From NCBI RefSeq assembly GCF_017163705.1, contig NZ_JAFIWB010000003.1, forward strand, positions 124,001 to 188,000: a DNA stretch of 64,000 nucleotides, written 5' to 3'. Source of the DNA: Xanthomonas bonasiae (GTDB lineage Bacteria > Pseudomonadota > Gammaproteobacteria > Xanthomonadales > Xanthomonadaceae). How positions within the stretch are numbered: the stretch's first letter is position 1; each line of letters opens with the position of its first letter. The notes beneath the pieces were generated by a model. That model was not told the origin of the DNA. It was given only the letters and a program-made list of their open reading frames with translations, and did not search any database. Below are positions 1 to 64,000 of this stretch, piece after piece. The position numbers and the translations under genes are program-made.

Positions 1-580
1 CCAGGCGATCACCGCGATGAAGCTGTCCGCGCACGCGGCGCTGGACGAAACCGATGCCGAGCGCCGCCGCGAAGACCTCGACGAGATCGTGCAGCTGGCC
101 GACAGCAGCATCACCAAGCTGCGCAACCTGTCCACCCTGCTGCGCCCGCCGCAACTGGACGCGCTCGGGCTGGAAGCGGCGCTGCGCTGGCAGGCCGGCA
201 TGCTGTTCCGCGCCTCGCCGGTACGCCTGCAGCTGGAGATCGCCACCCTGCCCGCGCGGCCCAGCGGCGAGGTCGAGCAGGCCTGCTTCCGCATCGCCCA
301 GGAAAGCCTGACCAACGTGCTGCGCCATGCCTGCGCCGGCGAAGTACGCATGGCGCTGAGCGACGAGCAGCACCGGCAGCTGCGCCTGGAGGTGGTCGAC
401 GACGGCGACGGCTTCGATCCGGCCGGACCGCGCGGACTGGGCCTGATCGTGATGCGCGAGCGCGCGCAGAGCGCAGGCGGTACCCTGCAGATCGACACCG
501 CGCCCGGTGCCGGCACGCGGGTGACGCTGTGCCTGCCCTACACGACGGCGGCGACGCCGACGCACCCACCTGGACCCTGA
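1..580 (+). CDS. Sensor histidine kinase, NarX/LiaS type, 3' part only
   Basis: The gene is cut by the left edge of the window. The open frame runs from base 2, and the first visible residues (QAITAMKL) match the segment just after the HDELGQ box of HisKA_3 kinases, so the phospho-accepting His lies just outside. What remains is the end of the dimerisation domain and a complete HATPase_c fold: N-box around QESLTNVLRHA, G1 box DDGDGF, and a GLGLIVMRERA segment. It should autophosphorylate and pass phosphate to a response regulator. The likely partner is the REC-containing protein that starts 5 bases after its stop codon. In X. campestris this position is held by a RavS/RavA-type kinase; I cannot tell which from the fragment. 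The internal ATG at 17 is not the start. Confidence 0.85.
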   Translation, partial: QAITAMKLSAHAALDETDAERRREDLDEIVQLADSSITKLRNLSTLLRPPQLDALGLEAALRWQAGMLFRASPVRLQLEIATLPARPSGEVEQACFRIAQESLTNVLRHACAGEVRMALSDEQHRQLRLEVVDDGDGFDPAGPRGLGLIVMRERAQSAGGTLQIDTAPGAGTRVTLCLPYTTAATPTHPPGP

Positions 581-585
581 AGACG

Positions 586-2310
586 ATGTGGAATCCCGCT
601 GCCCCCGTGCCGCCAGACGACGAACTTCCGTCGCGCCTGGGCGCAGGCCACCCGGCGCTGACCGGCATGATCGCCGAGGCGCTGGCCGGCGGGCCGGGGG
701 TGATGCTGCTGCACATCGACATCGACCACTTCGCCTCGATCAACGAGAACATGAGCGCGGAAGTCGGCGACCACGCGCTGGCGCTGCTGGCGCATCGGCT
801 GCAGGCGCACCTGCGCGGGCGCGGCCTGCTGTGGCGCCACGGCAGCGACGAACTGGTCATGGCGGTGCCGCGCACCGCCGACGTGCCGCCGCCGGAGGCC
901 TTCGCCGAAGAGGTGCGGCAGCAGATCGAACTGCCGCTGTCGGTACTGCCGTACACCTTGTTCATGACCGGCAAGATCGGCGTGAGCCTGTGCCCGGAAC
1001 ACTCCACGCGGCTGTCCACGCTGCTCGACTACGCCGAGGACGCGGTCTACCAGGCCGCGCGCGAAGGCGGCAACATGGTGCGCCTGTACGCGGCCGACGG
1101 CCCGCCCAGCGCGCACAGCGAGAGCATCATCTCGCGGCAGATCGTCGATGCGATCCCCAACGGCGAGCTGCGCCTGCGCTACCAGCCGATGGTCAGCGCC
1201 CGCGACGGCCGCGTGGTCGGCATGGAATCGCTGCTGCGCTGGCAATCGCCGACGCTGGGCATCCTGGTGCCGGAACGGTTCATGCGCACCGCCGAGCGGC
1301 TGGGCGTGATCGTGCAGATCGGTACCTGGGTGATGGAGGGCGCGCTGCGCCAGGCGCGGCTGTGGCGCGACCAGGGCTTCGACGACTTCACCATCGCGGT
1401 CAACGTCTCCACCCTGCAGCTGCTGCGCCCGACCTTCTTCAACGAAGTGATGTCGGCGCTGCAGGCGGCCGGCGTGCCGCCGCAGATGATGGTGCTGGAG
1501 ATCAACGAAAGCGCGCTGACCAACAACGTCAACTTCGTCCACGAGACCCTGGCCAACCTGTGCCGCGAAGGCATCAGCCTGAGCCTGGACAACTTCGGCA
1601 CCGGCGATTCCAGCCTCAGTGCGCTGGTGCGTTATCCGGTGGACAAGCTGAAGATCGACCGCAGCTTCATCAAGAGCGCGCCGGCCGGCAACCGCGAGGC
1701 GGCGATCGCCCGCGCCATCATCGCCATGGGCCACCAGCTGGGCATGGTGGTGATCGCCAACGGCGTCGAATCGCAGGCGCAGCTGGGCTTCCTGCGCCGC
1801 AACGACTGCGACATCTTCCAGGGCTACCTGTTCGGCGAGCCGATGTCGGCCGAAGCCGCGGGCATGGCGTTGCGCCGGCGTTACCTGCGCCCGGAATCGT
1901 TCACCGAGACCCGCCCGGACCGCACGCTGCTGCTGCTCGATGACGAGGAGAACGTGCTGCGCTCGCTGGTGCGCCTGTTCCGCCGCGACGGCTACCGGAT
2001 CCTGGCCGCCGGCAACGTGCGCGACGCCTTCGACCTGCTCGCCACCAACGACGTGCAGGTGATCCTGTCCGACCAGCGCATGTCCGACATGAGCGGCACC
2101 GAGTTCCTGGGCCGGGTGAAGATGCTCTACCCCGACACCATCCGCCTGGTGCTGTCCGGCTACACCGACCTGGCCACCGTCACCGACGCGATCAACCGCG
2201 GCGCGATCTACCGCTTCCTGACCAAGCCCTGGAACGACGACGAACTGCGCGAACACATCCGCCAGGCGTTCCGCACGCACGACGAACAGCGGCGGGATGC
2301 TGGGCCCTGA
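586..2310 (+). CDS. ravR: GGDEF-EAL-REC c-di-GMP regulator, RavR-like
   Basis: A 574-residue soluble protein with GGDEF (about residues 35-180), EAL (about 190-435) and a C-terminal CheY-like receiver (about 445-570, DDEEN start and SDQRM phosphorylation loop). This is the architecture of RavR of X. campestris, which links a histidine kinase to c-di-GMP turnover, virulence and motility. The GGDEF signature is degenerate (HGSDEL). In the EAL domain the first motif reads ESLLRW, the usual DDFGTG reads DNFGTG, and the usual AEGVE reads ANGVE, so two consensus acidic residues are replaced by Asn. Phosphodiesterase activity may be weak or lost. I chose the ATG at 586 because it follows the upstream kinase stop by 5 bases, implying an operon; an in-frame ATG at 529 would overlap the kinase. 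The domain calls are firm and the symbol is inferred from architecture and locus. Confidence 0.8.
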   Translation: MWNPAAPVPPDDELPSRLGAGHPALTGMIAEALAGGPGVMLLHIDIDHFASINENMSAEVGDHALALLAHRLQAHLRGRGLLWRHGSDELVMAVPRTADVPPPEAFAEEVRQQIELPLSVLPYTLFMTGKIGVSLCPEHSTRLSTLLDYAEDAVYQAAREGGNMVRLYAADGPPSAHSESIISRQIVDAIPNGELRLRYQPMVSARDGRVVGMESLLRWQSPTLGILVPERFMRTAERLGVIVQIGTWVMEGALRQARLWRDQGFDDFTIAVNVSTLQLLRPTFFNEVMSALQAAGVPPQMMVLEINESALTNNVNFVHETLANLCREGISLSLDNFGTGDSSLSALVRYPVDKLKIDRSFIKSAPAGNREAAIARAIIAMGHQLGMVVIANGVESQAQLGFLRRNDCDIFQGYLFGEPMSAEAAGMALRRRYLRPESFTETRPDRTLLLLDDEENVLRSLVRLFRRDGYRILAAGNVRDAFDLLATNDVQVILSDQRMSDMSGTEFLGRVKMLYPDTIRLVLSGYTDLATVTDAINRGAIYRFLTKPWNDDELREHIRQAFRTHDEQRRDAGP

Positions 2311-2490
2311 CGGGCCGGGATTGGGCATTCGGGATTCGGGATTCGCTAAAGGGCCGGGATTGGAGATTCGGGATTCGAGATTGGCAAAAGCGTTTGCCGT
2401 TCGCTGTTCCCTTCCTGGCGTACCAACAAGAATGCGGGATGTGCGGCTCTTGCGAATCCCCAATCCCGATTCCCCACTCCCCATTCCCGG
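2311..2490. repeat. Intergenic GGGATTCG repeat cluster between convergent genes
   Basis: The space between two convergent genes is filled with repeated GGGATT-type units (about 2317-2385: GGGATTGGGC, ATTCGGGATTCGGG, GGGATTGGAGATTCGGG) and their inverted counterparts at 2453-2490 (GCGAATCCCCAATCCC, ATTCCCC). Together these can fold into a long imperfect hairpin. The same motif family recurs at 9176-9315. It sits where terminators for both genes are needed, but no U-tract is obvious. Repeats of this type are scattered between genes in xanthomonads; I see no coding capacity here. Confidence 0.7.
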
Positions 2491-3729
2491 CTACTTCGGC
2501 TGCCTCACCGGAATCACGATCCGGAAGCTGGAGCCCTCGCCGACGGTGCTGGTCACGTCGATGCGGCCGTGGTGCTTGTTGATGATGCCGTAGGAGATCG
2601 ACAGGCCCAGGCCGGTGCCGCTGCCGACCGGCTTGGTGGTGAAGAACGGGTCGAAGATGCGCTGCAGCAGGTCCGCCGGGATGCCGGCGCCGGAGTCCTT
2701 GAACTCGATCCAGACCTCCTCGCCGTCCTGGCCGGTGCTGACCACGATGGTGCCGCGCTCGCCGATCGCCTGGCCGGCGTTGAGCAGCAGGTTCATGTAC
2801 ACCTGGTTGAGCTCGGACGGCAGGCACTCGACCAGCGGCAGGTTGCCGTAGTGGCGGTCCAGGGTGACCTTGTACTTGAGCTCGTTCCAGATGATGTTGA
2901 TCGTGGACTCGAGCCCGGAATGCAGGTCCACCAGCTTCCACGATTCCTCGCGGCCGGAGTACGAGAAATCCTTGAGGTCGCGCACGATGCGCGTCACCCG
3001 CTCGATGCCTTCGCGCGACTCGGCCATCAGCTGCGGCAGGTCGCGGCTGATGAAGTCGATGTCGAAGCGGTTGCGGATGTCGTCGATTTCCGGGATCAGC
3101 GCCTTGGGATCGGGCGCGCGCAAGGCGCGCTCGTAGGCTTCGATCAGGGTGAACAGGCTGCGCAGGTATTCCTGCAGGCTGCCCAGGTTGGAATGCACGT
3201 AGCCGATCGGGTTGTTGATCTCGTGCGCGACGCCGGCGGCGAGCTGGCCGATCGAGGCCATCTTCTCCGACTGCAGCAGTTTTTCCTGCGCGCCGTTGAG
3301 GCGCAGATAGGCCTGGCGCAACTCGGCGTGGCGCTGCTGCAGTTCCTGTTCGTAGTCCTGCTGGCCTTCGATGCCCTGGATCAGCACCAGAAAGTGGCCA
3401 TCGTCGCCGTCGGCATGGAAATACAGATGCGCCAGCACCACGTGTTCTTCGGTCGGCAGGCTGCCGCTCCAGCGGCCATGGCTGCGCGCCTGCGACAGCG
3501 CATCGCTGGGCAGCCACTGCGCCAGGCGCTCGCCCAGGGCGCAGTCGTCGAAGACTTCGGCATTGCACAGGTGGCCGCGCGCGGCGCTGTTGGCCAGCAG
3601 CAGGCGGCCGTCGGCGCGGAACAGCACCAGGCCTTCGTCGATCAGCTCGCTCAGCGCGAGCAAGCTCTTGCGCGAAGGCAACGGCACCGTGTCGGTGTAA
3701 TCGGGATCGGCGAAATTCACGAAAGGCAA
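2491..3729 (-). CDS. PAS-domain sensor histidine kinase
   Basis: A 412-residue kinase with no clear membrane segment. The N-terminal region (about 20-125) looks like a PAS sensor fold, followed by a coiled-coil linker (about 125-155). The HisKA box is GVAHEINNP with the phospho-acceptor His at 169. The ATPase domain has an N-box (NQVYMNLLLNAGQAI), G1 DSGAGI, an F-box (FDPFFTTK) and G2 GTGLGLSI. It is therefore a complete, probably active cytoplasmic kinase. It converges on the RavR-like gene and matches the ravS/ravA/ravR neighbourhood of X. campestris, so signalling to that regulator is plausible but inferred. The ATG at 3729 fits the start of the PAS region and lies a short distance below a -10-like element. 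Confidence 0.85.
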   Translation of the reverse strand: MPFVNFADPDYTDTVPLPSRKSLLALSELIDEGLVLFRADGRLLLANSAARGHLCNAEVFDDCALGERLAQWLPSDALSQARSHGRWSGSLPTEEHVVLAHLYFHADGDDGHFLVLIQGIEGQQDYEQELQQRHAELRQAYLRLNGAQEKLLQSEKMASIGQLAAGVAHEINNPIGYVHSNLGSLQEYLRSLFTLIEAYERALRAPDPKALIPEIDDIRNRFDIDFISRDLPQLMAESREGIERVTRIVRDLKDFSYSGREESWKLVDLHSGLESTINIIWNELKYKVTLDRHYGNLPLVECLPSELNQVYMNLLLNAGQAIGERGTIVVSTGQDGEEVWIEFKDSGAGIPADLLQRIFDPFFTTKPVGSGTGLGLSISYGIINKHHGRIDVTSTVGEGSSFRIVIPVRQPK

Positions 3730-3749
3730 CGGGTAACGAGCGGACGCTC

Positions 3750-3755
3750 AATATA
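3750..3755 (-). promoter_or_regulatory. Candidate -10 box for the PAS kinase gene
   Basis: On the minus strand the sequence reads TATATT, about 20 bases before the kinase start codon. It is one of few AT-rich hexamers here. No convincing -35 partner is visible, so this is a weak call. Confidence 0.3.
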
Positions 3756-3782
3756 CGCCGATGCCATCGCCAGGTGCGTGGA

Positions 3783-3801
3783 TGCCGGCACATGGCCGGC
3801 A
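3783..3801. terminator. GC-rich hairpin between flgN and the kinase gene
   Basis: TGCCGGC (3783-3789) and GCCGGCA (3795-3801) form a perfect 7-bp stem with a 5-base loop, beyond the 3' end of flgN and before the kinase on the same strand. There is no T-run, so intrinsic termination would be weak; it may only stabilise the flgN transcript end. Confidence 0.35.
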
Positions 3802-3824
3802 CGCGGTGACGCGCCTGGCGTTTC

Positions 3825-4169
3825 TCAGGCGATCGCCAGCGGGCGGCTCATCCGCAAGGTGCTGGACTGGCCATTGGCATCGTAGGACGAGGCGCTCTCG
3901 CTGCGCCCCAGATGCCGCAGCGCCCAGTTGACCTCGCGCCGCCGCCGCGACAGCAACGCGCCGTTGGCGCGGTTGGCGTCGGCCAGCTGGCGCAGCAGCG
4001 ATTCGGCCTCGGCACCGGCCGGCACGTTGGCCTCCAGCGCCCGCAGCGCGGCCAGCTTGTCGCCGGTCGCCTGCATCAGGCCTTCCACGTTGTGATCCAA
4101 CAACGCCTGCCGTTCGCCGGCGAGTGCGTCGCTGAGCTGCTGCAAGGGGTTGGTCACGGTCGTGTTCAT
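3825..4169 (-). CDS. flgN: FlgN, export chaperone for FlgK and FlgL
   Basis: A 114-residue, mostly helical protein (PLQQLSDALAGERQALLDHN, then an Ala/Leu/Arg-rich coiled region), the size and pattern of FlgN. FlgN binds the hook-filament junction proteins FlgK and FlgL and delivers them to the flagellar export apparatus; both clients are encoded further along in this window. It begins inside the end of flgM with a 4-base ATGA overlap, so the pair is translationally coupled. FlgN proteins are weakly conserved, so the call relies on length, helix pattern and the flgA-flgM-flgN order. Confidence 0.85.
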   Translation of the reverse strand: MNTTVTNPLQQLSDALAGERQALLDHNVEGLMQATGDKLAALRALEANVPAGAEAESLLRQLADANRANGALLSRRRREVNWALRHLGRSESASSYDANGQSSTLRMSRPLAIA

Positions 4170-4483
4170 GCGCTGAGCTGCTGGTCCATCTGCAGCATGC
4201 GGTTGGCGATCACGTCGGGGTTGATCTGGTAGCTGCCGCTCTGCAGCGCGCCGCGCACCGACTCGACGCGGTTGCTGTCCACCGCCGGCGCCGCCGCCAG
4301 CTCGCGCTGCAGGCTTTGCAGCCCGGACGCTTCGCCGGTCAGGCGCAGACTGTCGGTCGCGGCCGTGGCGCCCACCGCATTCGTCTTGCCGTCCTCGGAC
4401 GCGCCGGAGGCGGCCTTGGTGTTGACGGTCGACGTGCGAAGGGTGGCCTGGGTCGGCGAATTCCCTTCAATTTTCTGGCTCAT
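4166..4483 (-). CDS. flgM: FlgM, anti-sigma-28 factor
   Basis: A 105-residue protein with a low-complexity, Ser/Thr/Ala-rich N-terminal half (intrinsically disordered in this family) and a C-terminal region carrying the FlgM signature: DSNRVESVRGALQSGSYQI followed by NPDVIANRML. FlgM binds FliA (sigma-28) until the hook is finished and is then secreted, releasing late gene expression. A sigma-28 promoter lies directly upstream, giving the feedback loop in which FliA makes its own inhibitor. The gene overlaps flgN by 4 bases and follows flgA on the same strand. Confidence 0.93.
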   Translation of the reverse strand: MSQKIEGNSPTQATLRTSTVNTKAASGASEDGKTNAVGATAATDSLRLTGEASGLQSLQRELAAAPAVDSNRVESVRGALQSGSYQINPDVIANRMLQMDQQLSA

Positions 4484-4512
4484 GACGAAATCCTGCTACG
4501 GGTTCGGTGTAG

Positions 4513-4539
4513 GTAACGGCCCTACACCGACGAACTTTA
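4513..4539 (-). promoter_or_regulatory. Sigma-28 (FliA) promoter of flgM, inside a palindrome
   Basis: On the minus strand: TAAAGTTC (4539-4532), 11 bases, then GCCGTTAC (4520-4513). It is close to TAAAGTTT-N11-GCCGATAA and ends about 30 bases before the flgM start. An inverted repeat CGGTGTAG / CTACACCG (4505-4512 and 4522-4529) covers the spacer, the -10 and the probable start site, so a dimeric DNA-binding protein or a 5'-end hairpin could act here. Confidence 0.8.
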
Positions 4540-4548
4540 GGCCAGATC

Positions 4549-5193
4549 TCAACGCGTCACAAAAACGTCGCCATTTTGTGACACGGTTCCCTGAACGACG
4601 CGGCGAGACGACAGGTTTTCGACGGTCACCCGCTCGTTCTCGCCGCCGTCGCTGAGCGCGCGCCCCGCCATGCGCACTTCCAGCGCCCCGTTGCGCGCCA
4701 CCAGCGCCACATTGTCGCCGCGCCGCACCAGCCGCTGCGCGACCAGATCGCTGGCCGACAGCAAGGTGCCGGCCGGCAGGGTGCGCCGCACCACCCTGCC
4801 GATCGCCGCGGCCGGATCGGTCATTGCCGCACCGACGATCCGCGCCGCGTCGCGCCTTTCGACGACCATATCAGCGGCACCGACGGTTTCTCCAGCGGCC
4901 AGGCCGCGGCCCAGCACCAGCACGTTCTGCAGGCGCCGCACCTTGACCGGCACGAACAGGCGCCAGCCGGCCTCGCGCGGACAACTCACTTCCACTGTCG
5001 TGGTCCCGGTCGGCTGCGCCTGCAGCGACACCGGGCACAGCGGCACGCGCACCGACGGGTCCAGCGTCGCCTCGGCTTCGGCATCGGCGCCAAGGGTGGA
5101 CAGCGCCGCGGCGCGGATCGAATCCACCGATTGGAATTCCGCGGCCCAGGCCGGCATCGCCGCCAGCAGGACCACTAACAGGATCAGGCGCAT
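4549..5193 (-). CDS. flgA: FlgA, periplasmic P-ring chaperone
   Basis: A 214-residue protein with a Sec signal peptide (MRLILLVVLLAAMPAWA, cleavage after AWA). The mature part has the SAF/ChapFlgA pattern: AAGETVGAADMVVERRDAAR, then a repeat around LPAGTLLSASDLVAQRLVRRGD. FlgA assists assembly of FlgI into the periplasmic P ring. The frame is open upstream to an ATG at 5310, but the ATG at 5193 gives a proper signal peptide and leaves room for the sigma-54 element at 5229-5243, so 5193 is preferred. It is divergent from cheV and is the first gene of flgA-flgM-flgN. Confidence 0.92.
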   Translation of the reverse strand: MRLILLVVLLAAMPAWAAEFQSVDSIRAAALSTLGADAEAEATLDPSVRVPLCPVSLQAQPTGTTTVEVSCPREAGWRLFVPVKVRRLQNVLVLGRGLAAGETVGAADMVVERRDAARIVGAAMTDPAAAIGRVVRRTLPAGTLLSASDLVAQRLVRRGDNVALVARNGALEVRMAGRALSDGGENERVTVENLSSRRVVQGTVSQNGDVFVTR

Positions 5194-5228
5194 GGCCGTC
5201 TCTCTTATGAAGGTGTCGCCAGTCCCAT

Positions 5229-5243
5229 GCAAAGCGCGTGCCG
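5229..5243 (-). promoter_or_regulatory. Sigma-54 promoter of flgA
   Basis: The minus strand reads CGGCAC-N5-TTGCA with GG and GC ten bases apart, a good -24/-12 element, about 35 bases before the flgA start at 5193. It implies RpoN2/FleQ control of flgA. Confidence 0.7.
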
Positions 5244-5273
5244 CAATTCGCGCCCCTCGCCGACAGCCCGGCC

Positions 5274-5301
5274 TCAAGTTCCGCCGCGAAGGCGCCGATA
5301 T
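5274..5301 (+). promoter_or_regulatory. Sigma-28-like promoter overlapping the cheV start
   Basis: TCAAGTTC begins at 5274 and GCCGATAT occupies 5294-5301, with 16 bases between TCAA and the -10. The -10 box includes the first two bases of the ATG at 5300. If it is used, transcription would start near 5308 and the message would be almost leaderless, starting at the in-frame ATG at 5309. Confidence 0.5.
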
Positions 5302-6253
5302 GAACCCCATGTCTCATGACCTGCTCAACCGAATCGACCAGCGCACCCGCTTGGCGGGCCACAATCGGCTTGCCCTGCTGCTGTTCCGGCTGGGCGGCCG
5401 TCAGCTTTTTGGCGTGAACGTCTTCAAGGTGCAGGAAGTGCTGCGCCGGCCGGAGCTGTTCCAGGTGCCGGGGCTGCCACTGCAATTCTCCGGGGTCGCC
5501 GATGTGCGCGGCCGTTCGGTGCCGGTGCTCGATCTGGGCCTGGCGATCGGCCATCCGGAACGCGAGACGCAGGCCGACAAGGCGCCCGGCTACCTGGTGG
5601 TCACCGAGTTCAACCGCTCGGTGCAGGGCTTCCTGGTCAGCGGCGTGGAGCGCATCGTCAACATCGCGGTGGAGGACATCCATCCGCCGCCGGAACTGGG
5701 CGCCGAATCCAGCTACCTGACCGCGGTGACCCGCTTCCAGGGCGAGCTGATCCAGGTCATCGACGTGGAAAGCGTGCTGGCCGACATCGCCCAGAACCGC
5801 ACCGAGGCGCTGATCGACCCGTCGCTGGCGCTCACCGGCTCGCAGCTGCAGGTGCTGGTGGTGGACGACTCACGCGTGGCGCGGCAACAGATCCGCAGCG
5901 TGCTCGACCAGCTCGGGGTCGGCGCCACCCTGCTGTCCGACGGCCGCCAGGCCCTGGACCACCTCCTGCAGATCCACGCCGGCGGCGAGAATCCGGCCGA
6001 CCGCTACGCCATGGTGATCTCCGACATCGAGATGCCGGCGATGGACGGCTATACGCTGACGACGGAAATCCGGCGCCACCCCGGCCTGGCCGGCCTGTAC
6101 GTGCTGCTGCACACCTCGCTGTCGGGGGTGTTCAACAACGCCATGGTCGAGCGCGTCGGCGCCAACGCCTTCGTCGCCAAGTACAGCCCGCACGAACTGG
6201 CCGATTACGTGCTGGCGCGGCTGCGGGTGGTCGCCGAGGCCCAGGCCGCCTAG
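5300..6253 (+). CDS. cheV: CheV, CheW-receiver chemotaxis coupling protein
   Basis: A 317-residue cytoplasmic protein with an N-terminal CheW domain (about 15-160, including DVRGRSVPVLDLGLAIG) and a C-terminal receiver (about 180-310) with VVDDSR, the phospho-Asp in ISDIEMPAMDGY and the conserved Lys in FVAKYSP. CheV couples chemoreceptors to CheA and is tuned by phosphorylation. The ATG at 5300 has a GAAGG ribosome site 7 bases upstream; the second ATG at 5309 is also possible because a sigma-28-like -10 box runs into the first. It is divergent from flgA and is followed by the sigma-54-driven flg operon. Confidence 0.93.
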   Translation: MNPMSHDLLNRIDQRTRLAGHNRLALLLFRLGGRQLFGVNVFKVQEVLRRPELFQVPGLPLQFSGVADVRGRSVPVLDLGLAIGHPERETQADKAPGYLVVTEFNRSVQGFLVSGVERIVNIAVEDIHPPPELGAESSYLTAVTRFQGELIQVIDVESVLADIAQNRTEALIDPSLALTGSQLQVLVVDDSRVARQQIRSVLDQLGVGATLLSDGRQALDHLLQIHAGGENPADRYAMVISDIEMPAMDGYTLTTEIRRHPGLAGLYVLLHTSLSGVFNNAMVERVGANAFVAKYSPHELADYVLARLRVVAEAQAA

Positions 6254-6355
6254 CGTTTCGCGGCCCCGGCGCGACGCCGGGCGCCCAGCAGCACGCCTTC
6301 CGCCGCAATGGCGAAGGCCGTTCCCCCGCGCCGCACGGCGCGCGCACCCCGGTTC

Positions 6356-6370
6356 TGGCACAGACCTTGC
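6356..6370 (+). promoter_or_regulatory. Sigma-54 promoter of the flgB operon
   Basis: TGGCAC-N5-TTGC, an exact match to the -24/-12 consensus, 34 bases before the flgB ATG at 6404. It should drive flgBCDE at least. Confidence 0.85.
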
Positions 6371-6403
6371 CTGTACTCCTGCAACGAACCGCGGGAGCGC
6401 GCC

Positions 6404-6805
6404 ATGCCCAATCTGATTTCATCCTACCTAGGTGTCCACGGCGACGCCCTGCCGCTGCGCGAGCAACGGATGAAGCTGATCGCCAGCAACCTCAGCAATG
6501 TCGACACGCCCGGCTACAAGGCGCAGGACCTGGATTTCGACGCGGCGATGCGCGCCGCGCAGGGCCAGCGCGACGGCAGCCAGATGCAGGTCACCGACAG
6601 CCGCCACATCGCGGTCGGCGGCAGCACCGGGCTGAATCCGTTCCAGGTCACCCGCGAGGCCAACCAGCCCAGCCTCGACGGCAATACCGTCGATGCGGAC
6701 ACCGAACGCGCCGCCTACGGCCGCGCCGCGCTGGAATACCGCGCCTCGCTGAGCTTCGTCGAATCCAAGGTGCGCAGCATGCTCACCGCGATCACAGGCC
6801 AATAA
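6404..6805 (+). CDS. flgB: FlgB, proximal rod protein
   Basis: A 133-residue rod protein with the family pattern of an N-terminal heptad segment (LREQRMKLIASNLSNVDTPG, the flagellar rod/hook signature) and a C-terminal helix. FlgB polymerises just above the MS ring. The ATG at 6404 has GGGAG about 7 bases upstream and lies downstream of the sigma-54 element. An in-frame ATG at 6308 precedes the promoter and is rejected. The stop is followed after 2 bases by flgC, so the genes are co-transcribed. Confidence 0.95.
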   Translation: MPNLISSYLGVHGDALPLREQRMKLIASNLSNVDTPGYKAQDLDFDAAMRAAQGQRDGSQMQVTDSRHIAVGGSTGLNPFQVTREANQPSLDGNTVDADTERAAYGRAALEYRASLSFVESKVRSMLTAITGQ

Positions 6806-6807
6806 GC

Positions 6808-7215
6808 ATGAGCAATCTGCCGATTTTCGACGTCGCCGGCTCCGCGCTGCAAGCGCAGTCGGTGCGCCTGAGCACCATCGCCAGCAACCTGGCCAACGCC
6901 GATTCGGTGGCCGGGTCGGCCGAAGCGGCCTACAAGCCGATCGAGCCGATCTTCCAGGCGGTGCGCAACCCGCACGACAGCAGCCTGACCGCGGTCAACG
7001 TCAAGGAAATCACCCAGAGCAAGGATCCGCCGATCAAGCGCTACGAGCCCGGCCATCCGCTCGCCGACGCCGACGGCTACATCTACTCGCCGGACGTGGA
7101 CCCGGTGTCGCAGATGGTCAACCTGATCTCCGCCTCGCGCAATTACCAGGCAGGCGTGGAAGTCCTCAACACCGCCAAGGAACTGGCGTTGGCCACCTTG
7201 TCCATGGGCCGCTGA
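6808..7215 (+). CDS. flgC: FlgC, proximal rod protein
   Basis: A 135-residue protein with the N-terminal rod motif (LSTIASNLANADS) and a C-terminal Flg_bbr segment (MVNLISASRNYQAGVEVLNTAKEL) as in other FlgC. It builds the proximal rod with FlgB and FlgF. The gene starts 2 bases after flgB. The usual length for the family is about 135 residues, so it looks complete. Confidence 0.95.
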   Translation: MSNLPIFDVAGSALQAQSVRLSTIASNLANADSVAGSAEAAYKPIEPIFQAVRNPHDSSLTAVNVKEITQSKDPPIKRYEPGHPLADADGYIYSPDVDPVSQMVNLISASRNYQAGVEVLNTAKELALATLSMGR

Positions 7216-7254
7216 GCCCTCCCCTCCCGCCGCCTAACGGCCTAGGACGTACTG

Positions 7255-7926
7255 ATGAGCACCGTTTCCAGCGACATCTATTCCAGCCTCGGATTGACCG
7301 CCTCCAGCACCACCAGCACGTCCAACAAGTCCTCGTCGCTGGACCAGGCCGACTTTCTGAAGCTGATGACCGAGCAATTGCAGCACCAGGACCCGCTCAA
7401 GCCGATGGACAACAGCCAGATGGTCTCGCAGATGGCGCAGCTGTCCACCGTGCAGGGCATCGGCGACCTCAACAAGACCGTGACCGCGCTATCCGATTCG
7501 ATGAGCACCGACCAGATCCTGCGCGGCGCGCAGCTGGTCGGGCACAAAGTGCTGGTGCCGTCGGCGACGATGCCGCTGGGCAGCGACGGCGGCACCACCG
7601 GCGTGATCGCCGCGCCCAGCGCAGGCATCGTCAACCTCACCGTCACCGATGCCAACGGCAACGCGGTCAAGCAGATCAGCGTCACCGCCAGCAAGGCCGG
7701 CGAAGTCAATTTCAGTTGGGACGGCACCAACACCGCCGGCGAGCGCATGCCGGCCGGCGCCTATGGCGTCACCGCCACGCATACCGACAGCAAGGGCACC
7801 AACACCGCGCTGTCCACCTACGTCCAGGCCCCGGTCGAGAGCGCCACCATCGGCTCGGACGGCATCTACCTCGACCTGACCGGGCTGGGCACCGCCCCGC
7901 TCGCCAACGTGCTCCGCGTCAGCTGA
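7255..7926 (+). CDS. flgD: FlgD, hook-cap scaffold
   Basis: A 223-residue protein. The N-terminal FlgD region has LDQADFLKLMTEQLQHQDPL and MDNSQMVSQMAQLSTVQGI, and the C-terminal part is a beta-rich FlgD Ig/Tudor-like domain (SWDGTNTAGERMPAGAYGV). FlgD caps the growing hook and guides FlgE polymerisation. A TAGGA ribosome site precedes the ATG. It lies between flgC and flgE in the usual order. Confidence 0.95.
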   Translation: MSTVSSDIYSSLGLTASSTTSTSNKSSSLDQADFLKLMTEQLQHQDPLKPMDNSQMVSQMAQLSTVQGIGDLNKTVTALSDSMSTDQILRGAQLVGHKVLVPSATMPLGSDGGTTGVIAAPSAGIVNLTVTDANGNAVKQISVTASKAGEVNFSWDGTNTAGERMPAGAYGVTATHTDSKGTNTALSTYVQAPVESATIGSDGIYLDLTGLGTAPLANVLRVS

Positions 7927-7951
7927 GCCGGCCAATCCACAGGAGTCCATC

Positions 7952-9175
7952 ATGGGTTTCAATACTTCGCTGTCCGGTATCAAAGCGGCCAACTCCGACC
8001 TCAACGTCACCGCCAACAACATCGCCAACGTCAACACCACCGGCTTCAAGGAGTCGCGCGCCGAGTTCGCCGACCTGTTCTCCGCCACCGGCTACGGCCT
8101 GGCGCGCAACGCGATCGGCGCCGGCGTGCGGGTCAGCAACGTCGCCCAGCAGTTCTCGCAGGGCAACGTCGACCCGACCGGGCGCAACCTGGACCTGGCG
8201 ATCTCCGGCGACGGCTTCTTCACCCTGACCAACAACGGCGCCAAGGTCTATTCGCGCGCCGGCAACTTCCAGACCGACGAGAACGGCTACGTGGTCAACC
8301 CGCAGGGCGCCAGGCTGCAGGTGTTCCCGCCGGCGGCCAACGGCAACGGCTTCGCGGTCGGCACGCTGAGCGACCTGCAGTTGCTGACCACCGACAGCTC
8401 GCCCAAGCAGAGCGAAACGGTGAACCTGATGTTCACCCTGCCCGGCAACGCCAGCGTGCCGACGGTGACCACCTTCGATCCGGCCGACGCCAACAGCTAC
8501 AACCATTCCACCGGCGGCATCACCGTCTACGATTCGCTGGGCGTCAGCCACACCCAGACTTCGTATTTCGTCAAGACCGCCAACGCCAACGAATGGCAGG
8601 TGCACAACTACGTCGACGGCACCGCGGTCGGCACGCCGAGCACGATCCAGTTCGACGGCAACGGCAAGCTCACCACGCCCGCCGACGGCAGGATCGCGCT
8701 GAGCACCTTCACCCCCAGCACCGGCGCCGGCACCCTCAACCTGACCCTGGACATCAGCGGCTCGACCCAGTACGGCGAGGCGTTCGCCTTGCGCGACGCG
8801 CGCCAGGACGGTTACGCCAGCGGCAAGCTCAACTCGATCAGCATCGACGCCAGCGGCGTGGTCTACGCGCGCTACTCCAACAACGCCGACAAGGCGCTGG
8901 GCCAGGTGGCGATGACCAACTTCGTCAATCCGCAGGGGCTGAGCTCGCTCGGCGACAACGTGTGGGCGGAAAGCTCGGCCTCGGGCAACGCGCGCACCGG
9001 CGCGCCGGGGACCTCGGATTTCGGCAGCGTCCAGTCCGGCGCGCTCGAAGCCTCCACCGTCGACCTCACCGAACAGCTGGTCAACATGATCGTCGCGCAG
9101 CGCAACTTCCAGGCCAACTCGCAGATGATCTCGACCCAGGACCAGGTCACGCAGACCATCATCAATATCCGTTAA
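7952..9175 (+). CDS. flgE: FlgE, hook protein
   Basis: A 407-residue hook subunit. The N-terminus (MGFNTSLSGIKAANSDLNVT then ANNIANVNTTGFK) carries the rod/hook motif, the middle holds the variable D1/D2 domains, and the C-terminus (VNMIVAQRNFQANSQMISTQ) forms the partner helix. Length is ordinary. A clean AGGAG ribosome site lies 6 bases upstream. A repeat-rich gap follows before flgF. Confidence 0.96.
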   Translation: MGFNTSLSGIKAANSDLNVTANNIANVNTTGFKESRAEFADLFSATGYGLARNAIGAGVRVSNVAQQFSQGNVDPTGRNLDLAISGDGFFTLTNNGAKVYSRAGNFQTDENGYVVNPQGARLQVFPPAANGNGFAVGTLSDLQLLTTDSSPKQSETVNLMFTLPGNASVPTVTTFDPADANSYNHSTGGITVYDSLGVSHTQTSYFVKTANANEWQVHNYVDGTAVGTPSTIQFDGNGKLTTPADGRIALSTFTPSTGAGTLNLTLDISGSTQYGEAFALRDARQDGYASGKLNSISIDASGVVYARYSNNADKALGQVAMTNFVNPQGLSSLGDNVWAESSASGNARTGAPGTSDFGSVQSGALEASTVDLTEQLVNMIVAQRNFQANSQMISTQDQVTQTIINIR

Positions 9176-9324
9176 GGCCGGGATTGGTGATTCGGGATTG
9201 GTGATTCGTCACGGCTGGCATTCCGTCGATCGGAAGCCAGCCTTGCACGCCACCCCTGATCGTTTGCGGCACCCCCGCTTCTTCGAATCCCGAATCCCCC
9301 CATCCCGAATCACGGCTCACACCC
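9176..9324. repeat. Nested inverted repeats between flgE and flgF
   Basis: GTGATTCGGGATTGG (9187-9201) is matched by its near-perfect inverse ending at 9313. Inside, GGCTGGC-A-TTCCG (9213-9225) pairs with CGGAA-GCCAGCC (9231-9242) around a 5-base loop. Most of the gap can therefore fold into one cruciform or RNA hairpin. The outer arms belong to the GGGATTCG family also present at 2311-2490. No promoter was recognised, so flgF may rely on read-through. Confidence 0.65.
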
Positions 9325-10080
9325 ATGGACAAAGCACTCTACGTCGCCATGACCGGCGCCCGCGCTTCGCTGCAGGCGCAGGGCACGGTGTCGCACAATC
9401 TGGCCAACGTCGATACCGCCGGCTTCAAGGCGGCATTGGCCAATACCGAGGCGTACCGCATCAAGGGCGCCGGCTATCCGTCGCGGATCGATGCGCTGCA
9501 CATCGACCAGGGCTTCAATCGCGATGTCGGCGCGCAGCAGGTGACCGGCAATGCGCTGGACGTCTCGCTCAGCGCCGACAACTGGCTGGCGGTCCAGGCC
9601 AGCGACGGCAAGGAGGCGTACACGCGCGGCGGCGAGCTGGCGTTGACCCCGAACGGCCAGCTGGTCACCTCCAGCGGCCGCGCGGTGCTCGACGACCAGG
9701 GCAATCCGATGGCGATCCCGCCGCACCAGTCGCTGGAGATCGGCGGCGACGGCTCGGTGTCGATCGTGCCGCTGGGCGAAGGCCCGCAGGCGATGACCGT
9801 GGTCGGCAAGATGAAGGTGGTGCAGGCGCCGGCCGAACGCCTGGAACGCCGCCCCGACGGGCTGATGCGCAACATCAGCGACGATCCGACCCAGGCCTTC
9901 GCCCTGGCCACCGGCACCGCCGTGCATACCGGTGCGCTGGAAGGCAGCAACGTCGATGCCGCCGGCGCGCTGGTGCAGATGATCCAGCTGCAGCGCCAGT
10001 TCGAGATGCAGGTGAAGGTGATCAAGCACGGCGACGAGAACGCGCAGTCGGCCAACACCATGCTGCGCCTGAACGGCTAA
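9325..10080 (+). CDS. flgF: FlgF, rod protein
   Basis: A 251-residue Flg_bbr family protein beginning MDKALYVAMTGARASLQAQ and containing SHNLANVDTAGFKAAL, with a C-terminal helix (LVQMIQLQRQFEMQVKVIK). FlgF is a minor component of the proximal rod. It is the first gene after the repeat-filled gap and is separated from flgG by a sigma-54 promoter. No strong Shine-Dalgarno sequence is visible. Confidence 0.94.
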   Translation: MDKALYVAMTGARASLQAQGTVSHNLANVDTAGFKAALANTEAYRIKGAGYPSRIDALHIDQGFNRDVGAQQVTGNALDVSLSADNWLAVQASDGKEAYTRGGELALTPNGQLVTSSGRAVLDDQGNPMAIPPHQSLEIGGDGSVSIVPLGEGPQAMTVVGKMKVVQAPAERLERRPDGLMRNISDDPTQAFALATGTAVHTGALEGSNVDAAGALVQMIQLQRQFEMQVKVIKHGDENAQSANTMLRLNG

Positions 10081-10128
10081 GCCCGCCACGGGCGCCACGC
10101 CGCTGCCGACGAAAAGCCGGCGCATTTG

Positions 10129-10143
10129 TGGCACGGCACATGC
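10129..10143 (+). promoter_or_regulatory. Sigma-54 promoter of flgG
   Basis: TGGCAC-N5-ATGC, with GG and GC correctly spaced, 55 bases before the flgG ATG at 10198. It gives flgGHIJKL a second RpoN2-dependent entry point. Confidence 0.75.
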
Positions 10144-10197
10144 ATCAGTCCCCCTGCCCCTCGCGGATCTCGGGGCCACCATCAGAGGAATCGGGTC

Positions 10198-10983
10198 ATG
10201 AATCAGGCTTTGTGGGTCGCCAAGACCGGACTGGATGCGCAGCAGACGCGCATGTCGGTCGTGTCCAACAACCTGGCCAACACCAACACCACCGGCTTCA
10301 AGCGCGATCGCGCCAGCTTCGAGGACCTGCTGTACCAACAGGTGCGTCAGCCTGGTGGCGCGACCTCGGCGCAGACGCAGTTGCCCTCGGGCCTGCAGCT
10401 GGGCACCGGCGTGCGCGTGGTGTCCACCTCGAAGGATTTCGAACAGGGCAATCCGCAGCAGACCGGACGCGCGCTGGACGTGATGGTCAACGGCCGCGGC
10501 TTCTTCGAAGTGCAGATGCCCGACGGCACCTCGGCCTACACCCGCGACGGCAGCTTCCAGATCAACTCGCAGGGCGAGCTGGTCACCAACAGCGGCTATG
10601 CGATCCAGCCCGGCATCCAGGTCCCGGAAGGCGCGCAGTCGCTGACCATCGGCACCGACGGCACGGTCAGCGTGCAGGTCGCCGGCACCGCCGCGGCGCT
10701 GGAGATCGGTTCGTTGACGCTGAGCGACTTCATCAACCCCTCGGGCCTGCAGGCCAAGGGCGAGAACCTGTACGCGGAAACCGCCGCCTCCGGTCCGGCG
10801 CAGAACGGTACGCCCGGCCTCAATGGCCTCGGCACCACCGTGCAGGCCTCGCTGGAAGGCAGCAACGTCAACGTGGTCGAGGAGCTGGTCAGCATGATCG
10901 AGACCCAGCGCGCCTACGAGATGAACGCCAAGGCGATCTCCACCACCGATTCGATGCTCGGCTATCTGAACAACAACGTCTGA
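10198..10983 (+). CDS. flgG: FlgG, distal rod protein
   Basis: A 261-residue protein, the standard FlgG length, starting [20 protein letters not shown] with [20 protein letters not shown] and ending in the [18 protein letters not shown] helix. FlgG makes the distal rod that crosses the P and L rings. GAGGAA lies 9 bases before the ATG at 10198. The frame is open upstream to 10126, but that start would precede the sigma-54 element. Confidence 0.96.
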
Positions 10984-11009
10984 TCCCGACACTTCTTCTG
11001 GAAACCGCC

Positions 11010-11711
11010 ATGTCGCGTCCGTCCTCCTTCTCTCTCATCGCTGCGCTGGTCCTGCCCGCGCTGCTCGGCGGCTGCGCCGGGCTGGGCATCGCCGCCGGCG
11101 ACGTGCGCCCGTATGCGCCGATGGCGCCGATCGTGCCGGTGGTGGCGCAGCCCGCGCAGCCCAGCGCCGGCGCGATCTACGCCGCCGGCCCGAGTCTGTC
11201 GCTGTATTCGGATCGGCGCGCGCGCGACGTCGGCGACCTGCTGACCATCACCCTGGTCGAAAGCACCAACGCCAGCTCCACCGCCAACACCAGCATCACC
11301 AAGAAGGACGCGGTGACCATGGCCACGCCGACCCTGCTCGGCGCGCCGCTGACGGTCAACGGCATCAACGTGCTCGAAAACAGCACCAGCGGCGACCGCA
11401 GCTTCGCCGGCAAGGGCAACACCGCACAGAGCAACACCATGCAGGGCAGCATCACCGTGACCGTGGTGCAGCGCCTGCCCAACGGCAACCTGGTGATCCA
11501 GGGACAGAAGAACCTGCGCCTGAACCAGGGCGACGAACTGGTGCAGGTGCAAGGCATCGTCCGCGCCGCCGACATCGGTGCGGACAACACCATTCCGTCC
11601 AGCAAGGTCGCCGACGCGCGCATCGCCTACGGCGGCCGCGGCGCCGTCGCCCAATCCAACGCGATGGGCTGGCTGAGCCGCTTCTTCAACTCGCGCATCT
11701 CGCCGTACTGA
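11010..11711 (+). CDS. flgH: FlgH, outer-membrane L-ring lipoprotein
   Basis: A 233-residue protein with a lipoprotein signal peptide ([15 protein letters not shown]; lipobox LGGC) and the FlgH core ([16 protein letters not shown], then [19 protein letters not shown]). It forms the L ring bushing in the outer membrane. It lies 26 bases after flgG and 8 bases before flgI. The surrounding frame is open over a much longer distance, but the ATG at 11010 gives the correct signal sequence. Confidence 0.95.
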
Positions 11712-11719
11712 GGCCTGCC

Positions 11720-12838
11720 ATGAACCTTCTGTCCCTGTCCTGCCGCCTGCTCGCCGCGTTCGCGCTGTGCGCCGGCCTGGCCGCCCCGGCCGCCGCCGAA
11801 CGCATCAAGGACCTGGCCCAGGTCGGCGGCGTGCGCGGCAACGCGCTGGTCGGCTACGGCCTGGTGGTCGGCCTGGACGGCAGCGGCGACCGCACCAGCC
11901 AGGCGCCCTTCACCGTGCAGAGCCTGAAGAACATGCTCGGCGAGTTGGGCGTCAACGTTCCGTCGAACGTCAATCCGCAGCTGAAGAACGTGGCCGCGGT
12001 GGCGATCCACGCCGAACTGCCGCCGTTCGCCAAGCCCGGCCAGCCGATCGACATCACCGTGTCCTCGATCGGCAACGCGGTGTCGCTGCGCGGCGGTTCG
12101 CTGCTGATGGCGCCGCTGAAGGGCGCCGACGGCCAGGTCTACGCGATCGCCCAGGGCAGCCTGATCGTCGGCGGCTTCGGCGCGCAGGGCAAGGACGGCT
12201 CGCGGATCTCGGTGAACGTGCCCAGCGTCGGCCGCATTCCCAACGGCGCCACGGTGGAGCGCGCGTTGCCGGACGTGTTCGGCAGCAGCGGCGAGATCAC
12301 CCTGAACCTGCACCAGAACGATTTCACCACGGTGTCGCGGATGGTCGCGGCGCTGGAGAACACCTTCGGCCCCGGCAGTGCCCACGCGGTCGACGGCGGC
12401 ACCGTCGCGGTGCGCTCGCCCACCGACCCGAGCGCGCGCATCGGCCTGCTGGCGCGGATCGAGAACGTGGAACTGTCGCCGGGCGCGGCGCCGGCCAAGG
12501 TGGTGGTCAACGCCCGCACCGGCACCGTGGTCATCGGCGCGCAGGTGCGGGTCAGCCCGGCGGCGATCTCGCACGGCTCGCTGACCGTCACCATCAGCGA
12601 AGGCACCCAGGTCAGCCAGCCCAACGCGCTGAGCAACGGCCAGACCGTGGCCACGCCGAAATCGACCATCACCGCCACCAACGAAGGCAGCCGCATGTTC
12701 AAGTTCGAGGGCGGCACCTCGCTGGACCAGATCGTGCGCGCGGTCAACGAAGTCGGCGCCGCGCCGGGCGACCTGATCGCGATCCTGGAAGCACTGAAGC
12801 AGGCCGGCGCGCTGAGCGCGGAGCTGGAGGTGATCTGA
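11720..12838 (+). CDS. flgI: FlgI, periplasmic P-ring protein
   Basis: A 372-residue protein with a cleavable signal peptide ending AAPAAA and the characteristic start of the mature protein ([20 protein letters not shown] then [11 protein letters not shown]). FlgI forms the P ring around the rod in the peptidoglycan layer with help from FlgA. Length is normal. Its stop is separated from the flgJ ATG by a single base. Confidence 0.96.
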
Positions 12839-12839
12839 C

Positions 12840-14069
12840 ATGCGCATCTCGGCCTCTCCCATCGAACTGAACGCGACCACCCAGAACGATCCTGCCCGGA
12901 TCGACAAGGTGTCGCGCCAGTTGGAAGGACAGTTCGCGAACCTGCTCGTCAAGAGCATGCGCGACGCCAGCTTCGGCGATTCCCTGTTCCCGGGCGAGAA
13001 CCAGACCTTCCGCGACATGTACGACCAGCAGATGGCCAAGGCGCTGACCGAGGGCAAGGGGCTGGGACTGGCGGCGATGATCGCCAAGCAACTGGGCGGC
13101 GGCAAAAGCGCCGACGCGCCGGCCATCAACACCTCGATCGGTGCCGCGCAGGCGGCCAAGGCGTATTCGCTGGTGTCCGGCCAGGGCGGCGGCAGCGCCG
13201 GCAACAGCGCCGGCGCCGGTGCCTCCGCGCTTGCCGATACCGGCGCAGCCGCAGGTGCCGGTGCCGCTGCCTGGGGCGGCCTGGACGCCGCCGACGCGCC
13301 GCAGCAGCAGGTCGCGCGCGTGCTCGACCTGATCGCCGGCCGCGAGACCAGCGCCATGCACGAAGCGATCGGCAGCAATCCTGCCGACGGCAGCGCCAGC
13401 CTGGCCTGGACCGGGGCGGACGACCGCTGGTCGGATCTGGCGACGACGGCGGCGGACGACAGCATCGGCATCGATGCCAGCGCTACCGCCGCCGCCAAGG
13501 CCGCCGCGGCCAGCCTCGGCGAGCGCACCCCGGAAGGCTTCGTCGCGCAGATCTGGACCCATGCGCAGAAGGCGGCCAAGGAACTGGGCGTGGATGCGCG
13601 GGCGCTGGTCGCGCAGGCCGCGCTGGAGACCGGCTGGGGACGCCGCGGCATTTCCCGCGGCGACGGCGCCAGTTCCAACAACCTGTTCGGGATCAAGGCC
13701 ACCGGCTGGAGCGGCGAGCGCGTCACCACCGGCACCCACGAATACGTCGGTGGGGTCAAGCAATCGCAGACCGCCGATTTCCGCGCCTACGCCTCGCCGG
13801 CCGAGAGCTTCGCCGACTACGTGCGCCTGCTGAAGACCAATCCGCGCTACCAGCAGGCGCTCAATGCCGGCACCGACATCCGCGGCTTCGCCCAGGGCCT
13901 GCAGCGTGCCGGCTATGCCACCGATCCGTCCTACGCCGCCAAGATCGCCGCGATCGCCGGCGGCCCGACCATCGGCCGCGCCGTCGCCGCGATCGGCAAC
14001 GCCGCCGCCAGCGGCATCGAACGCGCGTTCGCCAGCACCTCCGATCCGTCCAACAGCGTCCTGCGCTGA
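12840..14069 (+). CDS. flgJ: FlgJ, rod cap fused to peptidoglycan hydrolase
   Basis: A 409-residue bifunctional FlgJ. Residues about 15-90 are the rod-binding domain (LEGQFANLLVKSMRDASFG). An Ala/Gly-rich linker follows (about 95-215). The C-terminal glucosaminidase-type hydrolase domain (about 225-380) has the catalytic-Glu motif AQAALETGWG with E263. It caps the rod and opens the peptidoglycan so that the rod can pass. At 409 residues it is longer than enterobacterial FlgJ (about 313), owing mainly to the linker. Confidence 0.94.
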   Translation: MRISASPIELNATTQNDPARIDKVSRQLEGQFANLLVKSMRDASFGDSLFPGENQTFRDMYDQQMAKALTEGKGLGLAAMIAKQLGGGKSADAPAINTSIGAAQAAKAYSLVSGQGGGSAGNSAGAGASALADTGAAAGAGAAAWGGLDAADAPQQQVARVLDLIAGRETSAMHEAIGSNPADGSASLAWTGADDRWSDLATTAADDSIGIDASATAAAKAAAASLGERTPEGFVAQIWTHAQKAAKELGVDARALVAQAALETGWGRRGISRGDGASSNNLFGIKATGWSGERVTTGTHEYVGGVKQSQTADFRAYASPAESFADYVRLLKTNPRYQQALNAGTDIRGFAQGLQRAGYATDPSYAAKIAAIAGGPTIGRAVAAIGNAAASGIERAFASTSDPSNSVLR

Positions 14070-14080
14070 GGTAGCCGTCC

Positions 14081-15955
14081 ATGTCCGTCCTGTCCACCGG
14101 CACCAGCGCCCTCATCGCCTTCCAGCGCGCCCTGGCGACCGTGAGCCACAACGTCGCCAACATCAACACCGACGGCTACAGCCGGCAGCGCGTGTCGTTC
14201 GCGACCACCACGCCGACCCAGTACGGCTCGGACTACATCGGCAATGGCACCAAGATCACCGACATCTCCCGCGTCGCCGACCAGCTGGCGACCTCGCGGC
14301 TGCTGGACAGCAGCGGCGAACTGGCGCGGCTGAAACAGCTGTCGAGCCTGTCCGACCGCGTCGACGGGCTGTTCTCCGACAAGGCCACCAACATTTCCGG
14401 GCAGTGGTCGAACTTCTTCGACGCCACCACCGGGCTGTCCTCCAACGCCTCGGCCACCGCCAGCCGGCAGAACGTGCTGGACAACGCCAACTCGCTGGTG
14501 ACCCGCTTCAAGCAGCTCAACGGGCAGATGGATTCGCTCGGCAACGAGGTCAACAACGGCCTGCTCTCGGCCACCACGGAAGCCAACCGCCTGGCCACCG
14601 AGATCGCCAAGATCAACGGCCAGATCGGCGGCGACGCCAGCTCGGCCGCGCCGGACCTGCTCGACCGGCGCGATGCGCTGATCACCCAGCTGGTCGGCTA
14701 CACCGGCGGCAGCGCGGTGCAGCAGGACGGCGGTGCGATCAACGTCTATACCTCCGGCGGCCAGGCGCTGGTGGTCGGCACCACTGCCTCCACCCTGACC
14801 ACGGTCACCGATCCCTATCAGCCTGGGCGCCTGCAGGTCGCGCTGAAGGCGCAAGGCACCACCATCACCCTGAGCGACAGCTCGCTGGGCGGGCAGATCG
14901 GCGGCCTGCTCGAGTTCCGCAGCAGCGTGCTGGATCCGACCAAGGCCGAACTGGGGCGCATCGCCACCGGCCTGGCGGTCACCTACAACCAGCAGCACAA
15001 GGCCGGCGTGGACCTGTACGGCAACCTGGGCAGCGACTTCTTCTCGCTGTCCGCGCCCAGCGTCAACGCCAACGCCGCCAACACCGGCACTGCCAGCTTC
15101 AGCGCCAGCGTCAGCGACCTGAGCAAGCTCGACGGGCAGAACCTGCTGCTGAAGTTCGACGGCAGCACCTGGACCGCCAGCCGCGCCGACACCGGCGCCA
15201 GCGTGGCCATGACCGGCACCGGCAGCAGCGCCGATCCGTTCGTGGTCAACGGGGTGACCCTGCAGGTGTCCGGCAGCGCCGCCGCCGGCGACAAGTTCCT
15301 GCTGCAACCCACCGCCAACGCGGTCACCGGCCTGGCGGTGGCGATCACTGATCCGTCGCGCATCGCCGCGGCCACGCCGGTCACCGGCAGCGCCGACCTG
15401 GACAACCTGGGCACCGGCAAGGTCAGCAACGTGCGCGCCACCGACGCCAGCAACGCCAATCTGCTGACGCCCTCCAGCATCGCCTTCATCGACGCCAACC
15501 AGTACACCATCGACGGCGCCGGTCCGTTCGCCTACACCGCCGGGCAGACCATCAGCGCCAACGGCTGGAGCATGACCCTGGACGGCGCACCGGTCGCCGG
15601 CGACACCTTCGCGGTCAAACCCACCGGCGCCGGCTCCAGCAACAACGGCAACGCGCTGACCCTGTCCAACCTGGACGACAGCAAGGCGTTCAACGGCGGC
15701 ACCATCACCCTCAATGGCGCGGTGTCCGGACTCACCACCACGATCGGCTCGGCGGCGAGGCAGGCGACCTACGCGGCCGACGCGCAGGAAGTGATCCACA
15801 CCAGCGCGCAGGACGCGCGCGACTCGGTTTCCGGCGTCAACCTGGACGAGGAAGCCTCGGACATGTTGCGCCTGCAGCAGGCCTACCAGGCCGCCTCGCA
15901 GTTGATCTCCACCGCCGACACGATGTTCCAGTCCATTCTGGGTGCGATCCGATGA
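14081..15955 (+). CDS. flgK: FlgK, first hook-filament junction protein
   Basis: A 624-residue HAP1. The N-terminus (TGTSALIAFQRALATVSHNV then NINTDGYSRQ) matches rod/hook proteins, the long middle is a variable domain, and the C-terminus (LDEEASDMLRLQQAYQAASQ) is the FlgE/FlgK signature. It links hook to filament and is a client of FlgN. The stop overlaps the flgL start by 4 bases. Confidence 0.95.
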   Translation: MSVLSTGTSALIAFQRALATVSHNVANINTDGYSRQRVSFATTTPTQYGSDYIGNGTKITDISRVADQLATSRLLDSSGELARLKQLSSLSDRVDGLFSDKATNISGQWSNFFDATTGLSSNASATASRQNVLDNANSLVTRFKQLNGQMDSLGNEVNNGLLSATTEANRLATEIAKINGQIGGDASSAAPDLLDRRDALITQLVGYTGGSAVQQDGGAINVYTSGGQALVVGTTASTLTTVTDPYQPGRLQVALKAQGTTITLSDSSLGGQIGGLLEFRSSVLDPTKAELGRIATGLAVTYNQQHKAGVDLYGNLGSDFFSLSAPSVNANAANTGTASFSASVSDLSKLDGQNLLLKFDGSTWTASRADTGASVAMTGTGSSADPFVVNGVTLQVSGSAAAGDKFLLQPTANAVTGLAVAITDPSRIAAATPVTGSADLDNLGTGKVSNVRATDASNANLLTPSSIAFIDANQYTIDGAGPFAYTAGQTISANGWSMTLDGAPVAGDTFAVKPTGAGSSNNGNALTLSNLDDSKAFNGGTITLNGAVSGLTTTIGSAARQATYAADAQEVIHTSAQDARDSVSGVNLDEEASDMLRLQQAYQAASQLISTADTMFQSILGAIR

Positions 15956-17157
15956 GCAACCGTATCTCCACCGGCATGATGTTCAGCCAGTCGGTCAACA
16001 ACATGCTGGGCAAGCAGGCCAAGATCTCGCATCTGGAACAGCAGCTGGCGACCGGCCAGCGCCTGGTCACCGCCGCCGACGATCCGGTTGCGTCCGGCAC
16101 CGCGGTCAACCTGGACCGCGCGGTGGCCGAACTGGAGCGTTTCGGCCAGAACGCCAACAACGTGCAGAACCGCCTGGGCCTGCAGGAGAACGCGCTGTCG
16201 CAGGCCGGCGACCTGATGGCCCGGGTCAACGAATTGACCGTGGAAGCGAACAGCTCGGCGTTGACCACCGACAACCGCAAGGCGATCGCCTCCGAACTCA
16301 AATCGCTGCACGATAGCCTGCTCAGCCTGTCCAACAGCACCGACGGCAGCGGCCGCTACCTGTTCGCCGGCGCCGCCGACGACAAGGCGCCGTTCGCGGT
16401 GGTCAACGGCAGCGTGGTCTACAGCGGCGACCAGACCCAGCGCAGCGTGGAGGTGGCGGCCGACACCCAGGTCGCCGACGCCCTGCCCGGCAGCGAGATC
16501 TTCATGCGCATCCGCACCGGCGACGGCACTGTCGATGCGCACGCGGCCAGCACCAACACCGGCACCGGCCTGCTGCTGGACTACAGCCGCGACTCCGGCG
16601 CCGGCGGCTGGAACGGCGGCAGCTACAGCGTCGCCTTCACCGCCACCGACACCTATGAAGTACGCGACAGTACCGGCACCGTGGTCACCACCGGCACCTA
16701 CGCCGCCGGCGAGACGCTCAGCTTCGGTGGCCTGAAGATGCGCCTGGACGGCGCGCCGGCGGTCGGCGACAGCTTCCAGATCGGCGCCTCCACCACCAAG
16801 GACGTGTTCTCAACCATCACCAATCTGGTCAATGCGCTGAACACCGACCCGATCACCGCGACCGACAAGGCCGCGTTGCAGAACACCCTGCAGTCGTCGA
16901 TGCGCGACATCAGCCAGGCCTCGGCGAAGATGATCGATGCGCGCGCCGCCGGCGGCGCGCAGCTGGCCGCGCTCGACAGCGCCGCCGAGCTGCGCGAATC
17001 CAACGAAGTGACGCTGAAGACCACCCTGTCCTCGCTGCGCGACCTGGACTACGCCGATGCGATCGGCCAGTACCAGCTGGAACAGGCCGCGCTCAAGTCG
17101 GCGCAGACCATCTTCACCCAGATGCAATCGATGTCGCTGTTCAACATGATCCGCTGA
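15952..17157 (+). CDS. flgL: FlgL, second hook-filament junction protein
   Basis: A 401-residue HAP3 with a flagellin-like N-terminus (ISTGMMFSQSVNNMLGKQAK, then LEQQLATGQRLVTAADDPVA) and a C-terminal helix typical of the family. It starts within the end of flgK (ATGA overlap), so synthesis of the two junction proteins is coupled. It ends the flg operon and is followed by a strong hairpin terminator. Confidence 0.95.
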   Translation: MSNRISTGMMFSQSVNNMLGKQAKISHLEQQLATGQRLVTAADDPVASGTAVNLDRAVAELERFGQNANNVQNRLGLQENALSQAGDLMARVNELTVEANSSALTTDNRKAIASELKSLHDSLLSLSNSTDGSGRYLFAGAADDKAPFAVVNGSVVYSGDQTQRSVEVAADTQVADALPGSEIFMRIRTGDGTVDAHAASTNTGTGLLLDYSRDSGAGGWNGGSYSVAFTATDTYEVRDSTGTVVTTGTYAAGETLSFGGLKMRLDGAPAVGDSFQIGASTTKDVFSTITNLVNALNTDPITATDKAALQNTLQSSMRDISQASAKMIDARAAGGAQLAALDSAAELRESNEVTLKTTLSSLRDLDYADAIGQYQLEQAALKSAQTIFTQMQSMSLFNMIR

Positions 17158-17180
17158 ATCCCGATTCCACTCCATACGCG

Positions 17181-17214
17181 AAGGCCCGGAGCGCAGCGAT
17201 GCCTCCGGGCCTTT
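17181..17214 (+). terminator. Intrinsic terminator after flgL
   Basis: GGCCCGGAG (17183-17191) pairs with CTCCGGGCC (17203-17211), extended by AA/TT and followed by a short T-run. It closes the flgG-flgL transcription unit about 25 bases after the flgL stop and insulates fliC. Confidence 0.8.
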
Positions 17215-17272
17215 GCCGTTATACCGAGTTCGTCATCGCTGCCGATCCCGCCAAATTTCGTGCCAAGGCCGC

Positions 17273-17299
17273 TAAAGTTTGCCAAACCGCGGCCGAAAC
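17273..17299 (+). promoter_or_regulatory. Sigma-28 promoter P1 of fliC
   Basis: TAAAGTTT-N11-GCCGAAAC: a perfect -35 box and a -10 with two mismatches, about 190 bases before the flagellin start. It is the better -35 of two tandem sigma-28 elements. Confidence 0.75.
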
Positions 17300-17367
17300 A
17301 AGCTCTTCGCCGCGCGTGCCACAGGCTCCCGGTTCGCCACATCGCGATAATTTCCGCAGCGAATCGC

Positions 17368-17394
17368 TAAAGGTTGTTGACATCGCGCCGTTAT
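17368..17394 (+). promoter_or_regulatory. Sigma-28 promoter P2 of fliC
   Basis: TAAAGGTT-N11-GCCGTTAT, with the same 11-base spacer as P1, ends 96 bases before the fliC ATG. Being nearer, it would give a shorter leader. P1 and P2 lie 95 bases apart. Confidence 0.7.
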
Positions 17395-17490
17395 TTATCT
17401 CAGCAGCGGCAACGGCCAATTGATGGCCCCCCTGCGGAGGCTCCAGGCACCGATGGGTTGCCGGATAAATCGCTTAGAGGAGATATCAAA

Positions 17491-18675
17491 ATGGCACAGG
17501 TAATCAACACCAACGTAATGTCGCTGAACGCTCAGCGTAATCTCAACAGCACCAGCGCGAGCATGGCGACGACGATTCAGCGTCTGTCTTCGGGCCTGCG
17601 CATCAACAGCGCCAAGGACGACGCCGCCGGTCTGGCGATCTCCGAGCGCTTCACCACCCAGATCCGCGGCCTGGACGTCGCCTCGCGCAACGCCAACGAC
17701 GGCATCTCGCTGGCGCAGACCGCAGAAGGTTCGATGGTTGAAATCGGCAACAACCTGCAGCGTATCCGCGAGCTGTCGGTGCAGTCGGCCAACGCCACCA
17801 ACTCCGCCACCGACCGCGAGGCGCTGAACTCGGAAGTCAAGCAGCTGACCTCGGAAATCGACCGCGTCGCCAACCAGACCAGCTTCAACGGCACCAAGCT
17901 GCTGGACGGCTCGTTCTCCGGCGCGCTGTTCCAGGTCGGCGCCGATGCCGGCCAGACCATCGGCATCAACAGCATCGTCGACGCCAACGTCGATTCGCTG
18001 GGCAAGGCCGGCTTCGCCGCCACCCAGACCGGTTCGGCCGCCCTGGCCTCCGGCACCGCGACCGCCAGCGGCAGCTTCTCCGGCATGTCGGTCAACGGCG
18101 CCAGCATCGCCTCGGTCGCCGTCGCCGTCGGCGACACCGGCGCTGACATCTCCAAGAAGATCGCCGCCGCGATCAACGACAAGCTGGACCAGACCGGCGT
18201 GTATGCCTCGGTCGACAGCACCACCGGCGCACTGAAGCTGGAATCGCTGAAGGCCGGCAAGGATTTCTCCTTCACCGCAGGCTCGGCCACCGGCGCCACC
18301 GGCGTCACCTTCAGCAGCGCAGGCATCGCCACCTCGGCCACCGCCGTCGCCGGCACCACCAGCACTCTGGAGGACCTGGACATCTCCACCTTCTCCGGTG
18401 CGCAGCGAGCGCTGGAAATCGTCGACAAGGCGCTGACCGCGGTCAATTCCTCGCGCGCCGACATGGGTGCGGTGCAGAACCGCTTCACCTCCACCATCGC
18501 CAACCTGAGCTCCACCTCGGAGAACCTGTCGGCCTCGCGTAGCCGCATCCGCGATACCGATTACGCCAAGGAAACCGCCGAACTGACCCGCACGCAGATC
18601 CTGCAGCAGGCCGGTACCGCGATGCTGGCGCAGGCCAAGTCGGTCCCGCAGAACGTGCTGAGCCTGCTGCAGTAA
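17491..18675 (+). CDS. fliC: FliC, flagellin
   Basis: A 394-residue flagellin. The N-terminal D0/D1 ([19 protein letters not shown] onward) and the C-terminal D1/D0 (ending [15 protein letters not shown]) are conserved. The central region (about 185-310) contains a Flagellin_IN-like segment and many Ser/Thr residues that could be glycosylated. The flg22-equivalent segment begins at Q30 ([20 protein letters not shown]) and has Asp at 43 and 44. An AGAGGAG ribosome site lies 8 bases before the ATG at 17491. The gene is monocistronic between two sigma-28 promoters and a strong terminator. Only one flagellin gene is present in the window. Confidence 0.97.
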
Positions 18676-18702
18676 CAGCCAGCTCGACACCAGTGTCATC
18701 CG

Positions 18703-18730
18703 AAGCCCCTCCGCAAGGAGGGGCTTTTTT
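18703..18730 (+). terminator. Intrinsic terminator after fliC
   Basis: AAGCCCCTCC and GGAGGGGCTT form a 10-bp stem with a GCAA tetraloop, followed by a run of T. It is a textbook Rho-independent terminator 27 bases after the flagellin stop. Confidence 0.95.
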
Positions 18731-18746
18731 GCGTCTGGCCGGGCGC

Positions 18747-18761
18747 AGGCACAGGATTTGC
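18747..18761 (+). promoter_or_regulatory. Sigma-54 promoter of fliD
   Basis: AGGCAC-N5-TTGC, one mismatch from consensus with GG/GC correctly spaced, right after the fliC terminator and about 110 bases before the fliD ATG. Confidence 0.7.
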
Positions 18762-18872
18762 ATCGCGCTCGGGGCACTGGCGACGCGCGCGCGGCCTCAA
18801 GAACCGCTGTACGCCGCCGATACCCCTATCTACCGCTGGCCTCCGTGCCCGCCATCGTAAGGAAGCCCACCC

Positions 18873-20207
18873 ATGGCTACTTCATCGCTGTCTTCTGTCG
18901 GCTCCGGTATGGACGTCACCGCAGTCGTCAAATCATTGGTCGCTGCGCAGCGCGCACCGCAGGAAAACCGGATCAACGCCGACGGTACCGCGTCCAGCGC
19001 CCAGCTTTCGGCGCTGAGCACGATCAAGGGCGCGCTGTCCAACCTGCAGACGGCGATGAACGCGATCGCCAAGAGCGCCGACAAGAGTGCGGTCAAGGCC
19101 ACCGTCGCCGACGGCGCCGGCTATACCGCCAGCGTCACCGAGAGCGCCACCGCCGGCAACTACAGCGTGGAAGTGGTGAAGCTGGCCGAACGGCAGAAAT
19201 TGACCTCGGCCGCCTATGCCAGCGATGCGGTGGTCGGCGACGGCACCTTGACCATCGCCTATGGCGACAAGACGCTGAACGTCACCGTGGCGGAAAACAG
19301 CAAGCTCAGCGACGTCGCCGCCGCGATCAACAAGGCCGCCGGCGGCAGCGGCGTGACCGCCAGCGTGGTCAGCGCCGACGATGGCGATCACCTGGTGCTC
19401 AACGCAGTCGATTCCGGCACCAAGGGCGCGCTGACCCTCACCAGCACCGGCGGCAACGGCGGACTCGCCGCGCTGACCTACGGCAGCGGCAGCAGCGGCG
19501 GCCTGACCCAGACCGTGGCTGCGGCCGATGCGGTGGTGCGCGTGGACGGCTTCGAACGCACCTCCAGCAGCAACGCGATCGCCGACCTCGTGCCCGGCGT
19601 CACCCTGAACCTGACCAAGGCCGCGGAAGGCACCAAGTACAGCCTGAGCATCGTCAACGACAGCACCAGCCTGAAGGCGAACCTCACCGCGTTCGTGACC
19701 GCCTACAACACCGCCAACACCCTGCTGAAGTCCTCCAGCGCCTACGACGCCACCAACAAGAAGGCCTCGGCGCTGACCGGCGATTCGATGGTGCGCGGGC
19801 TGCAGCAATCGCTGCGCAAGCAGGTCAGCGACAACGTCGTCGACCTCAAGGCGCTGGGCGTGACCATCGACAAGGACGGGGTGATGAGCTTCGACAGCGC
19901 CAAGTTCGACAGCGCCGTCGCCAGCGACCCGTCGTCGGCCAAGGCGATGTTCGGCACCGACGGCAGCTTCACCGCCGGCATGACCACGCTGCTGGACAGC
20001 AACCTCGATACCACCAACGGCAGCATCACCCAGCGCACCGCCTCGCTCAACAAGCACATCACCGACCTGACCGACCAGCTCAGCGACCTGGACAAGCGGA
20101 TGGAGACGCTGACCACCCAGTACACCGCCAGGTTCACCGCGATGGACACCATCGTGGCGCAGATGCAGTCGATCAGCGACACCCTCACCAAGCAGTTCTC
20201 GTCGTAG
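18873..20207 (+). CDS. fliD: FliD, filament cap
   Basis: A 444-residue HAP2. The N-terminus (SSVGSGMDVTAVVKSLVAAQ) and the C-terminal coiled region (SLNKHITDLTDQLSDLDKRM) are the FliD_N and FliD_C signatures. A Flagellin_IN repeat (about 110-180) sits between. FliD caps the filament and folds incoming flagellin; it is also an adhesin in some bacteria. It is preceded by a sigma-54 element. Confidence 0.95.
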   Translation: MATSSLSSVGSGMDVTAVVKSLVAAQRAPQENRINADGTASSAQLSALSTIKGALSNLQTAMNAIAKSADKSAVKATVADGAGYTASVTESATAGNYSVEVVKLAERQKLTSAAYASDAVVGDGTLTIAYGDKTLNVTVAENSKLSDVAAAINKAAGGSGVTASVVSADDGDHLVLNAVDSGTKGALTLTSTGGNGGLAALTYGSGSSGGLTQTVAAADAVVRVDGFERTSSSNAIADLVPGVTLNLTKAAEGTKYSLSIVNDSTSLKANLTAFVTAYNTANTLLKSSSAYDATNKKASALTGDSMVRGLQQSLRKQVSDNVVDLKALGVTIDKDGVMSFDSAKFDSAVASDPSSAKAMFGTDGSFTAGMTTLLDSNLDTTNGSITQRTASLNKHITDLTDQLSDLDKRMETLTTQYTARFTAMDTIVAQMQSISDTLTKQFSS

Positions 20208-20241
20208 CGGCAACGGCGTCGGGAAAAGTCATTGCCGATGC

Positions 20242-20269
20242 TCAAGTACAAGCGGATAGCTGCCGATAT
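20242..20269 (+). promoter_or_regulatory. Weak sigma-28-like element before fliS
   Basis: TCAAGTAC, then GCCGATAT at 20262-20269, with 16 bases between TCAA and the -10 box. The -10 has one mismatch, while the -35 and spacing are less good. It lies about 105 bases before fliS. In X. oryzae the fliT homologue next to fliS was reported as FliA- and RpoN2-regulated, which fits. Confidence 0.4.
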
Positions 20270-20374
20270 CTTTAGCATCGACAGTCATTCCGGACTGGCA
20301 GCACGTACCGCCGCCGCGGCGCCTTCGCCGTCCGGCGCGGCAGCGCGGCACCAGGCCACCCGAGGGAGTTTTCC

Positions 20375-20794
20375 ATGCACGGTTCCAGTCGCCAATACGC
20401 CGAGCAATACCGCAAGATGAGCGTGTCCACCAGCATCACCGATGCCGACCCGCACAAGCTGGTGGCGCTGCTGTTCGCCGGCGCGTGCCAGCGCATCCGC
20501 CAGGCCCAGGCCTGCCTGGCGCAGGGCGACCAGGCGCGCAAGGGCAAGGCGATCGGCGAAGCCTGCGCCATCGTCGGCCACCTCAACGGCTCGCTGGACC
20601 ACGAGGCCGGCGGCGAGATCGCCAACAACCTCTCGGCGCTGTACGACTACGTGATGCACCGGCTCACCGAAGCCAACCTGCACAACGACGACAGCGCGCT
20701 GGTCGAGTCGCTGGAACTGCTCAGCGAGATCGATGCGGCGTGGAACGCCATTCCCGTCCAGCAACGCGAACTCGCCGCGGTCGCCACCCTATGA
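20375..20794 (+). CDS. fliS: FliS, flagellin export chaperone
   Basis: A 139-residue helical protein with the FliS hallmarks: YRKMSVSTSITDADPHKLVA, LLFAGACQRI, and the C-terminal LYDYVMHRLTEANLHND segment. FliS binds the C-terminus of new flagellin and keeps it monomeric until export. A GAGGGAG ribosome site precedes the ATG. It overlaps fliT by 4 bases. Confidence 0.95.
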   Translation: MHGSSRQYAEQYRKMSVSTSITDADPHKLVALLFAGACQRIRQAQACLAQGDQARKGKAIGEACAIVGHLNGSLDHEAGGEIANNLSALYDYVMHRLTEANLHNDDSALVESLELLSEIDAAWNAIPVQQRELAAVATL

Positions 20795-21093
20795 TCGCCG
20801 TCAGCATCGAATCGCTGCACGCCGAACTGCAGCAGCTGCAGCAGGTGCTGCACGGCGACGACCACGCGCTGGCCGAGCGCATGGTCGCCGAGCACGACCA
20901 GCACCTGCGCGAATACCTGCAGCAGGCCGGCAGCGAGGTCGCGCGCGAGGGCATCGGCTCGCTGCTGAAACTGCAGCAAGCGGTGATCGCGCAGATGCTG
21001 CAGGCGCGCGACGAGGCCGGCGACTGGCTGCGCGCCAACCGCTTGTCCAACAATGCCGCGCGCGCCTATTCGCAGGCCGGATCGCTGAGATGA
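20791..21093 (+). CDS. fliT: FliT-like export chaperone (FliTX type)
   Basis: A 100-residue, highly helical, Gln/Leu/Ala-rich protein (HAELQQLQQVLHGDDHALAE). Sequence alone is not diagnostic, but size, helix content and location directly after fliS fit FliT, the FliD chaperone. The homologue in X. oryzae, fliTX, is needed for motility. The start ATG at 20791 overlaps the fliS stop, and its own stop overlaps the next gene, so the trio is translationally coupled. Confidence 0.75.
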   Translation: MIAVSIESLHAELQQLQQVLHGDDHALAERMVAEHDQHLREYLQQAGSEVAREGIGSLLKLQQAVIAQMLQARDEAGDWLRANRLSNNAARAYSQAGSLR

Positions 21094-21668
21094 ACAGCGC
21101 GTCCGACGGCGTCGTGCACCACCCTGCCGAAACGGAGCTGTTCCACGACACCCTCAGCTGCGAACTGGCATTGCCGGCCGACTTCAAGCTCGGCAACGGC
21201 ATCGGCCGCTTCGGCGCCGGCGAAGCCCTGCTGCGCGGCCTGGCCCAGGTCGAGGACCTGCGCAGCGAGGACGGCGGCGAGGAGCGCAGCGACCAGCCGC
21301 TGCAACTGCAGCGCATGGACGCCAAGCTCGACCTGATGCTGGTGCTGCTCGGCCGCCTGGCCCGGCAGCACGAGGAAGGCCTGCCGCTGCGCCCCGTGCG
21401 CTGGTCGCGCCGAGGCCTGAGACTGGAATTGGGATCACGCTCGGGCGCACTGCCGGGCGCGGCCGGCCTGTTGCGCCTGCAGCCCTCGGACTGGCTGCCC
21501 GATCACCTCGAACTGCCGGTCCAGGTGCTGGCCGAGGCCACCGCTGGCGGCGGTTTCTATCTCTGGCTACGATTCGAGACACAGCCACCCGGCCTGGAAG
21601 AGGCCCTGGAACGGCACCTGTTCCGCCTGCACCGGCGGCAGATCGCCGACAGCCGGCGCGCGCGCTGA
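21090..21668 (+). CDS. PilZ-like flagellar-locus protein
   Basis: A 192-residue cytoplasmic protein that begins in the ATGA overlap with fliT. The C-terminal half (about 110-185) resembles a PilZ barrel (VRWSRRGLRLEL followed by beta-strand segments), but the usual RxxxR is not evident and the (D/N)xSxxG motif reads RWSRRG, with Arg for the acidic residue. Binding of c-di-GMP is therefore uncertain. X. campestris has a motility-related PilZ protein encoded at this place, and this is probably its counterpart. The N-terminal half is helical with no recognised domain. The family call is moderate. Confidence 0.65.
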   Translation: MNSASDGVVHHPAETELFHDTLSCELALPADFKLGNGIGRFGAGEALLRGLAQVEDLRSEDGGEERSDQPLQLQRMDAKLDLMLVLLGRLARQHEEGLPLRPVRWSRRGLRLELGSRSGALPGAAGLLRLQPSDWLPDHLELPVQVLAEATAGGGFYLWLRFETQPPGLEEALERHLFRLHRRQIADSRRAR

Positions 21669-21762
21669 ATCGCCGCTGGCCGCCCCGCCGCGGCGCCGCG
21701 AGGTTGGCGGCGACGGCGCGCTCGGCTAAGGTGCGGTACTAGAGTAGAGAGATCTTCCCACT

Positions 21763-22395
21763 GTGCGAGTCATCATCGTCGACGATCACACCCTGGTCCG
21801 CGCCGGCCTGAGCCGGCTGTTGCAGACGTTCGCGGACATCGACGTGATCGCCGAGGCCAGCAACGCACAGGAAGCGGTGGACCTGGCCAGCCTGCACCGC
21901 CCAGACCTGGTGCTGATGGACCTGTCGCTGCCCGGGCGCAGCGGCCTGGACGCGCTGACCGACGTGCTGCAGACCTCGCCCAAGACCCGCGTGGTGATGA
22001 TGTCGATGCACGACGATCCGGTACACGTGCGCGACGCGCTGGACCGCGGCGCCACCGGCTTCGTGGTCAAGGACGCGGCGCCGCTGGAACTGGAACTGGC
22101 GCTGCGCGCGGCCAGCCTCAACCAGGTGTTCCTGAGCCCGCAGATCTCCTCGAAGATGATCGCGCCGATGCTGGGCCGCGAGCGCCCGGTCGGCGTCGCC
22201 GCGCTGTCGCCGCGGCAGCGCGAGATCCTGCGCCAGATCGGCCGCGGCCAGAGCAACAAGGAAATCGCCTCGGACCTGGGGATCAGCGTCAAGACCGTGG
22301 AGACCCACCGCGCGCGGATGATGGAATCGCTGGGCTGCCGGCGCGCCAACGATCTGGTCCTGCTGGCCGCGCGCCACCAGAACGAATTGACCTGA
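21763..22395 (+). CDS. NarL/FixJ-family response regulator
   Basis: A 210-residue two-domain regulator. The receiver (about 1-120) has VDDH at the acidic pocket, phospho-acceptor D53 in LVLMDLSLPG, and the conserved Lys in GFVVKDAAP. The C-terminal LuxR-type helix-turn-helix (about 145-205) has LSPRQREILRQIGRGQSNKE and KTVETHRARM. The start is a GTG at 21763. No kinase gene is adjacent. It is transcribed towards rpoN2, and the rpoN2 leader contains a palindrome of the kind such dimers bind, but the link is only positional. Confidence 0.88.
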   Translation: MRVIIVDDHTLVRAGLSRLLQTFADIDVIAEASNAQEAVDLASLHRPDLVLMDLSLPGRSGLDALTDVLQTSPKTRVVMMSMHDDPVHVRDALDRGATGFVVKDAAPLELELALRAASLNQVFLSPQISSKMIAPMLGRERPVGVAALSPRQREILRQIGRGQSNKEIASDLGISVKTVETHRARMMESLGCRRANDLVLLAARHQNELT

Positions 22396-22427
22396 GCGGC
22401 CGGGAACGGGTTCTCGACGCGACGCAC

Positions 22428-22442
22428 TGGCATGCGGCTTGC
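22428..22442 (+). promoter_or_regulatory. Sigma-54 promoter upstream of rpoN2
   Basis: TGGCAT-N5-TTGC, a strong -24/-12 element about 225 bases before the rpoN2 ATG, with no convincing gene between. It suggests that the sigma-54 gene is under sigma-54 control. Confidence 0.6.
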
Positions 22443-22527
22443 CTTAACCGCTCAGCTGCCGCCGTGAAACCGTCGAAGCCCGCCAGCGTTGACTCTGCAG
22501 CGCCGATCGACCGGCGCCCCCTACGGT

Positions 22528-22550
22528 CATGTAGGGATTTTCCCCACATG
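22528..22550. promoter_or_regulatory. Palindrome in the rpoN2 leader
   Basis: CATGTAGGG (22528-22536) and CCCCACATG (22542-22550) flank ATTTT and are inverted with a single mismatch. This is the layout of an operator for a dimeric regulator, 116 bases before rpoN2. It could equally be an mRNA hairpin in the leader. Confidence 0.45.
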
Positions 22551-22665
22551 CTGTCGGGAATTTGACTACCTCACTCAGGAACGCCCTGATTCTGTTACCG
22601 TCAGGTGGCAAGCACTATGCATTCCACGGGCGCCAGAGGGTTGGCGCCAAACCGAGGAAGTTCGC

Positions 22666-24063
22666 ATGAAGCCGACCGTCTCCGCCCAGCTAGGCCAGCA
22701 ACTCCACCTGACCCCGCAATTGCTGCAGTCGATCCGGCTGCTGCAACTGGACGGGATGCAATTGGAAATGGAAATCCGGCGCGCGCTGGAAACCAATCCC
22801 TTGCTGGAACTGGAAGAGCCGGAAGGCGTGCTTGAGCCGGTGGTCGATCACGACACCACGCTGGAAACCGCCGCGTTCGACGAGCTGCCCGAATCCTCGA
22901 TGTGGGACATTCCCGCCGCCGGCTGGAGCGAGGGCGAAGACGACCGCATGCAGCGCATCGCCGCCGGCGAGTCCACCGATCCGCAGTTGCGCGTGCTGCA
23001 GCGCCTGGCGCTGGAACTGGACGAGCGCGACCTGGAAGTGGCCGCGTTCTGGCTGGAGCACAGCGACGATGCCGGCTACCTCGACGGCGCGCTGGACACC
23101 CTGACCCTGCTCGCCTGTGCGCGCTTCGACCGTTCCGCCGCGCAGGTGGAAGCGATCCGCCAGCGGCTGCTGCACGGCGACCCCGCCGGCCTGGCCGCCT
23201 GCGACCTGCGCGAATGCCTGAGCGTGCAGCTGGCCGCCCTGCCCGGCCGCGTCGCCGGCCGCCACCTGGCCGCGCGCATCCTCGCCGGCGACCTGAATCT
23301 GCTCGCCAGCCACGATTACCCGCTGCTGGCGCGCCTGCTCGACGCCGAAGCCGACGACGTGCGCGAGGCGGTGCGGCTGATCCTGTCGCTGCAGCCGCGC
23401 CCCGGCGACAGCCTGCTGCCGGAGAACCTGGGCCACGTGATTCCCGACGTGGTCGCCTGGCACAGCGACGGCACCTGGCGGGTGGCGCTGAACCCGGCCA
23501 CCACCCACCGCGTCAGCGTCAATCCGATGCACGAGCGCGCCCTGGCCGAGGCCGGCGAGGCGGCGGCGCCGTTGCGCGAAATGCTGCAGGAGGCGCGCTG
23601 GCTGACCCGCGGCCTGTCGATGCGCTACGAGACCCTGCTGCGCACCACCCGCGCCATCGTCGAACGCCAGGCCGCGTTCCTGGTCAAGGGCGAGGAAGCG
23701 ATGGCGCCGCTGACCCTGAAGGAAGTGGCCGACGCGATCGGCATGCACGAGTCCACCGTGTCGCGCATCACCACCGGCAAGTACCTGCAGACGCCGCGTG
23801 GTACCTTCGAACTGAAGCATTTCTTCGCCGTGCGCCTGGAAGGCGCCGCGGTCTCGGGACAGGCGGTGCGCGCGATGGTGCGGCGCCTGATCGAATCCGA
23901 GCCGTCGGGGCGGCCGCTGGCCGACGAGGCGATCGCCGGCCTGTTGTCGCGCCAGGGCGTGAACGTGGCCAGGCGCACCGTGGCCAAGTACCGTGAACAA
24001 CTGGATATCGCCCCCGCCCGCGAACGCCGTCGCGCCAAACCGCTGCTGGCCCGCGCGGGCTAA
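22666..24063 (+). CDS. rpoN: RpoN2, sigma-54 factor of the flagellar cluster
   Basis: A 465-residue sigma-54. The Gln/Leu-rich region I (SAQLGQQLHLTPQLLQSIRL) contacts activators, an acidic region II follows, and region III includes the core-binding domain and the DNA-binding end. The invariant RpoN box is present as ARRTVAKYRE near the C-terminus. Xanthomonads carry two rpoN genes, and the copy in the flagellar cluster before vemR and fleQ is rpoN2. GAGGAAG lies 5 bases before the ATG at 22666. It probably serves the sigma-54 promoters listed across this window. Confidence 0.95.
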   Translation: MKPTVSAQLGQQLHLTPQLLQSIRLLQLDGMQLEMEIRRALETNPLLELEEPEGVLEPVVDHDTTLETAAFDELPESSMWDIPAAGWSEGEDDRMQRIAAGESTDPQLRVLQRLALELDERDLEVAAFWLEHSDDAGYLDGALDTLTLLACARFDRSAAQVEAIRQRLLHGDPAGLAACDLRECLSVQLAALPGRVAGRHLAARILAGDLNLLASHDYPLLARLLDAEADDVREAVRLILSLQPRPGDSLLPENLGHVIPDVVAWHSDGTWRVALNPATTHRVSVNPMHERALAEAGEAAAPLREMLQEARWLTRGLSMRYETLLRTTRAIVERQAAFLVKGEEAMAPLTLKEVADAIGMHESTVSRITTGKYLQTPRGTFELKHFFAVRLEGAAVSGQAVRAMVRRLIESEPSGRPLADEAIAGLLSRQGVNVARRTVAKYREQLDIAPARERRRAKPLLARAG

Positions 24064-24076
24064 GGAAACACTACAC

Positions 24077-24456
24077 ATGAACAAATTGTCCGTGCTTCTG
24101 GTCGACGACCACGAAGGCTTCATCAACGCCGCGATGCGCCACTTCCGCAAGCTCGACTGGATGGAAGTGATCGGCAGCGCCGCCAACGGCCTGGAGGCGA
24201 TCGAACGCTCCGAGTCGCTGCGCCCGCAGGTGGTGCTGATGGATCTGGCCATGCCCGAAATGGGCGGCCTGCAGGCCACGCGCCTGATCAAGACCCAGGA
24301 CCAGGCGCCCTACATCGTGATCGCCAGCCATTTCGACGATGCCGAGCACCGCGAGCACGCCATGCGCGCCGGTGCCGACAACTTCGTCAGCAAGCTGTCC
24401 TACATCCAGGAAGTGATGCCGATCCTGGAGGGCTTACGCACAGAGGGAGTACCGGC

Positions 24457-24460
<4 letters not shown>
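24077..24460 (+). CDS. vemR: VemR, single-domain response regulator
   Basis: A 127-residue stand-alone receiver with the acidic pair D10-D11 (LLVDDHEGF), phospho-acceptor D56 (VVLMDLAMPEMGG) and the conserved Lys in NFVSKLS. In X. campestris the rpoN2-vemR-fleQ operon encodes VemR, which affects virulence, exopolysaccharide and motility through FleQ, and D56 is its reported phosphorylation site. The same order and residue appear here. It lies 13 bases after rpoN2 and overlaps fleQ by 4 bases. Confidence 0.92.
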
Positions 24461-25947
<1,487 letters not shown>

Positions 25948-26150
25948 GCGCGCGTCGCGAGCAGATCCGCGTCGTCGCGCGCGTGCTGCGCTACGGAACG
26001 ACCGCGGTTCGAAACTGAAGTACCCTCCCCCTCTACGCATCGCATGCTTTCCGGACGTGCGTCCGGCCGGCCCGCTGCGGCTGTGTCGCGAACGATGGGG
26101 ATCGTCGCGCGCTTCTGGCAAGCAAACGCGGAAGCAGTGGACACGTCTGT

Positions 26151-26165
26151 TGGCATATGGCTTGC
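26151..26165 (+). promoter_or_regulatory. Sigma-54 promoter of the glycan island
   Basis: TGGCAT-N5-TTGC in the 287-base gap after fleQ, 69 bases before the aminotransferase ATG at 26235. It uses the same TGGCAT variant as the element before rpoN2. It ties the coupled glycan genes to RpoN2/FleQ and shows that an upstream in-frame ATG at 26157, inside the promoter, is not the start. The rest of the gap holds nothing recognised. Confidence 0.75.
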
Positions 26166-26234
26166 TTTCAGAACAGGAACCCCGTCGCCACGATCCGCGC
26201 CGCGGATTCTCCACACGTACCCACGCAGGCCACC

Positions 26235-27416
26235 ATGCCCATTCCCGTCACCAGTCCGCTGCTGCCTCCCCTGGACGAGTTCGTGCCGTACCTGGAGAAG
26301 ATCTGGAGCAGCCGCATCCTGACCAATGGCGGCGACATGCATCGGGCGCTGGAAAAGGCGCTGGCGGAGTACCTGGGCGTCGGGCATCTGGCGTTGCTGA
26401 CCAACGGCACGCTGGCCCTGCTCACCGCGCTGCAGGCACTGCGCGTCACCGGCGAGGTGATCACCACGCCCTACTCGTTCGTGGCCACCGCGCACTCGCT
26501 GCTGTGGAAAGGGATCAAGCCGGTGTTCGTCGACATCGATCCGGTCACGCTGAACCTGGACCCGCAGAAGATCGAGGCCGCGATCACCCCGCAGACCACC
26601 GCGATCATGCCGGTGCACTGCTACGGCACGCCGTGCGACACCGCCGCGATCGAGCGCATCGCCGACACCTACAACCTCAAGGTCATCTACGACGCCGCGC
26701 ATGCCTTCGGGGTCAGGGACGACGGCGGCTCGATCCTGCGCCACGGCGACCTCAGCGTGCTCAGCTTCCACGCCACCAAGGTGTTCAACACCTTCGAGGG
26801 CGGCGCCATCGTCTGCCCCGACGAAAAGACCTACCAGCGCATCAGCCGGCTGAAGAACTTCGGCTTCGTCGACGAGACCACGGTGGTGGCCACCGGCATC
26901 AACGGCAAGATGAGCGAGGTGAACGCCGCCTTCGGCCTGCTGCAACTGCAGCACATCGATCGTGCGCTGGCGCAACGCCGCGAGATCGACGCCGACTACC
27001 GGCGACGCCTGGCGCAGGTCCCCGGCGTACGTTGCCTGGCGCCGCGTTCCCCGGACCTGGCCAACTACGCCTCGTTCCCGATCCTGATCGAGGACGACTT
27101 CCCGCTGACCCGCGACGGCCTGCATCAACTGATGCGCGAGCATGAGATCCTGGTGCGCCGCTACTTCTATCCGCTGATCAGCGATTTCCCGATGTACCGC
27201 GGCCTGCCTTCGGCCGCGCCGGCCGGCTTGCCGGTCGCCCGGCAGATGTCCGAACGGGTGCTGTGCCTGCCGATCTATCCCGGCCTGAGCGGCGGCGACG
27301 TGGAGACCATCGCCGACCTGATCGCCGGCGCCGGTACAGCCGCATCAACCGCTGCAAAAATCGGTCGCCCTGCCGCGACCCTCCCTTCCTCCGCCCACTC
27401 CGTGGAACAAGAATGA
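26235..27416 (+). CDS. DegT/DnrJ/EryC1 sugar aminotransferase
   Basis: A 393-residue PLP enzyme that transfers an amino group to a nucleotide-linked keto sugar. The PLP Lys is K182 (SFHATKVFN), with the supporting Asp at D153 (IYDAAHAFG). Length is typical. By analogy with VioA/FdtB-type enzymes it may make dTDP-4-amino-4,6-dideoxyglucose, but the substrate cannot be read from sequence. It opens an operon in which the next gene is an acyl carrier protein overlapping by 4 bases, so the amine is probably acylated afterwards. The start was chosen downstream of the sigma-54 element. Confidence 0.88.
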   Translation: MPIPVTSPLLPPLDEFVPYLEKIWSSRILTNGGDMHRALEKALAEYLGVGHLALLTNGTLALLTALQALRVTGEVITTPYSFVATAHSLLWKGIKPVFVDIDPVTLNLDPQKIEAAITPQTTAIMPVHCYGTPCDTAAIERIADTYNLKVIYDAAHAFGVRDDGGSILRHGDLSVLSFHATKVFNTFEGGAIVCPDEKTYQRISRLKNFGFVDETTVVATGINGKMSEVNAAFGLLQLQHIDRALAQRREIDADYRRRLAQVPGVRCLAPRSPDLANYASFPILIEDDFPLTRDGLHQLMREHEILVRRYFYPLISDFPMYRGLPSAAPAGLPVARQMSERVLCLPIYPGLSGGDVETIADLIAGAGTAASTAAKIGRPAATLPSSAHSVEQE

Positions 27417-27637
27417 GCCAAGCAACGTTTATCGAGAATTTCCTGTCGGCGACCGATTTCCAGACACCGGTCGAGGTGACGACGGACACCGTGCTGCGCG
27501 AGCTTCCCGAATGGGATTCGCTCGCCGCGCTCGGCGTGATCGTGATGTTCGACATGGAGTACGGCAAAACCATCACCGGCGAGCACCTGGCCGCCGCCGT
27601 CACCGTGGGCGACCTCTACCAGCTGACCGAGGCGTAG
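27413..27637 (+). CDS. Dedicated acyl carrier protein
   Basis: A 74-residue protein with the phosphopantetheine attachment motif EWDSLAALG (Ser36) and an acidic helical pattern typical of ACPs. It starts in an ATGA overlap with the aminotransferase and is followed one base later by a KAS III gene. A small ACP inside a sugar operon suggests that it carries the short acyl chain later placed on the sugar amine, rather than serving bulk fatty acid synthesis. Confidence 0.88.
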   Translation: MSQATFIENFLSATDFQTPVEVTTDTVLRELPEWDSLAALGVIVMFDMEYGKTITGEHLAAAVTVGDLYQLTEA

Positions 27638-27638
27638 C

Positions 27639-28679
27639 ATGCCGACTTCCACGCTGCACAACGTGCGCTTCGCCGGCATGGCGACCTGCGTGCCCAAGCG
27701 CGTCGTCTCCAACCTGACCGATTGCCGGCCGCAGATCCGTTCCGAGCGCGAGCGGCTGGTGCGCAACATCGGCATCGAGACCCGGCGCATGGCGCAGGAG
27801 TGGCAGTGTTTTTCCGACCTGGCGTTCGACGCGGCGCAGGTATTGATCGAACGGCTGCAATGGCAGCGCGAGGAAATCGATGCGCTGATCGTGGTCACCC
27901 AGTCGCCGGACTATCCGATCCCGGCGACCGCGATCATCCTGCAGGACCGGCTGGGCCTGTCGCATGCCACCGTCGCCTTCGATGTCAACCTGGGCTGCTC
28001 GGCCTATCCGTTCGGCATCAACCTGCTGGGCTCGATGATCGCCGCCGGCGGGGTCAAGAAGGGCCTGCTGCTGGTGGGCGACCGCAGCGCCAACCTGGAG
28101 GACCCGATCTTCTCCGATTCCGGCACCGCCACCGCGCTGGAATTCAGCGCCGACGCCGCGCCGATGTATTTCGACCTCAACAGCGACGGCAGCGGCTACA
28201 AGGCGATCATCCTGCCGGTCGGCGGACAGCGCGAGCCGGTCGGCGTTCAACACCTGATTCCCTATCGTGAGAACGAGAAGGATCGTTGGCACCAGGCGAT
28301 TGACCTACAGCTTGATGGGCCCGCGGTGCTGAGCTTCTCGACTCAGCGCGTGCCACCGGCAGTGGAAAAGTTGATCAATTACGCGGGCGTGGGCAAGGAC
28401 GACATCGACTACTTCGTGTTCCACCAGGCCAACCGGATGATCAACGAGACCATCCGCAAGAAGCTCAGCCTGCCGGTGGAGAAGGTGCCCTCGACCCTGC
28501 GCGACTTCGGCAACACCAGCGGCGCCTCGCTGCCGGTCACCATGACCGCACGCATCAACAAGGAACTGGAATCGGGCCGCAAGCGCGTGCTGCTGTGCGG
28601 CTTCGGCATCGGCCTGTCGTGGGGTACCTGCCTGATTGATATCGAGGGCGCGGTGTTTCCGGAGTTGATCGAGTCGTGA
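27639..28679 (+). CDS. 3-oxoacyl-ACP synthase III (FabH-like)
   Basis: A 346-residue thiolase-fold condensing enzyme with the KAS III triad Cys120 (DVNLGCSAYPF), His262 (FVFHQANRM) and Asn292 (GNTSGAS). It should condense an acyl-CoA starter with malonyl-ACP to a 3-ketoacyl-ACP, here probably on the ACP encoded just upstream. The following SDRs could reduce the product to a 3-hydroxyacyl group. In P. syringae, KAS III and reductase genes accompany the genes for flagellin viosamine, which carries a 3-hydroxybutyryl-type group. The stop overlaps the next gene (GTGA). Confidence 0.9.
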   Translation: MPTSTLHNVRFAGMATCVPKRVVSNLTDCRPQIRSERERLVRNIGIETRRMAQEWQCFSDLAFDAAQVLIERLQWQREEIDALIVVTQSPDYPIPATAIILQDRLGLSHATVAFDVNLGCSAYPFGINLLGSMIAAGGVKKGLLLVGDRSANLEDPIFSDSGTATALEFSADAAPMYFDLNSDGSGYKAIILPVGGQREPVGVQHLIPYRENEKDRWHQAIDLQLDGPAVLSFSTQRVPPAVEKLINYAGVGKDDIDYFVFHQANRMINETIRKKLSLPVEKVPSTLRDFGNTSGASLPVTMTARINKELESGRKRVLLCGFGIGLSWGTCLIDIEGAVFPELIES

Positions 28680-29449
28680 GTGCAGCCATCGATCCGAACG
28701 ACCCATTCTCGTTGCAGGGCAAACGCATTCTGGTCACCGGTGCATCGTCAGGCATCGGACGGCAGATCGCGCTGAGCTGCGCGCAGATCGGCGCACAGTT
28801 GGTCATCAGCGGCCGCGACGAAGGCCGCCTGGCCGAGACCTTCGCCACACTTGAAGGCACAGGGCATGAGCAGGTGATCGCCAACCTGGACAAGCAGGAG
28901 GACATCGACCATCTCGTGGCTTCGGTCGGTCTCCTGGATGGCGTCGCGCACGCGGCCGGAATCGCCCGGCTGGCGCCGTTCCGGCTAATGAACCGAGCGC
29001 ATCTGGACGAAACCTTCGCCAGCAATGTCTATGCGCCACTGCTGCTGACGCGCGGCCTGCTGGCGAAGAAACGCATCAACGCCAACGGCTCGATCCTATT
29101 CATCTCCGCCGTGGGCTCGCACGTCGGTCCTGTCGCCACTGCCGCCTACTCTGCCAGCAAGGCAGCCCTGCTCGGCGCAATGCGTACGCTGGCGCTGGAA
29201 GTGGCCAAGCAGGGTATCCGCGCCAACTGCATCGCGCCCGGTTATGTGCGCACCCCAATGCTCGACGGGCTCAACCAAAGTGGCGGCAACATCGACGAGC
29301 ACGCGAAGCTGACTCCGCTTGGACTGGGCGAACCGGAAGACGTGGCTTATGCGGCAGTGTTCTACCTGTCCGACGCCAGTCGCTGGGTCACCCGCAACTA
29401 CTTCGTCGTTGACGGTGGTCTGACCGTGCCGATGGACATCTACGCATGA
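28676..29449 (+). CDS. SDR-family oxidoreductase 1 (FabG-like)
   Basis: A 257-residue classical short-chain dehydrogenase: TGASSGIG nucleotide-binding loop (21-28), Ser144, and the catalytic Y158-xxx-K162 in YSASK. It starts at a GTG in a 4-base overlap with the KAS III gene. A likely role is reduction of the 3-ketoacyl-ACP, but acting on a keto sugar is also possible. It is a close paralogue of the next gene, including near-identical TGASSGIG, LSDASRWVT and C-terminal DGG segments, so the pair probably arose by duplication. Confidence 0.88.
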   Translation: MSAAIDPNDPFSLQGKRILVTGASSGIGRQIALSCAQIGAQLVISGRDEGRLAETFATLEGTGHEQVIANLDKQEDIDHLVASVGLLDGVAHAAGIARLAPFRLMNRAHLDETFASNVYAPLLLTRGLLAKKRINANGSILFISAVGSHVGPVATAAYSASKAALLGAMRTLALEVAKQGIRANCIAPGYVRTPMLDGLNQSGGNIDEHAKLTPLGLGEPEDVAYAAVFYLSDASRWVTRNYFVVDGGLTVPMDIYA

Positions 29450-30198
29450 GCAATCCGACTCGCAAAGCCTTTTCCCTAGAGGGCAAGACCATCCTGGTCA
29501 CCGGCGCGTCGTCCGGCATTGGCCAGGAAATCGCACTCACCTGCGCACGGCGCGGCGCGCGACTGATCGTCAGCGGTCGCGATGCCGCGCGTCTCCAGAC
29601 CACCCATGCGCAGCTGGCAGGAGACGGGCATGTGCAGGTGCAGGCCGACCTGACTGTTGCGGAGGACCGGGAGCGCCTGGTGCAAGCCAGCCAGCGCATC
29701 GACGGCGTGGTGCATTGCTTCGGCGGACAGATGCTGTCACCGATCCGCCAGCTGAAAGAAGAGCTGATGACGCGCATATACGAGGTTCATTTCCTGGCCC
29801 CGGTCATGCTGACCCAGCGTCTGCTGCAGGCCAATGCCATCACCGCGCAAGGCTCCATCGTGTTCATGCTATCCACCTCGGCGCACATTGGCACACGCGG
29901 CGTGGGGCCATACTCGGCAATGAAGTCCGGCCTGCTGGGCATTATCCGCTGCTTGGCGCTGGAACAGGCGAGGCACCGCATGAGAGTCAACGGGATTTCG
30001 CCATCGGTCGTGCCCACCCCGCGCCTTTGGGGCGAGGACAACGAGCATAACGAACCACTGAAGCAGCAACGCGCGCGCCATCCATTGGGTCTGGGTACAC
30101 CGCAAGATGTCGCCAACGCTGCGGTCTATTTGCTGTCCGACGCCAGCCGCTGGGTCACCGGCACCAGCCTGGTCATGGACGGCGGGGCGGTGCTGTGA
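29446..30198 (+). CDS. SDR-family oxidoreductase 2 (FabG-like paralogue)
   Basis: A 250-residue SDR with TGASSGIG (19-26) and Y156-xxx-K160 (YSAMK). It differs from its neighbour in the segment after the fourth strand, where the usual NNAG-like motif reads CFGGQ against HAAGI in the first copy, and around the substrate loop. The two copies have therefore probably diverged in substrate, for instance one on the ACP-bound ketone and one on a sugar. It overlaps both neighbours and is translationally coupled. Confidence 0.85.
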   Translation: MSNPTRKAFSLEGKTILVTGASSGIGQEIALTCARRGARLIVSGRDAARLQTTHAQLAGDGHVQVQADLTVAEDRERLVQASQRIDGVVHCFGGQMLSPIRQLKEELMTRIYEVHFLAPVMLTQRLLQANAITAQGSIVFMLSTSAHIGTRGVGPYSAMKSGLLGIIRCLALEQARHRMRVNGISPSVVPTPRLWGEDNEHNEPLKQQRARHPLGLGTPQDVANAAVYLLSDASRWVTGTSLVMDGGAVL

Positions 30199-30839
30199 TG
30201 GAACGGGCACTCATTATCGGCGCCGGCGGCTGGGGCCGCGAAGTCCTGGAGCAAATGCATGACGACGTCGGGCATGGCAAGGACTGGCTGATCGGCGGGT
30301 TCCTGGACAGCCGCGCCGATATCCTCGACCGCTATGACGTCGACACGCCGATCATTGGCGATCCGATGAGTTACCTGCCACAGCCTGACGATGTATTCGT
30401 CTGTGCGATGGGCAACCCCTACGACCGCCACCGCTACGCTCTGCCGATCCTCGAGAAAGGCGGGCGGTTCATTCCCATCCTTACCGACGTCCGCCTGGGT
30501 CGGCGGGTGCACTTCGGCCAGGGCTGCTTCTTTGGCCTGCTGGTCCAGTCCGGGCCGGACGTGCGCATCGGCGACTTCGTCACCATCCACGCCCAGAGCA
30601 TGCTCGGGCACGACGTAAGCATCGGCGACTACGTGCACGTTGGCGCAATGGCCTTCATGGGCGGCGGCGTCCAGATTGGCAACTTCGTCACCGTACATCC
30701 GCGTGCCACCCTGATGCCAGGCGTCAAGGTTGGTGACGGCGCAGTCATCGGGGCCGGCGCGGTGGTCATGAAAGACGTACCAGCCGGCGCCAGTGTGTTC
30801 GGCAACCCTGCCCGCATCGTGTTCCAGAAAGACATTTGA
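30198..30839 (+). CDS. NeuD/PglD-family sugar acyltransferase
   Basis: A 213-residue two-part enzyme. The N-terminal Rossmann-like domain begins ALIIGAGGWGREVLEQ and may bind the nucleotide sugar. The C-terminal left-handed beta-helix has hexapeptide repeats (VRIGDFVTIHAQ, VSIGDYVHVGAMAF, VQIGNFVTVHPRA). Such enzymes N- or O-acylate amino sugars; a natural donor here is the acyl-ACP made by the upstream genes. The ATG at 30198 overlaps the previous stop (TGATG); an in-frame GTG at 30195 is an alternative. Confidence 0.87.
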   Translation: MERALIIGAGGWGREVLEQMHDDVGHGKDWLIGGFLDSRADILDRYDVDTPIIGDPMSYLPQPDDVFVCAMGNPYDRHRYALPILEKGGRFIPILTDVRLGRRVHFGQGCFFGLLVQSGPDVRIGDFVTIHAQSMLGHDVSIGDYVHVGAMAFMGGGVQIGNFVTVHPRATLMPGVKVGDGAVIGAGAVVMKDVPAGASVFGNPARIVFQKDI

Positions 30840-31999
30840 CAAGGCAGTTATTCATGCGCTCGCGAATGCACCCCAGGTACTACCTGTCGCCGGAGATTTT
30901 TTCCCGCGAGCAGGAAAAGATCTTTCGCAAGGTTTGGCTTTTCGCCGGTCTGAAGACCCTGCTGACGGAGAACAACAGCTTCATCACCCGCAAGATCGCC
31001 GGCATCCCGGTCGTCATCCAGAATTTCAACGGCCAGTTGCGCGCATTCGAGAACGTGTGTCTGCACCGCAGCGCGCCGCTCCAGACCGCGCCCACCGGAC
31101 GACGTCCGCTGGTATGCCCCTACCACGCTTGGAGCTACGACCAGGACGGCGCGATCAAGAACATCCCCGAATGTCGTGCCCTGTATCGCATAAGCCAGGC
31201 CGAACAGCAGAAACTCCGGCTGCGGGAGTTCGCCCTGCACGCGATCGGCAACGTGCTGTTCGTCAACCTGGACAGTGACCCGATGCCGATCGAGGAGCAG
31301 TTCCCCGCGCACTTCATCTCCATGTTGGAAAGCAGCTCCAACCTGTACGACGGCGAGGTGATGGTGACCACCTGGCACTGCAAGTTCAACTGGAAGCTGG
31401 CGTACGAGAACCTTCGCGACGCCAATCACCCGCGCTTTGTCCATCCCAAGAGCCTCGCCCGGGAATTCGACTTCATCCCCTACGTCGATACTGAACTGGC
31501 GGCCGAAGGCCTCCGTCCCCTGGCCGATACCAGCCCCGCCGGGCTACGCGCGGAGATGCGCCGCTTCAGCTCGGCCGGCGCTGACGCGCCGATCACCGAG
31601 CCCAAGCCTCTGCCATTCCATGACATGGTCGAGCGCTGGGGGAAACAGGACGCCTATTTCAACTGGCTGGCGTTTCCCAACATGCATATCGCCTGCCCCA
31701 ACGGCGGCTATTCCTTCACTCTGGAACATCACATCCCCGTGGCCCCGGACAGGACCGATCTGGAAATCTATTGGTTCACCACGCGCAAGAAGAAGCCTTA
31801 TGCCTTTTCCAGCTGGAACCTGCTCTCGCACATGCATGGCAGCCGGCTGGTGACAGGCGAGGACGTGGAGATCATGGAACATGTGCAATCAGCGCTGCAC
31901 ATGGACGCACCGATGCCGACCCAGGGGGTCTACGAGTTCACCAACCGCTTGGTGGAGCGCTGGTACGCAACACTGATGGAGACAGAACATGGCCTCTAG
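30836..31999 (+). CDS. Rieske non-heme iron oxygenase
   Basis: A 387-residue alpha subunit of an aromatic-ring-hydroxylase-type oxygenase. The Rieske cluster ligands are C75-x-H77 (NVCLHRSAP) and C94-xx-H97 (VCPYHAWSY). The mononuclear iron site is D195, H198 and H203 (NLRDANHPRFVH), with a C-terminal acidic ligand in GEDVEIMEHVQ. It looks most like the choline-monooxygenase/demethylase branch. It starts at a TTG overlapping the previous stop; the ATG at 30854 is an alternative. No ferredoxin or reductase gene is nearby, so electrons must come from elsewhere. Its place inside the sugar operon suggests hydroxylation or oxidative demethylation of the glycan or its acyl group. Confidence 0.88.
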   Translation: MTRQLFMRSRMHPRYYLSPEIFSREQEKIFRKVWLFAGLKTLLTENNSFITRKIAGIPVVIQNFNGQLRAFENVCLHRSAPLQTAPTGRRPLVCPYHAWSYDQDGAIKNIPECRALYRISQAEQQKLRLREFALHAIGNVLFVNLDSDPMPIEEQFPAHFISMLESSSNLYDGEVMVTTWHCKFNWKLAYENLRDANHPRFVHPKSLAREFDFIPYVDTELAAEGLRPLADTSPAGLRAEMRRFSSAGADAPITEPKPLPFHDMVERWGKQDAYFNWLAFPNMHIACPNGGYSFTLEHHIPVAPDRTDLEIYWFTTRKKKPYAFSSWNLLSHMHGSRLVTGEDVEIMEHVQSALHMDAPMPTQGVYEFTNRLVERWYATLMETEHGL

Positions 32000-32612
32000 A
32001 TGCGTCATCGGAACCGGCATCTGCCTGAATCAGGTTTTCAATGCCTGGAGGCAGGCCGAGCCGCAGGCCGAGGTGCGCAAGGTCGAGGTTTCGCTACGCG
32101 CCGACTACGGCTTCGACCCGGACGCACTGGATGGCCTTGACCCGGCTGCGGACAGGCTGTTCATCGCCTACGACGAACGCTTCGGCAACTTCAAGCGCAT
32201 GGAGCTGATGCAACTGGCGATGGAGCGCGGCTTTAGCCTGGAGCCTTTCGTCAGCACGTCGGCCGTGGTTGCTGCCGATGCGGTGATCGGCCGCAACTGC
32301 TTCATCGGCGACGGCGTGGTGGTCGGCGCGGGCAGCCGTATCGACTACAACACCGTGCTGCATAGCGGGGTCAAGATCGGCGCTGGCGCGCATCTGCGCC
32401 CCTCATGTTGGTGCGACATCGGCGTAAGCATCGGCCACGGCGCGGAAATCGGCGCGCACGCCATCTTGCGCATGGGAGCGGTGGTCGGCCCTGGCGTCCG
32501 GATCGGCCGCCACTGCGAACTGGGCTGGCCACGCCTGTATGACCGGGACGTGCCCAGCCGCACGGTGTACGACACCCGCTATGACGAGCCCATCCATGTC
32601 TATGGCCTTTGA
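31989..32612 (+). CDS. Hexapeptide-repeat acyltransferase-like protein
   Basis: A 207-residue protein with a short N-terminal alpha/beta part and a left-handed beta-helix (about 95-190) built of hexapeptide repeats (AVIGRNCFIGDGVVVGAGSR, VKIGAGAHLRPS, VSIGHGAEIGAHAI, VRIGRHCELG). It overlaps the Rieske gene by 11 bases. It may add a second acyl group or act as an isomerase; the family does not fix the substrate. It is the last clearly intact gene of the coupled block. Confidence 0.82.
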   Translation: MASRCVIGTGICLNQVFNAWRQAEPQAEVRKVEVSLRADYGFDPDALDGLDPAADRLFIAYDERFGNFKRMELMQLAMERGFSLEPFVSTSAVVAADAVIGRNCFIGDGVVVGAGSRIDYNTVLHSGVKIGAGAHLRPSCWCDIGVSIGHGAEIGAHAILRMGAVVGPGVRIGRHCELGWPRLYDRDVPSRTVYDTRYDEPIHVYGL

Positions 32613-33102
32613 CTTCAAGGGAGCCGCACGAAAAGCCCACGCGCTGAAAAGCGGAGAGAAAGATCGCGCCCTCGACCAGAACCTGATCGGCACCGACCAC
32701 TTGTGCCGATCTGGTCTGGCCGCACGCGCACTTCGATGCCGACCTGCGTCTGATGGGCAACGCGTTTATCGGCCCAGCTGCGGGCGTCCGGCATCCACAT
32801 CGGTCCAGGCAGCTGGCTGGGGCAGCAGGTGATCGCCGAACAGGATGTGCGTGCAGGTGCCCGCGCGCCCTGCATGCTGGCATCCATCTCGGGCGCGGCA
32901 TGGAGATCGACCAAGGCAGCACCAGGGCAGCGGCAGCATCGCGCGAAGCAAGGCAACAATCGGACGACACTGCGCATGGCTGTTGCCGGGGGTGCTGCCC
33001 GACACGCCACCGAATCGTTGTGGATGCAACGCGCTGATGCCGCGCGGCATTCATATCCCGGGCTCAGCGCCAGATGAACATTCTGACCCGCCATTACAGT
33101 GA
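32596..33102 (+). pseudogene. Decayed hexapeptide acyltransferase gene
   Basis: An ATG at 32596 or 32602 opens a frame (AFDFKGAARKAHALKSGEKD) that loses its sense near 32695. The next plausible piece (DLVWPHAHFDADLRLMGNAF) is in another frame. From about 32785 a third frame gives GIHIGPGSWLGQQVIAEQD, and from about 32900 yet another gives ARSKATIGRHCAWLL and ends in PRGIHIPGSAPDE. Read across the shifts, it resembles a maltose/galactoside-type acetyltransferase. At least three frame changes make it non-functional. A 26-codon open frame at 33074 overlaps its end and is probably meaningless. Confidence 0.7.
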
Positions 33103-33144
33103 ACAGGATCTGCTCGACGGCGAAGCCACCAAGGAACCATCACC

Positions 33145-34419
33145 ATGGCCTTAACCACCGGCTCCATCGCACGAGCCCGCATCAAATATCCGGGACTGGA
33201 TCCGGCCAGGACCAAGCTGATCGGCTGGGGCGCGGGGCAGTTCTTCCGCGATTTCTATCCTAGCGTCAGCGGTCAATTGGACATGCAGTACACGATCTGT
33301 CCACGCAGCGAGAACCAGGGAACCACCGTGCACGGCGTCGCGGTGCGCCCGCCAGCCGCGCTGGAAGAAGAGTCGGTCGACGATGTGCTGATCGTGATCT
33401 TTTCCAACCACTACCCCGAAGTGATGAACCAGATCCACAGGTTGCATGGCAACTGGCGCACCGTGCGGGCCGTGGACTGCAACGACGCCGACGTCGCCCT
33501 GCTTGAAGAACTGCAGGACGTCTCGAACCTGCTGCCGGACCTGCGCCTGTCGCGCAGCCTGCAGGTTCCGAAGACCGGCATCTTCGTGCAGGGACTGGCA
33601 TTCGACTTCACCCCCCTGTTACTGGCCTGGAACCGCCTGCACTACCCGACCGCCTACCAGTGCATGGTGACCTGGGAGCATCAATCCGGCGAACTGCTGG
33701 ACCGCTGCCGTCCGTGGCTGGACGAATTGATCCTCGTACCCCAACCGGACAACCTCGGCCTGCACTATCGCAACGCGGTGCTGCGCTCGGCACGTCTCGG
33801 AGCCGAGCATTTGGCGCAAAAGGGCATCGCCTTCGCGGTGCGCTGCCGCAGCGACAACATCCTGCACGGGTCGATCCACCAGGCCATCGACGCGTACTTC
33901 CGCGGCACGCGCAACCGCGGAAAGATCGCGGTCTCACTGGCGGCGTCGTGGCAGCACATGCCGTTCCATTTCTCTGAAAAGGCGATGCTGGCCAGGACCG
34001 AGGACATGCTGGCGCTGTGGTCGATGGCGGAAGACCCGCGGCCGCCAAGCTTCGCCGACGACGAACTGTCGCCGATGCTGGAGCTGGCGCCGCATCGTCA
34101 CTTCCAGGAACTGAGCCAGTACACCTTCGAGTCCTCGCTGTGGCGGGACTACGCGCGGCGCCTGGGTTTCGCCACGGAAACGCTGGTTGACGGATACCGG
34201 TTCGCCCAATCGCGCCTGCTTGCGCTGGAACCGCATCTGAGCTGGTCCTCGCTGAAATTCGTGCCGTTGTTCAACGTGCAGCGCGATACCGGCTACTCGT
34301 TCTCGATGGAAAGCTGGAACCGCTTGATCAGCGAGGGCGATGCGGCACTGGAACGGGCGGATGCGGTCAGCAGACTGCAGATCAATTCGACCGACTACTG
34401 GCAAGGCCGCGCCGGTTGA
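33145..34419 (+). CDS. WavE-like glycan synthesis protein with N-terminal Rossmann-like module
   Basis: A 424-residue protein. Residues about 155-400 resemble the WavE lipopolysaccharide-synthesis family (AYQCMVTWEHQSGELLD, RCRPWLDELILVPQPDN, AFAVRCRSDNIL), possibly a glycosyltransferase. The first 120 residues (TKLIGWGAGQFFRDFYPSVS, then VDDVLIVIFSNHYPEVMNQI) form a separate Rossmann-like module that also begins the two long FkbM proteins downstream. No signal peptide or membrane span is seen. It follows the acyltransferase pseudogene and precedes a cytidylyltransferase. Confidence 0.65.
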   Translation: MALTTGSIARARIKYPGLDPARTKLIGWGAGQFFRDFYPSVSGQLDMQYTICPRSENQGTTVHGVAVRPPAALEEESVDDVLIVIFSNHYPEVMNQIHRLHGNWRTVRAVDCNDADVALLEELQDVSNLLPDLRLSRSLQVPKTGIFVQGLAFDFTPLLLAWNRLHYPTAYQCMVTWEHQSGELLDRCRPWLDELILVPQPDNLGLHYRNAVLRSARLGAEHLAQKGIAFAVRCRSDNILHGSIHQAIDAYFRGTRNRGKIAVSLAASWQHMPFHFSEKAMLARTEDMLALWSMAEDPRPPSFADDELSPMLELAPHRHFQELSQYTFESSLWRDYARRLGFATETLVDGYRFAQSRLLALEPHLSWSSLKFVPLFNVQRDTGYSFSMESWNRLISEGDAALERADAVSRLQINSTDYWQGRAG

Positions 34420-34458
34420 GCGCTGCACCCAAGACTTTCGGATGCAAGGAAGATTTTC

Positions 34459-35214
34459 ATGAACTACGCCATCGTCATTCCCGCGCGCCGCGATTCCTCG
34501 CGCCTGCCTGGCAAGCCGCTGCTCGAGCTCGGCGGCATTCCCATGATCGTGCGGACCTATCGCCAATGCGCGCAGGCCGCGCCAGCCGAGCGGATCGTGG
34601 TCGCCACCGACTGTGACATGATCCGCACCGCTTGCGAGCTGGCCGGGATCCGCACGCTGATGACCTCCAGCGATTGCCTGACCGGCACCGACCGCGTTGC
34701 CGAGGTCGCGCGGCGGGTGGAGGCAGACACCTACATCAACGTGCAGGGCGACGACCCGCTGTTCAATCCCGACGACCTGCGGTTGCTGATCGACGCGGCG
34801 GCGACGGCGCCGGATGCGGTCATCAACGGCTATTGCCCAATCGCCAGCATTGAGGACTTCCGCAATCCCAGCATTCCCAAGGTGGCGGTCCGCCCCGACG
34901 GTCGTTTGCTGTACATGTCGCGCGCCTCGATTCCGATCACCAAACAAGGCGAGTTCCACCGCGCCTGGCGTCAGGTCTGCGCCTACGCCTTTCCCAGGCA
35001 GGCGCTGCAGGCGTTCGCCGCCGTCACCCGCAAGACCGCATTGGAAGAGATCGAGGACATCGAGATCCTGCGCTTCCTGGAGCTGGGTTTCGAGGTCAGG
35101 ATGGTGCAGATGAGCGACCAATCGATCGCGGTGGATACGCCGGCCGACGTGCTGCGCGTGGAGCAGGCGCTGCGCGCCCGGCAGCACAGCGACGTGCCGG
35201 AAGCGCAATCATGA
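34459..35214 (+). CDS. KdsB-like CMP-sugar synthase
   Basis: A 251-residue nucleotidyltransferase of the CMP-Kdo synthetase family: IPARRDSSRLPGKPL for CTP binding, TGTDRVAEVA, the NVQGDDP motif (usually NVQGDEP) and IAVDTPADVLRVE near the end. It would activate a 2-keto acidic sugar with CMP. Because lipid A synthesis needs a housekeeping kdsB, usually elsewhere, this copy in a flagellar glycan island is likely a specialised paralogue. An AAGGAAG ribosome site precedes it, and it overlaps the next gene by 4 bases. Confidence 0.85.
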   Translation: MNYAIVIPARRDSSRLPGKPLLELGGIPMIVRTYRQCAQAAPAERIVVATDCDMIRTACELAGIRTLMTSSDCLTGTDRVAEVARRVEADTYINVQGDDPLFNPDDLRLLIDAAATAPDAVINGYCPIASIEDFRNPSIPKVAVRPDGRLLYMSRASIPITKQGEFHRAWRQVCAYAFPRQALQAFAAVTRKTALEEIEDIEILRFLELGFEVRMVQMSDQSIAVDTPADVLRVEQALRARQHSDVPEAQS

Positions 35215-35984
35215 GCGCTACGTCCGACCATCCGACCAACCCGCACTCTCCCGCCTGCGGTTCTGCAGACGCCAGAAACGCCGAGCACGCCCTCGCCTAT
35301 TCGCCACGCGCGTTCTTCGATCGTCTGCTCGGCACGCAAACGCCCGTCGTGCTTGACGTCGGTGCGCATCGTGGCGAATCGATCCGTTTCTTCAAAGCGA
35401 TCTATCCGCAGTGCCACCTGTATTCTTTCGAGCCAGATCCGCATAACTTCGCCGAGCTGGAAAAAGTATCCACGCAGTTCGGCACTGTCGCGGTGCAGGT
35501 GGCGCTGGGCGAGAAGAAAGAGCAGTGCCGCTACTACCGGCAAGGCATCTCCCATCTGGGAGGCTTGCTGCCGATCGACCCGCAATCGCGCGATTCGCTG
35601 GGCTACGCCCGAAACGCGGCCAACGAGGCGATCGAGGTCCGCAAGACCTCGCTTGATCTGGCCTGCGCCGAACTGGGCATCGACCACGTGCATATCCTCA
35701 AGATCGACGTGCAAGGCTACGAAAGCCAGGTACTGCAAGGCTGCACGCGGATGCTGCGGCACACCGATTGCGCGGTGATCGAGATCGGACTTTACGACTT
35801 CTACGGCAAGACCAGCAGTTTCGTCGAGGTGGTCAACCTGATGCACGCTGCGGGCTTCTCGCTGTGGGACATCGCCAAACTGTCGAAGAACCCCAAGAGC
35901 CTGCGCACCGACTGGATCGAGGTCGTGTACCGCCGCGACAATGCAGTAACGCAGGAGCCGGGCGAGTTTCTTTCAAAATCATAG
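35211..35984 (+). CDS. FkbM-family methyltransferase 1
   Basis: A 257-residue SAM-dependent methyltransferase: DVGAHRGES for SAM binding, SFEPDPHNF, and the FkbM motif LKIDVQGYESQVLQG. FkbM enzymes methylate sugar hydroxyls or related groups, so it could O-methylate the flagellin sugar. It overlaps the cytidylyltransferase (ATGA) and shares its base composition, so it belongs to the older part of the island. Confidence 0.87.
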   Translation: MSATSDHPTNPHSPACGSADARNAEHALAYSPRAFFDRLLGTQTPVVLDVGAHRGESIRFFKAIYPQCHLYSFEPDPHNFAELEKVSTQFGTVAVQVALGEKKEQCRYYRQGISHLGGLLPIDPQSRDSLGYARNAANEAIEVRKTSLDLACAELGIDHVHILKIDVQGYESQVLQGCTRMLRHTDCAVIEIGLYDFYGKTSSFVEVVNLMHAAGFSLWDIAKLSKNPKSLRTDWIEVVYRRDNAVTQEPGEFLSKS

Positions 35985-35987
35985 AAC

Positions 35988-37223
35988 ATGACTCAGGGGC
36001 CAATCATGCAAAATAGTATCCAAACCAAAATAAACATCGACCCCCAGTCAATGGAAGAGAATTTTCTGCTGGCCGCCCAGGGCCTGGCTGACGACCCGAT
36101 GTTCGGCGTTCGCGAGGACGTGCGCCGTCTCATTGCCAAGCATGGCGACGACACCAAGATGATCATCCTCGGAACTAGAGGCTTTGGCGGGTACTTGCTG
36201 GACCTGAAAGAGGATCTGCCTTGCAATGTAATCGCCTCCGTGGACGACACCCAGTGTCACTCCGGCGCCCTGTATCACGAAACACCCATCATCTCTACGA
36301 AAAAATTCGTAGAACTGGCTAGATCCGGAGACATCATCGCCTTCAACAGCTGTGGAAGTGATGGCCCCAAGCGTTTTTTTGATCAAGTATGCCGGCAACA
36401 CAGCATTCCCCATCTCAATTTTGAACAGACCATTCGCGCCTTCGGCTTGCAGGGGCGGGTTGATTACAGGGTGGACGATTGGGGACAGGAAATCGTGCGC
36501 AACGTTGCCAGATACCAGCGTCTGGCAAAACGTTTTTTCGATGACTACTCCGCAAAAACCCTGTTTTCCGTCCTGAACTTTCATCTAACCTGCGATCCGG
36601 AGTACCACCACGAATTTGAACGCCCCTATAACACCCTGTACTTCCGCTCCGGCCTGCTGCGATTCAGCGATTCGGAAAAGATGGTGGATTGCGGCGCCTC
36701 CATCGGCGAATCCCTCAGCGGCCTTATTGGCGTCACCAAAGGCCAATTCTCGCGCTCATGGATGATCGAACCTGATCGCATCAATATAGACACACTGAAT
36801 AATCTGTTGCGCCGCTACGAAGGCACGCCTCTAGGATCCAAAATCAGCCTACATGGCTGCGGCGTGGGCGAGACAGAAACCAGGGTTCCATTCAAGCACC
36901 AAGGTGGGCACGGCGGCTTCATCAGCTCCTCGGATGACGATTGCGAGCCCACAGACATGATCGACGTGCGTCCTATCGACAGCATCGTCGACGACGCGCC
37001 CACGTTCATCAAGATGGACATCGAAGGGTCGGAACTGGGGGCCATGAGGGGTGCGGGAAAGACGATCAAGCTATGCAAGCCCAAGATGGCAATCTCTGCC
37101 TATCACAGGTCCACCGACTTGCTGGATCTCAGCGATTTGGCGCTTTCTTTGAACCCGGATTACAAGATGGGCCTGCGCCATCACACGCACTATCGTTGGG
37201 ATACATGCCTGTATTTCTATTGA
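35988..37223 (+). CDS. FkbM-family methyltransferase 2 with N-terminal Rossmann-like module
   Basis: A 411-residue protein. The C-terminal FkbM domain (about 225-405) has VDCGASIGES, EPDRINI and IKMDIEGSELGAMRG. The N-terminal part (about 45-140: KMIILGTRGFGGYLLDLKED, then IASVDDTQCHSGAL) is a nucleotide-sugar-binding-like module shared with the WavE-like protein and with FkbM 3. The ATG at 35988 or 36006 may start it. Base composition is lower in GC than in the first part of the island, suggesting later acquisition. Confidence 0.83.
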   Translation: MTQGPIMQNSIQTKINIDPQSMEENFLLAAQGLADDPMFGVREDVRRLIAKHGDDTKMIILGTRGFGGYLLDLKEDLPCNVIASVDDTQCHSGALYHETPIISTKKFVELARSGDIIAFNSCGSDGPKRFFDQVCRQHSIPHLNFEQTIRAFGLQGRVDYRVDDWGQEIVRNVARYQRLAKRFFDDYSAKTLFSVLNFHLTCDPEYHHEFERPYNTLYFRSGLLRFSDSEKMVDCGASIGESLSGLIGVTKGQFSRSWMIEPDRINIDTLNNLLRRYEGTPLGSKISLHGCGVGETETRVPFKHQGGHGGFISSSDDDCEPTDMIDVRPIDSIVDDAPTFIKMDIEGSELGAMRGAGKTIKLCKPKMAISAYHRSTDLLDLSDLALSLNPDYKMGLRHHTHYRWDTCLYFY

Positions 37224-37583
37224 CTACCCGCCACAGAAATGACTGGATTGATGACTGATCACAGCCGAAGCAACATCCGGGACCGTCTGGGCGGTGACGA
37301 GTAGGGCGATGTCGATTTCCGCTAGCGCCTGCGCGAGCTTGAAAACCTCTGGGACGGAAGAAATTAATTCGCGACGAACGCCACCCTAGGCTGGCCGCAG
37401 GCACGACATGCAGTCGGATGCCCCAGCATACGTTCACCATTCACCGAAAGCCTGCTCGTCGCCTACCATGCACGCCATCAGACACTACCGCGGCAACCCA
37501 TAGAAATTGGTCGCTTAATTACCTCCACCCCTTAGGCTTCGAGAGTTAGGGTCAATCCGCTACTTTTGAAAGGACTTATATTT
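37224..37583. other. Gene-free gap before the AT-rich methyltransferase
   Basis: About 340 bases with no convincing reading frame. It changes from GC-rich to AT-rich sequence near 37490-37560 and probably contains an acquisition boundary. An 18-codon frame at 37251 ends at once and shows no recognisable homology. A ribosome site (GAAAGGAC) at 37568-37575 serves the next gene. Confidence 0.5.
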
Positions 37584-38894
37584 ATGTACCCATTTTTGTC
37601 TCAACAACAGCTCACCAGGGATGTCTTTGAATTGCGTGATTCGCTTATGCAACCAAATGGGCTTTTCCCTGTATGGCTCGATCAGACGCCTCTGGATTTT
37701 CTTAAAAATCAGAAATTCATAGTTTGCGGATCAGTTTGCCGAGCCGAGATTCGAGTGCTGGCAAAGTCAGCCAATGTTATTGCCATTGTTGACGACTTCC
37801 TGCGTGAGCGTCAAAGTCACATATTTGGAATACCCCTCATCAGCTCGGACACTTGGGTCGAATTGGCGGCTGGCCAAGCCGATGTGGTGTCTTGCGTTTT
37901 GACCCCAGGTGGAAGGGCTTTTCAGCATTTCACCAAAATAGCCAATCAGTGGAATTTACCAACACTACTCCCCCTGCAGTTTTTGCATTTATTAGACACA
38001 TGCAATATTGATCATAGCGGGGAGGTCGGTTGCTTTTTCTGGTATGGTTACGAATTTTTCAGTGATGTCATTAAAAATGTTGACCACCTGGTAGGTTTTA
38101 CCAAAAATTTTGTTGATGACTATTCACGCATTTCATGGCTGTGCATTCTGCTTTATAGATTAACCTCGAATCCATTTTATCTTGAAGCATGCGCCGTCGG
38201 TTTCGGCAAGGAGAATTTCAATCTAAATTCATATGCCACCAACCGCCAATTCTTTAAATTTAATGATCGCGAAGTTTATGTTGATGGCGGTGCCTTCAAC
38301 GGCGACACCATCGAAGTTTTTTTGCGTGCATGTAAAGGTCAGTTCAAGAGAATTCACTCCTTCGAACCATCAAGCCATAGTAACAATTTAATTCGCTCAC
38401 GTCTTAATACACTGCAAGACCAATATCTAAAGCCATTGGCGCCCGCTATCACTTTGCACGAGAAGGGGTTGTGGGATAGCAACACAACATTGAAATTCAA
38501 CCCAGGACAAGGTGTTCCAGATTTCAAAATGTCCAGCCTCGTTCAACCCCAGTCCGCTCATCTGATAGAATCGAACATCATTGGCCACATATATGAAAAA
38601 TCACGCGAAGAGGATGTATCGATGACTGTGCCAGTCACAAGCATTGACGACGCCACAGAAAGGACCGCAACATTCATTAAACTAGAGATCGAAGGATCCG
38701 AACTCAAGGCATTGCATGGCGCACGGGAAACAATCGAGAAAAACCGGCCCCAAATGGCGATTTCAATTTATCATAAGCCTGAGGACTTATTGACGCTAAC
38801 GAATTTCGTTACCGAAACGGATAAGGATTATAAGCTTGGTTTCCGGCAGCATAATCGGCTGTGGCCTGATGCAATGGTCCTATATTGCTTTTAG
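37584..38894 (+). CDS. FkbM-family methyltransferase 3, AT-rich
   Basis: A 436-residue protein built like FkbM 2: an N-terminal Rossmann-like module (KFIVCGSVCRAEIRVLAKSA, then IAIVDDFLRERQSH) and a C-terminal FkbM domain (VDGGAFNGDTIE, SFEPSSHSN, IKLEIEGSELKALHG). Codon use is unlike all neighbours; by my count 38221-38280 has only 20 G+C of 60. This points to recent transfer from a lower-GC donor. The ATG at 37584 was chosen over a TTG at 37566 because GAAAGGAC lies 8 bases upstream of it. Confidence 0.83.
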   Translation: MYPFLSQQQLTRDVFELRDSLMQPNGLFPVWLDQTPLDFLKNQKFIVCGSVCRAEIRVLAKSANVIAIVDDFLRERQSHIFGIPLISSDTWVELAAGQADVVSCVLTPGGRAFQHFTKIANQWNLPTLLPLQFLHLLDTCNIDHSGEVGCFFWYGYEFFSDVIKNVDHLVGFTKNFVDDYSRISWLCILLYRLTSNPFYLEACAVGFGKENFNLNSYATNRQFFKFNDREVYVDGGAFNGDTIEVFLRACKGQFKRIHSFEPSSHSNNLIRSRLNTLQDQYLKPLAPAITLHEKGLWDSNTTLKFNPGQGVPDFKMSSLVQPQSAHLIESNIIGHIYEKSREEDVSMTVPVTSIDDATERTATFIKLEIEGSELKALHGARETIEKNRPQMAISIYHKPEDLLTLTNFVTETDKDYKLGFRQHNRLWPDAMVLYCF

Positions 38895-39024
38895 GCACAT
38901 CATCAATAGTAGGTCCTGAAGAACTCCCGAGAGCCACTTGGATCAAGGCTTTTGCCTAGCTGGAGGCGTGCCTGGATTTCCAGACTTGGCTACTTTGGGC
39001 GTTAGTTTCTTGCGATTTTCGAGC

Positions 39025-39309
39025 ATGCGTACACGCCGTCCTGCCGCCGAGGGCCATCCCGTCGAGACCTGTTCCGTTCTCGCCTGGAGAACCAGATCGA
39101 CCTGTGCCATCCGCTGGCGCAATTGTCCGGGAAGATGCCGCGGCCGGCACTGGAGCAGGTGCTTGCCGCCAGCCTGCCGGCCGATCCGGTATGTGGCGGT
39201 CGCCCCGCCCCTCCGATCCGGTTGATGGCCGGGCTGCTGTACCTCAAGCACACCTACGACCTGTCCGACGAGCAGGTGTGCGAGCGCTGGCTGGAGAAGG
39301 CGCGCACTG
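39025..39309 (+). mobile_element. IS5-type transposase remnant
   Basis: Starting at the ATG at 39025 (MRTRRPAAEGHP) and resuming one frame over near 39072 (DLFRSRLENQIDLCHPLAQL), then on to PPIRLMAGLLYLKHTYDLSD and EQVCERWLE, this is the N-terminal part of an IS5-family (DUF772/DDE) transposase. It has a frameshift and stops matching at about 39309, so the catalytic region is missing. No terminal repeats could be defined. It lies between the AT-rich methyltransferase and the glycosyltransferase and probably records how this stretch was rearranged. Confidence 0.7.
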
Positions 39310-39396
39310 AGCATTTTGGCTCAAAAATTGCCTCAATGGGCGACGCTGCCGCCTTTCCGCCGACGTCCACCACATCCCTCCCCCACACGGTTCATC

Positions 39397-39598
39397 AAGT
39401 GGTGATCTGCGACAGCAACCCGGACGGCACCCTCGCCGCGGCAGTGGAGCGCAAGCGCGCTGACGCTCGCTTCCCGATCCGCTACCAGCGCAACCCCAGC
39501 CGCCTGGGCGAGCCCGGCGGCACTATTAGAGGCATTGGCTTGGCGCAGGGCGAATATGTCAAGTCCTTGCACGACGACGTGCTGGAACCGGAGTGCCA
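39397..39598 (+). pseudogene. Decayed partial copy of the downstream glycosyltransferase
   Basis: This 200-base stretch aligns with 39909-40113, the start of the intact glycosyltransferase, at a constant offset of 512 bases: both contain GGTGATCTGCGAC, GGAGCGCAAGCGCG and GGCGCAGGGCGAATA. The copy has many substitutions and a 3-base deletion that turns HDDDLLEPEC into HDDVLEPEC, removing one Asp of the donor-binding triplet. It lacks its own start and ends abruptly near 39598. It is a relic of a second copy of the gene. Confidence 0.8.
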
Positions 39599-39687
39599 GA
39601 GGGTCAATCACGCCATTGGTCGACAGCGGCCTCGACTGGGCACGGCATGCTCGGCCAAACCCAACGAAGTCCGGCCGGGCCACGGCC

Positions 39688-39702
39688 CGGCACGCATGTT
39701 GC
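39688..39702 (+). promoter_or_regulatory. Sigma-54 promoter of the large glycosyltransferase
   Basis: CGGCAC-N5-TTGC with correct GG/GC spacing, 104 bases before the ATG at 39806. It gives the glycosyltransferase its own RpoN2-dependent promoter, separate from the upstream cassette. Confidence 0.65.
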
Positions 39703-39805
39703 ATCCGGTAGCGGATCGGCGCCGTCATCCCCGTCTCCGAATGGTGCCGAAACCACTGACAATGCAGTGGATGTACTTTCCCACCCCGAACACGGTCAAT
39801 CCTGC

Positions 39806-42800
39806 ATGAGTTCCCCCGCCCTGGTCAGCATCGTCATGCCGGCCTACAAGTTCCGCTATTTCGAGCGGACGCTGGACAGCGTGCTGGGCCAGACCTATAC
39901 GGCGCTGGAACTGGTGATCTGCGACGACAACCCCGATGGCAGCATCGCTGCTGCGGTGGAGCGCAAGCGCGCCGACGCGCGCTTCCCGATCCGCTACCAG
40001 CGCAACCCCATCCGCCTGGGCGAACTCGGCAGCAAGATCAAGGCCATCGCCCTGGCGCAGGGCGAATACGTCAAGTTCCTGCACGACGACGATTTACTGG
40101 AACCTGAGTGCATCGCCGCCCTGGTGCAGGCCATGCAAGCCGCGGCCGGGGTGGTGCTGGCCTCCTCGCGCCGGCAGCGCATCGACGGCGACGACGCGCC
40201 GCTGCCGGACATCCACGCCACCAGCTTCCCGTTCGCCGGCGACGTGCTGCTCGACGGCCCGGAGCTGCTGTCCTTCCTCGCCGACCACACCATCAACTTC
40301 ATCGGCGAGCCCAGCTGCGTGCTGTGCCGGCGCCGGGATCTGCTGGAGATCGGCGACCAGCTGATGATGCTGGACGGCAAGGTGATCCACTGGGTCGGCG
40401 ACCTGGCGCTGTACGCCAAGCTCCTGCATCGCGGCAACCTCGCCCTGCTGGCCAGGCCACTGACCCGCTTCCGGGTGACGCGGGACCAATACAGCCAGGC
40501 CGGCCGCGACCAGCCGGGGATCGGCGACCAGGGCCACGACGATTTCCGCCGCGGCGTGCGCGCCATGGGCTGGTACCGCGGCGACGGCGACGTGCGCCTG
40601 GTCCATGTGACCCCGCTGGACGGAGGCCGCGCCGAACCGGTCGATCTGCTGCAGGCGATCCAGGCCGCGTATGCGCGCGGCCGCGCCCAGCTGGCGCTGC
40701 GTGACTGGCAGGCGCAGCGCCAGCTGCCGCCGGCCAAGCGCGCCCTGTTCGACGCGCGCCTGGCGGAACTGGGCGGCGGTGCGCGGCTGGCGGTAATGCT
40801 GGACGCGCGCAACGCGGATGCGGCCACGCTGCAAGCCAGCCTGCACAGCCTGCTGCTCGACGGCGCCGCCTTCGCGACGCTGAGCGTGGCCGTGCTCGGC
40901 GCCGCGACGGCCACGCCGTGGCCGGATCCGCGGGTCCGGCATCTGCCGCTGGCGTCCGCCGACGAGGCCGCCGACCGCAACGCCGCGCTGGCCGAACTCG
41001 ACCACTCTGACTGGTTCCTGTGCGCCCGCGCAGGCACCGTTTTCTGCGCGGGCGGCCTGCTGCGCTTGGTGCTGGAGCTGGCGCAGCAGCCGCACTGCAG
41101 CGCGCTGTATGCCGACGAATGGCTGGCGCTGGACGCCCAGACGCTGGCTCCGGTGCTGCGCCCGGATCCGGATCTGGACCTGCTGCTGGGCAATCCGCTG
41201 GCGACCGCCGGGCACTGGGTGTTCCGCCGCGCCCTGGTGCAGGAGCTGGGCGGGTTCGATCCCGATCACGACGGCGCGCTGGAACTGGAGCTGATCCTGC
41301 GCCTGTTCCAGCGCGATGCCGGCGCCAGCCTGGGACATCTGCCCGAGCCGCTGCTGATCGCGGCGCCGGCCGACGCCGCCGCGGGCGCCGAGGCGCGCCA
41401 GCGCGCCGTCGCCAGCCATCTGCGGGCACGCGGCTATGCCGACGCCAGGATCGACGCGCTGCCTGGAGGGCTGCATCGCATCGACTATGGCCATGCGCAG
41501 CAGGCGCCGGTCTCGATCGTGACCATCGCCCAGGACAATCTGCCGGCCCTGCAGCGCCTGGTGGTCGGTCTGCTCGAGACCACCGCCTACCCGGCCTACG
41601 AACTGCTGCTGGTCGACAACGCCAGCGACGCGCCGGCAGTCGGCGCATGGCTGCAGGCGGTGGCCGAACTGGGCAACGGCCGCATCCGCGTGTTCGCATT
41701 GGAGCAGCGCGTGGCCCAGGCCGAGGCGCGCAACCTGGCCGCGACCCAGGCGCATGGCGACTACCTGCTGTTCCTGGACGCCGACAGCGCCGTGGTCCAG
41801 GGCCGCTGGCTGCACGAACTGATGAACCATGCGCAGCGCCCGGAGGTCGGCATCGTCGGCGCCAAGGGCGTGTCCGCGGACGCCACCATCACCCACGCGG
41901 GTCTGCTGCCCGGGCTGTTGCCCGGCGCCGGCCACGCCTTCGCCGGCGAGCCGATGGCGCACGCCGGCTACATGGGCCGGCTGCAGGTGGCGCACCGCTA
42001 CAGCGCCGTGTCCGAGCGCTGCATGCTGGTGCGGCGCGACCTGTTCGAACGCTTGTCCGGCTTCGATGCGGGCGGGTTCGGCGACGGCGGCGCCGACGTG
42101 GACCTGTGCCTGCGCGCCGCCGCGCTGGGCGAATGGACGCTCTGGACACCGGAAGCGCTGCTGCTGCAGCCCCCCGCGCCGCCACGGCCGCAAAGCGCGG
42201 ACGATGCGCTGCTGCAACGCTGGCTGCCGGTCATGGCGCACGATCCAGCCTACTCGCCGAGCCTGGGCCTGGAGCAGTCGGGCGGCTTCAAGCTCGGCGA
42301 ATCCGAGTTCTCCTGGCAGCCGCTGGCGTGGAAGCCGCTGCCGCGGATCCTGGCGCATCCCGGCGACGCGTTCGGCAGCGGCCACTATCGGGTGATCCAG
42401 CCGTTCCAGGCACTGGCCGAGGCCGGGCAGATCGACGGCGTCTACTACGCGCGCCTGCTCGACCCGGTGGAGATGGAGCGCATCGCCCCCGATGCGGTGG
42501 TGGTGCAACGCCGGGTCGGCGACGTCGAACTGGCCAAGATGGAGCGCATGCGCCGCTTCTCCACCGCGTTCAAGGTCTACGAACTCGACGACTACCTGCC
42601 CAACCTGCCGTTGAAGAGCGTGCATCGCGAGCAGATGCCCAAGGACGTGCTGCGCTCGCTGCGCCGGGCCGCGGCGCTGGCGGACCGGGTGGTGGTGTCG
42701 ACCCCGACCCTGGCCGAGGCGCTCGCCGGCCTGCATGCCGACATCCGCGTGGTCCACAACCGGCTGGATCCGCGCATGTGGGGCGATCTGCCCGCGCCGA

Positions 42801-43327
42801 CCAGGACCAGCGCCGGCGCCAAACCGCGGGTCGGCTGGGCCGGCGGCGCCAGCCACACCGGCGACCTGGAACTGATCGCCGACGTGGTGCAGGCGCTGGC
42901 CGGCGAGGTGCACTGGGTGTTCATGGGCATGTGCCCGGAGCGGCTGCGTCCGCATGTGGCCGAAGTGCACCCGGGCGTGGACTTCGAACGCTATCCGCAG
43001 GCCCTGGCCGCGCTGCGCCTGGACCTGGCGCTGGCGCCGCTGGAAGACAACCTGTTCAACCGCTGCAAGAGCAATCTGCGCCTGCTCGAATACGGCGCCT
43101 GCGGCTACCCGGTGGTGGCCAGCGACCTGCCGCCCTACCAGCACGGGTTGCCGGCGACCCTGGTCAAGAACCGCTTCCGCGACTGGGTCAATGCGATCCG
43201 CATGCACCTGGCCGATGCCCCCGCCCGGGCTGCGGCCGGCGACGCGCTGCACGCGGCGGTGCGCCGCGACTGGATGCTGGAAGGCGCCAACCTGCAGGCC
43301 TGGCGCGCGGCCTGGCTGCCGGACTGA
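39806..43327 (+). CDS. Large multidomain glycosyltransferase, probable flagellin glycosyltransferase
   Basis: A 1173-residue cytoplasmic protein. Residues 1-240 are a GT2 domain (VSIVMPAYKFRYFERTLDSV, CDDNPDG, HDDDLLEPEC). Residues about 320-560 look like a second, weaker GT2-type fold. Residues 565-790 are another GT2 domain (VSIVTIAQDNLPALQRL, LFLDADSAVVQG). Residues about 840-1173 are a GT1/GT4-like domain (AFGSGHYRVIQPFQALAE, then YGACGYPVVASDLPPYQHG). Large multidomain transferases of this kind (Fgt) glycosylate flagellin in P. syringae and Xanthomonas. The sigma-54 promoter and the place between fleQ and fliE support that role. It could also build the glycan chain. The ATG at 39806 is favoured; the frame is open upstream. 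Confidence 0.85.
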   Translation: MSSPALVSIVMPAYKFRYFERTLDSVLGQTYTALELVICDDNPDGSIAAAVERKRADARFPIRYQRNPIRLGELGSKIKAIALAQGEYVKFLHDDDLLEPECIAALVQAMQAAAGVVLASSRRQRIDGDDAPLPDIHATSFPFAGDVLLDGPELLSFLADHTINFIGEPSCVLCRRRDLLEIGDQLMMLDGKVIHWVGDLALYAKLLHRGNLALLARPLTRFRVTRDQYSQAGRDQPGIGDQGHDDFRRGVRAMGWYRGDGDVRLVHVTPLDGGRAEPVDLLQAIQAAYARGRAQLALRDWQAQRQLPPAKRALFDARLAELGGGARLAVMLDARNADAATLQASLHSLLLDGAAFATLSVAVLGAATATPWPDPRVRHLPLASADEAADRNAALAELDHSDWFLCARAGTVFCAGGLLRLVLELAQQPHCSALYADEWLALDAQTLAPVLRPDPDLDLLLGNPLATAGHWVFRRALVQELGGFDPDHDGALELELILRLFQRDAGASLGHLPEPLLIAAPADAAAGAEARQRAVASHLRARGYADARIDALPGGLHRIDYGHAQQAPVSIVTIAQDNLPALQRLVVGLLETTAYPAYELLLVDNASDAPAVGAWLQAVAELGNGRIRVFALEQRVAQAEARNLAATQAHGDYLLFLDADSAVVQGRWLHELMNHAQRPEVGIVGAKGVSADATITHAGLLPGLLPGAGHAFAGEPMAHAGYMGRLQVAHRYSAVSERCMLVRRDLFERLSGFDAGGFGDGGADVDLCLRAAALGEWTLWTPEALLLQPPAPPRPQSADDALLQRWLPVMAHDPAYSPSLGLEQSGGFKLGESEFSWQPLAWKPLPRILAHPGDAFGSGHYRVIQPFQALAEAGQIDGVYYARLLDPVEMERIAPDAVVVQRRVGDVELAKMERMRRFSTAFKVYELDDYLPNLPLKSVHREQMPKDVLRSLRRAAALADRVVVSTPTLAEALAGLHADIRVVHNRLDPRMWGDLPAPTRTSAGAKPRVGWAGGASHTGDLELIADVVQALAGEVHWVFMGMCPERLRPHVAEVHPGVDFERYPQALAALRLDLALAPLEDNLFNRCKSNLRLLEYGACGYPVVASDLPPYQHGLPATLVKNRFRDWVNAIRMHLADAPARAAAGDALHAAVRRDWMLEGANLQAWRAAWLPD

Positions 43328-43490
43328 GCGCAGCGGCCGCCGGGACCGGCACCAGGGTTGCATCCTGCTGATCCGGTCCAGGACCCGAGCCGGCACGGCG
43401 CGTCAATCGGCCGTCACCAGGTGGGCGAAGACCGCGGCCGGGCTGCGTCGGGAAGCCGACGCCTCCGCCTGCCCCCGCACGGCGCGCGCT

Positions 43491-43545
43491 TCCCTTCTCC
43501 CCCGGGAGAAGGTGCCCCGAAGGGGCGGATGAGGGTCCGGGCGAC
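43491..43545. repeat. Intergenic REP-like hairpin repeat
   Basis: CCTTCTCCC / GGGAGAAGG and CCCC-GAA-GGGG form two adjacent hairpins followed by CGGATGAGGGT. This motif is a widespread intergenic repeat in Xanthomonas and Stenotrophomonas. It occupies the 343-base gap between the glycosyltransferase and fliE. The rest of the gap holds only the sigma-54 element at 43617. Confidence 0.65.
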
Positions 43546-43616
43546 GCTTCGTGTCGTTCGATGCGGCCATGCGTTCGCCCGTCCTTCCGGGTAGCCGATC
43601 GGCACCCGCCGGTTTT

Positions 43617-43631
43617 CGGCACACCGCTTGC
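43617..43631 (+). promoter_or_regulatory. Sigma-54 promoter of the fliE operon
   Basis: CGGCAC-N5-TTGC, 40 bases before the fliE ATG. It should drive fliEFGHIJK. Confidence 0.8.
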
Positions 43632-43670
43632 ATCCATCCCGGGTAGCCGCCCCGGCATGGACATCCCCGT

Positions 43671-44033
43671 ATGAGCGACTCCATCAGTTCCATCCTCTCG
43701 CAGATCCGCAGCTACCAGAGCCAGGTCGGCCAAGCCGCGCCTGCGCAGGTGGCCGATGCCGGACGCAGCAATGCGATCGAAGGCCTGACCGGGACCCAGG
43801 GCACGCAGGCCCCGAGCTTCAGCGAGACCCTGCGCAGCGCGATCAGCGGCGTCAACGAAACCCAGCAGAAGGCCGGCGATCTGGCCAAGGCGTTCGAAAT
43901 GGGCGACCCCAACGCCGGCCTGGCCAAGGTGATGATGGCCGCGCAACAGTCCCAGGTGGCGTTCCGCGCCACCGTGGAAGTCCGCAACCGACTCGTCCAG
44001 GCGTACCAGGACGTGATGAACATGCCGCTGTAA
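43671..44033 (+). CDS. fliE: FliE, MS ring-rod junction protein
   Basis: A 120-residue protein with the FliE C-terminal signature (GDPNAGLAKVMMAAQQSQVA then FRATVEVRNRLVQAYQDVMN). FliE joins the MS ring to the rod and is exported first. The ATG at 43671 has no good ribosome site, which is unusual for this operon, but alternative starts do not fit. It is followed 11 bases later by fliF. Confidence 0.95.
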   Translation: MSDSISSILSQIRSYQSQVGQAAPAQVADAGRSNAIEGLTGTQGTQAPSFSETLRSAISGVNETQQKAGDLAKAFEMGDPNAGLAKVMMAAQQSQVAFRATVEVRNRLVQAYQDVMNMPL

Positions 44034-44044
44034 GGTAGACAACG

Positions 44045-45757
44045 ATGGCTCTTGCGCTCAGCAAAGACACTCTCAGCGGCGAAAAGGCAGGCGCCTGGTT
44101 CGATCGCCTGCAGAGCCTGCAGATCACCCGCCGCATCGGGCTGATGGCGATGATCGCCGTGGCCGTGGCCGCGGGCCTGTTCGTGTTCTTCTGGTCGCAG
44201 AAGCCCGCGTACACCCCGCTGTACACCGGCCTGGACGAAAAGGGCACGGCCGAGGCCACCGACCTGCTGCGCACCGCGCAGATCCCGTTCAAGCTCGACC
44301 AGACCACCGGCGCGATCACCGTGCCGGAGGACAAGCTCTACGACGCGCGGCTGAAGCTGGCCGGCTCCGGCCTGACCGACACCGGCAACATGGGCTTCGA
44401 GGTCATGGAGAAGGATCCGGGCTTCGGCGTCAGCCAGTTCGTCGAAAACGCGCGCTACCAGCACGCGCTGGAGACCGAACTGGCGCGCACCATCGCCAGC
44501 CTGCGCCCGGTGCGCGAGGCGCGGGTGCACCTGGCCATCCCCAAGCCCAGCGCGTTCACCCGCCAGCGCGACGTGGCCAGCGCCTCGGTGGTGCTGGAAC
44601 TGCGCGGCGGCACCACCCTGGAACGCAACCAGGTCGATGCGATCGTCAACATGGTCGCCTCCAGCATCCCCGACCTGACCCCGGAGCGGGTCACCGTGGT
44701 CGACCAGAGCGGGCGCATGCTGACCATCGCCGACCCGAACAGCGACGCGGCCCTGAATGCGGCCCAGTTCGAGCAGGTGCGGCGCCAGGAAAGCTCCTAC
44801 AACCAGCGCATCCGCGAACTGCTGGAGCCGATGACCGGCCCCGGCCGGGTCAATCCGGAAGTCAGCGTGGACATGGACTTCTCGGTCACCGAGGAAGCGC
44901 GCGAGCTGTACAACGGCGAGCCGCCGAAGCTGCGCAGCGAGCAGGTCAGCGACAGCAGCATGGCCGCGGCCGGCCCGCAGGGCGTGCCCGGCGCGACCAG
45001 CAATTCGCCGCCCGGCGCCGCCGCGCCCGGCCAGCCCGGTGCCGCCGGCACCCCGGGCGCGACCCCGGCCAACACCCAGCAGGCGGCCGCCGCGACCCCG
45101 ACCGAAACCTCCAAGAGCGCCACCCGCAACTACGAGCTGGACCGCACCCTGCAGCACACCCGGCAGCCGCCGGGCCGGATCAAGCGCGTGTCGGTGGCGG
45201 TGCTGGTCGACCACGTGCCGCGGCCGGGCGCCAAGGGCAAGATGGTCGAGCAGGCGCTCAGCGCCGCCGAGCTGACCCGCATCGAAGGCCTGGTCAAGCA
45301 GGCGGTCGGTTTCAACGCCGAGCGCGGCGACACCGTCTCGGTGATGAATGCGCCGTTCGTGCGCGAAGCGCCGGAAGCGGCGGACAAGCCCGGTTGGTGG
45401 GAAGATCCGCGGGTGATGAACGGCTTGCGCCTGCTGCTCGGCGCGGCGGTGGTGCTGGCCCTGCTGTTCGGCGTGCTGCGCCCGGCGCTGCGCCAGATCG
45501 CCGGCCCGGCGCCGGCCAAGAACACCGGCAAGGACAAGTCCGAGCCGCACAACGCCAATGTGTCGATGCTGGACGACGACGACCCGCTGCTGCCGTCGAT
45601 GGCCGAAGACACGGCCAGCATCGCCGGCGGCAGCCGTCCCGCGATCGCCCTGCCCGACGCCTACGAAGAGCGTCTGCGCCTGGCCCGCGAAGCGGTCAAG
45701 CAGGATTCCAAGCGTGTCGCGCAAGTCGTGAAGGGATGGGTCGCCAGTGAAGCCTGA
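44045..45757 (+). CDS. fliF: FliF, MS-ring protein
   Basis: A 570-residue inner-membrane protein with two membrane spans (about 38-58, IGLMAMIAVAVAAGLFVFFW, and about 460-480, LLLGAAVVLALLFGVLRPAL), the YscJ/FliF ring-building domains, and a Pro/Ala-rich insert (about 310-355) in the periplasmic part. The C-terminal tail binds FliG. The gene overlaps fliG by 11 bases. Length is standard. Confidence 0.96.
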   Translation: MALALSKDTLSGEKAGAWFDRLQSLQITRRIGLMAMIAVAVAAGLFVFFWSQKPAYTPLYTGLDEKGTAEATDLLRTAQIPFKLDQTTGAITVPEDKLYDARLKLAGSGLTDTGNMGFEVMEKDPGFGVSQFVENARYQHALETELARTIASLRPVREARVHLAIPKPSAFTRQRDVASASVVLELRGGTTLERNQVDAIVNMVASSIPDLTPERVTVVDQSGRMLTIADPNSDAALNAAQFEQVRRQESSYNQRIRELLEPMTGPGRVNPEVSVDMDFSVTEEARELYNGEPPKLRSEQVSDSSMAAAGPQGVPGATSNSPPGAAAPGQPGAAGTPGATPANTQQAAAATPTETSKSATRNYELDRTLQHTRQPPGRIKRVSVAVLVDHVPRPGAKGKMVEQALSAAELTRIEGLVKQAVGFNAERGDTVSVMNAPFVREAPEAADKPGWWEDPRVMNGLRLLLGAAVVLALLFGVLRPALRQIAGPAPAKNTGKDKSEPHNANVSMLDDDDPLLPSMAEDTASIAGGSRPAIALPDAYEERLRLAREAVKQDSKRVAQVVKGWVASEA

Positions 45758-46757
45758 TGCCAGTGCAATCAATGGAGTGCAGCGCGCCGCGGTGCTGCTG
45801 CTGTCGCTCGGCGAAGCCGACGCGGCCGAGGTGCTCAAGCACATGGACCCCAAGGAGGTGCAGAAGATCGGCATCGCCATGGCGACCATGAGCGGCATCT
45901 CGCGCGACCAGGTCGAGAAGGTCATGGACGAGTTCAACAACGAACTCGGCAGCAAGACCTCGCTGGGCGTGGGCGCCGACGACTACATCCGCAACGTGCT
46001 GGTGCAGGCGCTGGGCGCGGACAAGGCCGGCGGCCTGATCGACCGCATCCTGCTCGGCCGCAACACCACCGGCCTGGACACGCTGAAGTGGATGGACCCA
46101 CGCGCGGTCGCCGACCTGGTGCGCAACGAACACCCGCAGATCATCGCCATCGTCATGGCGCACCTGGACAGCGACCAGGCCGCCGAGGCGCTGAAGCTGC
46201 TGCCCGAGCGCGTGCGCGCCGACGTGCTGATGCGCATCGCCACCCTCGACGGCATCCCGCCGAACGCGTTGAACGAACTCAACGAGATCATGGAGCGGCA
46301 GTTCTCCGGCAACCAGGGCCTGAAGTCGTCCAACGTCGGCGGGGTCAAGGTCGCCGCCAACATCCTCAACTTCATGGACAGCGGCCAGGACCAGGGCGTG
46401 CTGGCGGCGATCGGCAAGATCGACGCCGAGCTCAGCACCCGCATCCAGGACCTGATGTTCGTGTTCGACAACCTGGTCGAACTGGAAGACCGCGCGCTGC
46501 AGACCCTGTTGCGCGAAGTCAGCGGCGACCGCCTCGGCCTGGCCCTGCGCGGCGCCGACATCAAGGTGCGCGAGAAGATCACCAAGAACATGTCGCAGCG
46601 CGCCGCCGAAATCCTGCTCGAGGACATGGAAGCGCGCGGTCCGGTGCGCCTGGCCGACGTGGAGGGCGCGCAGAAGGAAATCCTCACCATCGTGCGCCGG
46701 CTGGCCGATGAAGGCGTGATCAGCCTCGGCGGCGCCGGTGCGGAGGCGATGGTATGA
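45747..46757 (+). CDS. fliG: FliG, rotor switch protein
   Basis: A 336-residue C-ring protein starting at a GTG inside the end of fliF. Middle-domain features (WMDPRAVADLVRNEHPQIIA) and the C-terminal torque helix region (FVFDNLVELEDRALQTLLRE) with alternating charges are intact. It couples stator ion flow to rotation. It overlaps fliH by 4 bases. Confidence 0.96.
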   Translation: MKPDASAINGVQRAAVLLLSLGEADAAEVLKHMDPKEVQKIGIAMATMSGISRDQVEKVMDEFNNELGSKTSLGVGADDYIRNVLVQALGADKAGGLIDRILLGRNTTGLDTLKWMDPRAVADLVRNEHPQIIAIVMAHLDSDQAAEALKLLPERVRADVLMRIATLDGIPPNALNELNEIMERQFSGNQGLKSSNVGGVKVAANILNFMDSGQDQGVLAAIGKIDAELSTRIQDLMFVFDNLVELEDRALQTLLREVSGDRLGLALRGADIKVREKITKNMSQRAAEILLEDMEARGPVRLADVEGAQKEILTIVRRLADEGVISLGGAGAEAMV

Positions 46758-47374
46758 GCGGCAACGTGGTGCGCTGGTTCGCGCCGGAGCTCAACGCCGC
46801 GCCGGTACCCGAGCCGCAGTTCGAGGACGCCCTGCCCGAAGAGCCGGTCTTGCGTCCGCCCAGCCTGGAAGACATCCAGGCGATCGAGGCGGCCGCGCAG
46901 CTCGAAGGCTTCGAGCGCGGCCACAGCGAGGGCCTGGCCCAGGGCCAGGCCGAGATCCGCCGCCTGACCGCGCAGATCGAAGGCATCCTGGACAATTTCT
47001 CGCGGCCGCTGGCGCGGCTGGAAAACGAAGTGGTCGGCGCGCTCGGCGAACTGGCGGTGCGCATAGCCGGCAGCCTGGTCGGCCGCGCCTACGAGGCCGA
47101 TCCGGCGCTGCTGGCGGACCTGGTCGGCGAAGCGCTGGACGCGGTCGGCGGCGCGCGCCGCGAGGTCGAGGTGCGCCTGCATCCGGACGACATCGCCGCG
47201 CTGACCCCGCTGCTGGCCTCGATGGCCGACGGCACCCGGCTGGTGCCGGACCTGACCCTGAGCCGCGGCGACCTGCGCGTGCATGCCGAAGCGGTGCGCA
47301 TCGACGGCACCCTGGAAGCGCGCCTGCGCGCGGCGCTGGAGACGGTGATGCGCAAGTCCGGAGCCGGCCTGTGA
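46754..47374 (+). CDS. fliH: FliH, regulator of the export ATPase
   Basis: A 206-residue protein with an acidic Pro-rich N-terminus, a coiled-coil segment with GxxxG-like spacing (GFERGHSEGLAQGQAEIRR) and a C-terminal FliI-binding domain. FliH holds and inhibits FliI and docks it at the C ring. It overlaps fliG (ATGA) and fliI (GTGA). Confidence 0.92.
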   Translation: MSGNVVRWFAPELNAAPVPEPQFEDALPEEPVLRPPSLEDIQAIEAAAQLEGFERGHSEGLAQGQAEIRRLTAQIEGILDNFSRPLARLENEVVGALGELAVRIAGSLVGRAYEADPALLADLVGEALDAVGGARREVEVRLHPDDIAALTPLLASMADGTRLVPDLTLSRGDLRVHAEAVRIDGTLEARLRAALETVMRKSGAGL

Positions 47375-48747
47375 GCGCGCTGTCCGGCACCCATCCGGCC
47401 GACTGGCTGGACGCGCGCAACCTGCGCCTGGCCTCGCGCCTGGGCCAGCTCGACCTGGACGCCGCCGCCGGCCGCGGCCTGATCCGCGAAGGCATCCTGC
47501 GCCGCGCGGTCGGGCTGACCCTGGAAGCGGTCGGCTGCGAGGCGCCGATGGGCGCCACCTGCAAGGTCGAGGTCGACGGCGGCTGGGTCGATGCCGAAGT
47601 GGTCGGCTTCTCCGGCGAACGCACCTCGCTGATGCCCAGCGCCGAAACCCATGGCCTGCTGCCCAACGCGCGGGTGGTGCCGGTGCGCCGCCGCGGCGGC
47701 GTGGAAGTGGGCGAAGGCCTGCTCGGCCGGGTCATCGATTCGGACGGCGTGCCGCTGGACGGCAAGGGCCCGATCCGCGCCGAAGGCTCGGTCGGCATGG
47801 CCGGCATCTCGATCAATCCGCTGGCGCGCGAGCCGATCACCATGCCGCTGGACGTGGGCGTGCGCGCGATCAACGCGCTGCTGCCGATCGGCCGCGGCCA
47901 GCGCGTGGGCCTGTTCGCCGGCTCCGGCGTCGGCAAGTCCACCCTGCTCGGGATGATGACCCGCTACACCGCCGCCGACGTGATCGTGGTCGGGCTGATC
48001 GGCGAACGCGGCCGCGAAGTGCGCGATTTCGTCGAGACCACGCTGGGCGAGGAAGGCCTGCGCCGCGCCGTGGTCGTGGCCGCGCCGGCCGACCGCCCGC
48101 CGCTGGCGCGCCTGCACGGCGCCTACCGCGCCACCGCGATCGCCGAATGGTTCCGCGACCAGGGCCTGAACGTGCTGCTGCTGATGGACTCGCTGACCCG
48201 CTTCGCCCAGGCGCAGCGCGAGATCGGCCTGTCGGTCGGCGAACCGCCGACCACCCGCGGCTACCCGCCGTCGGTGTTCGCCAAGCTGCCGGCGCTGGTC
48301 GAGCGCGCCGGCAACGGCGCCAAGGGCCGCGGCTCGATCACCGCCTTCTACACCGTGCTGACCGAAGGCGACGATCCGCAGGATCCGATCGCCGACGCCG
48401 CCCGCGCCATCCTCGACGGCCACATCCTGCTGTCGCGGCGCGTCGCCGACAGCGGCCTGTATCCGGCCATCGACGTCGAATCCTCGGTCAGCCGCGTGGT
48501 CCAGGACATCGCCGACGAGCCGTGGCGGCTGCGCATCCGCGCGCTGAAGCGGCTGGTCTCGGCGTACTCGGCCAACCGCGACCTGATCACCATCGGCGCC
48601 TACCAGCGCGGCAACGATGCGGCCGTGGACGAGGCGCTGGAGCGTTGGCCCGAAATCATGGAATTCCTCGGACAGGATGTCGCCAAGGCCGCAGATCTGC
48701 CCCACAGCCAGGCCGCGTTGAAGCGCCTGGTCGAACGTGAGAACTAA
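47371..48747 (+). CDS. fliI: FliI, flagellar export ATPase
   Basis: A 458-residue F1-beta-like ATPase with Walker A GSGVGKST (near residue 185), the LIGERGREVRDFVE segment and LLLMDSLTRFAQAQREIGL with the catalytic-site region. It energises unfolding and delivery of export substrates. The GTG start at 47371 overlaps the fliH stop; a longer open frame upstream is an artefact of high GC. Confidence 0.96.
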   Translation: MSALSGTHPADWLDARNLRLASRLGQLDLDAAAGRGLIREGILRRAVGLTLEAVGCEAPMGATCKVEVDGGWVDAEVVGFSGERTSLMPSAETHGLLPNARVVPVRRRGGVEVGEGLLGRVIDSDGVPLDGKGPIRAEGSVGMAGISINPLAREPITMPLDVGVRAINALLPIGRGQRVGLFAGSGVGKSTLLGMMTRYTAADVIVVGLIGERGREVRDFVETTLGEEGLRRAVVVAAPADRPPLARLHGAYRATAIAEWFRDQGLNVLLLMDSLTRFAQAQREIGLSVGEPPTTRGYPPSVFAKLPALVERAGNGAKGRGSITAFYTVLTEGDDPQDPIADAARAILDGHILLSRRVADSGLYPAIDVESSVSRVVQDIADEPWRLRIRALKRLVSAYSANRDLITIGAYQRGNDAAVDEALERWPEIMEFLGQDVAKAADLPHSQAALKRLVEREN

Positions 48748-48750
48748 GCC

Positions 48751-49218
48751 ATGATGCAATCACAGCGTATCGATCCCCTGCTCCGCCGCGCCCAGCAGCA
48801 CGAGGACGAGGTCGCCCGCGACCTGGCCGAGCGCCAGCGCGCGCTGGAGACCCACGAGTCGCGGCTGGAAGAACTGCGCCGCTACGCCGAGGAATACGCC
48901 AACAGCCAGATGGCCGCGACCAGCCTGGCGCAACTGGCCAACCGCCGCGCGTTCCTGGATCGCCTGGAAAGCGCGGTGCAGCAGCAGTGCCAGACCGTGG
49001 ACCGCAATCGCGAGAAGGTGGAAATGGAGCGCAGCCGGCTGTTGCTGGCCAGCCGCGACAAGCAGGTACTGGAACAACTGGCGGCCAGCTACCGCGCCCA
49101 GGAACGCAAGGTCGACGACCGCCGCAGCCAGCGCGAGATGGACGACCTCGGCGCGCGCCGGGTGCGCCTGGCGGTGGCCGCGGCCGACAGCGACAACGAC
49201 AACGGAGACAGCCGATGA
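48751..49218 (+). CDS. fliJ: FliJ, export stalk and chaperone escort
   Basis: A 155-residue, almost entirely helical protein rich in Arg, Glu and Gln (RRAQQHEDEVARDLAERQRA), as expected for the antiparallel coiled coil of FliJ. It links the FliI hexamer to FlhA and recycles chaperones. It lies 3 bases after fliI and overlaps fliK by 4 bases. Confidence 0.92.
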   Translation: MMQSQRIDPLLRRAQQHEDEVARDLAERQRALETHESRLEELRRYAEEYANSQMAATSLAQLANRRAFLDRLESAVQQQCQTVDRNREKVEMERSRLLLASRDKQVLEQLAASYRAQERKVDDRRSQREMDDLGARRVRLAVAAADSDNDNGDSR

Positions 49219-50510
49219 GCAACGCACTTTCCGCGCTGGGCGGCAACGCCCGCGCCAGCGCCTCCGGCAACAGCGCCGACACCCAGGGCCGCGACCGCAG
49301 CGGCGGCCAGGACTTCGACAAGCTGCTCGGCGACGACAGCGCGCGCGCCGCGCCGAAGCCGGCGCCGCGGTCGAGCGCCAAGTCGCAGCAGGCATCCGCC
49401 GACAAGGACGCGGCGGCGAAGCGGCCGGAGGCGGCGGACGACAACGCCAGCGAACCGGCGCGCAGCGCGCAGGCCGGCAACCAGGCCGCCCGCGACAGCG
49501 AAAAGAGCAGCGAGGACAGCAAGGCGCCGAGCAAGGACAGCAAGGCCGCCGCCAAGAAAGGCGAGGACGGCGAGGAAGACGCCGGCTGGCCGCCGGCGGG
49601 CCTGGCCGGCATCGGCATGAGCCTGTTGCCGACGCTCGCTGCCGCGCTGCCGGCGGCGAGCGCCGGCCCGCTGGGCGCGGCCGGGCTGGCGATCGGCGTC
49701 GCCGGCGCCGCCGCCCAGGGCGTGGCCGCGTTGCTCGGCGGCGACACCCTGGCCGCGGCGGCCGGCGCCGATACCGCCGCCGGTGCGGCCGCGACCGCCG
49801 CCGCGCCGGCCACCGCCGCGGCCAACAGCGGCGCCAGCGCCACCGGCTTCGGCGGCATGCTGGCGCAGGTCGCCGGGGCCGCGGCGCAGGCCGCCAGCGG
49901 CGGCGATGCCACGGCCCCGGTCGCCGCACTGGCGGCGCTGGCGACCGCCACCGACAAGAGCGCCGACAGCGGCAGCGATGTGGCCAGCACCGGCACCGAT
50001 CCGATCAACCTGCTGGCCACGGCCGGGATCCACGCGCCGGCGCGCAGCGCCGACACCGCCGCGCCGTTCACCGGCTCGCCGACCCCGACCCCGAACCTGC
50101 ACGGCGACAACTTCGACGACGAACTCGGCGCGCGCATGAGCTGGCTGGCGGACCAGAAGATCGGCCACGCGCACATCAAGCTCAGCCCGGCCGACCTGGG
50201 CCCGGTCGAGGTGCGCCTGCATCTGAACGGCGACCAGGTCAACGCCAGCTTCAGCAGCGCCCAGCCCGAAGTGCGCCAGGCGCTGGAGAACAGCCTGCCG
50301 CGGCTGCGCGACATGCTCGGCCAGCACGGCTTCCAGCTCGGCCAGGCCGACGTCGGCCAGCAGCAACAGCAGGCCTCGCAGAACGCCCGCCAAGGCAGCG
50401 GGTCGAACGCCGGCAATGCCGGCGGCGGCGTTGGCGACGAGCTGCTGGGCAACGTCGGGATTCCGTCGGTGGTGCTGCGCCAGCGCGGCCTGCTCGACGC
50501 CTACGCGTAA
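49215..50510 (+). CDS. fliK: FliK, hook-length control protein
   Basis: A 431-residue secreted ruler protein. The N-terminal two thirds are of low complexity, with charged and then very Ala-rich stretches (about 150-270). The conserved Flg_hook domain (about 300-385) contains GHAHIKLSPADLGPVEVRLH and switches FlhB specificity. A Gln-rich tail follows. The ATG at 49215 overlaps the fliJ stop. The low-complexity part may vary in length between strains. Confidence 0.92.
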   Translation: MSNALSALGGNARASASGNSADTQGRDRSGGQDFDKLLGDDSARAAPKPAPRSSAKSQQASADKDAAAKRPEAADDNASEPARSAQAGNQAARDSEKSSEDSKAPSKDSKAAAKKGEDGEEDAGWPPAGLAGIGMSLLPTLAAALPAASAGPLGAAGLAIGVAGAAAQGVAALLGGDTLAAAAGADTAAGAAATAAAPATAAANSGASATGFGGMLAQVAGAAAQAASGGDATAPVAALAALATATDKSADSGSDVASTGTDPINLLATAGIHAPARSADTAAPFTGSPTPTPNLHGDNFDDELGARMSWLADQKIGHAHIKLSPADLGPVEVRLHLNGDQVNASFSSAQPEVRQALENSLPRLRDMLGQHGFQLGQADVGQQQQQASQNARQGSGSNAGNAGGGVGDELLGNVGIPSVVLRQRGLLDAYA

Positions 50511-50552
50511 GCCGACCGCAGCATCGCGGCGGCCTCGGCCGCAAACCGCTGC

Positions 50553-50622
50553 TTGTGGGAGGGGCGTCAGCCCCGACGCGGGTCGCCGATCGAGCCCGTC
50601 GGGGTTGAACTCCGTCCCACAA
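50553..50622. repeat. Intergenic TTGTGGGAG inverted repeat
   Basis: TTGTGGGAGGGG...CCCCGACGCG at 50553-50580 is matched by an inverted arm (CCCGTCGGGGTTGAAC...CCGTCCCACAA) at 50595-50622, forming a long stem. This is a common xanthomonad intergenic repeat. It sits between fliK and the fliL promoter and may help end the fliE operon transcript. Confidence 0.7.
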
Positions 50623-50685
50623 AAAGCCGCATCCATCGGCCGTCGCGGCCACCGTCAAATATCCGGCGAGTCCATCCCGCCGTTT

Positions 50686-50700
50686 CGGCACGCCGATTGC
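50686..50700 (+). promoter_or_regulatory. Sigma-54 promoter of the fliL operon
   Basis: CGGCAC-N5-TTGC, 39 bases before the fliL GTG. It should drive fliLMNOPQR. Confidence 0.8.
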
Positions 50701-50738
50701 ATCCTTAGGGGCAGAGTCCCCCCTTAAGGAGCCCATCC

Positions 50739-51275
50739 GTGGCAGCAGCAGCCGACAAATCCAAGAAATCCGCCGACGCCAAGGACGCCAAAGAGGCCCC
50801 GGAGGGCGGCAAGTCGAAGAAGAAGCTGCTGATCATCGTCATCGCCGCGGTGCTGGTGCTGGGCGGCGGCGGCGCCGGCGCCTGGTTCTTCCTGAAGAAG
50901 CCCGATGCCGCCCATGGCAAGGCCGCGGCCAAGACCGCCGAGCTGCCCAAGCCGGCGCAGTACTTCGCGATGGACCCGGCGTTCGTGGTCAATCTCAACG
51001 GCAGCCCCGACGAGGGTCCGCACTACCTGCAGATGGAAGTGCAGCTGATGACCCGCGACCCGGAAGAGCTGAAGCTGATCACCGAGAACGCGCCGGCGAT
51101 CCGCGCGCACCTGCTGATGCTGTTCTCGCAGGTGCAGGCGCAGGACATCGCCGACATCGCCGGGCGCAAGAAGCTGCAGGCCGCGGCGCTGGCCGACGCG
51201 CAGAAGCTGATGACCGCCGAGACCGGCAAGAAGTGCGTGGAAGACCTGCTGTTCACCAGCTTCGTGACCCAGTAA
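50739..51275 (+). CDS. fliL: FliL, basal-body protein near the stator
   Basis: A 178-residue single-span protein. A Lys-rich cytoplasmic N-terminus precedes one membrane helix (about 28-48, LLIIVIAAVLVLGGGGAGAW), and the periplasmic FliL domain (about 65-178) has YFAMDPAFVVNLNG. It supports stator function around the motor. The start is a GTG at 50739 with an AAGGAG ribosome site. Confidence 0.93.
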   Translation: MAAAADKSKKSADAKDAKEAPEGGKSKKKLLIIVIAAVLVLGGGGAGAWFFLKKPDAAHGKAAAKTAELPKPAQYFAMDPAFVVNLNGSPDEGPHYLQMEVQLMTRDPEELKLITENAPAIRAHLLMLFSQVQAQDIADIAGRKKLQAAALADAQKLMTAETGKKCVEDLLFTSFVTQ

Positions 51276-51287
51276 GGCGCCGCCGCG

Positions 51288-52295
51288 ATGACCGACCTGC
51301 TTTCCCAAGACGAGATCGATGCGCTATTGCATGGCGTCGATGCCGGCGCGGTGGACACCGGGCCGGCGCCGCCGGCGCCCGGCGAAGCGCGCCAGTACGA
51401 TTTCTCCAGCCAGGACCGGATCATCCGCGGGCGCATGCCGACCCTGGAGATGGTCAACGAGCGCTTCGCGCGGCTGTGGCGGATCGGCCTGTTCAACCTG
51501 ATCCGGCGCTCGGCCGACCTGTCGGTGCGCGGCATCGACCTGATCAAGTTCAACGACTACATGCACTCGCTGTACGTGCCGAGCAACCTGAACCTGATCA
51601 AGTTCAAGCCGCTGCGCGGCACCGGCCTGATCGTGTTCGAACCGACCCTGGTGTTCACCGTGGTCGACAACTTCTTCGGCGGCGACGGCCGCTATCCCAC
51701 CCGCATCGAAGGCCGCGAATTCACCCCGACCGAGATGCGGGTGATCCAGCTGATGCTCAAGCAGACCTTCGCCGACCTGCACGAGGCCTGGGCGCCGGTG
51801 ATGGAGGTGGAGTTCGAGTACCTCAACTCCGAGGTCAACCCGCACTTCGCCAACATCGTCACCCCGCGCGAGTACGTGGTGGTCAGCCGCTTCCACGTGG
51901 AGCTGGAAGGCGGCGGCGGCGAGATCCACATCACCCTGCCGTACTCGATGCTGGAGCCGATCCGCGAACTGCTCGACGCCGGCATCCAGAGCGACCGCGT
52001 GGACCGCGACGAGAGCTGGAACATCATGCTGCGCGAGCAGCTCAACACCGCCGAGGTCACCATCTCCAGCGTGCTGGCGCAGAAGCAGATGACCCTGCGC
52101 GAGCTGACCCGGCTGAAGATCGGCGACGTGCTGCCGATCGAGCTGCCCAAGCAAGTGCCGCTGTGCGTGGAGAACATCCCGGTGTTCACCGGCGAGTTCG
52201 GCATTTCCCGCGGCCAGAACGCCGTGAAGATCACTTCGACCCAACCCCCGGGCGCGCTGCGCCGCCGCCCCGCCCTTCAGGAAGACGCGTCATGA
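51288..52295 (+). CDS. fliM: FliM, rotor switch protein
   Basis: A 335-residue C-ring protein. The N-terminus has the CheY-P-binding motif (LLSQDEIDALLHG), the middle domain (about 45-230) is CheC-like, and the C-terminal SpoA domain (about 250-325) resembles FliN. It receives the chemotaxis signal and sets rotation direction. It overlaps fliN by 4 bases. Confidence 0.96.
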   Translation: MTDLLSQDEIDALLHGVDAGAVDTGPAPPAPGEARQYDFSSQDRIIRGRMPTLEMVNERFARLWRIGLFNLIRRSADLSVRGIDLIKFNDYMHSLYVPSNLNLIKFKPLRGTGLIVFEPTLVFTVVDNFFGGDGRYPTRIEGREFTPTEMRVIQLMLKQTFADLHEAWAPVMEVEFEYLNSEVNPHFANIVTPREYVVVSRFHVELEGGGGEIHITLPYSMLEPIRELLDAGIQSDRVDRDESWNIMLREQLNTAEVTISSVLAQKQMTLRELTRLKIGDVLPIELPKQVPLCVENIPVFTGEFGISRGQNAVKITSTQPPGALRRRPALQEDAS

Positions 52296-52630
52296 GCCAG
52301 AACGAAATCCCCGAGCCGGTCCCGACCCAATTCGACAGCCTGCAGCCGGAAACCGGCAGCGACGGCAACGAGCTGAATCTGGACATGATCCTGGACGTGC
52401 CGGTGACGCTGTCGCTGGAAGTCGGGCGCAACCGCATTCCGATCCGCAACCTGCTGCAGCTCAACCAGGGCTCGGTGGTGGAACTGGAGCGCGGCGCCGG
52501 CGAGCCGCTGGACGTGTACGTCAACGGCACCCTGATCGCGCACGGCGAGGTGGTGACGATCAACGACCGCTTCGGGGTGCGCCTGACCGACGTGGTCAGC
52601 CCCAGCGAACGCATCCGGAGGCTGCGGTGA
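52292..52630 (+). CDS. fliN: FliN, rotor switch protein
   Basis: A 112-residue SpoA-domain protein (MILDVPVTLSLEVGRNRIPI, then LNQGSVVELERGAGEPLDVY). FliN forms the base of the C ring and anchors FliH. The ATG at 52292 overlaps the fliM stop and the fliO GTG overlaps its own stop, so the three are coupled. Confidence 0.95.
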   Translation: MSQNEIPEPVPTQFDSLQPETGSDGNELNLDMILDVPVTLSLEVGRNRIPIRNLLQLNQGSVVELERGAGEPLDVYVNGTLIAHGEVVTINDRFGVRLTDVVSPSERIRRLR

Positions 52631-53043
52631 GCCTATTGCTCGCGGCCGCCACCCAGGCGGCCAAATCGGCCTCGGGCGTCGGCAGCGCCGCGCCCTCGCC
52701 GCCCAGCCTGATCGGCGCGGTGTTCGCGCTGCTGCTGGTGCTGGGGCTGATCCTGGGCATGGCCTGGGTGCTCAAGCGCCTGCCCGGCAGCGGCTTCCGC
52801 CCGGCCGAGGGCCTGCGCGTGGTGGCCAGCCTGGCGGTCGGCGCCAAGGAGCGCGTGGTGGTGGTCGAGGTCAACGGCGAGCAGTTGCTGCTGGGCGTGT
52901 CGCCGGGCGGGGTACGCACCTTGCATCGCCTGCCCGAGCCGCTGCCGCAAGCGCCGGCGCCGTCGCTGCCGAACCTCAAGCAGCTCAAGAACCTCCCCGA
53001 TTTCGCCCAGCTGCTGGCGCAGAAGCTGCGCAAGGACAAATGA
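52627..53043 (+). CDS. fliO: FliO, export-gate assembly protein
   Basis: A 138-residue protein with one membrane helix (about 28-48, LIGAVFALLLVLGLILGMAW) and a cytoplasmic domain (LRVVASLAVGAKERVVVVEV), typical of FliO. It assists assembly of the FliP ring. It starts at a GTG overlapping fliN and overlaps fliP by 4 bases. Confidence 0.9.
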   Translation: MSLLLAAATQAAKSASGVGSAAPSPPSLIGAVFALLLVLGLILGMAWVLKRLPGSGFRPAEGLRVVASLAVGAKERVVVVEVNGEQLLLGVSPGGVRTLHRLPEPLPQAPAPSLPNLKQLKNLPDFAQLLAQKLRKDK

Positions 53044-53876
53044 TCATGTTGCCTCGTTGGAACCGTTATGCGCGCGGCCTGCGCCTGCTGCTGATCCTGC
53101 TGACGCTGAGCCTGCTGCCGGCGCTGGGCTGGGCCCAGGCCGCGCCGACCGCGCCCGCCGCGCCGGCCGCGCCGGCCGCGCAGAACGCCGCCCCGACCCT
53201 GCCCTCGCTGCCGGAAGTGAACGTCGGCAAGGTCGGCGCGCAGCCGGTGAGCCTGCCGCTGCAGACCCTGCTGCTGATGACCGCGATCACCCTGCTGCCG
53301 TCGATGCTGCTGGTGCTGACCGCGTTCACCCGCATCACCATCGTGCTCGGCCTGCTGCGCCAGGCGATGGGCACCGGGCAGACCCCGTCCAACCAGGTGC
53401 TGATGGGCCTGGCGCTGTTCCTGACCGCGCTGGTGATGATGCCGGTGTGGGAAAAGGCCTGGGGCCAGGGCATGAGCCCCTACCTCAACGGCCAGCTCGA
53501 CTTCCAGACCGCGTGGACCCTGACCACCCAGCCGCTGCGCGCGTTCATGCTGGCGCAGATCCGCGAGGCCGACCTGATGACCTTCGCCGGCATGGCCGGC
53601 AACGGCACCTACAGCAGCCCCGACGCGATCCCGTTCCCGGTGCTGGTGGCCTCGTTCGTGACCTCGGAGCTGAAGACCGCGTTCGAGATCGGCTTCCTGA
53701 TCTTCATCCCGTTCGTGATCATCGACCTGGTGGTGGCCAGCGTGCTGATGTCGATGGGCATGATGATGATGTCGCCGATGCTGGTCTCGGCGCCGTTCAA
53801 GATCCTGCTGTTCGTGCTGGTCGACGGCTGGGTGCTGACCGTCGGCACCCTCGCCGCCAGCTTCAACGGAGTCTGA
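53040..53876 (+). CDS. fliP: FliP, export-gate core protein
   Basis: A 278-residue membrane protein with an N-terminal signal peptide (ending LGWAQA), an Ala/Pro spacer, and then the FliP core (LLLMTAITLLPSMLLVLTAF, TRITIVLGLLRQAMG, MVLPM-like Met-rich helix MSMGMMMMSP). FliP, FliQ and FliR build the export channel. The start is the ATG at 53040 or 53046. Confidence 0.95.
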   Translation: MIMLPRWNRYARGLRLLLILLTLSLLPALGWAQAAPTAPAAPAAPAAQNAAPTLPSLPEVNVGKVGAQPVSLPLQTLLLMTAITLLPSMLLVLTAFTRITIVLGLLRQAMGTGQTPSNQVLMGLALFLTALVMMPVWEKAWGQGMSPYLNGQLDFQTAWTLTTQPLRAFMLAQIREADLMTFAGMAGNGTYSSPDAIPFPVLVASFVTSELKTAFEIGFLIFIPFVIIDLVVASVLMSMGMMMMSPMLVSAPFKILLFVLVDGWVLTVGTLAASFNGV

Positions 53877-53880
53877 GCCG

Positions 53881-54150
53881 ATGAGTCCCGAATTGGCCCT
53901 GACCGAATTGCGCGGCGGCCTGATCACCGTGTTGTGGGTGGCCGGCCCGTTGCTGCTGTCGATGCTGGTGGTGGGCGTGGTGATCGGCGTGTTCCAGGCC
54001 GCCACCCAGCTCAACGAACCGACCATCGCCTTCATCGCCAAGGTCATCACCCTGACCGCGATGCTGTTCGCCACCGGCAGCATGCTGCTGGCGCACCTGG
54101 TCGAATACACCACCATGCTGTTCCAGCGCATTCCGCATCTGATCGGCTAG
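53881..54150 (+). CDS. fliQ: FliQ, export-gate protein
   Basis: An 89-residue protein of two membrane helices (LLLSMLVVGVVIGVFQAATQ and IAKVITLTAMLFATGSMLLA), standard for FliQ. It lies 4 bases after fliP and 15 bases before fliR. Confidence 0.96.
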   Translation: MSPELALTELRGGLITVLWVAGPLLLSMLVVGVVIGVFQAATQLNEPTIAFIAKVITLTAMLFATGSMLLAHLVEYTTMLFQRIPHLIG

Positions 54151-54165
54151 CGGGTCGCCAGCGCC

Positions 54166-54957
54166 ATGGATTCCGCAACGCAAATGGTCATCGATGGCCA
54201 GCAGGCCTTCGCGATGGTCGGGGCGATCCTGTGGACCATGCTGCGCATCGGCGCGATGCTGATGGCGATGCCGCTGGTCGGCACCCGCGCGGTGCCGGCG
54301 CGGGTGCGGGTGATGCTGGCGGCGACGCTGGCGATGGCGCTGGCGCCGCTGCTGCCGCCGGTGCCGGACTGGAACGGCTTCGACGCCGCGGTGGTGCTGA
54401 GCGTGGCGCGCGAACTGGCGGTGGGCGCGAGCATGGGCTTCATGCTGCGGCTGATCTTCGAGGCCGGCGCGCTGGCCGGCGAACTGGTCTCGCAGAGCAC
54501 CGGCCTGGGCTTCGCGCAGATGGCCGATCCGCTGCGCGGGGTCACCTCCGGGGTGATCGGGCAATGGTTCTACCTGGCCTTCGGCCTGCTGTTCTTCACC
54601 GCCAACGGCCACCTGGCCGTGGTGCAGCTGCTGGTGGACAGCTACAAGGCGCTGCCGATCGGCAATGCGCTGCCGGATGCGCAGGCGATGGCCTCGGTGG
54701 CGCCGGACTTCTTCATGAGCATGATGCGCGGCGCGGTGACCCTGGCGCTGCCGGTGATGGTGGCGATGCTGGCGGTGAACCTGGCGTTCGGCGCGCTGGC
54801 CAAGGCCGCGCCGGCGCTGAATCCGATCCAGCTCGGCCTGCCGGTAGCGGTGGTGATCGGCCTGGCGCTGCTGGCGGTGCTGGTCGGCGAGATGGGGCCG
54901 CCGGTGCAGCGCCTGTTCGATGCCGCCTTTGACGCCGCCCGGCAGGTCACCGCCTAG
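54166..54957 (+). CDS. fliR: FliR, export-gate protein
   Basis: A 263-residue protein with about six hydrophobic segments (MLRIGAMLMAMPLVGTRAVP, then FAQMADPLRGVTSGVIGQWF). It completes the FliPQR gate. The family length is about 260. It ends the fliL operon; two cyclase genes then separate it from flhB. Confidence 0.95.
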   Translation: MDSATQMVIDGQQAFAMVGAILWTMLRIGAMLMAMPLVGTRAVPARVRVMLAATLAMALAPLLPPVPDWNGFDAAVVLSVARELAVGASMGFMLRLIFEAGALAGELVSQSTGLGFAQMADPLRGVTSGVIGQWFYLAFGLLFFTANGHLAVVQLLVDSYKALPIGNALPDAQAMASVAPDFFMSMMRGAVTLALPVMVAMLAVNLAFGALAKAAPALNPIQLGLPVAVVIGLALLAVLVGEMGPPVQRLFDAAFDAARQVTA

Positions 54958-54995
54958 ACTACGCGGGCGCAGGCGCGCTGCCGGGCCTTGCGCAT

Positions 54996-55022
54996 TCAAG
55001 CCCCGTGCGGCTGCGCCGATAT
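54996..55022 (+). promoter_or_regulatory. Sigma-28 promoter of the first propeller-GGDEF gene
   Basis: TCAAGCCC-N11-GCCGATAT: one mismatch in the -10 and standard spacing, about 70 bases before the GTG at 55093. It rules out an in-frame ATG at 54988, which lies above it. Confidence 0.6.
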
Positions 55023-55092
55023 CCTTTCCAACGGTGTTGCGCGTGCAGCACTTACCGCCGCGCAGCGCCTTCCGGGGACGCCAGTCATCGCC

Positions 55093-58044
55093 GTGCCGAA
55101 CAGCCACCCGCCGCTGTCGCCCTCCCCGTCGCGCGGCATCGCATGGCGGCTCGCCGCCCTGCTCGCGCTATGCGCCTGCATCAGCGCCGCCCCGGCGCAG
55201 GAATACAGTTTCCGCGACTACGCGCAGGCCGACGGCCTGCAGGGCCTGAGCATCAATTGCCTGTACGCCGATCGGCACGGCGTGGTCTGGGCCTGCACCG
55301 AACTGGGCCTGCACCGCTACGAGCGCGAACGCTTCGAACAGGTCGGCACCGATGCCGGCTTCGGCAGTCCGCTGGTCTATTCGATCGCCGAGGACCGCCG
55401 GCAACGCATGTGGGTCGGCGCGTCCAATGCGCTGTACGTCGGCGACGGGCGCCGCTTCGCCGCCGTGCCCGGCGCCGACGGGCGCCGCCTGCGGATCGAC
55501 CAGGGGCAATCGCTGGCGGCGTTCGGCGACGCCATCGTGGCGCTGAGCGGCAAACAGCCGCTGCGGATCGCCGCTGGCGCCGCTGGCGGCTGGCAGGTCG
55601 CGCCGCTGCGCACCGCCGACGGTGCGCCCCTGGCCGAGATCTCCAGCGTCACCGCGATCGGCGAGGCGCTGTGGCTGGGCTGCGGCCGCCAGCTGTGCCG
55701 GCTGGATGCGCAAGGCCGCCTGCAGCGGCTCGGCCGCGCCGAGGGCGTGCCCGACGACAGCTGGCTGGCGCTGCTGCGCGACCGCAACGGCACGCTGTGG
55801 GCGCGCGGCATCCACCACGTGCTGGCCTGGCCCGCCGGCGCGGCGGGCTTCGCCGAGCGGCCGCCGCCGCCGGGCAGCAGCCTGTCGACCATGGCGGTGG
55901 GCATCAACCTGGTCGAGGACGCCGCCGGCCGCGTACTGACCCGCAGCGACACCGGCCTGCTGCGCTGGGAAGGCGGGCATTGGCGCGCGTTCGAGCGTGC
56001 GCAGGGCCTGGGCGCGCTGGCGGCCAACATTTCCCCGATGCTCAGCGATCGCCAAGGCCGCCTGTGGATGGGCACCCGCGGCCGCGGCGTGCAGCGCTGG
56101 CTGGGCTACGGGCTGATCCAGCATTGGGAGGAACCGCAGGGACTGGCGACCGGGCCGACCTGGTCGATCCTGCGCAGCCGCGGCGACGGCCGCCTGTACG
56201 TCGGCAGCGAAATGGGCGCCAACGTGCTCGACGCCGACAGCGGGCGCATGCTGCCGCTGACCGACCGCGACGGGCAGGCGTTGCGGCAGACGGTGCAACT
56301 GATCGATGCCGCCGACGGCAGCCTGTGGCTGGGCCAGTCGTCCGGGCGGGTGCTGCAGCTGGATCGCGGCAGCGGCCGCATGCTGGAGCGGACCAAGGTG
56401 CTGTCGGCGCTGAAATGGATGTTCTTCGACGACGCCGGCACGCTGTGGCTGTTGACCACCCGCGGCATGTTCCTGCTGCCGCCGGGCGAATCCAGCGCAC
56501 GGCCGGCGCGCGACGTGCCGCGCGACCAGTTCGTCGGCGGCGGCTACGATGCGCGCCGCCGCTTCTGGCTGGTCGGCAAGAACGGCCTGTACCTGCGCCA
56601 GGCGCAGGGCTGGCAGTCGATCCGCCTGCGCGGCGCCGCGCTGCCGGATGCGGAACTGGACAAGTTCAGCATCGACGCCAGCGACGAAGCCTTGCTGTCG
56701 TTCGACGATGTCGGGATCTGGCGCGGGCGCTTCGACCCGCGCAGCGCCAGCCTGTCGCTGCGCAAGGTGGACGACCCGCTGCTGGCGCGGATCGTGCCCT
56801 ACGTGCTGCGCCAGGACCGGCAGCAACGGTTGTGGGTCGGCAGCAGCCAGGGCCTGGATTTGTGGTCGGGCGGGCGCTGGATCCGGGTCACCCAGGCCGA
56901 CGGACTGCTGTGGGACGACACCTCCGAATCGGCGTTCTTCGAGGACAACGACGGCTCGGTGTGGATCGGCAACAGCAAGGGCGTCAGCCAGATCCTGGAC
57001 CCGGCGCGGCTGTTCGCCGTGCGGCCGCTGCAGCTGCGCTTGCTGCGCGCCACCCGCGCCGGCAAACCGGTCACCGCCGGCGCACAGCTGCCGTGGTCGC
57101 AGCAGCCGATCGAGTTCGCCTTCTCGGCCCCCGGCGCGGTCGGCGGCAGCGACAGCATCGGCTTCCGCTACCGCCTCGAGGGCCTGCAGGAGCAATGGGC
57201 CGGCACCCAGCAGGCGCATCTCAGCTACACCCTGCTCTCGCCCGGCCGCTACGCGCTGGAGGTGCAGGCGCTGGACGAACGCCAGCGCACCCGCAGCAAC
57301 CTGGTGCGCCTGGAATTCTCGATCATGCCGCCGTGGTGGCGCAGCCCGCTGGCATGGATGGCGTACCTGCTGGCGGCGGCATTGCTGCTGACCGTGGTCT
57401 GGCGCTGGCGGGTGAAGCAGTTGCTGGTGCGCGAGCGCACCCTGGCGCGCCTGGTCGCCGAGCGCACCCAGGAACTGGAGCACGACAAGCGCGAACTGGA
57501 GCAGGCGCGTGCCACGCTGGCGCTGAAGTCGGTGCGCGACGACCTCACCGGCCTGCTCAACCGCGTCGGCATCCTCGACGCGCTGGCGGTGCAGATCCAG
57601 CGTTGCCAGGACGACGGCAGCCCGTTGGCGGTAGCGATGATCGATCTGGACCACTTCAAGCAGATCAACGACCAGCACGGCCATCTGATCGGCGATGCGG
57701 TGCTGGCGCGGGTCGGGCGGCGCATGAACGCCAACCTGCGCGGTGCCGACCTGATCGGCCGCTACGGCGGCGAGGAACTGCTGGCGGTGCTGCCGGGCCT
57801 GTCGCCGCCGGCGCAGAGCCGGCTGCGCGCCCTGCACCAGGTGATCGGCGCCACCCCGTTCCTCACCGACGCCGGCCTGCTCGAGGTCACCGCCTCGATC
57901 GGCGTGGCCTGGTACCGCGAGGGCGAGTCGGTGCAACAGCTGCTCAGCCGCGCCGACGACGCGCTGTACCGGGCCAAGCACGGCGGCCGCAACCGGATCG
58001 AATTGCATCTGGACCCGGCCCTGGGAGCCAGCGTGCCGCGCTGA
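55093..58044 (+). CDS. Periplasmic-propeller diguanylate cyclase 1
   Basis: About 983 residues. A signal sequence (about 17-36, ending SAAPA) leads into a periplasmic two-component-regulator propeller with repeated WxG blades (GRLWMGTRGRGVQRW, GSVWIGNSKGV), then a Y_Y_Y domain (about 650-735), one membrane helix (about 755-775, PLAWMAYLLAAALLLTVVW), a coiled coil and a GGDEF domain. The active-site motif is GGEEL and an RxxD inhibitory site (RGAD) lies five residues before it, so it should make c-di-GMP with product inhibition. The GTG start at 55093 is the best fit below the promoter, but start choice is uncertain. It sits between fliR and flhB. Confidence 0.85.
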   Translation: MPNSHPPLSPSPSRGIAWRLAALLALCACISAAPAQEYSFRDYAQADGLQGLSINCLYADRHGVVWACTELGLHRYERERFEQVGTDAGFGSPLVYSIAEDRRQRMWVGASNALYVGDGRRFAAVPGADGRRLRIDQGQSLAAFGDAIVALSGKQPLRIAAGAAGGWQVAPLRTADGAPLAEISSVTAIGEALWLGCGRQLCRLDAQGRLQRLGRAEGVPDDSWLALLRDRNGTLWARGIHHVLAWPAGAAGFAERPPPPGSSLSTMAVGINLVEDAAGRVLTRSDTGLLRWEGGHWRAFERAQGLGALAANISPMLSDRQGRLWMGTRGRGVQRWLGYGLIQHWEEPQGLATGPTWSILRSRGDGRLYVGSEMGANVLDADSGRMLPLTDRDGQALRQTVQLIDAADGSLWLGQSSGRVLQLDRGSGRMLERTKVLSALKWMFFDDAGTLWLLTTRGMFLLPPGESSARPARDVPRDQFVGGGYDARRRFWLVGKNGLYLRQAQGWQSIRLRGAALPDAELDKFSIDASDEALLSFDDVGIWRGRFDPRSASLSLRKVDDPLLARIVPYVLRQDRQQRLWVGSSQGLDLWSGGRWIRVTQADGLLWDDTSESAFFEDNDGSVWIGNSKGVSQILDPARLFAVRPLQLRLLRATRAGKPVTAGAQLPWSQQPIEFAFSAPGAVGGSDSIGFRYRLEGLQEQWAGTQQAHLSYTLLSPGRYALEVQALDERQRTRSNLVRLEFSIMPPWWRSPLAWMAYLLAAALLLTVVWRWRVKQLLVRERTLARLVAERTQELEHDKRELEQARATLALKSVRDDLTGLLNRVGILDALAVQIQRCQDDGSPLAVAMIDLDHFKQINDQHGHLIGDAVLARVGRRMNANLRGADLIGRYGGEELLAVLPGLSPPAQSRLRALHQVIGATPFLTDAGLLEVTASIGVAWYREGESVQQLLSRADDALYRAKHGGRNRIELHLDPALGASVPR

Positions 58045-58055
58045 GCGGCGCCGGC

Positions 58056-58083
58056 TCAAGCCCGGCCGCGGCGCGGCCGATAA
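58056..58083 (+). promoter_or_regulatory. Sigma-28-like promoter of the second propeller-GGDEF gene
   Basis: TCAAGCCC, then a perfect GCCGATAA at 58076-58083, with 16 bases between TCAA and the -10. The spacing is one base longer than ideal. It lies in the 215-base gap before the second cyclase. Confidence 0.45.
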
Positions 58084-58259
58084 CAGACAGCGAGCGACGC
58101 GCCGCGCGCGCAGCGCCACGGCCGCCGACCGCTGCGACCACGGCACGCAACGGTCGCGCTCCTTCTCCACTTCTTGCCCGGTGCCGTACGCGATGTCGGA
58201 TTTCCTGCCAGCCCCCGCCGATGACTGCCGCGGCACACGCGGCGGCTGAGGGGCCCGGC

Positions 58260-61157
58260 ATGCGCGCGCGCCGGCGCGGCCTGTGGCCGCTGCAGGCCCT
58301 GCTGCTGTGGCTGGCCCTGGAACTGCTGTCGGCCGGCGTCGCCCGTGCGCAGTCGATTCCGTTGCGCCGCTACGCCCACGACCAGGGCCTGCTCGGCCTG
58401 GCCGACACCTGCCTGCTGCAGACCGGCGACGGCAGCCTGTGGGTGTGCACCGAGAGCGGGCTGTACCGCTTCAATGGCCATCGCTTCGAACAGGTGCCGC
58501 TGCAGGGGCAGCGCGGCCATTTCATCAGCGCCGCGACCGAGGACGCCGAGCACCGGTTGTGGGTGGCCACCTTCGACGCGCTCTATGTCGGCGACGGCAC
58601 CCAACTGCGCCGGCTGACCGCGCAGGAGACCGGACCGCTGCACAAGAACAAGCTGCGCCTGGCCAGCGCCCCCTGGGGCATGGTGCTGCTCAACGGCCAG
58701 CAGGCGCTGCGCGCGGTGCCCGCCAGCGACGGCCGCTGGCGGCTGCGGCCGCTGTTCGACGCGGCGACCCTGGCGCGGCTGCCGCAGCTCGGCAAGCTCG
58801 CTGCGGCGCAGAGCGAAGCCGACACGCTGTGGCTGGGCTGCGACCAGGAGCTGTGCCGGGTCGCCGCCGATGGTTCGGTGACGGTCTACGGCCAGGCGCA
58901 GGGCCTGCCGCCCGATCGCTGGCGCCATGTCGTGCGCGACCACGACGGCGCGCTGTGGCTGCGCGGCGACCACCACGTGATGCAGTTGCCGGCCGCGGCC
59001 GAGCGTTTCGTCGCGCGGCCCCCGCCCGGCGCCGGCCAGCGCCAGGTGGTCGGCCAGGCGCAGATCCTGCTCGATCCGCAGGGGCGCGTGCTGGTCCGCA
59101 CCGGCCAGGGCCTGGCGCGCTGGGAACATGGCCACTGGCGCCAGTTCGACCGCAGCAACGGCCTGCCCGACGGCGGCATCGTGGTGCTGCTGTTCGACCG
59201 CGCCGGCGACCTGTGGATGACGGTGGACGGCGAAGGCGTGGTGCGCTGGAACGGCTACGGCTGGATCGAGAACTGGGACGTCTCGCAAGGCATGAGCACC
59301 GCGCCGACCTGGAGCATCCTGCGCAACGGCGACGGCGCGCTGCTGCTCGGCAACGAAGCCGGCATCAACCGCCAACGCCGTCCCGACCAGCGCTTCCAGC
59401 CCTGGCTGGCGGATGCCGGGCTGCAGGTCATCAGCCTGCAGATCGCGGCGGACGGATCGCTGTGGAGCCTGGGCTCGCTGGGCGAACTGCGCCACCACGA
59501 TCGCCACGGCCGCCTGCTGCGCAGCTATCCGCGCCTGGGCGGCTCGATCAGGCGGGTGTTCCTGGATGCCGACGGCCGGATCTGGATCCTCGCCGCGGAT
59601 GGGCTGTACCTGCTGCAGCGGCCGCAGTCCGACGACGTGCCGCAGCGGGTGCAGGCACTGCCCGCCGGCGAGTACTCGGACATCCAGCAGCGCCGCGACG
59701 GCACCCTGTGGCTGGCCGGCGCGGCCGGCGTGTTCCGGCTGCGCGGCGACACCTGGACCCCGATCCGGCTGCAGCTGGACGGCAAGCCGGCGCAGCCGTG
59801 GGTCAGCAAGCTGCTGATCCAGGAAGACGGCCAGGTCTGGGCCGCGCTGTACAACCCGGGCGTGTGGCAGGGCCGGCTCGACGGCGACACCCTGCAGTTG
59901 CGGCCGAGCGCCCAGCCCGAGCAGCGCGAACTGCAGATCTACCTGATTCGGCGCACCCGCAACGGCTGGATCTGGATCGGCCACAACCAGGGCGTGGACG
60001 TCTACGACGGCCGCCGCTGGTCGCGCCTGACCCAGTCGCAGGGGCTGCTGTGGGACGACATCTCCGAATCGGCGTTCTTCGAGGACCACGACGGCTCGGT
60101 GTGGATCGGTACCAGCAAGGGCGTCAGCCATATCCTGGCCCCGCCGCGCCTGTTCCAGGCCAACGCGCCAGGGGTGATGCTGAGCGAATTCAGCCGCGGC
60201 GGCCATCCGATCGCGGCCGGCGCGCGCCTGCCCTGGAACGAGGAACCGCTGCACATCGAGGCCGGATCGCCGGACCTGTACGACGACCGCAACCGGGTTT
60301 CGCTGCGCTACCGCTTCGAAGGCGCGCACACGCGCTGGATCTACACGCCCAACTTCGAGATCGAGCACCCGCCGCTGGCGCCGGGCGACTACACGTTCGA
60401 ACTGCAGTTGCTCGACGCCTACCGGCACAGCGCCTCAGCGCCGGTGCGGGTGGCGTTCTCGGTGGCGCCGGTGTGGTGGCGCAGCCAGACCATGCTGGCG
60501 CTGTACGCGCTGCTCGGCGGCGGGCTGGCGATCGCCGCGCTGCATTGGCGCGAGGGCCGCCTGCGCCAGCGCGAGCGCCACCTGGCCGACCTGGTCGCGC
60601 TGCGCACCCAGGAACTGGAGCACGACAAGCGCGAACTGGAGATCGCCCGCGCCGCGCTGGCGGTGAAGGCCTCGCACGACTCCCTGACCGGCCTGCTCAA
60701 CCGCGCCGGCATCCTCGATGCGCTGGCCGCGCAGATGCGGCACAGCCTGGCCGAAGGCTGGCCGCTGGCGGTGGCGATGATCGACCTGGACCACTTCAAG
60801 CGCATCAACGACACGCACGGCCACCTGATCGGCGACGCGGTACTGACCAAGGTCGCGCAGCGCCTGAACAGCAATCTGCGCGAATCGGACCTGATCGGCC
60901 GCTACGGCGGCGAGGAACTGCTGGGCGTGCTGCCCGGACTGCCGATCCCGTCCCACGAGCGGCTGCAGGACCTGCGCGTGGCGGTCTCCGGGCATCCGCT
61001 GCGGGTCGGCACGCAGAACCTGGCGGTCACCGCCTCGATCGGCGTGGCCTGGTACCGGCCGGGCGAGAACCTGCAGCAGTTGCTGGCCCGTGCCGACGAG
61101 GCGCTGTACCGGGCCAAGCGCCTGGGACGCAATCGCGTGGAACTGCAGCAGGACTAG
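58260..61157 (+). CDS. Periplasmic-propeller diguanylate cyclase 2
   Basis: A 965-residue paralogue of the preceding protein with the same order: signal peptide (ending GVARA), propeller blades (GSLWVCTESGLYRF, GSVWIGTSKGVSH), Y_Y_Y domain, membrane helix (about 748-765), coiled coil and GGDEF. The catalytic motif is GGEEL. The I-site position reads RESD, which keeps RxxD. The ATG at 58260 is preferred over 58221 because GAGGGG lies 6 bases upstream. Blade sequences have diverged more than the GGDEF domain, suggesting different ligands. The open frame upstream of the start is a high-GC artefact. Confidence 0.87.
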   Translation: MRARRRGLWPLQALLLWLALELLSAGVARAQSIPLRRYAHDQGLLGLADTCLLQTGDGSLWVCTESGLYRFNGHRFEQVPLQGQRGHFISAATEDAEHRLWVATFDALYVGDGTQLRRLTAQETGPLHKNKLRLASAPWGMVLLNGQQALRAVPASDGRWRLRPLFDAATLARLPQLGKLAAAQSEADTLWLGCDQELCRVAADGSVTVYGQAQGLPPDRWRHVVRDHDGALWLRGDHHVMQLPAAAERFVARPPPGAGQRQVVGQAQILLDPQGRVLVRTGQGLARWEHGHWRQFDRSNGLPDGGIVVLLFDRAGDLWMTVDGEGVVRWNGYGWIENWDVSQGMSTAPTWSILRNGDGALLLGNEAGINRQRRPDQRFQPWLADAGLQVISLQIAADGSLWSLGSLGELRHHDRHGRLLRSYPRLGGSIRRVFLDADGRIWILAADGLYLLQRPQSDDVPQRVQALPAGEYSDIQQRRDGTLWLAGAAGVFRLRGDTWTPIRLQLDGKPAQPWVSKLLIQEDGQVWAALYNPGVWQGRLDGDTLQLRPSAQPEQRELQIYLIRRTRNGWIWIGHNQGVDVYDGRRWSRLTQSQGLLWDDISESAFFEDHDGSVWIGTSKGVSHILAPPRLFQANAPGVMLSEFSRGGHPIAAGARLPWNEEPLHIEAGSPDLYDDRNRVSLRYRFEGAHTRWIYTPNFEIEHPPLAPGDYTFELQLLDAYRHSASAPVRVAFSVAPVWWRSQTMLALYALLGGGLAIAALHWREGRLRQRERHLADLVALRTQELEHDKRELEIARAALAVKASHDSLTGLLNRAGILDALAAQMRHSLAEGWPLAVAMIDLDHFKRINDTHGHLIGDAVLTKVAQRLNSNLRESDLIGRYGGEELLGVLPGLPIPSHERLQDLRVAVSGHPLRVGTQNLAVTASIGVAWYRPGENLQQLLARADEALYRAKRLGRNRVELQQD

Positions 61158-61200
61158 GCAGAGGCGCCGCGGCGGAGACGGGGCGCGACCGTGCAGCGAA

Positions 61201-61215
61201 CGGTACGGTCCTTGC
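61201..61215 (+). promoter_or_regulatory. Candidate sigma-54 promoter of flhB
   Basis: CGGTAC-N5-TTGC keeps GG and GC at the right distance but has two mismatches in the -24 box. It lies 41 bases before the flhB ATG, the same distance as at fliE and fliL, which raises its credibility. Confidence 0.5.
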
Positions 61216-61256
61216 AGGAGGCTGGGTTGAACCCCTGCCCGGCACGCCTCACCGTC

Positions 61257-62387
61257 ATGTCCGAAAACGAAGAAGGCACCGAAAAAACCGAACAACCGAC
61301 CGAAAAACGCCTGCGCGAGGCGCGCGAGCAGGGCAACATCCCGCATTCGCGCGAACTGGCGACGGCGGCGGTGTTCAGCGCCGGCATCTTCGCCCTGATG
61401 GGGATGTCCGGCTCGCTGGCGGCCGGCGCGGCGAACTGGATGAAGGGCGCGCTGCGCCCGGATCCGCGCCTGCACGACAACCCGGACGCGCTGTTCGGCC
61501 ACTTCGGCGAACTGCTGCTGGGGCTGCTGTGGGTGACCCTGCCGCTGGTCGGCATCTGCGTGGCGGCCGGCTTCGTCGCGCCGATCCTGATGGGCAGCCT
61601 GCGCTTCTCCGGGGCGGCGCTGATCCCCAAGTTCGAGCGGCTCAACCCGATGGCCGGACTGACCCGGCTGTACGGCCCGGAAAGCCTGGCCGAACTGTTC
61701 AAGTCGATGCTGCGCATGGGCTTCGTCGGCGGTGCCGCCGCGCTGTGCATCTCCAACAACGTCGACGGCCTGCGCAGCCTGATGCGGCAACCGCTGGAGA
61801 CCGCCATCGGCGACGGCCTGGGCTTCACCCTGCACCTGCTGCTGTATACCGCCGGCGCGCTGGCGCTGCTGGCGGCGATCGACGCGCCGTACCAGAAGTG
61901 GAACTACACCCGCAAACTGATGATGACCCGCGACGAAGTGCGCCGGGAAATGAAGGAGAGCGAGGGCAGCCCGGAGGTCAAGGGCCGCATCCGGCAGATG
62001 CAGATGCAGCTGTCGCAGCGGCGGATGATGGAGGCGGTGCCCAGCGCCGACGTGGTGGTGGTCAACCCCACCCACTACGCGGTGGCGCTGAAATACGAGA
62101 GCGGCCGCATGCGCGCCCCGACCGTCGTCGCCAAGGGCGTGGACGAACTGGCCTTCCGCATCCGCGAGATCAGCGAGCAGCACCGCGTCGCAGTGGTGTC
62201 TGCGCCACCTTTGGCACGCGCCTTGTATCGGGAAGGGCAACTCGGCAAGGAAATTCCCGTGAGACTGTATTCGGCGGTGGCCCAGATCCTCTCCTACGTC
62301 TACCAGCTGCGCTCCTGGCGCAGCGGGCCGATGCCGCCGTTGCCGCCGTTGGAGGTCGATGAATTCGCCCCGGGGAGCAAGCCGTGA
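61257..62387 (+). CDS. flhB: FlhB, export-gate switch protein
   Basis: A 376-residue protein with a charged N-terminus (EKTEQPTEKRLREAREQGNI), four membrane helices and a C-terminal cytoplasmic domain that carries the autocleavage site NPTH at residues 270-273. Cleavage, prompted by FliK, switches export from hook to filament substrates. The ATG at 61257 is preferred; an in-frame ATG at 61191 precedes the candidate promoter. It overlaps flhA by 4 bases (GTGA). Confidence 0.96.
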   Translation: MSENEEGTEKTEQPTEKRLREAREQGNIPHSRELATAAVFSAGIFALMGMSGSLAAGAANWMKGALRPDPRLHDNPDALFGHFGELLLGLLWVTLPLVGICVAAGFVAPILMGSLRFSGAALIPKFERLNPMAGLTRLYGPESLAELFKSMLRMGFVGGAAALCISNNVDGLRSLMRQPLETAIGDGLGFTLHLLLYTAGALALLAAIDAPYQKWNYTRKLMMTRDEVRREMKESEGSPEVKGRIRQMQMQLSQRRMMEAVPSADVVVVNPTHYAVALKYESGRMRAPTVVAKGVDELAFRIREISEQHRVAVVSAPPLARALYREGQLGKEIPVRLYSAVAQILSYVYQLRSWRSGPMPPLPPLEVDEFAPGSKP

Positions 62388-64000
62388 GCCAGCCTGCCGC
62401 GCAGATGAACACGCGCAAGATGATGGACATGATCAAGCACGGCCTGGGCGCGCCGGTGATCGTGATGGCGATGCTGGCGATGGTCGTGGTGCCGCTGGCC
62501 GCGCCGGTGCTGGATGCGCTGTTCACCTTCAACATCGCGATCTCGCTGATGGTGCTGCTGGCGGTGGTCTACGTGAAGCGGCCGCTGGAGTTCAGCATCT
62601 TCCCGATCGTGCTGCTGATGACCACGATGCTGCGCCTGGCGCTGAACGTGGCCTCCACCCGCGTGATCCTGATCAACGGCCAGGACGGCCACGGCGCCGC
62701 CGGCAAGGTCATCGAGGCGTTCGGCGAGTTCGTGATCGGCGGCAACTACGCGGTCGGCATCGTGGTGTTCGCGATCCTGACCATCATCAACTTCGTGGTC
62801 ATCACCAAGGGCGCCGGGCGCGTGTCGGAAGTGACCGCGCGCTTCATCCTCGACGCCATGCCCGGCAAGCAGATGGCGATCGACGCCGACCTCAACGCCG
62901 GCCTGCTGACCCGCGAGGAAGCCAAGGCCCGGCGCGAGGAGGTGCGCGAGGAAGCGGACTTCTACGGTTCGATGGACGGCGCCAGCAAGTTCATCCGCGG
63001 CGACGCCATCGCCGGCATCCTGATCCTGTTCATCAACCTGATCGGCGGCATGGCGGTCGGCGTCCTGCAGCACGGCATGCCGGTGGCGCAGGCCGCGTCC
63101 ACCTACACCCTGCTGTCGATCGGCGACGGCCTGGTGGCGCAGCTGCCGGCGCTGCTGGTGTCCTCGGCGGTGGCGATGCTGGTCACCCGCGCCTCGCGCT
63201 CGCAGGACATGGGCGCCTCGATGATGGGCCAGGTGTTCGGCCAGCACAAAGCGCTGGCGGTGGCCGCGGCGATCATGGGCCTGGTCGGCCTGGTCCCGGG
63301 CATGCCCAACGTCGCTTTCTTGACGCTGGCGCTGATCCTGGGCCTGCTGGCCTGGAAGATGTGGAAGCGCAGCCTGCTGCCGGAAGAAGCCAAGCCGGAT
63401 CCGGCGCAGCAGGCGGCCAGCGCCGGCGCGCAGGCCAACGCCGAACTGGGCTGGGACGAACTGCGCCCGATCGATCCGCTGGGCCTGGAGGTCGGCTACC
63501 GGCTGATCCCGCTGGTGGACAAGGCCCAGGGCGGCGAGCTGATGGCACGGATCAAGGGCGTGCGCCGCAAGCTGACCCAGGACATCGGCTTCCTGATCCC
63601 GCCGGTGCACATCCGCGACAACCTGGAGCTGCCGGCCAACGCCTACCGCCTGCTGGTGCACGGGGTGCCGGTGGCCACCGCCGACATCCACCCCGATCGC
63701 GAACTGGCGCTGGACCCGGGCGGCGCGCTGGGCAAGATCGACGGCATCGCCGGCAAGGACCCCGCGTTCGGCCTGGACGCGATCTGGATCCAGCCGCACC
63801 AGCGCGCCCAGGCCGAGACCATGGGCTACACCGTGGTCGACCCGGCCACCGTGATCGCCACCCACCTGTCGCACCTGATCCGCGAGCACGCCCCGGAACT
63901 GCTCGGCCACGAAGAGGTGCAGCAGTTGCTGGCCACGCTGGCCAAGAGCGCGCCGAAGCTGGTCGAGGACCTCACCCCGAAGGCGCTGCCGCTGTCGGTG
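62384..64000 (+). CDS. flhA: FlhA, export-gate protein, 3' end outside the window
   Basis: The frame opens at a GTG overlapping the flhB stop and runs without a stop to the window end (539 codons of about 690 expected). It has several membrane helices, the FHIPEP-family core (FSIFPIVLLMTTMLRLALNV, then ASTRVILINGQDGHGAAGKV) and the first part of the cytoplasmic export-substrate platform. FlhA forms a nonameric ring that receives chaperone-substrate complexes. The C-terminal part cannot be examined. Confidence 0.95.
   Translation, partial: MSQPAAQMNTRKMMDMIKHGLGAPVIVMAMLAMVVVPLAAPVLDALFTFNIAISLMVLLAVVYVKRPLEFSIFPIVLLMTTMLRLALNVASTRVILINGQDGHGAAGKVIEAFGEFVIGGNYAVGIVVFAILTIINFVVITKGAGRVSEVTARFILDAMPGKQMAIDADLNAGLLTREEAKARREEVREEADFYGSMDGASKFIRGDAIAGILILFINLIGGMAVGVLQHGMPVAQAASTYTLLSIGDGLVAQLPALLVSSAVAMLVTRASRSQDMGASMMGQVFGQHKALAVAAAIMGLVGLVPGMPNVAFLTLALILGLLAWKMWKRSLLPEEAKPDPAQQAASAGAQANAELGWDELRPIDPLGLEVGYRLIPLVDKAQGGELMARIKGVRRKLTQDIGFLIPPVHIRDNLELPANAYRLLVHGVPVATADIHPDRELALDPGGALGKIDGIAGKDPAFGLDAIWIQPHQRAQAETMGYTVVDPATVIATHLSHLIREHAPELLGHEEVQQLLATLAKSAPKLVEDLTPKALPLSV

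What the first reader, a model, noticed from the sequence alone, without database searches (positions are those of the whole stretch)
26151..32612. Sigma-54-driven, overlapping eight-gene cassette that looks like an ACP-based factory for an acylated amino sugar
An aminotransferase, ACP, KAS III, two SDRs, a NeuD-like acyltransferase, a Rieske oxygenase and another hexapeptide acyltransferase are joined mostly by 4-base overlaps behind one sigma-54 element. P. syringae flagellin carries a modified viosamine with a 3-hydroxybutyryl-type group, made with KAS/reductase genes. The same logic would fit here, with the acyl chain built on a private ACP. That the target is flagellin is inferred from location and promoter.
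Basis: partly seen in the sequence, partly recalled or inferred. Interest (0 to 1): 0.7.

Follow-up and report, generated by a model that had tools for sequence, protein, structure and literature searches.

The report
Swappable flagellin-sugar acylation operon
In a Xanthomonas flagellar gene cluster, eight genes look like a small assembly line that makes an amino sugar with a custom acyl group, most likely to decorate flagellin; the kind is already known from Pseudomonas and Xanthomonas, but here the tail half of the line looks to have been swapped between species like a cassette.

Summary
The eight genes are really there. Seven keep their expected active-site residues across related loci; the eighth, the last hexapeptide protein, has no conserved histidine. 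A sigma-54-like site 84 bp upstream is conserved across Xanthomonas. The ACP/KAS III/amino-sugar reading holds. The flagellin target rests on more than location: in P. aeruginosa PA7 the same genes lie between flgL and fliC, matching the published PA103/PAK island orfA-orfI (PMC4020848, passages). The mutant-tested P. syringae viosamine island uses the same enzyme kinds (PMC3927599). For X. oryzae a review reports RpoN2/FleQ-controlled flagellin-glycosylation genes gigX1-10 (PMC8657755; original not held). So this is a new member of a known kind. Not met in the papers I searched is its mosaicism in Xanthomonas: a conserved head (aminotransferase-ACP-KAS III) with exchangeable tails that move as two modules, [SDR-SDR-NeuD] and [Rieske-hexapeptide]. 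In this genome the tail looks swapped, leaving a truncated remnant of another hexapeptide gene at about 32.7-33.1 kb. The Rieske chemistry is unknown. Interest 0.35.

The parts
26150..26166 (+). sigma-54-type (-24/-12) promoter-like element TTGGCATATGGCTTGCT
   Evidence: GG-N10-GC, 10/12 consensus; at -82 to -97 in 38 of 40 distinct Xanthomonas loci; containing 18-mer unique in genome
26235..27416 (+). VioA/DesI-type DegT aminotransferase (proposed to make the 4-amino sugar)
   Evidence: PF01041 5.1e-101; TIGR04427 292 bits, below its cut-off of 650; PLP Lys and Asp in 46 of 46; 74% identical to PA7
27413..27637 (+). private acyl carrier protein, 74 aa
   Evidence: PP-binding sub-threshold, PA7 orthologue over threshold; Ser36 in 46 of 46; alignment A1
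27639..28679 (+). KAS III (FabH/VioS-like) condensing enzyme
   Evidence: PF08541; nearest solved chain 4efi 4.4e-58; Cys120-His262-Asn292 in 46 of 46
28676..29449 (+). SDR 1 (FabG/VioR-like ketoreductase)
   Evidence: PF13561 7.5e-49; Tyr/Lys in 46 of 46
29446..30198 (+). SDR 2
   Evidence: PF13561 2.6e-45; Tyr 43 of 43, Lys 42 of 43
30198..30839 (+). NeuD/PglD/VioB-type N-acyltransferase
   Evidence: TIGR03570 7.3e-47; nearest solved chain VioB 7txp 2.2e-23; His138, aligned with a His of VioB, in 46 of 46
30854..31999 (+). Rieske non-heme iron oxygenase, alpha-subunit type
   Evidence: PF00355 and PF00848; CxH/CxxH, D189-H192-H197 and D337 in 46 of 46
31989..32612 (+). left-handed beta-helix (hexapeptide) protein of uncertain activity
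   Evidence: PF00132 1.1e-14; no column with His in 30 or more of 45 loci
32707..33117 (+). truncated remnant of a type II hexapeptide gene (later half only): recombination scar
   Evidence: 72-75% DNA identity over 285-418 bp to that gene (in L030 running just past it) in 13 clade-1 loci; + strand ORFs here are 82-97 aa; stops in all three + frames
39806..43327 (+). multi-domain glycosyltransferase (OrfN/VioT-like by size and place), likely user of the product
   Evidence: GT2 domains and weak GT1 hits; 55% identical over 1183 aa to the GT beside fliC in PA7; start inferred
39688..39703 (+). second sigma-54-like site, upstream of the glycosyltransferase
   Evidence: 11/12 consensus; sites scoring 10 or more upstream in 23 of 44 relatives' rows, no shuffle control

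Best explanation
The cassette is the Xanthomonas version of the P. aeruginosa a-type / P. syringae viosamine flagellin-glycosylation island. The aminotransferase makes dTDP-4-amino-4,6-dideoxyglucose (viosamine) from dTDP-4-keto-6-deoxyglucose (RmlB is encoded elsewhere in the genome). KAS III condenses a short acyl-CoA with malonyl on the private ACP; SDR 1 and/or 2 reduce the keto group(s), giving a 3-hydroxyacyl-ACP such as 3-hydroxybutyryl; the NeuD-like enzyme moves that acyl to the 4-amino group; the Rieske oxygenase with the last hexapeptide protein adds a further oxidative modification (site unknown); the large OrfN/VioT-like transferase puts the finished sugar on the flagellin glycan. 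RpoN2 and FleQ switch it on with the flagellum. The tail is exchanged between lineages in two modules, so the acyl 'R group' can change without changing the head. Shown here: gene content, order, active-site conservation, promoter-site conservation, presence of RmlB, synteny with flagellar genes, mosaicism and a remnant. Inferred: every enzymatic step, the sugar, the acyl chain, the flagellin target, direct RpoN2/FleQ control, and the history behind the mosaic.
For: The order AT-ACP-KAS-SDR(1-2)-NeuD-Rieske-hexapeptide is shared by the Xanthomonas loci and, with an FkbM gene between NeuD and Rieske, by PA7, where it runs flgL ... GT-fliC, matching the published PA103/PAK orfA-orfI table. P. 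syringae vioA, vioB, vioT and vioR mutants lack the modified viosamine, and the authors infer that the transferase needs the reduced acyl (PMC3927599). The same paper cites viosamine as a component of PAK flagellin glycan. gigX1-10 regulation by RpoN2/FleQ (PMC8657755). RmlB model 510 bits, cut-off 365, in the genome. SDR1, SDR2 and NeuD pairwise identities co-vary at 0.84-0.88, fitting an acyl chain matched to its transferase. F. psychrophilum: private ACP plus KAS plus KR plus PglD homologue proposed for a 3,5-dihydroxyhexanoyl amide, with R-group genes varying among strains (PMC6519341, passages).
Against: All NCBIfam aminotransferase equivalogs are below cut-off, so the sugar is not fixed. 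The Rieske gene has no reductase among the eight genes and no assigned role. The last gene lacks a conserved His. Two same-genus genomes have fleQ and fliF and keep the aminotransferase and GT at this locus but show no ACP/KAS tail, so acylation is not essential to the locus. Three Oxalicibacterium loci carry ACP, KAS, SDR, NeuD and Rieske with only a distant (27-30%) aminotransferase and no flagellar hit in the fetched flanks; Delftia and Comamonas loci lie beside fliC but lack a close aminotransferase. The NeuD protein is 1.2 bits under its NCBIfam cut-off. AT-Rieske identities still correlate weakly (0.24, 0 of 500 permutations), so head and tail are not wholly independent.
Confidence: 0.8

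Rival explanations
1. Same pathway, but the chain is longer or doubly reduced (for example 3,5-dihydroxyhexanoyl), with the two SDRs reducing two keto groups after two condensations.
For: Two SDRs with conserved Tyr/Lys co-inherited with NeuD; precedent of 3,5-dihydroxyhexanoyl with a private ACP in F. psychrophilum (PMC6519341).
Against: Only one KAS here, against two KAS genes but one reductase in F. psychrophilum; only one SDR was found in PA7 (L063), L056 and L061.
Confidence: 0.25
2. The product goes to a surface polysaccharide (LPS or exopolysaccharide) rather than flagellin.
For: ACP/KAS-type acyl sugars are proposed for O-antigens; Oxalicibacterium loci show no flagellar genes in the fetched flanks.
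Against: Position between fleQ and fliF in Xanthomonas; next to flgK/flgL or fliC in 5 of 8 named non-Xanthomonas loci (5 of 10 with the two unnamed distant loci L039 and L040); conserved sigma-54 site; flagellin-glycosylation role of gigX1-10 stated in PMC8657755.
Confidence: 0.08
3. The Rieske-hexapeptide pair does not belong to the acyl pathway but makes a separate sugar or modification and is only co-transcribed.
For: The pair co-varies with itself (0.79) more than with SDR/NeuD (0.49-0.60), and three loci join it to the other acyl module. L040 has no Rieske hit and L068 only a partial one about 5 kb further on.
Against: A Rieske hit accompanies the acyl genes in every Xanthomonas locus, and in PA7, L061, L064-L066, L069, L074 and the distant L039.
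Confidence: 0.3

Closest known systems
P. aeruginosa a-type flagellin glycosylation island (PA103/PAK orfA onwards; PA7 here)
   Same: Same gene order aminotransferase, ACP, KAS III, reductase, transferase, 2Fe-2S protein, acetyltransferase, and a large GT; KAS III 84%, ACP 80%, AT 74%, GT 55% identical to PA7. A review says the a-type islands are polymorphic (PMC3958885, passages), so variability as such is known there.
   Different: PA7 has one SDR and an FkbM gene before the Rieske gene and lies between flgL and fliC; the Xanthomonas locus lies between fleQ and fliF and the window has two SDRs.
GigX, flagellin-glycosylation island of X. oryzae
   Same: Same genus; RpoN2/FleQ-regulated flagellin-glycosylation genes (review PMC8657755, passages and section 6).
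   Different: Original paper not held and no X. oryzae record among the named loci; gene-by-gene identity not tested.
P. syringae viosamine island (vioA/B/T/S/R/M, acp)
   Same: Same enzyme kinds: VioA, ACP, KAS III, reductase, VioB acyltransferase, VioT (PMC3927599).
   Different: No Rieske gene in the seven-gene list; the paper gives 12-52% identity to the PAK proteins; it lies between a glutamine synthase gene and a histidine kinase gene. Not compared with the window by sequence here.
F. psychrophilum O-polysaccharide R-group genes wfpC-G
   Same: Private ACP, KAS, KR and PglD homologue; R-group genes differ among strains (PMC6519341, passages).
   Different: O-antigen, two KAS genes, UDP sugar. 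Not compared by sequence here.

Membership tests
PAK/vio-type flagellin glycosylation island | VioA-like aminotransferase, ACP, KAS III, SDR and NeuD/VioB in one operon-like row | tested here: met
   co-transcription not tested
PAK/vio-type flagellin glycosylation island | partner ~1,170-aa OrfN/VioT-like glycosyltransferase in the island | tested here: met
   55% over 1183 aa to PA7 GT; GT2 domains; OrfN and VioT themselves not compared
PAK/vio-type flagellin glycosylation island | location in the flagellar gene cluster (PAK type) | tested here: met
   flgK, flgL, fliC, fliS, sigma-54 factor and sigma-54 activator upstream, fliF and fliG downstream
PAK/vio-type flagellin glycosylation island | deletion alters flagellin glycan | not testable with these tools
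   reported for P. syringae vio genes (PMC3927599), not for this locus
GigX of Xanthomonas | RpoN2/FleQ-dependent expression | tested here: inconclusive
   conserved sigma-54-like site; rpoN and a sigma-54 activator upstream; no expression data
GigX of Xanthomonas | orthology to gigX1-10 | not tested
   primary paper not held
NeuD/PglD/VioB-like acyltransferase (last gene, 31989-32612) | conserved catalytic histidine (role recalled) | tested here: not met
   no column with His in 30 or more of 45 loci
Rieske oxygenase alpha subunit | CxH...CxxH cluster plus 2-His-1-carboxylate and bridging Asp (roles recalled) | tested here: met
   46 of 46

The most novel reading that the evidence does not exclude
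The locus is a recombinational R-group switch: a conserved loading head (aminotransferase-ACP-KAS III) and a conserved capping transferase hold interchangeable tail modules, one setting the acyl chain (SDR-SDR-NeuD) and one setting an oxidative finish (Rieske-hexapeptide), so that flagellin surface chemistry is reshuffled between species in combinatorial fashion, with a Rieske oxygenase doing a new kind of glycan tailoring.
Probability: 0.35. Interest if true: 0.6.

Novelty: new member of a known kind. Interest (0 to 1): 0.35.

Why it matters
It suggests that the flagellin acyl-sugar pathway worked out in P. syringae, and its P. aeruginosa a-type relative, is common in Xanthomonas, and that its variable part moves as modules. 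That predicts which enzymes decide the acyl group, and makes testable whether flagellin surface chemistry changes by cassette exchange. The conserved Rieske oxygenase is an unassigned step in a known island.

Tried and rejected
Rejected: that the cassette is a window-specific novelty. KAS III is found in 18 of 20 same-genus genomes, own included, and in 33 of 297 family genomes (own, 15 others of the genus, 14 of genus g237, and 3 at 40-41% identity). It is rare further out: in a class sample 3 of 274 pass 1e-60, of which one is the own genome and two are at 38-40% identity. Rejected: that the stretch after 32612 is plain intergenic DNA. A plasmid source found no support: all 355 plasmid records matched KAS III at under 60%, the best listed at 40.7%. 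Physical adjacency alone does not explain module co-variation, since the KAS III-SDR1 neighbours give 0.27 and SDR2-NeuD 0.84. Structure prediction of the ACP was asked six times and never ran (queue full), so no fold search was made. The GigX paper is not held. Counts in the genus Pseudomonas could not be obtained. Rows dropped before the module counts: L045, L048, L053 (duplicates of L025, L028, L036; confirmed identical over 7 kb), L039, L040, L068, L069 (distant or incomplete), L072 (KAS III truncated). 46 loci remained, 40 of them Xanthomonas including the window; SDR2 is missing in L056, L061 and L063, the last gene in L060 (contig end). The permutations do not remove shared ancestry.
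Full report
Observation. The window lies in a 5.38-Mb genome of 89 contigs. By its relatives it is a Xanthomonas: the genus-mates G005, G012 and G013 hold the same sequence as named Xanthomonas records. The species is not identified. The eight genes are present in order and on one strand; coordinates are in the parts list. Upstream lie flgK, flgL, fliC, fliS, a sigma-54 factor gene (TIGR02395, 360 bits, cut-off 277) and a sigma-54-dependent activator (no equivalog over its cut-off; called fleQ after the published X. campestris order), downstream fliF and fliG. FliD was matched only below cut-off. A sigma-54-like element lies 84 bp upstream of the first ATG and is conserved at -82 to -97 in 38 of 40 distinct Xanthomonas loci. 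Of the two others, L070 has it at score 9 and L071's best site is at -280. Of four other loci, PA7 has a score-10 site at -89 and L039, L061 and L064 score 4, 7 and 9 elsewhere. In the 200-base steps around it the DNA is only 25-54% identical between this clade and the campestris clade, so the conservation is meaningful. A second sigma-54-like site precedes the glycosyltransferase; similar sites occur in 23 of 44 relatives' rows, duplicates included, without a shuffle control.

What it is. The head genes are close to P. aeruginosa PA7: AT 74%, ACP 80%, KAS III 84%. In PA7 the island follows flgK/flgL and ends with a 1171-aa glycosyltransferase before fliC. The published PA103/PAK table lists the same order: aminotransferase, acyl carrier protein, 3-oxoacyl-ACP, 3-oxoacyl-ACP reductase, transferase, 2Fe-2S ferredoxin, acetyltransferase, methyltransferase, O-antigen protein, fliC (PMC4020848, passages). 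P. syringae has vioA, acp, vioS, vioR, vioB, vioM, vioT; mutants in vioA, vioB, vioT and vioR lack modified viosamine, and the authors infer that VioT needs the reduced acyl (PMC3927599, passages and sections 5 and 7). For X. oryzae a review states that RpoN2/FleQ control gigX1-10, flagellin glycosylation genes (PMC8657755, passages and section 6); the original paper is not held. For X. campestris a figure legend places vioA next to fleQ (PMC7280030, passages), the position of the aminotransferase here.

Active sites. In 46 loci (three of them with a distant aminotransferase; 43 loci for SDR2, 45 for the last gene) the PLP lysine, ACP serine, KAS III Cys-His-Asn, SDR1 Tyr/Lys, NeuD histidine, and the Rieske cluster and iron ligands are conserved without exception. 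SDR1's aligned Ser is S in 31, A in 14 and T in 1; SDR2 has one exception each at Lys and Ser. The last hexapeptide protein has no column with His in 30 or more loci, so calling it an acyltransferase is not supported. Residue roles are recalled from general knowledge of the families.

Mosaicism. Against the nearest genus-mate (L022; fleQ 99%, fliF 99%) the window is mostly 93-99% identical from 26.1 to 28.1 kb (87% in one 200-base step), 84-90% to 28.7 kb, then 39-64% through the tail to 32.7 kb. Against X. floridensis and X. codiaei (L046, L047; fleQ 82-83%) the tail is 84-98%. One genus-mate, L023, shares the window's tail at 87-98%, so the same exchange, or its source, is not unique to this genome. 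Identity to X. dyei (L041) drops at about 30.8 kb (NeuD/Rieske border), and to X. pisi (L044) at about 31.9 kb (Rieske/hexapeptide border). Pairwise protein identities among 40 Xanthomonas loci (39 for SDR2 and the last gene) co-vary within [SDR1, SDR2, NeuD] (0.84-0.88) and [Rieske, hexapeptide] (0.79), less between these (0.49-0.60), and weakly with the aminotransferase (0.09-0.25). In permutations 0 of 500 reached the value for the strong pairs, but also 0 of 500 for the weak KAS III-SDR1 (0.27) and AT-Rieske (0.24); 21 of 500 for AT-SDR1. Clustering the 46 loci at 62% identity gives two main tails: 17 loci of one type; 12 plus 7 of the other, differing in NeuD group; three (L050, L055, L070) joining one acyl module to the other oxidation module; and seven others (L033 and L059; L056 and L061; L060, cut by a contig end; L063; L074). 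L050 holds two Rieske-hexapeptide pairs and L070 a 62-aa second NeuD piece, as expected of incomplete exchanges.

Scar. Directly behind the window's hexapeptide gene, up to 32710, the DNA matches what follows that gene in L023, L046, L047 and L059 (76-83%). From 32707 to 32987-33117 it matches, at 72-75%, the later half (and, in L030, just beyond) of the other-type hexapeptide gene in 13 clade-1 loci and in L050 (73%), and at 68-70% that of four campestris-clade loci (L051, L054, L056, L067). No ORF of that gene's length is there (+ strand ORFs 82-97 aa); each + frame has at least one stop, one frame being open to 33035. The simplest reading is that a resident tail was replaced and the end of its last gene remains. 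The downstream genes (33145-34419, cytidylyltransferase, first FkbM gene) have 71-82% relatives in up to seven campestris-clade loci, while none of the 17 clade-1 stretches fetched shows the first two at 1e-6.

Alternatives at the same site. Two genus-mates (G015, G017) keep the aminotransferase (77%) and glycosyltransferase (61%) but have another gene between them, in G017 a CDP-glycerol glycerophosphotransferase-like one (PF04464; the G015 one looks alike by reading) and no hit to the ACP-KAS tail at 1e-4. Outside Xanthomonas, 5 of 8 named loci are next to flgK/flgL or fliC (L061, L063, L064, L068, L069); the three Oxalicibacterium loci show no flagellar hit, nor do the unnamed distant L039 and L040.

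Mechanism and limits. The best reading is given in Best explanation. Only anatomy, conservation and synteny are shown. The acyl chain, the sugar and the Rieske step are inferred. Searches on Xanthomonas flagellin glycosylation (listings and abstract starts) showed no account of this module exchange, but the key GigX paper was not readable, so absence from print is not claimed. Polymorphic a-type islands in P. aeruginosa (PMC3958885, passages), versatile islands in Enterobacteriaceae (PMC4875605, passages) and variable R-group genes in F. psychrophilum (PMC6519341, passages) are in print.

Noticed in passing
window 39123-39809: Fragment with a DUF772 transposase domain running into a weak glycosyltransferase match; 39382-39579 repeats 39894-40091 at 82%, so an older GT 5' part may remain beside an IS remnant.
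   Followed up: partly
window 35211-38894: Three FkbM-type methyltransferase genes in a stretch whose GC falls to 44% at 38-39 kb against 67% for the window, probably imported.
   Followed up: partly
window 33145-34419: 424-aa protein with no Pfam family at 0.001, shared with seven campestris-clade loci at 74-78%.
   Followed up: no
L061: Pseudomonas sp. 8AS KAS III is 88% identical to the window's, closer than that of the same-genus genome L038 (71%), suggesting transfer between orders.
   Followed up: no
L039: Distant genome of the same class with aminotransferase (68%), KAS III, SDR, Rieske, NeuD and a second KAS III match on one 8-kb contig; no ACP hit.
   Followed up: no
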